Part shown: one piece after another, positions 1-35,610 of the stretch
How the letters are laid out: each line of letters starts with the position of its first letter
Numbering within the stretch: position 1 is the stretch's first letter
DNA from: Candidatus Omnitrophota bacterium
GTDB lineage: Bacteria > Omnitrophota > Gorgyraeia > Gygaellales > Profunditerraquicolaceae
Assembly: GCA_026416665.1 (NCBI GenBank)
Contig: JAOAET010000051.1
Span: 203,800 to 239,409 of the forward strand
DNA: 35,610 nucleotides
Direction: 5' to 3'
Translations under genes and position numbers: made by a program
Notes under the pieces: model-generated
What the model saw: only the letters and a program-made list of their open reading frames with translations
What the model was told of the DNA's origin: nothing
Database searches by the model: none

Positions 1-485
1 AGCCAGTAAAGAACCATAGGTATTACTGAAAGGATAGAGATAGTTAAAACATCGCGGTTTTTTAAATGGGATAACTCGTGACCAAGCACTGCTCTTAGTT
101 CCCCCTCATTTAAAAGATTCAATAATCCACGTGTCACACATACACGTCCATCTTTCAGACTACGCCCAAAGGCAAAGGCATTTGGTAAATCAAGCTCCGC
201 AATACCAATACGCGGCATAGGGATATTAGCTGCTGAAGCCATACTTTCTACCATTTGAAACAAACCAGGATATTCTTCTCTACTTACATAACGCACACGC
301 ATAGTTGTTTCTATAAGAAAAGGACTTACCATAAGTTGAATTAACATAACTAAAATTGCTGCAATAAAAAACATCAATACATTATTGACACCTAAATAGG
401 CACCAATCACAGAAATAATCGCATACACCAAAGCAAACATAATAGTTAACAATACCATCAGCCTCATATGTAAACTAAATACCAT
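1..485 (-). CDS. htpX: HtpX-like M48 zinc metalloprotease (partial, C-terminus outside window)
   Basis: Membrane-bound zinc endopeptidase of the M48/HtpX family, which helps clear misfolded membrane proteins. The visible 161 residues begin with two hydrophobic segments (about residues 8-30 and 35-55), followed by a cytoplasmic stretch and the zinc-binding HELSH motif at residues 136-140; a third membrane segment begins after it. The ATG at 485-483 is preceded by a strong Shine-Dalgarno, GAGGAGGT, which fixes the start. The gene runs off the left edge, so the third zinc ligand and C-terminus cannot be checked. It is the last visible member of the minus-strand envelope operon, 26 bases after the DUF1573 gene. 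Family assignment is firm from HExxH plus topology; substrate is inferred from the family only. Confidence 0.9.
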   Translation of the reverse strand, partial: MVFSLHMRLMVLLTIMFALVYAIISVIGAYLGVNNVLMFFIAAILVMLIQLMVSPFLIETTMRVRYVSREEYPGLFQMVESMASAANIPMPRIGIAELDLPNAFAFGRSLKDGRVCVTRGLLNLLNEGELRAVLGHELSHLKNRDVLTISILSVIPMVLYW

Positions 486-511
486 ATTTTCTACCTCCTC
501 TTACATTTATT

Positions 512-937
512 TTATTGCACAAAGCCTTTTATACTAAAACGATATAAGGGATTATTAGGATCATCGGTGTTGACATACACAAATTGGGTTGTAGGACCTT
601 TGTATCCTTTACTATCAAAAGTAACCTCAATAATAGTTTGCTGTCCAGGGGCAAGATTCTTATTCTTTATGCTGGAGGCAGTGCAACCACAGGAAGTAGT
701 TACATCTTTAATAGTAAGTGGTTGCGCTGTTTTATTCACAAAAGAAAATTGGTGACGAACAACTGTACCTTCTGGGATAGTTCCAAAATCCCAATTAAAA
801 GTATCTAAAGAATTGGTTGGACTTGGCTGATTCTGTAAAACAGGCACTGCAGTAAAGGAAGAAGGTTTATTATGCGTAACTGCGCAACCTGAACATTGCC
901 AAAATACAATAAAGCAGATTAACCATTTCTTTTTCAT
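512..937 (-). CDS. DUF1573 domain protein, probable lipoprotein
   Basis: A 141-residue exported protein. Residues 1-17 are hydrophobic and end at Cys18 in a QCSGC context, a weak lipobox that suggests lipidation. The rest is a DUF1573 Ig-like domain: a W-D-F-G-T-I-P-E-G strand, then F-x-F-x-N, then T-S-C-G-C-T-A around residue 83 and a terminal F-S-I-K-G. The paired cysteines of SCGC are typical of the family. The ATG directly follows the upstream stop codon (TAAATG), so translation is probably coupled to the thioredoxin-CcdA gene. The pairing suggests that its cysteines are kept reduced by that neighbour, which is inference. No enzymatic role is known. Confidence 0.85.
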   Translation of the reverse strand: MKKKWLICFIVFWQCSGCAVTHNKPSSFTAVPVLQNQPSPTNSLDTFNWDFGTIPEGTVVRHQFSFVNKTAQPLTIKDVTTSCGCTASSIKNKNLAPGQQTIIEVTFDSKGYKGPTTQFVYVNTDDPNNPLYRFSIKGFVQ

Positions 938-2092
938 TTATCCCCTCCAAATAAGAAATACTCCCAAACAAAAAAAAATTGCTGCCATTAGAATTTTAAC
1001 CTTTACCATGTGTTTATGAATAAATTGTGAAAATTGACTTGCCGTTGCTCCCAAAAGTGCTAATAACAGAACAATTACTAAAGGAATTATAAACATTAAA
1101 TTATAAAGAATAAGATAACCGAACGCCTGAAATTTTAAAGCTGTTACTTTCAAAACAAAACTAATAGTCGGTAGATACACCTGTCCCGTACAAACCGCCT
1201 CTAAAATGGAAACTACAAAACCTGTTGAAGTTGCAGTAAAAAATAACCCCAAAAGTGATTTTTTTTTATCCTGATTTTTCCGATGGCCTGTGGTAATTAT
1301 TGCCTGAATTCTATTCTTTATTGCGTAAGGAAGCTTCAAGACCATATTATCTGGTTTCTTGGTCTGGATAAAAGATATTGCATCAAATATAGCCAAAAAT
1401 CCAAGAACAATACTAAATATTCCTATACCTATGGTAGCAATCTTTCGCATCAACCAAAATCCTTTAGTAGCATACAAAAATCCAAAAATTCCTAAGCCTA
1501 TTAATACATAAGTAATAAAGACAGCCATAATAAAAGAAATCCCTATCCACAAAAGTTGTCTTTTGTTATATCCTTGTAACGCCAAAAAAGAAACAAAGAA
1601 AACAATTACTGTAAACGCACAGGGATTAATCCCATCTACTAAACCCGCACTTACTACTGCCAGAGGTGTGAAACTATAAAAATGGCTGACAATATCTACC
1701 TCATAAAGTTTACGGGTAATGTTCCTATGTTGACCAATATGTATCCTAAGCAGATTTTCAAGATTTTCGGTAATCTGTGCCTTACCTAGTAATAATTTAT
1801 CTTCTAAAATAATCAGAGGCACAGTAGCATCAGTCAATTTAAAATTCTCTTTTACTCCCAGAAAAAGTTTATACTCATTTATCTGGCTAATATCGTGAAA
1901 CACGAAAATAAAATGCTCTGAATATTTTTTCTGAAGTGGCTCAATTAACTCGGTGCGGATTTGATGGCAGACATGACAGGTTGCGGAGATAAAAACATCA
2001 ACCGTAGTTTTCTTAGTTTCACCTTTAGCGGTCCAAGAAAAATAAAGCCCCACGACACAACTAAAAAGTAATACAACTAGAATTCTTTTCAT
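938..2092 (-). CDS. Thioredoxin-like / CcdA-DsbD fusion, thiol-disulfide electron transporter
   Basis: A 384-residue membrane protein. A signal or anchor segment (1-24) is followed by a thioredoxin-like domain (about 30-120) with the redox motif C39-H-V-C42 just after a beta strand. Residues 140-384 form a DsbD/CcdA-type membrane domain of about six helices. Each half carries the expected core cysteine: G-I-N-P-C-A-F near residue 158, and L-E-A-V-C-T-G-Q-V-Y-L-P in the second half. The family moves reducing equivalents from the cytoplasm to periplasmic thiols. In DsbD the thioredoxin domains flank the membrane core in a different order, so this is a compact variant. It follows the PTS EIIA gene by 18 bases and abuts the DUF1573 gene. 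The periplasmic target is unknown; the adjacent SCGC lipoprotein is a candidate. Confidence 0.85.
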   Translation of the reverse strand: MKRILVVLLFSCVVGLYFSWTAKGETKKTTVDVFISATCHVCHQIRTELIEPLQKKYSEHFIFVFHDISQINEYKLFLGVKENFKLTDATVPLIILEDKLLLGKAQITENLENLLRIHIGQHRNITRKLYEVDIVSHFYSFTPLAVVSAGLVDGINPCAFTVIVFFVSFLALQGYNKRQLLWIGISFIMAVFITYVLIGLGIFGFLYATKGFWLMRKIATIGIGIFSIVLGFLAIFDAISFIQTKKPDNMVLKLPYAIKNRIQAIITTGHRKNQDKKKSLLGLFFTATSTGFVVSILEAVCTGQVYLPTISFVLKVTALKFQAFGYLILYNLMFIIPLVIVLLLALLGATASQFSQFIHKHMVKVKILMAAIFFCLGVFLIWRG

Positions 2093-2110
2093 AGCAAATT
2101 TAACAGCAGG

Positions 2111-2578
2111 TTATGTCGTGGCACTAGAAATAAGTCTAATAATTTCTTTTTTATCCCGGGCTGCCTTCAGACGTTCGACAATAAATTTATCTTTCACAAG
2201 ATGCGAGATGTCTGCAAGAATCTTAAGATGTGCTCCCACTTCGTTTTCCGGAGAAGCAAGAATAAAAAAAAGATGCGTCTTCTCACCATCAAGAGCACCA
2301 AAATCAATTCCTTCTTGGTGGCGACCAAATCCTAAAACAAAATCTACCACCTTTGGCGATTTTGCATGGGGGATGGCCACCCCATTACCAATACCCGTTG
2401 AACCCAGACGTTCGCGCTTAAGTAACATATTCGCCACTGCTCGTCTATCTTTTATCTTACCTGACTGGGCAATAAGATTGACTAACTCTACAATAACTTT
2501 GTTTTTAGTTTTTTCTTTCAAAGAAAGATTGATATATTTTTCCTTTAAAAGCGTGGCTATCTTAATATCCTTGGCCAC
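2111..2578 (-). CDS. ptsN: PTS EIIA type-2 domain protein (PtsN-like)
   Basis: A 155-residue single-domain PTS EIIA of the fructose/nitrogen class. The phosphorylated histidine is in G-V-A-I-P-H-A-K at about residue 71, preceded by the usual R-E-R-L-G-S-T-G-I-G-N-G stretch. There is no EIIB, EIIC or HPr in the window, which fits a regulatory EIIA-Ntr better than a sugar transporter component. The start is a GTG at 2578 preceded by AGGAA and GGGAGG purine runs. The gene sits between the OmpA/LysM gene (31 bases upstream) and the thioredoxin-CcdA gene. PtsN homologues elsewhere modulate potassium, nitrogen or envelope stress responses, but its target here cannot be read from the sequence. Confidence 0.85.
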   Translation of the reverse strand: MAKDIKIATLLKEKYINLSLKEKTKNKVIVELVNLIAQSGKIKDRRAVANMLLKRERLGSTGIGNGVAIPHAKSPKVVDFVLGFGRHQEGIDFGALDGEKTHLFFILASPENEVGAHLKILADISHLVKDKFIVERLKAARDKKEIIRLISSATT

Positions 2579-2609
2579 TTCCTAAACCTCCCTATTATTT
2601 TTAGCCTTT

Positions 2610-3590
2610 CTATTCAATTGGAATAATTATCTTTTGACCAACTTTTAACTTGTGTGGATTCTTAATTCTATCTTTGTTTAACTCATACAAGTATTTCCAA
2701 CGATGAGCTCCACCCATCTGTTGCTGAGCAATTGATGAGAGTGTATCCCCTTTTTTAATCACATACTCTTTTGTCTCTACTTTGGGTTCTCCTTCCAGAA
2801 TCTCCTTCTGTTCGATGAGGTATTTGCCCTCTTCAATTTTTTGCGCTTCTGGAGGAACTACCTCAGCCACAGCCTGCCCTGTTTCAGGAGCAGGAATCAT
2901 AATCTCTTCTACTTCTGCTACCATAAACTGGGCATTACGGTCCTTAGCCATACCTTTTAAATCAGTTACTGGAGCTACAGCATCAAGTTTTCCGCGACTT
3001 ACTATTTTAATACGCTCAGGACTAATTCCATTTTCCAACATATAATTCTTAACTGCTTCTGCACGCCGACGACCTAATTTCTCATTATACTGCTCAGAAC
3101 CACGAATATCGCAATTACCTGTAATCAAAATAGAGGTCTCAGGATGTTTCTTAAGTAATCGCACAGCATCTGCTAAAACAGGTAAATCTTCTTTACGAAG
3201 GTTTGCCTTATCAAATTCAAAATAAACCTTCACATTTTTTATAATCTTTCTAATTAATAAAGAAGGTCTTAACTCTCTTGGCTGAGCTGGTGGTAACTCA
3301 TCTGCTTTGTAATCATAGATAATTTTATAGACATACACATACCCACGGTTACCCCAAGGCCTTATCTGACCTGGTGTGGTAGGCCACCACCAATACCCTC
3401 CCCTTTGTTCATCTTTTATTGGTCCAGGTTTTGCATCGGTAGGCCACCATTCAAATCTCTTTTGCATTGCTTCTAGTTGTGCCTTTGTGCGTGCTTGGCG
3501 ATCAGTAGTTGCGCAACCGCACAGAACAGTTAAGCACGTAAACATTATAACACAGACAAAAAAATGCTTGATTTTGAAAATGTTAGCCAT
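2610..3590 (-). CDS. OmpA-family lipoprotein with C-terminal LysM domain
   Basis: A 326-residue envelope protein. A lipoprotein signal ends at L23-C-G-C26. A tryptophan-rich, proline/glycine-rich segment follows (about 45-85, with WW and WWW runs). The OmpA-like peptidoglycan-binding domain (about 112-225) shows V-Y-F-E-F-D-K, then G-N-C-D-I-R-G-S and Y-N-x-x-L-G-R-R-R-A. A low-complexity Glu/Pro linker leads to one LysM domain at the end (Y-V-I-K-K-G-D-T-L-S-S-I-A to the C-terminus). It should tether the outer membrane to the wall through two different modules. The ATG at 3590 has AGAGGTGG upstream, and the gene lies behind a consensus promoter. It resembles Pal but is larger, and no tol genes are adjacent. 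Confidence 0.88.
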   Translation of the reverse strand: MANIFKIKHFFVCVIMFTCLTVLCGCATTDRQARTKAQLEAMQKRFEWWPTDAKPGPIKDEQRGGYWWWPTTPGQIRPWGNRGYVYVYKIIYDYKADELPPAQPRELRPSLLIRKIIKNVKVYFEFDKANLRKEDLPVLADAVRLLKKHPETSILITGNCDIRGSEQYNEKLGRRRAEAVKNYMLENGISPERIKIVSRGKLDAVAPVTDLKGMAKDRNAQFMVAEVEEIMIPAPETGQAVAEVVPPEAQKIEEGKYLIEQKEILEGEPKVETKEYVIKKGDTLSSIAQQQMGGAHRWKYLYELNKDRIKNPHKLKVGQKIIIPIE

Positions 3591-3675
3591 TGGCCACCTC
3601 TCTGTTAAAGGGTTATTCCTCCTTACTCTCTGTGAACTCTAAGGCAGGTTTCTTTTATAGGTAAGTATCAACTTT

Positions 3676-3703
3676 ATTATAAAATAATTACTGCTTTTGT
3701 CAA
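3676..3703 (-). promoter_or_regulatory. Sigma-70 promoter of the envelope operon
   Basis: On the minus strand TTGACA (3703-3698) and TATAAT (3681-3676) are separated by 16 bases. Both hexamers match the housekeeping consensus exactly. Transcription would start near 3669, giving a leader of about 80 bases before the OmpA/LysM ATG at 3590. The genes downstream follow at short intervals to the left edge, so this promoter probably drives all of them. Confidence 0.8.
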
Positions 3704-3751
3704 TATTCTTTCCATACCAATTCATCACCTACCTTTTTAGTGACCTTTTAA

Positions 3752-3780
3752 TTGAGTCCAAAACAATTTTATGCTATTAT
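3752..3780 (+). promoter_or_regulatory. Predicted mutS promoter, nearly leaderless
   Basis: TTGAGT (3752-3757) and TATTAT (3775-3780) are 17 bases apart, a good sigma-70 arrangement. Transcription would start at about 3787, roughly four bases before the mutS ATG at 3791, where no Shine-Dalgarno is present. The upstream in-frame TTG at 3752 is the first base of the -35 box, so it should not be in the mRNA. Confidence 0.6.
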
Positions 3781-3790
3781 TTACTCTATT

Positions 3791-6346
3791 ATGGAAAACC
3801 TCACCCCAATGCTCTCCCAATATAAAAAAATAAAATCACAATATCCTGACAGTATTCTTTTTTTTCGTTTAGGTGACTTCTATGAGATGTTTTATGATGA
3901 TGCACGTAAGGCATCAGCTATTCTTGATGTGGTGTTAACTTCTCGGGATGCAGGTAAAGCAGGCAAAGCACCTATGTGTGGTATTCCTTATCATGCTGCT
4001 GAAAGTTACATTGCCCGACTTATTAAAGCAGGATTAAAAGTTGCTATATGTGAACAGGTTGAAGATCCGAGTAAAGCAAAAGGATTAGTCAAACGTGAAG
4101 TAGTACGAGTTATTACCTCGGGAACATTTATCGATGAAACAACCGCAGAAACACGTAATATTGCTTGTCTTTTTTGGGATAAAAAAGTCGGGTTAGCTAT
4201 AACAGATATAGCCAGTGGCACTATTCAAACAAATGAATTTAATAGTTTTCAGGATATCTTAGTAATTCTTACTAGATTACCAGTATATGAAATAGTTCTC
4301 GCCGAAAGCCAGGAGGAAAAAGTAAAAGGCTTATTAAACCACTTTCAACTACGAAATAGATCTATCACTGTTAGCTCCTTCGTAGATTGGGCATTTAATA
4401 TAGAGATTGCTTCAAAAAGCCTTTGTGAACATTTTCACACTTCTACCTTAGATGGTTTTGGAATAGCTGGGTTGGAATTAAGTATTCGCACAAGTGGTGC
4501 GCTTTTAGAGTATCTTAAATCTATCCAGAAGCAACCCCTGCGCCATATTGACCGTCTTTGTCTGATTACTGATGAAGAAACGGTCTATATCTCTAATGCT
4601 GCCTGCTATGGATTAGAACTTGATTTGTTATTTAAAACCATTGACTATACCCAAACTGCCTTAGGAAAAAGAAAACTACGCAATTGGTTATTTCATCCTC
4701 TTAAAAATATCCAACAGATTATCTTACGCCAACAAGCAGTATCCCTTATAAAAGAAAATACAACTATTCAAAATAATCTGAGACAACTATTAAGCACTAT
4801 TGCAGATATTGAAAAATCTTTATCACGAATTAGTGGTGCAAATTATACTGTAAAAGACTTGATAAATCTAAGAAGTGCTTTAAACACAGTCCCACAACTA
4901 CAACAGGTACTTGCTAAATTTCCGAAAAATAATCCGCTGTTTGTAGTTCACGATTTACCTTCATTACGCCAATATCTTAACTGCGCTATAAATCCAGATA
5001 TCCCTGTATCCCATCCAGAAGGCAAAATAATAAATAGCGGATTTAATCAAGAGCTTGACCAGTTGCGTCAAATAAAAGAACACGGAACAGATTGGTTAAA
5101 GAATCTGCAAGCCCAGCAAATTCAGAGGACAGGCATTTCTTCTTTAAAAATAGGTTTTAACAGTGTCTTTGGTTACTACTTTGAGGTCTCCAAGACTAAC
5201 TTAGAGCGTGTACCAGCAGATTTTATCCGCAAACAGACCTTGGTTAATGCTGAACGTTTTATTACAGCTGAATTAAAAGAATTTGAAGAGAAAATGCTTA
5301 CTGCGGAATCAAGAATTCTTGAGATAGAAAAAAACTTATTAAAAGAAGTGCAAGAGACTATTTTAGATAACGCAAGTGGTTTACACCAAATCGCCCAGGA
5401 TATAGCCACAATAGACTGTTTGTATGCGTTAAGTATCTTGGCCAATACTAAAGGATACACTCTACCCCGCATTAATGAAGGTTTGGAGATTATTATTAAA
5501 GAAGGTAGACACCCTGTAGTAGAAAAAACTTTAAATGAACCATTTATTGCCAACGATACCCTTATTGATACGAAAGACAATCATTTAATAATTTTAACCG
5601 GGCCGAATATGGCAGGAAAATCAACCTATATCCGTCAAGTTGCCTGTTTAGTTATCCTTGCTCAAATAGGTAGTTTCATCCCTGCTGAAGAGGCAACTAT
5701 TGGTATTGTTGATAAGATTTTTACACGCATCGGAGCGCATGATGAAATTACAAAAGGCATGAGCACCTTCATGGTTGAGATGTCTGAGGCAGCTGGTATT
5801 CTCAACAATTTGTCTGAAAGAAGTCTGGTAATTCTTGATGAAGTAGGCAGAGGTACTTCCACTTTTGATGGGCTAAGCCTTGCCTGGGCAATTGCTGAGT
5901 TTCTCGCCCAGAAAAAAATACGCACACTTTTTGCAACCCATTTTCATGAACTTACTGCCCTTTCAGAAGAATTTAGCGGAGTAAAAAACTACAATGTCGC
6001 GGTTAAAAAATGGCAGGATAAGGTAATTTTTTTACATAAAATCGTCCCTGGTGGCACTGACGACAGTTATGGTATCTATGTAGCTAAGTTGGCAGGAATT
6101 CCTCAAGAAGTAGTTGCAAGGGCACAAAAAATACTTACCCGTCTGGAATTAGAAACAGACCTGCAACAGAAAATTCGTAATGAAAAAAATATTCAGCAGC
6201 AATTGTGGCTTTTTAACCAAGAAGACAACTATCAATATGAGCAGATAATAAAACAATTAAAAGAATTAGATTTAAATAATCTGACTCCGGTTGAAGCCAT
6301 CCAGATTTTAGCTGAGCTTCAAAAGAAAGCGAAAACAAATGGGTAA
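3791..6346 (+). CDS. mutS: DNA mismatch repair protein MutS
   Basis: Mismatch-recognition ATPase of 851 residues, a normal length for bacterial MutS. The N-terminal mismatch-binding loop is present (F-F-R-L-G-D-F-Y-E-M-F, the Phe-x-Glu type), followed by connector, lever and clamp regions. The C-terminal ATPase has Walker A G-P-N-M-A-G-K-S-T at about residue 604, the S-T-F-M-V-E-M segment, Walker B L-D-E-V-G-R-G-T-S and A-T-H-F-H-E-L. I place the start at the ATG at 3791 rather than the upstream TTG, because the family begins with a short segment before L-x-Q-Y and the predicted promoter overlaps the extension. The stop overlaps mutL by 8 bases. Confidence 0.97.
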   Translation: MENLTPMLSQYKKIKSQYPDSILFFRLGDFYEMFYDDARKASAILDVVLTSRDAGKAGKAPMCGIPYHAAESYIARLIKAGLKVAICEQVEDPSKAKGLVKREVVRVITSGTFIDETTAETRNIACLFWDKKVGLAITDIASGTIQTNEFNSFQDILVILTRLPVYEIVLAESQEEKVKGLLNHFQLRNRSITVSSFVDWAFNIEIASKSLCEHFHTSTLDGFGIAGLELSIRTSGALLEYLKSIQKQPLRHIDRLCLITDEETVYISNAACYGLELDLLFKTIDYTQTALGKRKLRNWLFHPLKNIQQIILRQQAVSLIKENTTIQNNLRQLLSTIADIEKSLSRISGANYTVKDLINLRSALNTVPQLQQVLAKFPKNNPLFVVHDLPSLRQYLNCAINPDIPVSHPEGKIINSGFNQELDQLRQIKEHGTDWLKNLQAQQIQRTGISSLKIGFNSVFGYYFEVSKTNLERVPADFIRKQTLVNAERFITAELKEFEEKMLTAESRILEIEKNLLKEVQETILDNASGLHQIAQDIATIDCLYALSILANTKGYTLPRINEGLEIIIKEGRHPVVEKTLNEPFIANDTLIDTKDNHLIILTGPNMAGKSTYIRQVACLVILAQIGSFIPAEEATIGIVDKIFTRIGAHDEITKGMSTFMVEMSEAAGILNNLSERSLVILDEVGRGTSTFDGLSLAWAIAEFLAQKKIRTLFATHFHELTALSEEFSGVKNYNVAVKKWQDKVIFLHKIVPGGTDDSYGIYVAKLAGIPQEVVARAQKILTRLELETDLQQKIRNEKNIQQQLWLFNQEDNYQYEQIIKQLKELDLNNLTPVEAIQILAELQKKAKTNG

Positions 6347-8081
6347 AGTAAATATTCTACCAGATGAGGTTGTGGCTAAAATTGCTGCAGGAGAGGTAAT
6401 TGAACGGCCTGCTTCTGTAGTAAAAGAATTATTGGAAAATTCATTGGATGCAGGGGCTACTTCTATTGAAATATCTTTACGAGATGCGGGAAAGACCTTA
6501 ATTAGAATAAAAGATAACGGCTCTGGAATTGCCTTTGATGACATTGAAAAGATATTCCTGCGCCATGCTACAAGTAAAATATCCAATATCCATGACCTTC
6601 AATCAATCCAATCTCTAGGATTCCGCGGAGAAGCATTGTATAGTATAGCAGCTGTTGCGGACATTTGGTTGCGTTCTAAGACCAGGTCAGCTGATGAAGG
6701 TTGGCAGATACATGTGCGCCAGAACAAAAAGCTATCTTTAGAGCCGATTGCCTTTTCAGTTGGCACCGAAATCCTTGTTCAGGAACTTTTCTTTTGTCTT
6801 CCTGCACGAAAAAAATTTTTAAAATCGGATACTGTGGAATTAAATAAAATACTGGAGACCTTTATCCCTTATTGTCTTCTTTTTCCCCAAATTTATTTTA
6901 GCCTCAAAAATAATGAAAAAGCTATTTTTGATTTAAAACCAGTTAATTCATATATTAAACGGCTAACTGATTGTCTTAATCTAAATCCTAACTATCTCAT
7001 TGAGGATGAACGTTACTTTAACCAATTTCAACTTAAAGTAAAACTCATTTTAGGCGACGTAAATATCCAACGCACCCGAAAAGATATGCAATTTATCTTT
7101 GTAAATGGCCGTCCTGTTGAAGAAAAAAAGATTAGTTTTCATCTTAATGATGTATATCGTCTAATATTTACTGCTGGGATTTACCCCTGTTTTTTCTGTT
7201 TTATTGAATTGCCCCCTTATAATATAGATGTTAATGTGCATCCTACAAAAAGAGAAGTGAAAATAAAAGATGAAGAATCTTTTATTCCTTTATTACGCGC
7301 GTTTTGTGAAGAATTATTAATGACTAAGTCTTCTGCCAAACAGTATAAGTTAGAGACCAAAGACCTTATAATAAAAAAATTAGAAGCCAGTGTTCCCCTT
7401 TTAAACAATAAACAAACACCTGCTTTAGAAAGACAAACAACCTTTGAGATAGAGGTTCAAAAGAGTATTGCGTTATTTAAACAAGAGACAACAGCAGAAA
7501 AAAACAAGCCATTACGCCATAAGCTTGCCACAGGCCGCTATCTGGGAAATCTTTTATCTACTTATCTTCTTTTTGAAACAACTGACTCTCTGCTTATACT
7601 TGACCAGCATGCAGCGCAAGAACGCATCAGCTTTGAGCAATTACAAATGCAAATAGAGAAAGGCTCGCTTGAGATAGAACAACTGGCTGTGCCGATAACT
7701 ATTCCGCTGTCTATACAAGAAAAGACGTTGTGGCAGCAGATGCAGGAGTTTCTTGAAAAATTAGGATTTCAAACCAGTCTCTTTGATAAAGATATTTTAG
7801 CGATACATACCTATCCAAGAATTATCTCTAATCCAGAAATTGCTATCCGTAACCTTTTAAATACTGAGCAAAATACACAGCCTATTTATGATATGGAAGC
7901 ACTTGCACGTCGTGCTTGTCGTGGTTCGGTGATGGCAGGTTTTTCAATGAATAAAGAACAAGCAGAATACCAGAAAAAACAACTTTTAAGTTGTAAAGAC
8001 CCTTTTACCTGCCCTCATGGCAGGCCTACAGTTATTGAAATACCATTAAAAGATTTGGCAAAACAGTTTCAGCGAGTTTAA
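6339..8081 (+). CDS. mutL: DNA mismatch repair protein MutL (endonuclease-type)
   Basis: Mismatch-repair GHKL ATPase of 580 residues, partner of the adjacent MutS. The N-terminal ATPase shows I-A-A-G-E-V, E-N-S-L-D-A-G-A, D-N-G-S-G-I and G-F-R-G-E-A-L. The C-terminal domain carries the metal-binding endonuclease motif D422-Q-H-A-A-Q-E-R-x-x-x-E, with C-P-H-G-R-P near the C-terminus. It therefore belongs to the nicking class used by bacteria without MutH. The ATG lies inside the end of mutS (8-base overlap) with no clear Shine-Dalgarno, so translation is probably coupled. The gene ends convergently 31 bases from the GAF-ANTAR gene. Confidence 0.97.
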   Translation: MGKVNILPDEVVAKIAAGEVIERPASVVKELLENSLDAGATSIEISLRDAGKTLIRIKDNGSGIAFDDIEKIFLRHATSKISNIHDLQSIQSLGFRGEALYSIAAVADIWLRSKTRSADEGWQIHVRQNKKLSLEPIAFSVGTEILVQELFFCLPARKKFLKSDTVELNKILETFIPYCLLFPQIYFSLKNNEKAIFDLKPVNSYIKRLTDCLNLNPNYLIEDERYFNQFQLKVKLILGDVNIQRTRKDMQFIFVNGRPVEEKKISFHLNDVYRLIFTAGIYPCFFCFIELPPYNIDVNVHPTKREVKIKDEESFIPLLRAFCEELLMTKSSAKQYKLETKDLIIKKLEASVPLLNNKQTPALERQTTFEIEVQKSIALFKQETTAEKNKPLRHKLATGRYLGNLLSTYLLFETTDSLLILDQHAAQERISFEQLQMQIEKGSLEIEQLAVPITIPLSIQEKTLWQQMQEFLEKLGFQTSLFDKDILAIHTYPRIISNPEIAIRNLLNTEQNTQPIYDMEALARRACRGSVMAGFSMNKEQAEYQKKQLLSCKDPFTCPHGRPTVIEIPLKDLAKQFQRV

Positions 8082-8112
8082 AAAGTAATACCAAAATTGA
8101 AATTATTAACAG

Positions 8113-8835
8113 TTATTTTTTCTTTACCTCAGAAGCAAGAATAATTGCCTCCGCAATATCACGCATAGATTTACGAGAATCCATACTCTGCTTCTGCATT
8201 AAACGATAGGCCTGTTGGGGTGGGATACCTGCATCTTGAGCAAGAATATCTTTTGCGCGTTCAATAAGTTTGCGTGTTGCCAACGCCTCTTCTGCACTTT
8301 TAGCACGTAAAGCAAGCTCCGCATTATCAATAGCAATAGCTGCTTGGTGTGCTAAAGCAGTCAAAATACTTATCTCTGCCTTGGTAAATTCATGTCGGTG
8401 AGAGGTATAACAGTTTAATACACCTAGTACCCTTCCTTTTATAGCTAAAGGTACACTTGCCAAAGAAACCAATCCCTCTTTGCGGGCAAGATCCTTATTA
8501 ATGTAACGGCTGTCTTTTTGTAAATCAACTACCACAATAGGTTTATTTTCTTTAGCTACTAAACCTGCAATACCTTCGCCAAGTTTTAAATTGGGTTTTT
8601 TATTGTACTCCTCTGAGACAGATTGTGTGGCTTTAATAACCAGTTCATTGGTAGTAGGGTCAAGAAGCATCAAAGAAGAAATCTTGGAATCTAGTGCTTC
8701 AGCAGTTACCTGCACAATCAAGCGAAGTAATTCATCTAAATACATTCCAGAGGCGATTAACCCAGCAACTTTTGAGAGTGCTTCTATCTGCTTAATATAC
8801 ACAGAATATTTATCTCTTTTTTTTGTTTTAACCAT
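8113..8835 (-). CDS. GAF-ANTAR regulatory protein (RNA-binding antiterminator)
   Basis: A 240-residue cytosolic regulator. Residues about 20-165 form a GAF sensor domain (M-L-L-D-P near residue 55, then G-E-G-I-A-G-L-V and N-C-Y-T). Residues about 175-235 form an ANTAR domain: A-L-A-T-R-K-L-I-E-R-A-K-D-I-L followed by Q-A-Y-R-L-M and the M-R-D-I-A-E-A-I helix. ANTAR proteins bind paired short RNA hairpins and prevent transcription termination, often for nitrogen-utilisation genes. It follows glutamine synthetase by 42 bases with no good Shine-Dalgarno, so it is probably the last gene of that operon. The GAF ligand is unknown and I found no ANTAR target hairpins nearby. Confidence 0.88.
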   Translation of the reverse strand: MVKTKKRDKYSVYIKQIEALSKVAGLIASGMYLDELLRLIVQVTAEALDSKISSLMLLDPTTNELVIKATQSVSEEYNKKPNLKLGEGIAGLVAKENKPIVVVDLQKDSRYINKDLARKEGLVSLASVPLAIKGRVLGVLNCYTSHRHEFTKAEISILTALAHQAAIAIDNAELALRAKSAEEALATRKLIERAKDILAQDAGIPPQQAYRLMQKQSMDSRKSMRDIAEAIILASEVKKK

Positions 8836-8877
8836 AATTTTAAGAATTACAAAAAGTTATTTTTTTAAAACAACCTA

Positions 8878-10209
8878 TTAAAGAATGGGCAAGTATTTAT
8901 TAATCTCATATTGTGTTACTTGGGCCTTATACTCATCCCATTCCACTTTTTTATTGCGAATAAAATAACCAAATAACTTTTCCCCTAAACACTGCTTAAC
9001 CAGTTGGCTTTTCTCAGTCAATTTTACAGCCTCAAGCAAATCATCAGGTAAAGACTGAATCCCTGCTTTTTTTCTTTCTTCTTCCGTCATGTCATAAATA
9101 TTATCGTTTGCTGGCTCAGGCAATTTATATTTATTAATAATACCTTCTAAACCTGCTGCCAGCATTACCGAAAAAGCCAGATATGGATTACATGCTGGAT
9201 CAGGAGAACGATATTCAATACGTGTGGCTTTTTCTTTCCCCGGTTTATACATCGGTACCCGAATAAGTGCCGAACGATTCATTTGTGCCCAACAGATATA
9301 TACAGGTGCCTCATAACCTGGAACAAGACGCTTATAGGAATTAACCCATTGACTAGTCACAGAAGTTATCTCTGCTGCGTGTCTCAATAGCCCTGCAGTG
9401 TATGCCTGTCCAATCTCTGAGAGATGATATTTATTATTTTTATCAAAAAAGGCGTTTTTGTCACCTCTAAAAAGAGACTGATGCACGTGCATACCTGAAC
9501 CATTAATTCCGTAAATGGGCTTCGGCATAAAAGTAGCATATACTCCGTGTTTTCGAGCTATCTCTTTTACCACCAGCCGATAAGTCATCACGTTATCTGC
9601 CATAGTCAACGCATCAGTATAACGCAGGTCAATCTCATGCTGACTGGGGGCAACCTCATGGTGGCTATATTCAACTTTTATACCCATTGCCTGCATAGTA
9701 AGGATGGTGTCTCGCCGTAAATCCTGAGCCACATCAAGAGGCACTTGGTCAAAATATCCTCCTTGGTCAAGTGGGACAGCAGAGGTAGAATCTTTAAAAT
9801 AAAAATACTCCAGTTCTGGTCCAACATAATAGGTAAAACCCATTTTCTTGGCGCGTTCTAAATTGCGTTTTAAAACATAACGCGGGTCTGCTTCAAACGG
9901 CTTTCCTGACGGTTCATATATATCACAAATCATGCGTGCCACAATACAATTATCGTCCGACCGCCACGGCAGGATAGTAAAAGTATCTGGATCAGGGCGT
10001 GCAATCATATCTGACTCTTCAATGCGCGCAAAACCTTCAATAGAAGACCCATCAAATCCCATACCTTCTTCTAGAGCACCTTCTAATTCGTCAGGTGTAA
10101 TGGCAAAACCTTTCAGGAACCCTAAAACATCTGTGAACATAAGGCGTATAAACTTGATGTTTTTATCTTTTACAAGCTTAAGTATCTGTTTTTTGGTAAA
10201 CTTTGCCAT
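8878..10209 (-). CDS. glnA: Glutamine synthetase, type I
   Basis: ATP-dependent synthesis of glutamine from glutamate and ammonia; the family forms dodecamers. The 443-residue protein has the beta-grasp domain, the loop G-F-D-G-S-S-I-E-G-F-A-R-I-E-E-S-D-M, G-P-E-L-E-Y-F, the H-H-E-V-A-P-S-Q-H-E metal and substrate residues, G-S-G-M-H-V-H-Q-S and N-R-S-A-L-I-R-V-P. Length and the early Arg in the E-G-F-A-R loop fit the GSI-alpha subtype, which is feedback-inhibited rather than adenylylated; this is a comparison from memory. I place the start at the ATG at 10209 with AAGGAG upstream, not at an in-frame TTG inside the preceding gene. It follows the aminotransferase by 16 bases. Confidence 0.96.
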   Translation of the reverse strand: MAKFTKKQILKLVKDKNIKFIRLMFTDVLGFLKGFAITPDELEGALEEGMGFDGSSIEGFARIEESDMIARPDPDTFTILPWRSDDNCIVARMICDIYEPSGKPFEADPRYVLKRNLERAKKMGFTYYVGPELEYFYFKDSTSAVPLDQGGYFDQVPLDVAQDLRRDTILTMQAMGIKVEYSHHEVAPSQHEIDLRYTDALTMADNVMTYRLVVKEIARKHGVYATFMPKPIYGINGSGMHVHQSLFRGDKNAFFDKNNKYHLSEIGQAYTAGLLRHAAEITSVTSQWVNSYKRLVPGYEAPVYICWAQMNRSALIRVPMYKPGKEKATRIEYRSPDPACNPYLAFSVMLAAGLEGIINKYKLPEPANDNIYDMTEEERKKAGIQSLPDDLLEAVKLTEKSQLVKQCLGEKLFGYFIRNKKVEWDEYKAQVTQYEINKYLPIL

Positions 10210-10225
10210 AGCAACTCCTTTGTGA

Positions 10226-11389
10226 TCAGGTCTTTGAGTGTCTTTTAACAAAACGTTCCATACGAGTAACTGCTTCCTTTAACTTATCAAAAGAAGAGGC
10301 ATAAGATATACGGATATAATCCGTTAATTCTTCTCCAAAAGCAGTACCTGGTACAACAGCAACTTTTTCTTCTTTCAGAAGTTTCTTGGAAAATTCCAAA
10401 CAATCTAAACCCGTAATCTTTATACTTGGAAAAGCATAAAAAGCCCCTTGAGGCAGATGGCAATCAAGACCAATACGGTTAAGTTCAGAGACAATAAATT
10501 CTCTTCTGCGACGATATTCACGTTTCATCTCTTCTACCGAACTACTACCACTGTGTAATGCCTCACAAGCAGCCATCTGACTGGTAATGGACACACACAT
10601 AATGGTATATTGGTGAATCTTGGTCATCGCGTGAATAATCTGCCCAGGCCCACAGGCATAACCCACGCGCCATCCAGTCATAGCATAACTTTTTGAAAAA
10701 CCATTAAGGTAAATAGTATATTTTTGCATACCTTTAATGGTGGCAAAAGGCGTGTGTGCAAAGTCATAAGTTAAGTCTCCATAGATTTCATCACTTAAAA
10801 CCAATATCTTGTGTTTTATAATAACCTCTGCCAGCTGTTCCAGTTCTTTTTTAGTATAGGAAACACCTGTAGGATTTGCAGGATAATTGAAAATTATTGC
10901 CTTGGTTTTCGCATCTAAATGGCGCTTAAGATTATCTGCGGTTAACTTAAACTTGTCTTTACGCGTATCTACATAAACTGGTATCCCACCCGCAAGTTCA
11001 GTCATTGGTCCATAAGAAACATAACTTGGTGACGGCACAATTATTTTGTCCGAAGGCTCAACAATAGCACGTAAAGCCAAATCCACTGCTTCACTTACTC
11101 CTACGGTAACCAGAATTTCATCTTCAGTAGAATAATTTAATCCATATTGTTTTTTCAGATATTGATGAATAGCCATCCGTAACTTCAAAAGCCCTTTGTT
11201 AGAGGTATAGGAAGTATAACCTTGCTCAAGTGAAGTTATTCCTGCTTCTCTTATCTGCCAAGGTGTAACAAAATCTGGTTCTCCCACTCCTAAAGAAATA
11301 ACATCCTTCATCCCTAAGACAAGGTCAAAAAACTGCCTTATCCCAGATGGCTTCATATTCAAAACTTTTTGGGCGATAAACTGCTTCAT
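10226..11389 (-). CDS. Class I/II pyridoxal-phosphate aminotransferase (aspartate/aromatic type)
   Basis: A fold-type I aminotransferase of 387 residues. The PLP lysine is K233 in F-S-K-S-Y-A-M-T-G-W-R-V-G-Y. Other landmarks are G-V-G-E-P-D-F near the N-terminus, N-Y-P-A-N-P-T-G and S-D-E-I-Y-G-D-L before the lysine, and the substrate-carboxylate arginine in Y-I-R-I-S-Y near the C-terminus. These are typical of AspC/aromatic aminotransferases that use 2-oxoglutarate/glutamate. I chose the ATG at 11389, preceded by AGGGTTAGAG, over a TTG 27 bases upstream. It lies between an AsnC-type regulator and glnA, which suggests a role in amino-group transfer, but the amino-acid substrate cannot be read from sequence. 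Confidence 0.92.
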   Translation of the reverse strand: MKQFIAQKVLNMKPSGIRQFFDLVLGMKDVISLGVGEPDFVTPWQIREAGITSLEQGYTSYTSNKGLLKLRMAIHQYLKKQYGLNYSTEDEILVTVGVSEAVDLALRAIVEPSDKIIVPSPSYVSYGPMTELAGGIPVYVDTRKDKFKLTADNLKRHLDAKTKAIIFNYPANPTGVSYTKKELEQLAEVIIKHKILVLSDEIYGDLTYDFAHTPFATIKGMQKYTIYLNGFSKSYAMTGWRVGYACGPGQIIHAMTKIHQYTIMCVSITSQMAACEALHSGSSSVEEMKREYRRRREFIVSELNRIGLDCHLPQGAFYAFPSIKITGLDCLEFSKKLLKEEKVAVVPGTAFGEELTDYIRISYASSFDKLKEAVTRMERFVKRHSKT

Positions 11390-11425
11390 CTCTAACCCTG
11401 GTAGATTAAACAACACAAAAAATAC

Positions 11426-11911
11426 TTAATAAGAAATCGCTATTCGCTTATCTTCCTGTCGCTGTTTAAGAATAACACCGTCTTCTTTATATTTTTTTAA
11501 CAAGAAATGCGTTACTACCCCTTTTACATTCTCCATAGGTGACAATTTCTCTGAAACAAAACGTGCTACTGAATGTAAATCCTTTCCTCTTACAAAAACT
11601 AAAAGATCATAAGTTCCTGAAACAAGATAACAGGCATATACCTCAGGAAAGGAATAAATCCTTTCGGCAATTTTATCAAAACCCACATCCTTCTGTGGAG
11701 TAAGATTTACCTCAATAATTGCTCTGACTTCCTCATCTTTATGTCGCACAAGTTCGCGGTTAATAACAGCCTTGTATTTTAAGATAATGCCCTCTTTCTC
11801 ATACTTATCAATTATTTTTTTTACCTCTTCGGGTTTCTTCCTAGTCATCTTGGCTATTTCTTGAGCAGACAATCGCGCATCTTTCTCTAAAATCTCTAGT
11901 ATGTCATCCAT
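11426..11911 (-). CDS. Lrp/AsnC family transcriptional regulator
   Basis: A 161-residue feast/famine regulator. An N-terminal winged helix-turn-helix (about 1-55; L-S-A-Q-E-I-A-K-M-T with recognition helix K-P-E-E-V-K-K-I-I) is followed by an alpha/beta RAM ligand-binding domain (about 62-145; V-Y-A-C-Y-L-V-S-G-T-Y-D-L-L-V-F-V and the E-K-L-S-P turn). Such proteins form octamers and respond to amino acids. The ATG at 11911 follows GGAGG at the right distance and is preferred to a TTG four codons upstream. The gene sits 36 bases ahead of the aminotransferase, so it may regulate that operon. The effector is unknown. Confidence 0.9.
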   Translation of the reverse strand: MDDILEILEKDARLSAQEIAKMTRKKPEEVKKIIDKYEKEGIILKYKAVINRELVRHKDEEVRAIIEVNLTPQKDVGFDKIAERIYSFPEVYACYLVSGTYDLLVFVRGKDLHSVARFVSEKLSPMENVKGVVTHFLLKKYKEDGVILKQRQEDKRIAISY

Positions 11912-11940
11912 TTCTTCCTCCAATGTTTACATCAAGTTTC

Positions 11941-12663
11941 TTAAGAAATCTTACATACCAACGGCCCTTGGCGTTTATGCTCAGAATTACGTAACATATT
12001 CTCTACTTTAGCAACCTGTCTCTTTGGTAGTATCTGTCTTTTATGCTTTTCAATACGCATTAAGATATCATCAATTTGGTCATAAGTTATACCCATTTCT
12101 TTTTCATCAGTCTGCCCAGCCCATAAACCTGCGGTTGGTGCTTTTTCAATAATAGTTTGGGGCAAACCAATTTCTTTTGCTAACTTTTTAACTTGGGTTT
12201 TATATAAATCTCCTATCGGTAATATATCGGAAGCACCATCTCCAAACTTAGTAAAGTATCCTGTCATTAACTCTGATTTATTGCTGGTTCCGCAGACAAG
12301 ATAATTAAGTTTTCTTGCGAAATAGTATAAAACAATCATCCGTAATCTTGGACGGATATTGGCTGTCGTTAACCGATCTGCCGACGGTAATATGGATACA
12401 AGATTATCATAAATATTGGTTAAATCAATTTCTTTTGTGCGTATTTTAAACTTTCGTGCCACCAAATATGCATCTTCTATGTCTGTCTTTGAACTGTGAC
12501 AAGGCATAATTAGCGCTAACACGCCTTCCCTGCCCAATGCCTCTTTGGCTAATACCGCAACGACTGAAGAATCTATTCCTCCACTTAAACCTAAGACTAC
12601 TCCTTTTGCCTTAGCCTGTTTTATGGTATTTCTTAACCACTGCACAATCTTTTTCTTTATCAT
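11941..12663 (-). CDS. nadE: NAD+ synthase, ammonia-dependent short form
   Basis: Final step of NAD synthesis: amidation of deamido-NAD with ATP. The 240-residue protein consists only of the N-type ATP pyrophosphatase domain. It has the PP-loop G-L-S-G-G-I-D-S-S-V-V (about 26-36), then C-G-T-S-N-K-S-E-L and G-Y-F-T-K-F-G-D-G-A-S-D-I-L-P-I, which bind NaAD and magnesium. There is no nitrilase-type glutaminase domain, so it should use free ammonia. The ATG at 12663 has no Shine-Dalgarno and lies 8 bases after a TATAAT, so the mRNA is probably leaderless. It leads the operon ending with glnA and GAF-ANTAR. Confidence 0.93.
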   Translation of the reverse strand: MIKKKIVQWLRNTIKQAKAKGVVLGLSGGIDSSVVAVLAKEALGREGVLALIMPCHSSKTDIEDAYLVARKFKIRTKEIDLTNIYDNLVSILPSADRLTTANIRPRLRMIVLYYFARKLNYLVCGTSNKSELMTGYFTKFGDGASDILPIGDLYKTQVKKLAKEIGLPQTIIEKAPTAGLWAGQTDEKEMGITYDQIDDILMRIEKHKRQILPKRQVAKVENMLRNSEHKRQGPLVCKIS

Positions 12664-12671
12664 AGATTAAA

Positions 12672-12699
12672 ATTATAGCACAGAAAAAAACTTCCACAA
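12672..12699 (-). promoter_or_regulatory. Predicted nadE operon promoter (extended -10)
   Basis: On the minus strand an extended -10, TGC followed by TATAAT (12677-12672), has a partial -35 TTGTGG (12699-12694) at a 16-base spacing. Transcription would start about two bases before the nadE ATG at 12663. The promoter lies between the phoU terminator and nadE, separating the nitrogen/NAD operon from the phosphate operon. Confidence 0.55.
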
Positions 12700-12700
12700 A

Positions 12701-12728
12701 GAAAAAGCACCTTAGAAACACTAAAGGT
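12701..12728 (-). terminator. Intrinsic terminator of the first pst-phoU operon
   Basis: The minus-strand RNA ACCUUUAG / UGUUU / CUAAGGU forms a seven-pair stem with one bulged U and a five-base loop, followed at once by GCUUUUUCUUU. It begins 4 bases after the phoU stop, as expected for the operon end. Confidence 0.65.
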
Positions 12729-12732
12729 TTGT

Positions 12733-13401
12733 TTACTTGAATGCCTCAGGGTGGTGTTTTACCACTTTTGCCTCTACCATGTAAATTACATCCTCAGCTA
12801 TGTTAGTGGCATGGTCGCAGATACGCTCTAAGTGGCGTGAAATTAACAGTAGTGGCACTGCTCGATCAGCAGTAGTAGGGTCTTTAGCAAGATAATCATA
12901 GACAAGTTCAGTATAGACATTGTTACGCAGGGTATCTGCCTGGGGTTCTCCTTCAAAAACCTGTTTAGCCAGCGACACATCTCTATTTACAAAAGCATCC
13001 AGGGCATTCTGAACCATTTTCTGTGCAATACTTGACAATTTTGGAATATCTACCAAGGGTTTTAATAAGGGTTTTGCGGATAACTCAATAACTCTCTGGG
13101 CAATATCTACTGCTAAATCCGCAATACGTTCAAGGTCAGAGTTTATTTTCATGGCAGTAGTAATGAAACGTACATCTTTGGCCATTGGTTGATATCGCGC
13201 AATCAAATCAATACATTTTTCATCAATAACATTCTCTAAGGCATCAATCTTCTTATCCTCGTCAATAACTGTCTGTGCCTGATTTTTATCCCGGTTCTTT
13301 AAGGCCTCAACAGACTTAAAGATTGCCTCTTCTGCCATAATGCCCATCTGTAAAATATCTTTATGTAGTTCCTTTAGTTCCTCGTCAAGATGGCGTTCCA
13401 T
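12733..13401 (-). CDS. phoU: Phosphate transport regulator PhoU (copy 1)
   Basis: A 222-residue all-helical PhoU with two three-helix repeats. Each repeat carries the conserved acidic/hydroxyl set: an E-D-x-x-I-D-x-L-E helix in the first half, D-L-E-R-I-A-D-L-A-V-D-I mid-protein, and H-L-E-R-I-C-D-H-A-T-N-I-A-E-D near the C-terminus. PhoU binds metal ions and restrains Pst transport and Pho signalling. The ATG is preceded by AGGAGG. It lies 141 bases after pstB and is the last gene before a terminator. It resembles the second PhoU at 30573-31250 closely along its length (both begin M-E-R-H-x-D-E-E-L). No PhoR/PhoB-type genes are in the window. Confidence 0.94.
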   Translation of the reverse strand: MERHLDEELKELHKDILQMGIMAEEAIFKSVEALKNRDKNQAQTVIDEDKKIDALENVIDEKCIDLIARYQPMAKDVRFITTAMKINSDLERIADLAVDIAQRVIELSAKPLLKPLVDIPKLSSIAQKMVQNALDAFVNRDVSLAKQVFEGEPQADTLRNNVYTELVYDYLAKDPTTADRAVPLLLISRHLERICDHATNIAEDVIYMVEAKVVKHHPEAFK

Positions 13402-13542
13402 TCTTCCTCCTTTTCTTTCTACTTTAAGGTAAGTATAAAAAACCGTCCCTAAGGTTTCCGTGTGAGTATATTACCTGAGTAAGTGAAAAAGTTTCTCATT
13501 TTTTCCTTTTGATATGTTGATACTTAAAAAGAATAAACAACT

Positions 13543-14298
13543 TTATCCATAACGCCCAGTTATGTATTCTTCCGTCCTTCTGTCTTTAGGGGCAGTAAAA
13601 ATAGAATGGGTATCCGCAAATTCAATCATCTCACCTAAAAGCATAAAACCAGTATCATCAGAGACACGAGCTGCCTGCTGCATATTATGAGTAACAATTA
13701 TGATGGTGTAATGCTTTTTCAATTCACGCATCAGTTCTTCAATACGTTGAGTTGCCTGTGGGTCAAGAGCAGAACAGGGTTCATCCATTAGAACCACATC
13801 CGATTTTACTGCAAGAAGACGCGCAATACAAAGCCGTTGCTTTTGTTCTAACGAAAGAGAAAGTGCAGAACGATGTAGTTTGTCTTTTAAGTCATCCCAC
13901 AGTAACACTTCTCTTAAACTATTCTCAACAATAGCATCCAAAGTATCTTTGGTATATTTCAAACCATGGATTTTAATTCCAAAAGCAATATTTTCATATA
14001 CAGATAAAGGAAAAGGATTAGGTCGTTGGAAAACCATACCAACTTTCTTACGTAAAGCAATAAGGTCAACATCCTGAGAAAGGATATTTTCTCCATCAAT
14101 AAATACTTGTCCGCTAGTTTTTACTCCTTCAATTAAATCATTCATACGGTTTAATACCCGAAGAAAAGTGGACTTCCCGCACCCCGAAGGGCCAATAATG
14201 GCGGTAATCTTTTTCTCGGCAAAAGTTGCACTTACGTTTTTAAGTGCCTGAAAATTACCGTACCAGAGATTTAGATTTTTTACTTGAATCTTATCCAA
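13543..14298 (-). CDS. pstB: Phosphate ABC transporter ATPase PstB-2, degenerate signature motif (LSLEQ)
   Basis: A 251-residue Pst ATPase. Walker A G36-P-S-G-C-G-K-S-T, Q-loop Gln91 (F-Q-R-P-N-P-F), Walker B with D172-E173, the S-A-L-D D-loop and H-loop His204 (V-T-H-N) are intact. The ABC signature is not: the expected L-S-G-G-Q reads L148-S-L-E-Q152, replacing both glycines. Its own nucleotide site is therefore normal, but what it contributes to a partner is not. It starts with TTG (14298-14296), overlaps the previous pstB by 8 bases, and has AGAGG inside that gene, so translation is coupled. No other start fits, because the ABC domain begins at residue 5. It probably forms an obligate heterodimer with its neighbour. 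Confidence 0.93.
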   Translation of the reverse strand: MDKIQVKNLNLWYGNFQALKNVSATFAEKKITAIIGPSGCGKSTFLRVLNRMNDLIEGVKTSGQVFIDGENILSQDVDLIALRKKVGMVFQRPNPFPLSVYENIAFGIKIHGLKYTKDTLDAIVENSLREVLLWDDLKDKLHRSALSLSLEQKQRLCIARLLAVKSDVVLMDEPCSALDPQATQRIEELMRELKKHYTIIIVTHNMQQAARVSDDTGFMLLGEMIEFADTHSIFTAPKDRRTEEYITGRYG

Positions 14299-15037
14299 AT
14301 TTGCCTCTAATGTATCCGTCTGTTCGTTTATCCTTAGGAGCAGTAAAAATCTTATCAGTTGTGTCTAGCTCTATTAATTCACCCGAAAGAAAAAATGCAG
14401 TTCTATCACCAACACGTGCTGCCTGCTTGACATTGTTGGTTACCAAGACAATGGTATAATTTTTCTTCAGATTAAGCATAGTCTCTTCCACTTTGGCCGT
14501 AGAAATAGGGTCTAACCCTGAACAAGGTTCATCAAACAAAATTACCTCTGGGTCTGTGGCTAAGGTTCTAGCAATACACAAACGTTGTTGCTGACCTCCA
14601 GACAATTTGAATGCGGAACTAAAAAGCCTGTCTTTTACCTCTTCCCAGATATAGGCCTGTTTAAGAGACCGCTCTACAATTTCATCCAAACGACTTTTTT
14701 GCCTTATACCGTGCATCCTGGGTCCATAGGCAACATTGTCATAAATGGATAAAGGTAATGGCAAAGGAAGAGCAAAGATAATTCCTACCTTTCTTCGTAA
14801 AACTTCAAGGTCAATAGTTTGAATCTCTCTACCATCTATTAACACCCTTCCACTCATCCGAAAATACGGTTCCAGTTCATTAAGCCGATTAAGCATTCGC
14901 AAAAAAGTTGTTTTTCCGCTATTGGCTGGACCAATAATACTTAGAATTTCGTTGTTATAGATGGAAAGATTAATATCCCTAAGGGCATGAATTTTGCCAA
15001 ACCATATGTTCAATTGCTCAATTTTAAACTTGTCCAT
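14291..15037 (-). CDS. pstB: Phosphate ABC transporter ATPase PstB-1, lacks Q-loop Gln and H-loop His
   Basis: A 248-residue Pst ATPase paralogue. It has a usable Walker A (G36-P-A-N-S-G-K-T-T), a perfect signature L145-S-G-G-Q149 and Walker B with D169-E170. Two catalytic switch residues are gone. The Q-loop region reads I-I-F-A89-L-P-L-P where PstB normally has F-Q-x-P-N-P, and the H-loop reads V-T-N201-N where V-T-H-N is expected. These are the opposite positions to those lost in the adjacent PstB-2. The frame is open throughout with no sign of decay. It follows pstA by 36 bases with no strong Shine-Dalgarno. Its own nucleotide site should bind but hydrolyse ATP poorly; this is inference from ABC transporter mechanism. 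Confidence 0.92.
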   Translation of the reverse strand: MDKFKIEQLNIWFGKIHALRDINLSIYNNEILSIIGPANSGKTTFLRMLNRLNELEPYFRMSGRVLIDGREIQTIDLEVLRRKVGIIFALPLPLPLSIYDNVAYGPRMHGIRQKSRLDEIVERSLKQAYIWEEVKDRLFSSAFKLSGGQQQRLCIARTLATDPEVILFDEPCSGLDPISTAKVEETMLNLKKNYTIVLVTNNVKQAARVGDRTAFFLSGELIELDTTDKIFTAPKDKRTDGYIRGKFG

Positions 15038-15073
15038 AGAAAAGATCTTTGTACTTCAGTAGTTAAATCGGAC

Positions 15074-15922
15074 CTACCACTTTTTCTGTTTTCTAAAACG
15101 ATAACGAATAACTATGGCTATTAGATTTACACAAAGCACCAAAGACAATAACACCAATGCAGTGCCATAGCGTATCTTTTCATCAACATTAGGCACCTGT
15201 GTAGAAATTACATATAGATGATAAGGTAAAGCCATGGCTTGATCAAAGATAGATTGGGGCAACTTGGGCAAATAAAAGGCGGCAACAGTAAAAAGAATTG
15301 GTGCAGTCTCTCCTGCTGCCCTACCAATACCTAAAATAACACCTGTAATAATACCTGGTATAGCATTGGGTAAAACGATATGGCGTATTGTCTGCCACTT
15401 ACTTGCACCGAGAGAAAGACTAACCTCACGAAAAGAATGCGGGACAGCTTCTAAGGCCTCACGTGAGGCAGTAATAATTATCGGAAGAATCATAATACCC
15501 AGTGTCAAAGAACCTGATAAAATAGAAGCACCAAATCTACACCAAACAACAAATAACGCCAACCCAAACAAACCATAGACAACAGAAGGTACGCCAGCTA
15601 GGTTAACAATTGCTAACTTAATAATGCGATTAAGCAACGTATCTTTGGCATATTCACTTAAATATATGGCTGCGGCTAAACCAATAGGCAAGGCACAAAC
15701 TACTGCCCCTGTAACTAAATACACAGTGCCTACAATGGCCGGGAATATTCCTCCTGCACGCATCCCTTGTCTTGGCACATCTGTTAAGAACTGCCAAGTC
15801 AGGGCAGGTAGTCCTTTTTTGATGATAAGAACAACTATCATTCCCACAGGAACGATAATAAACAGTGTGCATAGGAAAAGAAAGAAAAATGCTATCTTTT
15901 CTTTGAGCCGAACATTCATCAT
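15074..15922 (-). CDS. pstA: Phosphate ABC transporter permease PstA (copy 1)
   Basis: Inner-membrane permease of 282 residues with about six membrane helices. The cytoplasmic EAA loop that contacts the ATPase reads R-E-A-L-E-A-V-P-H-S-F-R-E-V and L-G-A-S-K-W-Q-T-I. The G-V-P-S-V-V-Y-G-L-F-G segment is typical of PstA. The ATG overlaps the pstC stop by 4 bases (ATGA), with AGGAAACC just upstream. It pairs with PstC to form the channel. Since PstA and PstC are themselves different, each PstB of the heterodimer could have a fixed partner. Confidence 0.95.
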   Translation of the reverse strand: MMNVRLKEKIAFFFLFLCTLFIIVPVGMIVVLIIKKGLPALTWQFLTDVPRQGMRAGGIFPAIVGTVYLVTGAVVCALPIGLAAAIYLSEYAKDTLLNRIIKLAIVNLAGVPSVVYGLFGLALFVVWCRFGASILSGSLTLGIMILPIIITASREALEAVPHSFREVSLSLGASKWQTIRHIVLPNAIPGIITGVILGIGRAAGETAPILFTVAAFYLPKLPQSIFDQAMALPYHLYVISTQVPNVDEKIRYGTALVLLSLVLCVNLIAIVIRYRFRKQKKW

Positions 15923-16803
15923 TTTGGTTTCCTGTGTAGAAATAAATCTGCGGTTACATTAATCACAAAACTTATAATAAAAAGAACTATTCCAATAGCA
16001 AATAAAGCAAAGTAATGCTCACTGCCTACAACTGTCTCCCCCATCTCTGCAGCAATAGTTGCGGTTAATGTGCGCACAGGTGCAAGAAAGGTCTGTGGAA
16101 TAACTGCAGAGTTACCGGTAATCATCATTACTGCCATTGTCTCACCGATTACCCGACCAATTCCTAACATCACCGCAGCCAATATGCCGCTTGAGGCAGC
16201 AGGAAGAAGCAGACGCCAAATGGTCTGCCAGTGTGTTGCTCCTAAAGCAAATGCCCCCTCTTTATAGGAACGCGGAACAGAATATAGAGCATCTTCGGCA
16301 ATAGAAACAATTGTTGGCATTGCCATAAAAGCAAGCATAATAGAACCTGAAAGCGCAGTTAAACCTGTAGGCAAATTAAAAACTTTCTTCACCCATGGAA
16401 CGAGAGTCACCATACCAATAAAACCCAATACCACACTAGGGATGGCTGCCAAAAGCTCAATACCTGCCTTAAGCACTTCTTTGACCTTTCCAGGAGCAAT
16501 CTCCGCAATATACACCGCACAAGCAACTCCAATAGGAACAGAAATAATCGCTGCACCGAAAGTTACTAATAGTGAACCTAAAATAAGTGGCAGAATACCC
16601 AACTCAGGTGGTTCTGAAATAGGATACCAACTCTTACCTAACAGAAAATTACTCACTTTTACAGTTTTAAATAGTGCAAGTCCTTCCTTAAGCAGGAAGA
16701 TAAAAATAAGCATAACAAAAAAAATAGAGGCCAACCCGCAAAGAAGAATCAACTTCTCAATGATAAATTCTTTTAATTTACGTAAGGTAATCTTTTTAGT
16801 CAT
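15919..16803 (-). CDS. pstC: Phosphate ABC transporter permease PstC (copy 1)
   Basis: Inner-membrane permease of 294 residues with about six membrane segments. Typical PstC features are L-L-G-x-x-W-Y-P in the first periplasmic loop, the A-A-I-P-S-V-V-L-G-F-I-G segment, and the EAA loop E-D-A-L-Y-S-V-P-R-S-Y-K-E-G with L-G-A-T-H-W-Q-T-I. The ATG at 16803 lies 56 bases after pstS, a longer gap than elsewhere in the operon, and has only a weak Shine-Dalgarno. Lower production than the binding protein is therefore likely. Confidence 0.95.
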   Translation of the reverse strand: MTKKITLRKLKEFIIEKLILLCGLASIFFVMLIFIFLLKEGLALFKTVKVSNFLLGKSWYPISEPPELGILPLILGSLLVTFGAAIISVPIGVACAVYIAEIAPGKVKEVLKAGIELLAAIPSVVLGFIGMVTLVPWVKKVFNLPTGLTALSGSIMLAFMAMPTIVSIAEDALYSVPRSYKEGAFALGATHWQTIWRLLLPAASSGILAAVMLGIGRVIGETMAVMMITGNSAVIPQTFLAPVRTLTATIAAEMGETVVGSEHYFALFAIGIVLFIISFVINVTADLFLHRKPK

Positions 16804-16859
16804 ATTACCAGAAATACTTTTTATCTAAAAAACTTGTAACAAATTTTACATTCTTAAGA

Positions 16860-17717
16860 TTATTGGGCAATGGGAACGAAATCCGTCTCTTGGACAATAC
16901 GTTGTCCCTCGGCAGATAAAGCAAAATCAATGAACTTCTTTACTAAACCTTGTGGCTGGCAACTAGTATATAGAAATAATGGTCTTGAAATAGGATATAT
17001 CCCCGAGCGAACATTTTCTATAGTAGGTAAAACCGCTTCAGAATTTTCGTCACTTGCAATAGACAAAACTTTTTGCTTTTGGGAGATATAACCCATTCCG
17101 TAATAACCAATAGCTGAAGGGTTGTTGGCTACCTCATCAGCAATTGCTTGTGAAGAAGGCAACATCAATGCCCACGGTGCAAATTCTTCTTTTGAATTAG
17201 GATCATTTTTTCTTAGCACGTGTTCCTTAAAATAAACGTGTGTACCAGAATTTACCTCGCGCGAAAGAATAACTATTGAAGCATCTTTACCACCTAATTC
17301 CTTCCAATTTTTTATCTTACCGCTAAAGATATCTGCCAGTTGTTTTAGTGTTAACCGAGAAATAGGATTTGAAGGGTGCACTACAACTACTATACCATCT
17401 AATGCTACCTTTATCTCATAAGGAGAAATTCCCTTTTTCTTTGCTAACTCTATTTCTTTTTCTTTGATAATGCGTGAACTCATTGCCAAGTCACAAGTAC
17501 CACTTAAAAGACTGGCAATACCTGTTCCTGAGCCACCGCCAGTTACTGCAATAAAATCAGATGGATTCTTTTCCATATATTTCTCTGCCCAGGCTTGGGC
17601 AAGATTAACCATTGTGTCAGAGCCTTTAATCTGCAAGGAGTTGTTAGCAGCATAAGAAAAAATGCTAAGGCCTAAAATAACTAAAATTATATAAATACCA
17701 ACAAATATCTTCCTCAT
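16860..17717 (-). CDS. pstS: Phosphate-binding protein PstS (copy 1)
   Basis: Periplasmic high-affinity phosphate receptor of 285 residues. A signal peptide (about 1-24, ending S-Y-A) precedes the mature start. Phosphate-ligand loops are I-K-G-S-D-T-M, T-G-G-G-S-G-T-G-I and S-R-E-V-N-S-G-T, and I-S-R-P-L-F-L-Y occurs near the end. The start follows AAAGGAG. It is the first gene after the perfect promoter and heads the operon with pstC, pstA, two pstB genes and phoU. Compared with the second PstS it has an extra segment after S-G-T (around N-D-P-N-S-K-E-E), so the two receptors have diverged. Confidence 0.95.
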   Translation of the reverse strand: MRKIFVGIYIILVILGLSIFSYAANNSLQIKGSDTMVNLAQAWAEKYMEKNPSDFIAVTGGGSGTGIASLLSGTCDLAMSSRIIKEKEIELAKKKGISPYEIKVALDGIVVVVHPSNPISRLTLKQLADIFSGKIKNWKELGGKDASIVILSREVNSGTHVYFKEHVLRKNDPNSKEEFAPWALMLPSSQAIADEVANNPSAIGYYGMGYISQKQKVLSIASDENSEAVLPTIENVRSGIYPISRPLFLYTSCQPQGLVKKFIDFALSAEGQRIVQETDFVPIAQ

Positions 17718-17757
17718 ATTTTTTCTCCTTTCTAAACAATCTTTTCAAAGTGGATTT

Positions 17758-17786
17758 ATTATAATACATGGTAACTAAACTGTCAA
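17758..17786 (-). promoter_or_regulatory. Consensus sigma-70 promoter of the first pst operon
   Basis: TTGACA (17786-17781) and TATAAT (17763-17758) on the minus strand are separated by exactly 17 bases, a perfect match to consensus. Transcription would start near 17751, about 34 bases before the pstS ATG. Such a strong promoter suggests high basal output. I see no convincing Pho box; a repressor could act, but none is visible. Confidence 0.82.
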
Positions 17787-17808
17787 AGCTATCACTAGAT
17801 TATATTTG

Positions 17809-17817
17809 TGGTATAAT
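17809..17817 (+). promoter_or_regulatory. Extended -10 promoter placing transcription start on the ROK ATG
   Basis: TGG-TATAAT (17809-17817) is an extended -10 element with no recognisable -35 at normal spacing. Standard geometry puts +1 at 17824, the A of the ATG of the ROK kinase. The transcript should thus be leaderless. It is divergent from the pst promoter, 50 bases away. Confidence 0.6.
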
Positions 17818-17823
17818 ATAACT

Positions 17824-18789
17824 ATGAAACAAAAATTTTTTATCGGCATAGATGTTGGCGGAACAAAGATTTCCGCAGGCCTACTTACCTCTGGTGGAAA
17901 AATTCTACAGCGTAGCAAAGTATCTACACCCCAAAAGGCATCTTGCCATGATGTTGCCTCAACAATTGAACAACTTATAAATGTTTTATTGCAAAAGGCA
18001 AAAATTAACAAAAAAAATATTGGTGGAATTGGTTTGGGTATTCCGGGAATAGTAGATATTTCTAAAGGCCGAATCATCAATACGCCTAATATGCAACTTG
18101 CTGGTAACAAATTAGTTGACTTATTGAGAAAATCCTTTCACTGTCGCCTAAAAATAGGAAATGATGTAAATCTCGGCCTGCTCGGTGAACAGTGGCGAGG
18201 AGTTGCCAAAGGCAAGAAAAATGTTATCGGTGTATTTGTAGGTACGGGCTTGGGTGGTGCTATCTTAGTTGAAGAGAAACTTTTTAGTGGCTGGCAACAT
18301 GCTGCTGGTGAGATTGGTCATATGATTATGGACCTTAATGGCCCAAGATGTAGTTGCGGTAATCGAGGATGTCTTGAATCACTAAGCAGCCGTTGGGCGA
18401 TAGAACGAGACATTCTCAGTGAATTGGAAGACGGTCGTAAAAGCGTAATAAAAAAATTTATTAAAAAAGGCGCTAAAAAAATAAAGAGTAAAATGTTACG
18501 CAAGGCACTTAAAAAACATGATAAATTAGTGGAGGAGGTATTAAGTGATGCTTCCGTTACTCTCGGCAAGGCTTGCATATCCCTACGTCATATCTTTGAT
18601 CCTGAAATGATTGTCTTTGGGGGAGGGGTTATCGAGGCCTGTGCTAACTTTATGCTACCAATAATCCGGCGTACTATAAAAAAAGACCCTTTCTTTGCTA
18701 AACTTAAATCTTGCCAGATTGTCAAGGCCTCTCTTGGTGATGATGCTATCATAATCGGAGCATGCTCATTAGTAGTGCATAATCATTAA
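17824..18789 (+). CDS. ROK family sugar kinase (glucokinase-like) with lysine-rich insert
   Basis: A 321-residue ROK kinase. It has the phosphate-binding loop I-G-I-D-V-G-G-T-K (7-15), catalytic Asp114 in G-N-D-V-N, G-x-G-L-G-G, and the zinc site H166 with C176-x-C-G-x-x-x-C183-x-E. This fits glucokinase-type ROK proteins; the exact sugar is not readable. Residues about 205-233 are very rich in Lys/Arg (R-K-S-V-I-K-K-F-I-K-K-G-A-K-K-I-K), unusual for the family. The ATG at 17824 is preferred to a TTG at 17806 because the -10 element overlaps the extension. It is the only plus-strand gene in the phosphate island, and its stop abuts the stop of the HD gene. Use of polyphosphate as donor is possible but unproven. 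Confidence 0.9.
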   Translation: MKQKFFIGIDVGGTKISAGLLTSGGKILQRSKVSTPQKASCHDVASTIEQLINVLLQKAKINKKNIGGIGLGIPGIVDISKGRIINTPNMQLAGNKLVDLLRKSFHCRLKIGNDVNLGLLGEQWRGVAKGKKNVIGVFVGTGLGGAILVEEKLFSGWQHAAGEIGHMIMDLNGPRCSCGNRGCLESLSSRWAIERDILSELEDGRKSVIKKFIKKGAKKIKSKMLRKALKKHDKLVEEVLSDASVTLGKACISLRHIFDPEMIVFGGGVIEACANFMLPIIRRTIKKDPFFAKLKSCQIVKASLGDDAIIIGACSLVVHNH

Positions 18790-19461
18790 TTAAATTATAT
18801 CTCTGCGCAATAAATTTTCCTTAGATGGTTTAGTTGACAAGGCGGTCCAAATAATTTTTACTCTACGCCTATAAGTTTTTTGGAAAAGGTCTGTCTTTTT
18901 TTCGGCTTTTTCTTTATCTTCTCTGGTAAAACCACTGCCTTTTACTTGCATTATCACTAAATTGGGTAAAATATTACAGCGTATTTCTTTAACCTTAGAT
19001 TTATGTGCATAGTCTAAGCCATCAGCCAGACGGACAAAAGAAGCAAGTTTACAAACAATCTTTTGTGTATAAGGGGCCAGTGTAGAAAAATATTTATGGG
19101 ATTTTTTAGGTAGAGATTTCCGGTGATAACGTGCAATTAAACCTATTATTACACGTTGCCTATCCGATATTGGAAGCGTATGGTCTTGCATAATCAGTTC
19201 TAAGGAACTTTTATGATGAAATTTTTTACCGAGTTTCCACCCAATATCATGTAACAATGCCCCCGCCTCTATAAGCATTCTTTTCCTAACAGATAAATTA
19301 TGTAAATTGTGTAATTCATCAAATAAATTAACTGCCAAACGGGACACCTGTTGAGAATGTCTATGGTCATATTGGTAAAGAGAGACAAAATTTAAACTTT
19401 TTTTTATTAAAGGGTCTCTTCTAATCTCTTCCAAATCTTTTGTTCTTGTTGCCTGCGCCAT
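18790..19461 (-). CDS. Stand-alone HD-domain protein related to the Ppx/GppA C-terminal domain
   Basis: A 223-residue soluble protein made almost entirely of an HD phosphohydrolase domain: His35, the H71-D72 pair in L-L-H-D-I-G, a downstream H-H-K, the I-A-R-Y-H-R-K motif and R-L-A-D-G-L-D-Y-A-H-K. The same landmarks occur in the same order in the C-terminal part of the Ppx/GppA homologue encoded at 22336-23883 (L-H-D-I-G, H-H-K-H, I-A-R-Y-H-R-K, R-L-A-N-A-L-D-C-S-H-K). It therefore looks like a freed copy of that domain rather than a generic HD enzyme. Its start (ATG at 19461) lies 55 bases inside the CHAD gene with no clear Shine-Dalgarno, so a shorter start, such as the TTG at 19434, is possible. 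Substrate unknown; polyphosphate or a nucleotide is plausible from context. Confidence 0.82.
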   Translation of the reverse strand: MAQATRTKDLEEIRRDPLIKKSLNFVSLYQYDHRHSQQVSRLAVNLFDELHNLHNLSVRKRMLIEAGALLHDIGWKLGKKFHHKSSLELIMQDHTLPISDRQRVIIGLIARYHRKSLPKKSHKYFSTLAPYTQKIVCKLASFVRLADGLDYAHKSKVKEIRCNILPNLVIMQVKGSGFTREDKEKAEKKTDLFQKTYRRRVKIIWTALSTKPSKENLLRRDII

Positions 19462-20303
19462 AATCTTGTAAATTGCCGATATTTTTTAATCCTCTGCTGT
19501 CTACATATTTGTTGAATGTGTTTTATACCTGCTGTGTAGCGAGCATCTTCTTTGTGCGTCTTTTTTAAGTGGGGTATCTGCGCCAACCATACATCATATT
19601 CATGCAAATCACCAAGCACATCCTGGAGGCGTTTTGCCTCTTTCATATATGGTGTAAATTTCTTACCATATAAGGCTTCTAAAATCTCTAAACTGTAACG
19701 TAACTGTTTAGCAGAAATTCGTAACGCATGTAAAAGTTCTGCATTATAAGTATCTTTTAAAGAATAAGATATTTTTAACATCGCCTTAAGTTTTTTGAAT
19801 ACGATACGACGTGTCCGTTTCTGAAGAGACCTCTCGAGATACTCTTTTTGATATTCTTGAATAATTTGTATATATCTGCTTAATCGGTGAAATAATCTTT
19901 TTTTCTCAAAAGTTTTTAGCAAAGATTCAATTTTTTTTGATACTGCATTTCGTCGTAACTGCAATGTTTTAAGTATTACTCTAAGACCATATCTTAACAA
20001 ATTGTTTGTTTTCTTCTTAAGCAAAATTTGAATAAACATAATCTGCACATCCAACTGACGTGCCTCTCCAAGTGTTTTACCAAGAAGACGAATCCTTTTC
20101 TTAATTTTTTTTAATTTTTTTCTAGGGAAAACTTCTCGCACAAAAGCAAATGCAGCACGTAATCGGCGTGAATATACCCGCATACGATGTAGTGGCTCTA
20201 CATCCTTGCTATTTTGTAAAAGTGGGATTTCTTTTCTTATCTTCTCAATGTATTCTTTAAGAATATCAGCGATTTTTGGGGACAGAGATTTTTTTTGCTT
20301 CAT
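19407..20303 (-). CDS. CHAD domain protein (polyphosphate-binding)
   Basis: A 298-residue, very basic helical protein with the two CHAD repeats. The first has L-H39-R-M-R-V-Y-S-R-R-L-R, and the second L-H192-A-L-R-I-S-A-K-Q-L-R-Y. The spaced His/Arg/Lys residues form the positive groove that binds polyphosphate in characterised CHAD proteins. Lysine/arginine-rich helices run between them. It overlaps the ppk stop by 4 bases (ATGA), so it is almost certainly co-translated with polyphosphate kinase. It may direct proteins to polyphosphate granules or bind the polymer; no catalytic motif is seen. Confidence 0.9.
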   Translation of the reverse strand: MKQKKSLSPKIADILKEYIEKIRKEIPLLQNSKDVEPLHRMRVYSRRLRAAFAFVREVFPRKKLKKIKKRIRLLGKTLGEARQLDVQIMFIQILLKKKTNNLLRYGLRVILKTLQLRRNAVSKKIESLLKTFEKKRLFHRLSRYIQIIQEYQKEYLERSLQKRTRRIVFKKLKAMLKISYSLKDTYNAELLHALRISAKQLRYSLEILEALYGKKFTPYMKEAKRLQDVLGDLHEYDVWLAQIPHLKKTHKEDARYTAGIKHIQQICRQQRIKKYRQFTRLWRRQQEQKIWKRLEETL

Positions 20304-22330
20304 GTCGTGTAAATTTTAAGTAATTCTTCCTGAGCATTAAATTTACGCTCGTTAACCTCTGGACGAGTATAGGTACCATCTATCGCAAGATATCTTACTT
20401 TCGCGGTATCCTCCCAATAAGTTTTCATTATCCAAATAAGTTTATCCTTTATAGGTTTGCGGTTAACTTCAAAGAGAAGTTCCACCCTCTTATCAAAATT
20501 TCTAGTCATCCAGTCGGCAGAAGACAGAAATACTCGCTTATCATTATTGTTTCCAAAAATGAAAATCCTTGAGTGTTCCAAGAATCTCCCCACTATACTA
20601 CGTACCTCGATAGCATGATTTTGTGCCTGTTTAGGAATAAGACAACAAATACCCCTTACCAATAGTTGTATACGCACTCCCGCATCAAAGGCCTCATATA
20701 GTTTTTCTATTATCTGCGTATCCTCTAAAGCATTCATTTTGGCAAAGATAAAACCATTACCATATTTTTTTTGGAAAGCAATCTCTTTATTAATCAAATC
20801 AAAAATATACTTGCGCAACTCATAAGGAGCATATACTATCCTCTGCAAACGACCAGGTAAAGAATAACCAGTAATAAAATTAAAGATATCGGCAACCTCT
20901 CGAGCAATGTCTTCATTAGCAGTAAAATACCCGATATCCGTGTAAATACGAGTGGTATTTTCGTTATAGTTACCTGTTGACAAGTGAACATAACGCTGAA
21001 TTCTTCCTTGTTCTTTCCTGATAATAAGCATCATCTTGGCATGCACCTTATAACCAGGCATTCCATAAATTACATGACAACCTGCTGCTTCTAAGTCCTT
21101 TGTCCAATCAATATTGCGCTCTTCCTCAAAACGCGCCTTTAATTCTACTAGAACTGTCACTTGTTTTTTATTACGAGCCGCTTCTAAAAGCGCCTTAATA
21201 ACTGCCGAGTCATCATTAGTTCGGTAAAGAGTCATCTTAATAGCAAGCACATCCCTATCCTTGGCTGCAATCTTAAGAAGATCAATTGTGGGCTGAAAAG
21301 ACTCAAAAGGCAAGTGTAGAATAAAATCTTGTTCTTTGATTATCTCAAAAATATCTTCGTATTCCATCCTTGCTGGAATAAAACTTTTATAAAGTAGTTT
21401 GGGATTTACTACAGAATTTGCCAATTCAAACAAAAATGTTAAATCTAAAAACCCATCAATACGCACAATATCATCATAAGAATACTCCAGTCCCGCACAA
21501 ATATCTTTAATAAGATCTTCGGTGGCTGGTATCTCCACCTGAAGGTTAACAACTTTGGCTTTAGGACGTTTCTTGATTTCCTGTTCAATAGCCCTTAGCA
21601 AATCTTGTGTATAATCCTCTGCAATCAACACTTCACTGTCACGAATTACCCTAAACTTAACCACTGTCTTTAAGGTATATCCTCTAAAAAACTTTGCTAA
21701 GTAATATCTAATAATCTCATCTATGAGAATAAACTTGTATTCATCCCTTTCTGAAGGAAGTTTCAGTAGTCGTGGTAATGAATACGGCAGAGGCACTATT
21801 GCCAAAAAAATATCATTATTTCTTTGTAGTTTAATAGCAAAAGCATTTGTTCTGGATGGCAATACAGGGAACGGGTGGCCGGGATCAACGGCAAGAGGCG
21901 TGACAATCGGAAAAATTGTAGTTTCAAAAAAACGCTCAACCATCTTTGCCTCTTCATTAGTTAGTTCTGTAATTCCCTTAATGAAGATCCTCTGCTCTGC
22001 TAACTGTTCCAACAAATGTTTATTAAAAATTTCGTACTGTTTACGAATAAGGTGTTCATATTTCTGGCGTATAAACTGATAAACCTCTTGAGGATAATAA
22101 CCATACGCATCTTTCTGATTATGTTTTGACTCAATAAGACGTAAAAGACCGGCTACTCGGACCATAAAGAATTCATCCAAGTTGTTAGAAAAGATTGCGC
22201 AAAAACGTAGCCGTTCAAGCAAAGGATTATCCGAGGAAACAGCTTCCTCTAATACCCTTTGATTAAATTCAAGCCAACTTAAATCTCGGTGAAAAAAACG
22301 ATAATCAGACCATTCAGATACATCCTGCAT
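20300..22330 (-). CDS. ppk1: Polyphosphate kinase PPK1
   Basis: Reversible transfer of the ATP gamma-phosphate to polyphosphate. The 676-residue length is normal for PPK1. The N-terminal domain starts with F-H-R-D-L-S-W-L-E-F-N-Q-R-V-L. The two phospholipase-D-like catalytic halves carry the essential histidines: His430 in Y-K-V-H-A-K-M-M-L, the candidate phosphohistidine, and His586 in F-L-E-H-S-R-I-F-I-F-G. S-T-G-N-Y-N-E-N-T-T and S-A-D-W-M-T-R-N are also present. It starts 5 bases after the Ppx/GppA-like gene and overlaps the CHAD gene by 4, so the genes form one translational unit. Confidence 0.96.
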   Translation of the reverse strand: MQDVSEWSDYRFFHRDLSWLEFNQRVLEEAVSSDNPLLERLRFCAIFSNNLDEFFMVRVAGLLRLIESKHNQKDAYGYYPQEVYQFIRQKYEHLIRKQYEIFNKHLLEQLAEQRIFIKGITELTNEEAKMVERFFETTIFPIVTPLAVDPGHPFPVLPSRTNAFAIKLQRNNDIFLAIVPLPYSLPRLLKLPSERDEYKFILIDEIIRYYLAKFFRGYTLKTVVKFRVIRDSEVLIAEDYTQDLLRAIEQEIKKRPKAKVVNLQVEIPATEDLIKDICAGLEYSYDDIVRIDGFLDLTFLFELANSVVNPKLLYKSFIPARMEYEDIFEIIKEQDFILHLPFESFQPTIDLLKIAAKDRDVLAIKMTLYRTNDDSAVIKALLEAARNKKQVTVLVELKARFEEERNIDWTKDLEAAGCHVIYGMPGYKVHAKMMLIIRKEQGRIQRYVHLSTGNYNENTTRIYTDIGYFTANEDIAREVADIFNFITGYSLPGRLQRIVYAPYELRKYIFDLINKEIAFQKKYGNGFIFAKMNALEDTQIIEKLYEAFDAGVRIQLLVRGICCLIPKQAQNHAIEVRSIVGRFLEHSRIFIFGNNNDKRVFLSSADWMTRNFDKRVELLFEVNRKPIKDKLIWIMKTYWEDTAKVRYLAIDGTYTRPEVNERKFNAQEELLKIYTT

Positions 22331-22335
22331 TGTAA

Positions 22336-23883
22336 CTACCCCTCTTGTATTCTTAAAATTATTTTATTACCCGAAATTTCTTCAAACATATTTTTCTTAT
22401 CTCTAAAATCAAGTTTTTCTAAGAGAAAATTTCCCTGGACAGTTACCGTAATAATCGCTTCTCGGCCACGGCTAAATTTCACTTCTAACTTCTTTACTTT
22501 TTGTTTATGGGAACAATCCAAGGCATTGGCCAGTCGTAACAAGGCACTAAGTTTCTGTACCGTAATTTGTTGCTCGCGAGAAAGTGATTGATAAAGTTGG
22601 TGGGTATCTAGAGGGGTTCCTTTGCGGTGATAACGGGCAATACAAGCAATCATTGCAATCTCTTCTTCTGTAAGACGAAATAAAGGCTGATTGGAAATGA
22701 TATATTCTGTGTGCTTATGATGTGCACGGTTGTGTATAAACATACCTATATCATGCAGATACGCTGCCAATAGAAGATATAAGGAGTCGCTCTTTTTAAG
22801 CCCCAGATTCTCTTTGAAGTTGTCAAAAAGAATATCAGAGATATCTGCTACCGCCTGGGCGTGTTTCAAGTCAACGTTATATTTTCTACACAACGCATTG
22901 GCAATACCAATAAGCTGATTTGTCTTATTGTATTTCTGTGATATTTCATAGTCCAAAAGCTCAGTAGCAAGTATTGCTTCCGCAAGAGATGCCTCTAAAA
23001 TGTATAGACCATTTGATTCTACTAAAAAGGCAAGTGTGTCCGCAATCAAAGAATATTCTACAAAAGTTTCTGCAGTCTCTGGCGGTATTTTGTAATTGCG
23101 AGAGAAATCTTCGATTCCCAAGTTGATTATCCGTTCGAAAAGCAGACGTGTATCGGTAGCGGACAATTGAAAAAACTTACTTTCAAATTTTTTTTCTTTT
23201 AATATCTCGGGAAGATACTGGGAATAGGCCTCATCTATCAATATAATATCGTGTATGGGCAAAGGGATGTTCCGTCTAAGGTGACTCAATTCATTTTCTA
23301 TGTGTTCACGGACTGCTTCAAGGTTTTCATGCTGGGTACCATCTAATCTCTCCATAAGTTGTTTCAACCGCAAAGTTCCCAAAGGCAACCCCATATTCAT
23401 AAGAGTATAACCGTATGCCATAAAAGATACATCCAGACTACCTGAGCCAAGTTCTGCGATGACCAAATTTTTTTCATGCAGTGGATACCTATCTCGTAGT
23501 CGATGATAAAGATAAGCATCTATGTAATAGACAACATCACCAACAGTTAGCACATCTATATAGAAGCCTGTCTTTCTACGTAATGCGTCAATGAAGACAT
23601 CTCTATTACGAGCCTCTCGTACTGCGGTCGTAGCAATCACATGGGGATTTGTAATAGCGTATTCATCAAGAATACGCTTATATTTTTCCAAGATGGCAAC
23701 TGTGCGATTAATACTCTCTTGAGATATTCTATCTTCAAAGAAAGTATCCTTTCCTAAACCTAAGACGCTACGTAAGGACTCTAATATCCTTATGTCTTCT
23801 TTTGCTTCTTCTGCAATCAACATCTTAACCGAGTGGCTACCAATATCAATAACCGCTGCCCTTACGGGTTCCTTTTCTTTCAT
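22336..23883 (-). CDS. Ppx/GppA phosphatase homologue with C-terminal HD domain, altered active site
   Basis: A 515-residue protein with the two-lobed actin-like fold of exopolyphosphatase/guanosine pentaphosphatase and a C-terminal HD domain (H377-D378 in L-H-D-I-G, then A-R-Y-H-R-K). The first phosphate loop is I-D13-I-G-S-H-S-V, with a His for the usual Asn. The second, normally D-I-G-G-G-S-T-E, is E144-L-G-S-G-S-L-D. The catalytic segment, normally G-x-E-E-A-R, reads G115-D-V-V-Y-Y, so both glutamates are missing. The fold is clear but exopolyphosphatase activity is doubtful; it could sense polyphosphate or ppGpp, or rely on the HD site. The start has AGGGG upstream. It heads the polyphosphate cassette. 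Confidence 0.88.
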   Translation of the reverse strand: MKEKEPVRAAVIDIGSHSVKMLIAEEAKEDIRILESLRSVLGLGKDTFFEDRISQESINRTVAILEKYKRILDEYAITNPHVIATTAVREARNRDVFIDALRRKTGFYIDVLTVGDVVYYIDAYLYHRLRDRYPLHEKNLVIAELGSGSLDVSFMAYGYTLMNMGLPLGTLRLKQLMERLDGTQHENLEAVREHIENELSHLRRNIPLPIHDIILIDEAYSQYLPEILKEKKFESKFFQLSATDTRLLFERIINLGIEDFSRNYKIPPETAETFVEYSLIADTLAFLVESNGLYILEASLAEAILATELLDYEISQKYNKTNQLIGIANALCRKYNVDLKHAQAVADISDILFDNFKENLGLKKSDSLYLLLAAYLHDIGMFIHNRAHHKHTEYIISNQPLFRLTEEEIAMIACIARYHRKGTPLDTHQLYQSLSREQQITVQKLSALLRLANALDCSHKQKVKKLEVKFSRGREAIITVTVQGNFLLEKLDFRDKKNMFEEISGNKIILRIQEG

Positions 23884-23979
23884 ATACGATTACCCCTGAA
23901 AAAATTATTCAAATTTTATTTTAAGCTGTATAAAGATAACCTTAATATGTGACTTAATACCCCTATTTATTGTAATGCG

Positions 23980-24009
23980 GCCTTAGAAGGCATGCAACAA
24001 ATATGCCTT
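23980..24009. repeat. Two overlapping inverted repeats upstream of the Ppx/GppA-like gene
   Basis: GCCTTAGAAGGC (23980-23991) is palindromic except at its two central bases. It overlaps a second inverted repeat with 7-base perfect arms: AAGGCAT (23987-23993), a 9-base spacer, and ATGCCTT (24003-24009). They lie in the 168-base gap between the giant protein gene and the Ppx/GppA-like gene. On the minus strand no U-run follows, so this is not a normal terminator for the giant gene. An operator or RNA structure is possible. Confidence 0.4.
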
Positions 24010-24051
24010 AGTTTTATTTAACCGGACTATTAACAGCATTTAAAACCAATA

Positions 24052-27000
24052 CTAAAAAAATCTATAATGGGCAAAGGTTACTTTTCTCTGGTAAAAAGAA
24101 CTTATACCTTCAATTTTTTGGAAAATTTGCTGACATAATGGCGAGGTGGGTAAAGCGAATTCTTCTTCAATACGCATCATTTCTAAGACAAGAAATTGTG
24201 CAATCCTTATAAACTCTTTGCTACCTCTGTGGCATTGTATGAACTCTAAGTAATCTATTATTATTTCTGAGTCAGGCAAAATCAAGGAATTTAGCATCTG
24301 TTGTATTTTTCTACCACGCTCATCTTGGAAAAGTTGTTGCCAATCTTGAATATCGAATATCTCTCCGTAGCAACCTGTTGACTCTGAATTTATATTTTTA
24401 ATTGAAAGATTTCGAAAATCTATTCCACCCACATTAGTTCCAGGAACTCCGCCATCTTTTGAAGAAGAAAGATAACTTTCTTTCAGACTATAATAATTTC
24501 TCATCTGTCCTTGAGAATCCACTGCCTTTACCTTTTGTAAAAATCCTTCTCCTACCAATTTTTCAAGGTCACCATAAACAGTAGAATATGAAGGACACAT
24601 CTGTTGACCAACCAAGGGGATAAAAATAAGTTGTAATATCTGCTGGATAGAAAAATTTTTTGACATATTTTCTTCTGTTAAAAAGAAGTTACGAATAAGT
24701 TCAAGGCGTTGTTGTTTGCCCGGCTTAAACGGTAAATTATAACTTTCTTCCTCTGTTATCTTATCAGCCGAAAACGATGTTTTTTCTAACGGTGCTTTTT
24801 TTGCTTGGAATTTTTCTTTTGGCAAAGAATCTCTTGCCACGACAGGCAAAGAAAAATCCGCTATTTCTTTTATACTGGCAATTCTATCCTTTGCAAACTT
24901 ACTTTGTTGTTTGCGCACATACCAGGCTTCAGCAGGAACGGGAACATAAGTTCGTATAGAAAATGGCTGCCCTTTGTCGTAAATATTTCTATACAACTTA
25001 AATAAATTACGGTAAAAATTATGTTCGTCATCGGATACTTCAAAACCATTACCATCATCGTGAACTGCTCCCAAAAAAGTAGTGATTCTCTCATTATTTG
25101 CCAACATCACAAACGGAACAAGTATATCCAAAGCAAGAGATACCGGATAGGATGGTTTATTATTTTCAGTATATTCTTTGACCTGTTTGCATAAAGCAAT
25201 AAAACGGCTATATCTATCTGCGTTTTGAAAACTAACTACCATCCCCCCTGCAAAACCAAGAAATTGTTCTTTTTCGTTATTATCCCAATCAAAATACCTA
25301 CGAAGCGTCGCCTGCTCAAGTTTGTTTTTTATAGTAGCAAAGTCCATTTTCTCGTAAAACTTTCGAATAAACCCTGAACCTCGCACATCTGCAAGAAATA
25401 AACCAAACTCTTGTTCGCTAATCTGCTTTTTATTCATCCAGCAACTAAGCAGAGTAATATCTCCTACGGGACTTATCCTGCCAATATACAAACCATCAGT
25501 AAACAAGATTACCTCTGCACCCCTTCGATTTCTTGCCTGAAGTTCTTGTGTTCCTTTATAACCATTCATCAAAGCAAGACGTAAAGATTCTTTATCAACC
25601 ATATTTGGTTTATGGGCAAGTAAAACGATTGAACGCATTTGTTCCGGGGGAATTGTTCTTAAACGAGGATGTTGCTGGATTAGACGTCTGAATTCTTCTG
25701 AATGTTTGTAAGCATAGAAATCAATAAATGCGTTACCACTACCTTCTCCTTTACTGGGCACAAAAAATACAGGTACGTCTTTATGTCTAATAATCTCCTC
25801 TTGTTCTAGTGAATGAATTATTGATTGTAAATGTTCTTTATTTTTAGGATTGTTACCGGTAAGGACAAAGATTGCATCGGCACTTGGCTGTTTCGAAAAT
25901 ACTTCTTTTTCTAATGCTTCTTTGCTTAACCTATACTCTTTATTTAAAAGTGCTGGCTTTTTTAAGTCGTCTATTTTCATTCCACTTTGCAATGCATTTC
26001 TTTGAATATCTTTATCCAGTTTCTTAAAAATTTCTTTTTGGTTATTGTAAAATTTACTAACCAGACTATCACGGATTGTCCACCAAGATATACCAATAGA
26101 AATACCTATGCCTGTAACAGCAGCTGCAATCACATTGGCAATATTAAGAGGCGCCCCTAAGGGTAACCCTACTAAGAACAACAAGTGGCTTACAAACGGC
26201 AGAAAAAATATCATAAGTGGCAAGAATCTTGTAAGCATCTCTCGCATTCCACCAAATGCATCTTGGACACGTAAAACAATCTCTTGGGTTTTTCCCACAT
26301 ACAGAGAACGGAAATAATTGCGTAATTGTTCTTTTTGTTTTTCTGGATCCTGATACAAGTTTGGTTCAAGTTCATTCCCAATTTCTACTACCTTTTTTAA
26401 CTGTTCAAAAAAACCTTTCTCTGCTTGTTTTAAACCATAACGTATACCCCAAAGTATACGTAACGGTGGCATAAAAAGTTCTTTAATATCACCAACTGGA
26501 TAGTAGTAAGTAGTCATTGCTATACCCATGGCTATTAACTGTAAGCCATATTCCGCCTCATTACTATACTCTGCTATCTTACGTAGATAAAGCAACCCAT
26601 ACATAAATCTCTCTTTATCATCTTGTGATAAACCATTTCTTTGCCATTCATCTAAAAGAATATTTACTGTCTGAGTACTCAAGTTAGAAAATCTTCTCAT
26701 GAACTTAATACCTTCTTCAATCTTTGTCTTCTCGTTTAAATTATCTACTGAAAAAATAGGGTAATTCAATAGCTGTTTTGCGATATTAAGAATGGTTGGC
26801 ATTTGATTCTGCCTAAAAATATCTTTTGACCTATTCAATTCATTCTGCCATTTTTCAAATAATAAAGGCGGTGTATATTCAAGCGGTTCTCTTAACATAT
26901 CTGCTTCTGAAGTAAACATTTCTTCTTCAGGAGAAGACATTTTATCTGCGGAAGAAATGTTTTTTCCTCTGTCAGTTGGTTTAACCCTAGGAGAAGATTT

Positions 27001-29760
27001 ATTTGAAAAGGTATTTTGTCTATTTTCTTTATCTATTTCTTCGGGTACAATTTTAAAACCATTAACTTTGCGGGTATTTATTAAAATCTTAAGAACAAGA
27101 TATGTCAGAAAAGCACTGATGCCAAAAACCCAAGCATATAGTGGTTCTAATAACCAAAGAACTACTGCCAACAAACCAACAACAAATACCCACTTTCCTT
27201 TTAGCACTGACAGGCTCTTCTGGGAAACAGCTGTTGCAACTGCACTTCCTGTGGCAGAAGAAAATGCTACTGTCAACATTTTAACTAAACTATTTGTGTC
27301 TAAAAAACCAGATACAGTGGCTGGCGGATGATCCGCAAAACTGACATTAGTAACTCCAATCCCTATGGGTGCTTGTATTGACCCATTGGGTTTGTTTGCA
27401 ACAGAAGATTGTTGCTGATTCAATCCCGAGTGTTCCCCTGTATAAAAAGAACGCTTTAAATCCCCTTCCCCCAACGGTTGCTCAGCATAAGATTTTATTT
27501 GAAGCGGCCAGCCATCCGGTGGCGTAATTACGGAATAGTCTTTGTTACATATATAAAATTTTACAGATTGTCCCTCAAAATTTTTAAAGATATAGGCAGG
27601 TATTCTGTCTTCCCATTGATTTTGAATAGGTATAAAAGAAACTGAACCTTGAGCATCAACTATCTTGATATAACCTTCATCAGGCAAACCGTGCACAGCA
27701 ATACCACTATAATGTGAGTGCGGTGAACCATCAATATATAACTGGTGAGGGGCATTTTCGGGTATATAAGTAGAAACTGTCTCTGGCTTAGGATGGACTA
27801 CCACATCTGGTTTTTGTAATGTATTCTGAGCTGAATCATTTGTAAATAAAGTATTATTTGCCGGAAAAATCTCCTTAGTGGTGTTAGAACTGTCCACCGC
27901 TGAAATGGTCTCCATTAGCCCAAAAATACTCATAGATATAGATACCAATGCTAAACCTATTAACCCACTCCTACCAATACGCTGAAGCATAAGGTTATTA
28001 GAATTCATCATAAAATAAAATATCAAGTTTGCTGCGGCCATAATAACAACAAAAGGGAACACTCCTGTTGAAATAAAACCAGTTAGTATCAATATAGAGG
28101 GAGCAAAGATATTAGAGAAGCCAATAAGTAACCAATGCGGTGCCTGCCCACCAAAAATTTTCTTAAAAGCATAATTTATCGCTATACTTGTCCCCTGAGA
28201 AAATATACGTGTAAAAGGATTCTGTAATAATCCAAGCATCTGACCAATCCAGTATAAATCAGAAGCACCAAAATTAGTTAAAGAGATCAAAGGGAATAAA
28301 AAGTTACTTCTTTTTTTACTACTCCTTGCTTGGTATACCTTGTTATTGCCTCCATCAAAACCTTTATTTTTATAATCTAAATTTTCCCTTAAGAAAAATT
28401 CATCTTGGGGCCGAACGATTCTCTGCTTTGCTTTTATGGTTTGTAAAGGATTTTCTTTTTGAGACTCTCGTTTAAACAAATAATTTTCTGGCAAAGAGAC
28501 AAAAATTGGCTTTTCTTTAGAAAAATCAATTTTTACTTTGGCAGGACAAATTTTTTGTCCTATAACAGGAATATGCCAGATATCATTCTTAATAACCTTA
28601 ATAATTGGTTGCCCTGTCATCGGTTGTTCTATATTGTCTACTGAGGTAGCTACTATCGAAGAAGGGAAACGAAAATCCATTCCACCACTAAAATACTGTT
28701 GGAGCATAAGCCCATAGGCGGTCATCACTTCTTCTTGTTTGTTATATTCTCCATACAAAAGAGATTGACGGTAGGCATCAAAATATGTATCTTTTGACCA
28801 AGATGTTTCTGAAGTAAGCCCTTCTAAATCTCTAGAATCTACCTTCTCCACCAAAGACAATACAGCGGGGGAAATTTTCTTTTCTAATGAAACGGCCTTG
28901 TTTTTAAACTGCGATTTGAACCAACGCGCCAAAATAAGTGAATAATAAACCTGACGCAAAGGTGCGTACCGTCTATCGGAGTTAACCAATCTGGTTACCT
29001 TAGGGATAATTAATCGTCTAATAAGTTCCGAAGAATACTTATTAATGGCCATAATCCGCCGATCAGTAAAACTCATATTTTTTTGACCAAACCAATCTTC
29101 TTCTAACACAACCTTTAATGTGGCTTTACATATATAAGTTGAGGTGGATGACTGGCATAAAATAATTTCTCCTGGCACAATCCAAGAACGAATAGCCGTC
29201 GGAATCTCTATCTCTTGTTCCATGCCAAAAATTTCATTTGCTTTCTGATAAAGTTCATTCCAGTATTGCCTGCCTTCAGGTGTATCAACAGAAGTAGCCT
29301 TTGCCACATCTTTTTTTAACAGCAGGTCCGTCTCTAGTAGAATTTTTCCGACATCGGTCTTGGCTAAGTCGGGATCAAGCATACGATTATTTCTGTCGGG
29401 ATGCAAATCTACCCAAAAAACTGAATCAGGTAAGACAAGCCCTATGAGAAAATATTCGATAAGTTTCAGTGTGGTATCTTCCACTTTAATATTAGAGGAC
29501 AGAAAATCTCCTTTATCTAAAAGGATAGTAAATGACTCCTCCGCAGGATTACAATGCAGATACCGTAAGTGTATAGGTCTAAATCTCTCAATGGAAAAAG
29601 CAATATTTCCAGCTGAGGCAGATACAGTTGGATTGACAACTTGACAGGCACCTGACTGCTGATAAGAAAAACAAAAAATAATGAGAATACTTATTATCTT
29701 TCGGCATAAGACAGAATGAATATTAAATAATGACGAAAAAAAACAAGTGTCTATTTTCAT
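24052..29760 (-). CDS. Giant multidomain membrane protein (1902 residues), Omnitrophota-type, function unknown
   Basis: I do not recognise a function. Visible segments: a hydrophobic signal or anchor (about 20-38); a globular module (about 90-365) with L-D-P-D-L-A-K-T-D-V-G-K-I-L-L, T-P-E-G-R-Q-Y-W-N-E-L-Y and a Y-F-S-G-G end; membrane segments at 545-580 and 590-617; an extracytoplasmic stretch (about 655-760) with I-D-G-S-P-H-S-H-Y; a hydrophobic pair at 856-893; a charged Ser/Lys linker; a helical region (970-1160); membrane helices at 1177-1200 and 1205-1228; an alpha/beta domain (about 1290-1610) with G-E-G-S-G-N-A and a glycine-rich core; and a predicted winged helix (about 1683-1760). 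From memory, the N-terminal module recurs in huge Omnitrophota proteins. The start overlaps the TPR gene by 4 bases. The frame is intact throughout. Confidence 0.85.
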   Translation of the reverse strand: MKIDTCFFSSLFNIHSVLCRKIISILIIFCFSYQQSGACQVVNPTVSASAGNIAFSIERFRPIHLRYLHCNPAEESFTILLDKGDFLSSNIKVEDTTLKLIEYFLIGLVLPDSVFWVDLHPDRNNRMLDPDLAKTDVGKILLETDLLLKKDVAKATSVDTPEGRQYWNELYQKANEIFGMEQEIEIPTAIRSWIVPGEIILCQSSTSTYICKATLKVVLEEDWFGQKNMSFTDRRIMAINKYSSELIRRLIIPKVTRLVNSDRRYAPLRQVYYSLILARWFKSQFKNKAVSLEKKISPAVLSLVEKVDSRDLEGLTSETSWSKDTYFDAYRQSLLYGEYNKQEEVMTAYGLMLQQYFSGGMDFRFPSSIVATSVDNIEQPMTGQPIIKVIKNDIWHIPVIGQKICPAKVKIDFSKEKPIFVSLPENYLFKRESQKENPLQTIKAKQRIVRPQDEFFLRENLDYKNKGFDGGNNKVYQARSSKKRSNFLFPLISLTNFGASDLYWIGQMLGLLQNPFTRIFSQGTSIAINYAFKKIFGGQAPHWLLIGFSNIFAPSILILTGFISTGVFPFVVIMAAANLIFYFMMNSNNLMLQRIGRSGLIGLALVSISMSIFGLMETISAVDSSNTTKEIFPANNTLFTNDSAQNTLQKPDVVVHPKPETVSTYIPENAPHQLYIDGSPHSHYSGIAVHGLPDEGYIKIVDAQGSVSFIPIQNQWEDRIPAYIFKNFEGQSVKFYICNKDYSVITPPDGWPLQIKSYAEQPLGEGDLKRSFYTGEHSGLNQQQSSVANKPNGSIQAPIGIGVTNVSFADHPPATVSGFLDTNSLVKMLTVAFSSATGSAVATAVSQKSLSVLKGKWVFVVGLLAVVLWLLEPLYAWVFGISAFLTYLVLKILINTRKVNGFKIVPEEIDKENRQNTFSNKSSPRVKPTDRGKNISSADKMSSPEEEMFTSEADMLREPLEYTPPLLFEKWQNELNRSKDIFRQNQMPTILNIAKQLLNYPIFSVDNLNEKTKIEEGIKFMRRFSNLSTQTVNILLDEWQRNGLSQDDKERFMYGLLYLRKIAEYSNEAEYGLQLIAMGIAMTTYYYPVGDIKELFMPPLRILWGIRYGLKQAEKGFFEQLKKVVEIGNELEPNLYQDPEKQKEQLRNYFRSLYVGKTQEIVLRVQDAFGGMREMLTRFLPLMIFFLPFVSHLLFLVGLPLGAPLNIANVIAAAVTGIGISIGISWWTIRDSLVSKFYNNQKEIFKKLDKDIQRNALQSGMKIDDLKKPALLNKEYRLSKEALEKEVFSKQPSADAIFVLTGNNPKNKEHLQSIIHSLEQEEIIRHKDVPVFFVPSKGEGSGNAFIDFYAYKHSEEFRRLIQQHPRLRTIPPEQMRSIVLLAHKPNMVDKESLRLALMNGYKGTQELQARNRRGAEVILFTDGLYIGRISPVGDITLLSCWMNKKQISEQEFGLFLADVRGSGFIRKFYEKMDFATIKNKLEQATLRRYFDWDNNEKEQFLGFAGGMVVSFQNADRYSRFIALCKQVKEYTENNKPSYPVSLALDILVPFVMLANNERITTFLGAVHDDGNGFEVSDDEHNFYRNLFKLYRNIYDKGQPFSIRTYVPVPAEAWYVRKQQSKFAKDRIASIKEIADFSLPVVARDSLPKEKFQAKKAPLEKTSFSADKITEEESYNLPFKPGKQQRLELIRNFFLTEENMSKNFSIQQILQLIFIPLVGQQMCPSYSTVYGDLEKLVGEGFLQKVKAVDSQGQMRNYYSLKESYLSSSKDGGVPGTNVGGIDFRNLSIKNINSESTGCYGEIFDIQDWQQLFQDERGRKIQQMLNSLILPDSEIIIDYLEFIQCHRGSKEFIRIAQFLVLEMMRIEEEFALPTSPLCQQIFQKIEGISSFYQRKVTFAHYRFF

Positions 29761-30521
29761 TTTATATCTCGGAGTAATTGTTCAATCTCTTCGGCTTTAT
29801 CTAAAATACCCTGTTTTCGAAAAAGTTCTCTTGCAACAATAAGACTTTGTCTTGCCCTCAGCGAATTCCCAATCAAATAATATTCAATTCCCATCAAAGC
29901 ATGTGCCTCAGCATCTTCAGGCCTTGCTTCAGTAAGTTTAGATAACCAACGTAAGGCGTCATGATGTCGTTCAATGCCTTGATAGGCAACTGCAATATTG
30001 TAGTAAACATCGGTATCCTCTGGATTCTCTCGCACCGCATCTAAAAGTTCTTTGAGTGCTGTTTCATAAAGTTGGTTTGTTAACGCTCTGGCACCGCAAA
30101 AGACCTTAATGGCGTACTCTCTGGTGACATTACCTGAAGAGACATCATTTATAATGCGTAACGCTGCTTCTAGATTACGGTCATCAGGAAACTGCTTTAA
30201 TCCTTCAGAAAAAATAAAAGCTGCTTCTTCTAATTTCTCTTCTGCTGCTAAAGCGATTCCTCTATCTAAAAATTCTTCTGGCGATTGCAAAGAAACATCC
30301 TGTTCCTTATGAAGTTGATCAACAATCACTGCGCGCACGGCGTTGTGTTCGAAATAAAGCGGCCCACTTCCGCAATCTATCGCAAGATAGTCAGCAGTAT
30401 TTTCTACAATCTTACCTTGCAATTCTTTGCCTGACTTAAGAACAAGTGTTTCTGCAAAACTTTGTGAAGGTCCTAAGGGAGCGCACATTAAGATAAGAAG
30501 GAAATAAACCACACCGAACAT
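29757..30521 (-). CDS. Secreted TPR-repeat protein, partner of the giant protein
   Basis: A 254-residue exported protein. A signal peptide (about 1-23, ending S-F-A) is followed by a short beta module (about 25-65; L-K-S-G-K-E-L-Q-G-K-I-V-E-N), like small SH3-type folds seen before TPR arrays. The rest is tetratricopeptide repeats, clearest at about 80-110 and 150-225 (Y-Y-N-I-A-V-A-Y-Q and A-H-A-L-M-G-I-E-Y-Y-L-I-G). Its stop overlaps the giant gene start by 4 bases (ATGA), so the two products are probably made together and may interact. It follows the second phoU by 51 bases and could be read from the second pst operon. No enzymatic motif. Confidence 0.8.
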   Translation of the reverse strand: MFGVVYFLLILMCAPLGPSQSFAETLVLKSGKELQGKIVENTADYLAIDCGSGPLYFEHNAVRAVIVDQLHKEQDVSLQSPEEFLDRGIALAAEEKLEEAAFIFSEGLKQFPDDRNLEAALRIINDVSSGNVTREYAIKVFCGARALTNQLYETALKELLDAVRENPEDTDVYYNIAVAYQGIERHHDALRWLSKLTEARPEDAEAHALMGIEYYLIGNSLRARQSLIVARELFRKQGILDKAEEIEQLLRDIK

Positions 30522-30572
30522 CTTAAGGACAAATACTAGTTCTTGCGACCACCAATTAAATCTGGTGTATCG

Positions 30573-31250
30573 TCAGGATCCTTCCTGGAGAGAAGAAATG
30601 TTGTGTTTAACCATCTTTGCCTGGGTAAGATAAATTATATCTTCGGCAATATTGGTAGCATGGTCACATATACGTTCTAAGTGTCGCGCAACCAATAGTA
30701 AAGGCAAAGCTCTTGGTACTGTACTTTTGTCTTTGAGCATATAGTCATTAGTTAATTCAAGTTGCACAAGGTTTCTTAAAGCATCTGCTTCACTATCACG
30801 CAAGATAACTGTTTTGGCTAACTTTATATCTTCGTTTAAGAATGCTTTTATTACATCCCTAGTCATCTGGCAGGCAATCTCAGCAAGTTTTGGAATATCC
30901 ACTAAAGGTTTTAAGAGAGGTTTATCAACTAACTCTAAAACCCTTTGACAAATATCTACTGCCAAATCTGCCATGCGCTCTAAGTCAGTATTTATCTGCA
31001 TAGCCATAGTAATAAAACGTAAATCCGCGGCCACGGGTTGTCGCAGTGCCAACAAATCTACACAGGTTTGCATAATTTTTATTTCCAAGGCATCTACTTG
31101 TTTATCAGATTCAATAACTGCAATTGCATCCTTTTGACTTAAATGCTTCAGTGCCTCAATAGATTTGTAAATGGCTTCTTCCACAAGAGTTCCCATGTAA
31201 AGAATGTCTTTCTTTAACTGTAACAATTCCTCATCAAAATGGCGCTCCAT
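30573..31250 (-). CDS. phoU: Phosphate transport regulator PhoU (copy 2)
   Basis: A 225-residue helical PhoU with the same two-repeat layout as the first copy: M-N-T-D-L-E-R-M-A-D-L-A-V-D-I-type metal-binding helix mid-protein and H-L-E-R-I-C-D-H-A-T-N-I-A-E-D near the end. GGAGA precedes the ATG. It lies 19 bases after the arsenate-reductase-like gene and completes the second Pst operon. Its close resemblance to the first PhoU suggests duplication, or strong constraint to read the same signal. Whether each PhoU serves only its own transporter cannot be seen. Confidence 0.94.
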   Translation of the reverse strand: MERHFDEELLQLKKDILYMGTLVEEAIYKSIEALKHLSQKDAIAVIESDKQVDALEIKIMQTCVDLLALRQPVAADLRFITMAMQINTDLERMADLAVDICQRVLELVDKPLLKPLVDIPKLAEIACQMTRDVIKAFLNEDIKLAKTVILRDSEADALRNLVQLELTNDYMLKDKSTVPRALPLLLVARHLERICDHATNIAEDIIYLTQAKMVKHNISSLQEGS

Positions 31251-31269
31251 AATTTCTCCGGGTTAGAAA

Positions 31270-31701
31270 TTACTGATTCTTACTGTCTGCATTTTCTATG
31301 TCTTCTGTGATAACTGACTTAATAAACTTTAGAACCTTTTCACGAATCTTTTCTCTTACCTGTCTAAAAAAATAAGTGGATTTGCCTTTGGGGTCTTCAA
31401 TATCCCACTCAATGTGTTTACGTGCAGGCACAAAAGGACAAACATCGTGGCAACCTAAAGTAATTACATAATCAAATTCTTTGTTGTCCAGCTCATTAAA
31501 CCCTTTTGGCTTCTGATTAGATATATCGATATTTACTTCTTGCATTACCCGAATTGCCTCAGGGTTTACTTCCTTAGCAGGATTTGAACCTGCACTATAA
31601 ATATCTAAAACATGTGCCCCAAAAAAACGAGCAAAGCCCTCTGCCATCTGACTACGACAAGCATTCTCCACGCATACAAAAAGAACTTTTTTCTTGTTCA
31701 T
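31270..31701 (-). CDS. Arsenate reductase / low-molecular-weight phosphatase family protein (ArsC-like)
   Basis: A 143-residue LMW-PTP-fold protein. The anion-binding loop is C10-V-E-N-A-C-R16-S, with nucleophile Cys10. Downstream cysteines C84 and C88 lie in G-C-H-D-V-C-P-F, followed by W-D-I-E-D-P, whose Asp is the likely general acid. Three-cysteine relays of this kind are used by thioredoxin-coupled arsenate reductases; the 84/88 spacing is tighter than in the classical Staphylococcus enzyme. The gene overlaps pstB by 4 bases (ATGA) and precedes phoU, so it is inside the second Pst operon. Arsenate enters through phosphate transporters, so detoxification fits. A protein-tyrosine phosphatase role is the alternative. 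Confidence 0.85.
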
Positions 31702-32564
31702 CCAAACCTCCCAGTGATATATGCCTCTGTTCGTTTATCGCTGGGCGCAGTAAATATTTTTTCGGTAGGCCCAAATTCAATTAGTTCCCCCATTAAGAAA
31801 AAACCTGTTACGTCTGAAACACGGGCTGCCTGTTGCATATTGTGGGTAACAATGACTATTGTGTATTGTTTCTTAAGATCTAAGATTAACTCTTCGATTT
31901 TAGCCGTTGAAATGGGGTCTAAACTGGCACAAGGTTCATCAAAGAGAATAACCGATGGCTCAACCGCTAAACAGCGCGCAATACACAGACGCTGTTGTTG
32001 CCCACCTGAAAGCCGTAGCGCGCTATCGTGAAGTCGGTCCTTAACTTCACTTAAAAGTGCTGCCTTTTCTAAAGATTGAATAACTTTTTCTTCAATAACA
32101 TTTGGATCCTTTAAACCATTTACACGTAAACCATAGGCAATATTCTCGTAAATACTTTTTGCAAAAGGATTTGGCTTCTGAAAAACCATACCTACTTTCC
32201 GACGAATCTCCACTACGTCACAACAAGGGTCAAATATATTGTGTCCATCCAAAAAAACTTTTCCTTCCACACGGGTATGCGGGACTAGTTCGTTCATCCG
32301 ATTAAGCACCCGAATAAAAGTAGACTTACCGCAACCAGAGGGCCCAATAATAGCAGTAACGCTATTTTCAGCCACCCCCAAATTGATATTATTCAATGCT
32401 TTGACATTACCATAGAAAAAATTAAGATTCTCCACTCGAATTTTGGTTTTGACAGATACAGACTGGTTTTGCGAAACTACTTGTGGCTTACGCAAAATTG
32501 CCTCTTTTTTTGCCTGTTCAGTTGAATGGTCATTAATAAATTTTTTAGTTGTATTATTGGACAT
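31698..32564 (-). CDS. pstB: Phosphate ABC transporter ATPase PstB (second system, all motifs intact)
   Basis: A 288-residue Pst ATPase with every catalytic element: Walker [11 protein letters not shown]-loop F-Q-K-P-N-P-F, signature L-S-G-G-Q-Q-Q-R, Walker B V-I-L-F-D-E-P and H-loop V-T-H-N-M. As a single copy it should work as a homodimer, a useful control for the split pair at 13543-15037. The ATG at 32564 follows AGGAG and overlaps the pstA end by 11 bases; an upstream in-frame start is less likely. About 40 residues of polar, charged sequence precede the ABC domain, longer than in most PstB proteins. Its role is unknown. Confidence 0.95.
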
Positions 32565-33405
32565 AACTGCTCCTGTGTTTTTGTCGCAAAATAATCGCAA
32601 TTGCCGAGACACACAAAACTAAAACTAATAAAATCAAGGCGCAACCGTAGGCAATAGTTGTTTGTTTATCGGGACGTGTGCCCTCGGTCATTAATGCATA
32701 AATATGATATGGTAAAGCCATTGTCTCTGACATAAGAGAACGAGGAAATCCCCGCATATAGAAAGCCGCAGCAGTAAAAAGTATCGGAGCGGTTTCTCCT
32801 GCAACTCTGCCGATACTTAAAATTACTCCTGTCAAAATTCCTGGTAAAGCCTCAGGAAGAACGATGTTTTTAATGGTTTGCCAGTGTGTTGCTCCCAGGG
32901 CCAAAGATGCCTCACGATGTGATTGGGGCACAGCCATCAACGCTTCTTGCGACGCAGAAATAATAAGCGGTAAAATTAATATCCCAAGTGTCAAACTACC
33001 AGACAGAATTGAGACACCAAAATTAAAAAACTTAACAAACAAAGCCAAACCAAAAAGACCGAAAACAACGGAAGGCACACCTGCTAAGTTATTTATGCTC
33101 ATTCTTATAATATTTACCACAAAACTACGTGGGCTGTATTCATTAAGGTATATGGCAGAAGCAACTCCTAGGGGCAGAGCAAAGGCAATGGCGCCTAAAG
33201 TAAGATAAAAAGTCCCAACAATAGCAGGAGCAACCCCACCTTCAGTCATTGCCCTACGCGGTGGCTGGGTAAGAAATTCCCAAGAAATCGCTGGTATACC
33301 ACGAATTGCAATAAAAAAGATTATTGCACCTAAGAAAAAAAGGGTGATAAGAAGGCATAAAGTCAAAATAGCAAATCCTAATTTTTGTGTAATATCCTTT
33401 CTCAT
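32554..33405 (-). CDS. pstA: Phosphate ABC transporter permease PstA (copy 2)
   Basis: Permease of 283 residues with about six membrane helices. The EAA loop reads [14 protein letters not shown] with [20 protein letters not shown] and the G-E-T-A-P-I-L-F-T segment match PstA. The start overlaps pstC by 4 bases (ATGA) and the end overlaps pstB by 11. It closely parallels copy 1 at 15074-15922. Confidence 0.95.
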
Positions 33406-34286
33406 CTGCCTAATCCCAGTTTTAATCTAAACCTGCGACTAATTATTTCTGCTAAGATGTTAAAAATAAGTGTTATCAAAAACAAGATTAACCCAATGGA
33501 GAAAAGCGCATTGTAGTGTAAACTACCCACTGCTGCCTCTCCCATCTCAGCAGCAATAGTAGAGGTCATTGGCCGCACCGGGTCAAAGAAAGAACGTGGC
33601 ATTACTGCTGCGCCTCCTGCAACCATAAGCACTGTCATCGTCTCTCCAATTGCTCTACTCATTCCTAAAATAATTGCGGTAGAAATACCCGACCCTGCTG
33701 CAGGCAGAACCACTTGTGTTAAAGTCTGCCAACGGTTAGCTCCTACCGCAAGTGAGGCCTCACGGAAACTATTCGGTACACAAGAGAGAGCATCTTCAGC
33801 AATACTGGTTACTGTTGGCACAGCCATAATACCTAACATAACGCTAGCAGTAAATGCACACAGTCCAGTAGGCAATTTTAGAAGCTGCTGTAAAAAAGGG
33901 GCAGCAATAACCATACCAAAAAATCCATAAACTACAGAAGGAATACTGGCTAATATCTCTATCAATGGTTTAAGAAATGCCCGTTGCCTTGCTGAGGCAA
34001 GTTCATGAATATAAAGAGCACTTCCTACTCCCAAAGGCACACATATCACTAATGCCCCTAAGGTTACCCATAAAGAGGCAACAATAAGTGGCAGTATTCC
34101 AAACTCTGCCTCTTCGTGTGTAGGATACCATGCGGTTCCTAATAAAAAATCTCCAACCGGAACATACCGAAAAAGTGGCAGTGATTCTTTAAATAGAAAT
34201 AAGATGATACCCACAAGAAAAATTAAAGAGGCAAATGCCAAAATCGTAAAAATCCACCGATAAATTTTTTCTCTTAAACGCTGCAT
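33402..34286 (-). CDS. pstC: Phosphate ABC transporter permease PstC (copy 2)
   Basis: Permease of 294 residues, the same length as copy 1. It shows L-L-G-T-A-W-Y-P in the first loop, A-S-I-P-S-V-V-Y-G-F-F-G, and the EAA loop E-D-A-L-S-C-V-P-N-S-F-R-E-A with V-G-A-N-R-W-Q-T-L. A 90-base gap with a stem-loop separates it from pstS, and no strong Shine-Dalgarno is visible before the ATG. The stem-loop probably sets the ratio of binding protein to permease. Confidence 0.95.
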   Translation of the reverse strand: MQRLREKIYRWIFTILAFASLIFLVGIILFLFKESLPLFRYVPVGDFLLGTAWYPTHEEAEFGILPLIVASLWVTLGALVICVPLGVGSALYIHELASARQRAFLKPLIEILASIPSVVYGFFGMVIAAPFLQQLLKLPTGLCAFTASVMLGIMAVPTVTSIAEDALSCVPNSFREASLAVGANRWQTLTQVVLPAAGSGISTAIILGMSRAIGETMTVLMVAGGAAVMPRSFFDPVRPMTSTIAAEMGEAAVGSLHYNALFSIGLILFLITLIFNILAEIISRRFRLKLGLGR

Positions 34287-34298
34287 AGTATTTTTGTA

Positions 34299-34345
34299 GC
34301 TGGTACAACAGCAGGCCGTGGTTTTATTCCAACTGTTGCACCAGC
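34299..34345 (-). other. Intercistronic stem-loop between pstS and pstC (second system)
   Basis: The arms 34299-34311 and 34333-34345 are inverted repeats matching at 12 of 13 positions (GCTGGTACAACAG against CTGTTGCACCAGC), with a 21-base loop. In the minus-strand RNA no U-run follows, so it is not a standard terminator. Such hairpins after binding-protein genes often protect the upstream mRNA from 3' decay and raise its level relative to the permease; that role is inferred here. Confidence 0.6.
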
Positions 34346-34376
34346 AAAGGGGTTACTGCTTAGTATGTATCAGCAA

Positions 34377-35192
34377 TTATTTTATACTTACGTAACCCTC
34401 CTCATCAACTAACTTTTGCCCTTCTGGACTTAAAATAAAATCAATAAACTCTTTGGCAAGCCCTGTTGGTTTACCGTTTGTATACATAAAAAGCGGTCGG
34501 GAAAGACGGTATTTTTTGGAAACAACTGTGGATTTAGTAGGCATAACACCATCTATCTCAATGGCCTTGACTCCCTTTCCTATATACGCCAAACCAACAT
34601 AACCAATCGCACCCGGTGTTTTTGCTACTACCGACGCAACTGCTTGATTAGAAGCCTCCATAAGTGCGTCCTTACGCACCTTCTGTTTATCTAAAGCCAA
34701 ATCTCCAAATGCCTCAAAAGTCCCACTTGCCGAATCGCGAGAAACCACCACAATCTTCTCTGAAGGCCCACCCACTTCAGACCAGTAAGATATTTTTCCT
34801 GTGTAGATATCCTTTAATTGCTGTTTGCTTAATCCAGTAATGGGATTGGCAGAATTTACAATTACTGCAATGCCATCCATAGCAATAACATGTGCCTTGG
34901 GCTCTTTTCCACGGCTAATGGCTTTTTCTAATTCCGAGTCTTTTATTGGCCTAGAAGAATTAGCAATATCGCAAGTGCCAGCAATAAGCGAGGTAATACC
35001 TACTCCTGAACCACCGCCTCTTACACTTATATCCGCATCTTTATTGCGTGCCATAAACTCTTCGGCTGCGCGTTGGGCAATTGGTAAAACAGTAGTTGAG
35101 CCCTCAATAACCAAACGCTCAGCATGGGCTACTCCTACTACTAACCCCATAACTAGGATGGTAACTAAAATAAATGTAGATATTTGTTTCAT
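34377..35192 (-). CDS. pstS: Phosphate-binding protein PstS (copy 2)
   Basis: Periplasmic phosphate receptor of 271 residues. The signal peptide ends A-H-A near residue 24. Ligand loops are I-E-G-S-T-T-V, R-G-G-G-S-G-V-G-I and S-R-D-S-A-S-G-T, with L-S-R-P-L-F-M-Y near the end. GGGAGG precedes the ATG. It starts only 16 bases after the porin-like gene, so porin and receptor are probably co-transcribed. It is shorter than copy 1 after the S-G-T loop and differs in its anion-site residues (S-T-T against S-D-T), which may change affinity or discrimination. Confidence 0.95.
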   Translation of the reverse strand: MKQISTFILVTILVMGLVVGVAHAERLVIEGSTTVLPIAQRAAEEFMARNKDADISVRGGGSGVGITSLIAGTCDIANSSRPIKDSELEKAISRGKEPKAHVIAMDGIAVIVNSANPITGLSKQQLKDIYTGKISYWSEVGGPSEKIVVVSRDSASGTFEAFGDLALDKQKVRKDALMEASNQAVASVVAKTPGAIGYVGLAYIGKGVKAIEIDGVMPTKSTVVSKKYRLSRPLFMYTNGKPTGLAKEFIDFILSPEGQKLVDEEGYVSIK

Positions 35193-35208
35193 TTGTTTCC
35201 TCCCTATA

Positions 35209-35610
35209 TTAGAATTTTGTTACCCAGTCAATTTGCCAAATATTAATATTTCGGTTCGCACCTGTTGCCACTACTTTATATGGCCGAGTAATAAAATAGG
35301 TCAAACCAATGGTAGAATTCGGCAGTATCTGATACACTGCTCCAAACTTATGACCTTTTGCGCCTGTGCCACCTAAGTGAAAATCTGAGTCATTAATTAT
35401 GGCAAGAACCGCATCGCGACCAATCTGGCGGTAATTGTAGAAGAGTTCAAAACTACCTTTCTCCTGGGCCTTGCCAAGTTTAAAACCGGCAAGCCATGCG
35501 GTATGCTTCTCACTGACATGTTTGGCTTCGTTTGAAACATAGCTGTACTGTAACACAACAGGAAGGCTATAACTAAAAACAGCCAAGTCAATTGGTGAGT
35601 ATTCGGCGTT
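35209..35610 (-). CDS. Outer-membrane beta-barrel (putative porin), C-terminal fragment
   Basis: The last 133 residues of a protein that continues past the right edge; the frame stays open to base 35610. The sequence alternates hydrophobic and polar residues in short strands (L-P-V-V-L-Q-Y-S-Y, F-E-L-F-Y-N-Y-R-Q-I, K-F-G-A-V-Y-Q-I-L, I-G-L-T-Y-F-I). It ends I-W-Q-I-D-W-V-T-K-F, with the C-terminal aromatic residue typical of barrel proteins. It lies 16 bases before pstS in the second Pst operon. A phosphate- or anion-permeable channel is the natural guess, but no selectivity residues can be read from the fragment. Confidence 0.72.
   Translation of the reverse strand, partial: NAEYSPIDLAVFSYSLPVVLQYSYVSNEAKHVSEKHTAWLAGFKLGKAQEKGSFELFYNYRQIGRDAVLAIINDSDFHLGGTGAKGHKFGAVYQILPNSTIGLTYFITRPYKVVATGANRNINIWQIDWVTKF

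Follow-up and report, generated by a model that had tools for sequence, protein, structure and literature searches.

P0001 is the phosphate-locus member of a large head-tail protein family of Omnitrophota. It may well be a pseudoenzyme anchored in the envelope, with a part in the uptake or sensing of phosphate, and we put the probability of this reading at roughly 0.55. In the mechanism that we infer, the signal peptide would send the head outside, the membrane segments would anchor P0001 in the inner membrane, and the inactive nucleotidyltransferase-like domain would bind a phosphate-containing ligand (phosphate, a nucleotide or a sugar phosphate) or a Pst/PhoU partner. Together with the TPR protein P0002, P0001 would play an accessory or sensory role in phosphate uptake, with the winged helix as a lineage-specific extra outside the core function.

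The window is the whole stretch of DNA that was analysed, 35,610 nucleotides from a Candidatus Omnitrophota bacterium. A first-pass annotation, made from the letters of the window, had proposed one intact frame without naming its strand. The frame is indeed unbroken; it lies on the minus strand and runs from an ATG at 29760 to a stop at 24052 (1902 codons, 5,709 bases). It is also intact in its own assembly (contig G000:C15; the genome comprises 1.6 Mb in 59 contigs), and homologues in other genomes establish that it is coding. The features are collected in Table 1.

Table 1. Features of P0001 and its neighbourhood, in window coordinates
Feature	Positions	Strand	Basis
P0001, whole gene, 1902-aa head-tail protein	24052..29760	minus	ORF translation
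Signal peptide / N-terminal hydrophobic segment, residues 14-40	29641..29721	minus	inspection and hydropathy
Conserved head, residues 41-365	28666..29640	minus	identity across Omnitrophota, AF2 model
Membrane block 1, residues ~545-620, two helices	27901..28128	minus	
Linker segment, residues 621-830	27271..27900	minus	
Membrane block 2, residues ~832-896, then positive NTRK	27073..27267	minus	
Helical region, residues 897-1178; last part lies in the conserved orthologue core	26227..27072	minus	
Membrane hairpin, residues 1179-1229, adjoining the nucleotidyltransferase-like domain	26074..26226	minus	
Degenerate sugar-nucleotidyltransferase-like domain, residues 1251-1625, GGxG(S/T)R loop lost	24886..26010	minus	
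Possible winged helix, residues 1687-1761, PadR/FUR-like, sub-threshold	24478..24702	minus	
GGIDFR C-terminal tail module, residues 1777-1892, four-helix prediction	24085..24432	minus	
P0002, partner gene, exported-type TPR protein	29757..30521	minus	adjoins all P0001 orthologues
Second Pst operon: phoU, LMW-phosphatase/ArsC-like gene, pstB, pstA, pstC, pstS	30573..35192	minus	synteny kept in orthologues
Other Pst operon	12733..17717	minus	PBP match of 16860-17717 and matches to the second pst sets of orthologue loci
Polyphosphate cassette: HD, CHAD, polyphosphate kinase, Ppx/GppA	18790..23883	minus	downstream of P0001

Head and tail modules of P0001 and its relatives

As a whole, P0001 gave no useful match in Pfam, NCBIfam or PDB sequences, and no relatives were found by a short-peptide scan of GTDB contigs or in phage records. 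The family to which it belongs came to light only with a six-frame genome search combined with profiles. Among 58 near genomes, 43 contain relatives of residues ~18-365 (identity mostly 45-52% across Omnitrophota, best E near 1e-105), often as several copies per genome and at the starts of long ORFs. A profile built from 30 heads recovered this family-wide head in 56 of 162 good-quality Omnitrophota genomes sampled, all of one class. The heads in this phylum sample always lie at the start of long ORFs and many copies are common, with up to 77 head candidates in one genome. Among GTDB contigs, the best 79 head loci are nearly all named Omnitrophota.

A stretch resembling a signal peptide opens the head; it closes with a conserved FEQ(S/T)GFAQ, of which P0001 carries the variant SYQQSGACQ. 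The N-terminal exported-type module that had been proposed is present, consisting of a hydrophobic segment at residues 14-32 and a conserved module extending to ~365, and the kinship to giant Omnitrophota proteins that had been suggested is borne out by sequence. Structure prediction by segment, also suggested earlier, succeeded in part: the head was modelled confidently (AF2, 81 alignment rows; pLDDT 84, pTM 0.82) and had no PDB match, and the C-terminal model was of low confidence. Foldseek, queried with the head, gave no match in PDB or among viral models (best E 0.27 and 0.24), so within the limits of these two libraries the head probably represents an undescribed fold.

The other end of P0001 is equally characteristic of the family. 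The last ~115 residues, referred to here as the tail, consist of a GGIDFR.LP... motif and, after it, four predicted helices; they are matched by the C-termini of other head proteins and have no Pfam match. Of 85 distinct head ORFs that are complete, both ends falling within the fetched DNA, 72 close with the tail, at 35 residues or less from the stop. P0001 itself carries the head at its N-terminus and the tail within ~35 residues of its C-terminus. At least seven of the 13 exceptions have a tail in the neighbouring ORF (L077, L110, L119, L129 twice, L144, L148), and such pairs look like split, frameshifted genes. A frameshift, phase variation or an assembly error may each lie behind these adjacent head and tail ORFs. 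Other exceptions are L088, in which the tail is shortened, and L070 and L073, in which only a GGID/GGIN motif remains near the end. The own genome holds four heads and four tails, all of which pair after two contig-end splits are matched by overlap; at the ends of G000:C43/C17 and C33/C31, 46 and 47 residues of head-tail genes are shared, a sign that the assembly breaks there. In the phylum sample, the head is also present in 26 of 28 tail-bearing genomes, and most distant heads are without a detectable tail. Head and tail copy numbers are equal in 18 of 30 genomes, where head counts near ten are to be read as at least that number.

Between head and tail, the middles range from 186 to 5,224 residues and have no common sequence. 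The earlier suggestion that P0001 was assembled from unrelated modules is therefore strongly supported, as head and tail are conserved and the middles are mutually unrelated. One might instead regard P0001 as a decaying or chimeric ORF without function, given the poor conservation of its body and its few relatives. This is scarcely credible, since the 1902-codon frame is intact, head and tail are conserved, and the orthologues described below are syntenic with intact frames of 1451-1932 aa.

The tail might serve as a sorting or assembly element. Exported proteins with C-terminal sorting domains include those with the type IX secretion CTD, dockerins and PEP-CTERM. The head-tail proteins share with them a signal peptide, a variable body and a conserved C-terminal module, but the GGIDFR tail is all-helical, ~115 aa long and paired with a conserved N-terminal head. 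The own genome has two exported-type ORFs with PEP-CTERM-like ends (TPEPVSS...), at minus 1308 and 2444 in locus L208; their contig, G000:C43, also carries a head gene.

P0001 belongs to the known long envelope-type proteins of Omnitrophota. Giant ORFs exceeding 20 kb, including a 39,678-aa protein of Velamenicoccus archaeovorus, are described in the available text of Seymour et al. 2023 (PMC10066038), where attachment, predation or host interaction is proposed for them. P0001 shares with these ORFs the phylum, a long reading frame, membrane helices and few annotated domains (PMC10066038, available text), and its nucleotidyltransferase-like module also occurs in giant-sized ORFs of 15,564 and 37,731 aa. 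It differs in size, being 5.7 kb long against the >20 kb of that text, in which the domains named are of adhesion types, not glycolytic enzymes, and no shared head or tail is described (PMC10066038). The available portions of the literature describe giant and long Omnitrophota ORFs as poorly conserved and of unknown role, and a shared head, a shared tail or glycolytic middles were not found in the accessible portions of open-licence papers on them; a text search of open-licence literature for the tail motif returned no relevant paper. Judged from open-licence literature, the head-tail family of exported-type Omnitrophota proteins is apparently undescribed. The shared head and tail offer a handle by which many Omnitrophota long ORFs can be counted, aligned, localised and tested together.

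The phosphate locus and its orthologues

P0001 lies, as the first-pass annotation had placed it, between a Pst operon and a polyphosphate cassette (PPK, PPX, CHAD, HD). Upstream and on the same strand are phoU, a low-molecular-weight phosphatase/ArsC-like gene and pstBACS. On the downstream side, a CHAD-domain protein sits beside an HD protein and PPK/PPX (18790-20303), making a compact polyphosphate cassette. P0002 is an exported-type protein with an N-terminal 'LKSGKELQGKIVENTADYLAID' domain and TPR repeats. Its reading frame and that of P0001 share 4 bp, which makes joint translation probable, and P0002 is likely the functional partner of P0001.

A profile of the orthologue core identified five clear orthologues in 108 family genomes, namely those of the window, G004, G123, G190 and G433, the last taken as the genome of locus L131 because both hold the same 1537-aa frame. 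As G123, G190 and G433 share one genus label, three genera are represented. The orthologues are 20-28% identical in the body. All five adjoin pst, phoU, the ArsC-like gene and a P0002-like TPR gene, and genomes differ in how the TPR gene and the giant gene are ordered. Among the other fetched head loci, PhoU occurs nearby only in L152. This locus, with PhoU and TPR genes nearby, was considered as a further phosphate-linked case and set aside, its middle being unrelated by profile and methyltransferase-like in appearance. The rarity of orthologues (5 in 108 family genomes) implies that P0001 is not essential for Pst, and synteny among related genomes is partly shared ancestry. The conserved neighbourhood at 20-28% identity is nonetheless the best available evidence on function, and suggests that P0001 acts in phosphate uptake or in controlling it. 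The TPR protein and the giant P0001 would make up a defined two-gene unit tying one family branch to phosphate uptake.

The same evidence bears on the view that P0001 is a surface or secreted protein of a generic kind, used in attachment, predation or host interaction, its phosphate neighbourhood being a case of hitch-hiking. The family is of exported type in a phylum for which predatory lifestyles have been proposed (PMC10066038, available text), and related nucleotidyltransferase-like modules lie within the two giant-sized ORFs named above. Yet the Pst/PhoU/TPR context is kept in five of five orthologues despite rearranged gene order and is rare near other head-tail genes, and a Pfam search of P0001 found no adhesion or polysaccharide-degrading domains. 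We consider this view rather unlikely and favour the role in phosphate uptake or sensing.

Nucleotidyltransferase-like domain, membrane segments and candidate winged helix

Residues 1251-1625 belong to a family of 14 members, which occur in 13 of the 293 class genomes and for the most part lie within long ORFs of up to 37,731 aa. The same module was seen in open frames of 37,731 (G147:C3), 15,564 (G192:C37) and 18,052 aa (G123:C6). Members of this alpha/beta family match PF07959 (6e-16) and PF00483 (4.6e-6). P0001 alone matches neither, and its homology is reached only through intermediate members: L187, L074 and L189, which keep AGGxG(S/T)R, NGDG and FxEKPS, link the family to both profiles. 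The catalytic AGGxG(S/T)R loop is kept by these 3 of the 14 members and is missing in P0001 and ten others. In the alignment, the GEGSGNA of P0001, a conserved glycine-rich loop, falls opposite GNGGA in the less degenerate members. P0001 and the fucose pyrophosphorylase/NTP_transferase families (PF07959, PF00483) share homology at the level of the family profile, the GSGNA/GNGGA loop and other landmarks, whereas P0001 is without AGGxG(S/T)R and the EKP motif, and its domain is fused to a membrane hairpin, a head and a tail.

The alpha/beta domain with GEGSGNA that had been noticed earlier is accordingly real, the loop serving as a conserved landmark of the 14 members. The first-pass annotation had regarded homology to a known enzyme family as speaking against its view, and such homology exists for this domain, a degenerate relative of fucose pyrophosphorylase/NTP transferase. 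A relation of the domain to CofD was considered and rejected, as P0001 does not match CofD, which occurs as a middle in L047. The quality of the C-terminal model (mean pLDDT 60) was too low for fold searching to be informative, because its alignment contained just one nucleotidyltransferase-like relative.

With the catalytic loop lost, the domain is most likely a pseudoenzyme. The opposite view takes P0001 for an active membrane-attached sugar-1-phosphate nucleotidyltransferase that supplies activated sugars for envelope glycan. It can draw on the motifs retained in L187, L074 and L189 and on a glycosyltransferase that forms the head-tail middle in another locus, but the catalytic loop is missing in P0001 and in the L035 and L179 orthologues alike, and we judge an active enzyme highly unlikely.

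P0001 has hydrophobic segments at 556-574, 598-619, 858-876, 878-896, 1179-1197 and 1207-1225, which agrees with the several membrane segments reported earlier; six such segments in the middle are unusual for the family. The linker between the first two membrane blocks was searched by sequence for relatives, and none was detectable. Cysteine makes up 0.89% of P0001 after the last hairpin, and P0001 has more cysteines and membrane segments than typical members. The topology prediction that had been called for was made with a simple scorer and gave 7.8 for a cytoplasmic C-terminus versus 7.6 for one outside. In all five orthologues, the membrane block that precedes the helical region is followed by positively charged residues (TKSKKIK, NTRK, NTKKE, YRWWNNR), and by the positive-inside pattern the C-terminal half may be cytoplasmic, in which case the tail of P0001 would lie on the opposite side from the tails of membrane-free members. 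On the other hand, the number of hydrophobic segments is even in four of five orthologues, and this, together with the presence of the tail in membrane-free proteins, would favour a C-terminus outside.

The winged helix, previously predicted at about residues 1683-1760, holds up weakly. The isolated segment resembles PadR (PF03551; E 1.2e-4, 22.4 bits where the cut-off is 27, with 40 of 75 positions covered), and the segment of L035 resembles FUR (E 0.003), also below the Pfam cut-off. It is common to P0001 and L035 only (31% conserved), two of the five orthologues, and is missing in the other three (L131, L204/L213 and L215, its absence in L215 being judged from the shorter length and close similarity to L213). 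The structure model has low confidence across it. In P0001 and L035, the recognition-helix and wing region matches PadR/FUR (PF03551, PF01475) below threshold; unlike in those families, coverage is partial, the segment is absent in three orthologues, and it is embedded in an exported-type protein.

These observations bear on the earlier suggestion of a membrane-bound regulator, in which the head would sense outside and a cytoplasmic winged helix would bind DNA and control phosphate genes. Membrane one-component regulators of the ToxR/CadC type carry an N-terminal winged helix before a single membrane helix. A regulatory P0001 would resemble them in being a membrane protein with a winged helix, but the candidate here is C-terminal, after about six segments. 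Phosphate-gene synteny, the PadR/FUR similarity kept in L035 and the positive flanks of all five orthologues, which favour a cytoplasmic C-terminus, are what such a regulator would predict. Against it stand the absence of the winged helix in three of five phosphate-locus orthologues, its sub-cut-off score and low-confidence model, the even segment number in four of five orthologues, and a PhoB-like response regulator (below the strict cut-off) elsewhere in the genome. We regard the regulator as distinctly unlikely.

Central-carbon enzymes among the family middles

Pfam matches of the family middles include PGK, TIM, FBPase, iPGM, PPDK/PEP synthase, enolase and phosphoglucomutase; others are CofD, PP2C, a response-regulator domain, glycosyltransferase 4, methyltransferases and HEAT/TPR repeats. 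Among the enzyme middles are TIM with FBPase (L071), PPDK/PEP synthase (L098), iPGM (L101), PGM (L102), PGK with TIM (L066) and an enolase in a truncated ORF with head only (L037). The L071 TIM keeps GNWKM, the GHSE motif and AYEPVWAIGTG, the L098 PPDK keeps GGPTCHAA and the L102 PGM keeps TPSHNP; by these motifs, the TIM, PPDK/PEP-synthase and phosphoglucomutase middles are intact-looking. The two domains of the L101 iPGM and of the L037 enolase are in swapped order (permuted). In most of the genomes with giant copies of TIM and enolase, short genes of the ordinary kind encode these enzymes too, which makes the giant copies additional ones.

Cysteine makes up 0.32% of head-tail ORFs versus 1.35% of 470 other ORFs in the same loci (P = 5e-30), and 44 of 72 head-tail ORFs have no hydrophobic segment after the signal peptide. 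The low cysteine content and the absence of membrane segments fit export of the head-tail proteins, and Omnitrophota would apparently have a second, exported set of glycolytic enzymes. A wider reading, which we offer tentatively as possible, is that the exported novel-fold head and the GGIDFR tail bracket central-metabolism enzymes, giving an extra-cytoplasmic or delivered glycolysis/gluconeogenesis beside the cytoplasmic set, with P0001 as the phosphate pseudoenzyme branch. The family would be categorically new if this were true. It raises the testable question of whether sugar metabolism of Omnitrophota takes place outside the cytoplasm or in a partner cell.

Eukaryotic TPI-GAPDH fusions carry organelle targeting peptides, and glycolysis in a second compartment has been suggested for them (PMC3527533). 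Fused glycolytic enzymes with an N-terminal targeting signal are common to these fusions and to the glycolytic members and the G000:C32 fusion described below, P0001 not included. Unlike the head-tail family, the TPI-GAPDH fusions are eukaryotic, mitochondrial and without head or tail, and the likeness is one of analogy only.

Two further frames with glycolytic enzymes were observed. The own genome encodes a 2031-aa PGK-GAPDH-TIM-enolase fusion in the region of G000:C32:9154-11085 (L193:3519-9611, minus strand), which begins with a hydrophobic signal-like segment; no head or tail was seen in it, and ordinary TIM and enolase genes are also present. In another genome, an enolase-like match (G033:C2:168722-169399) lies within an open frame of 70,450 residues.
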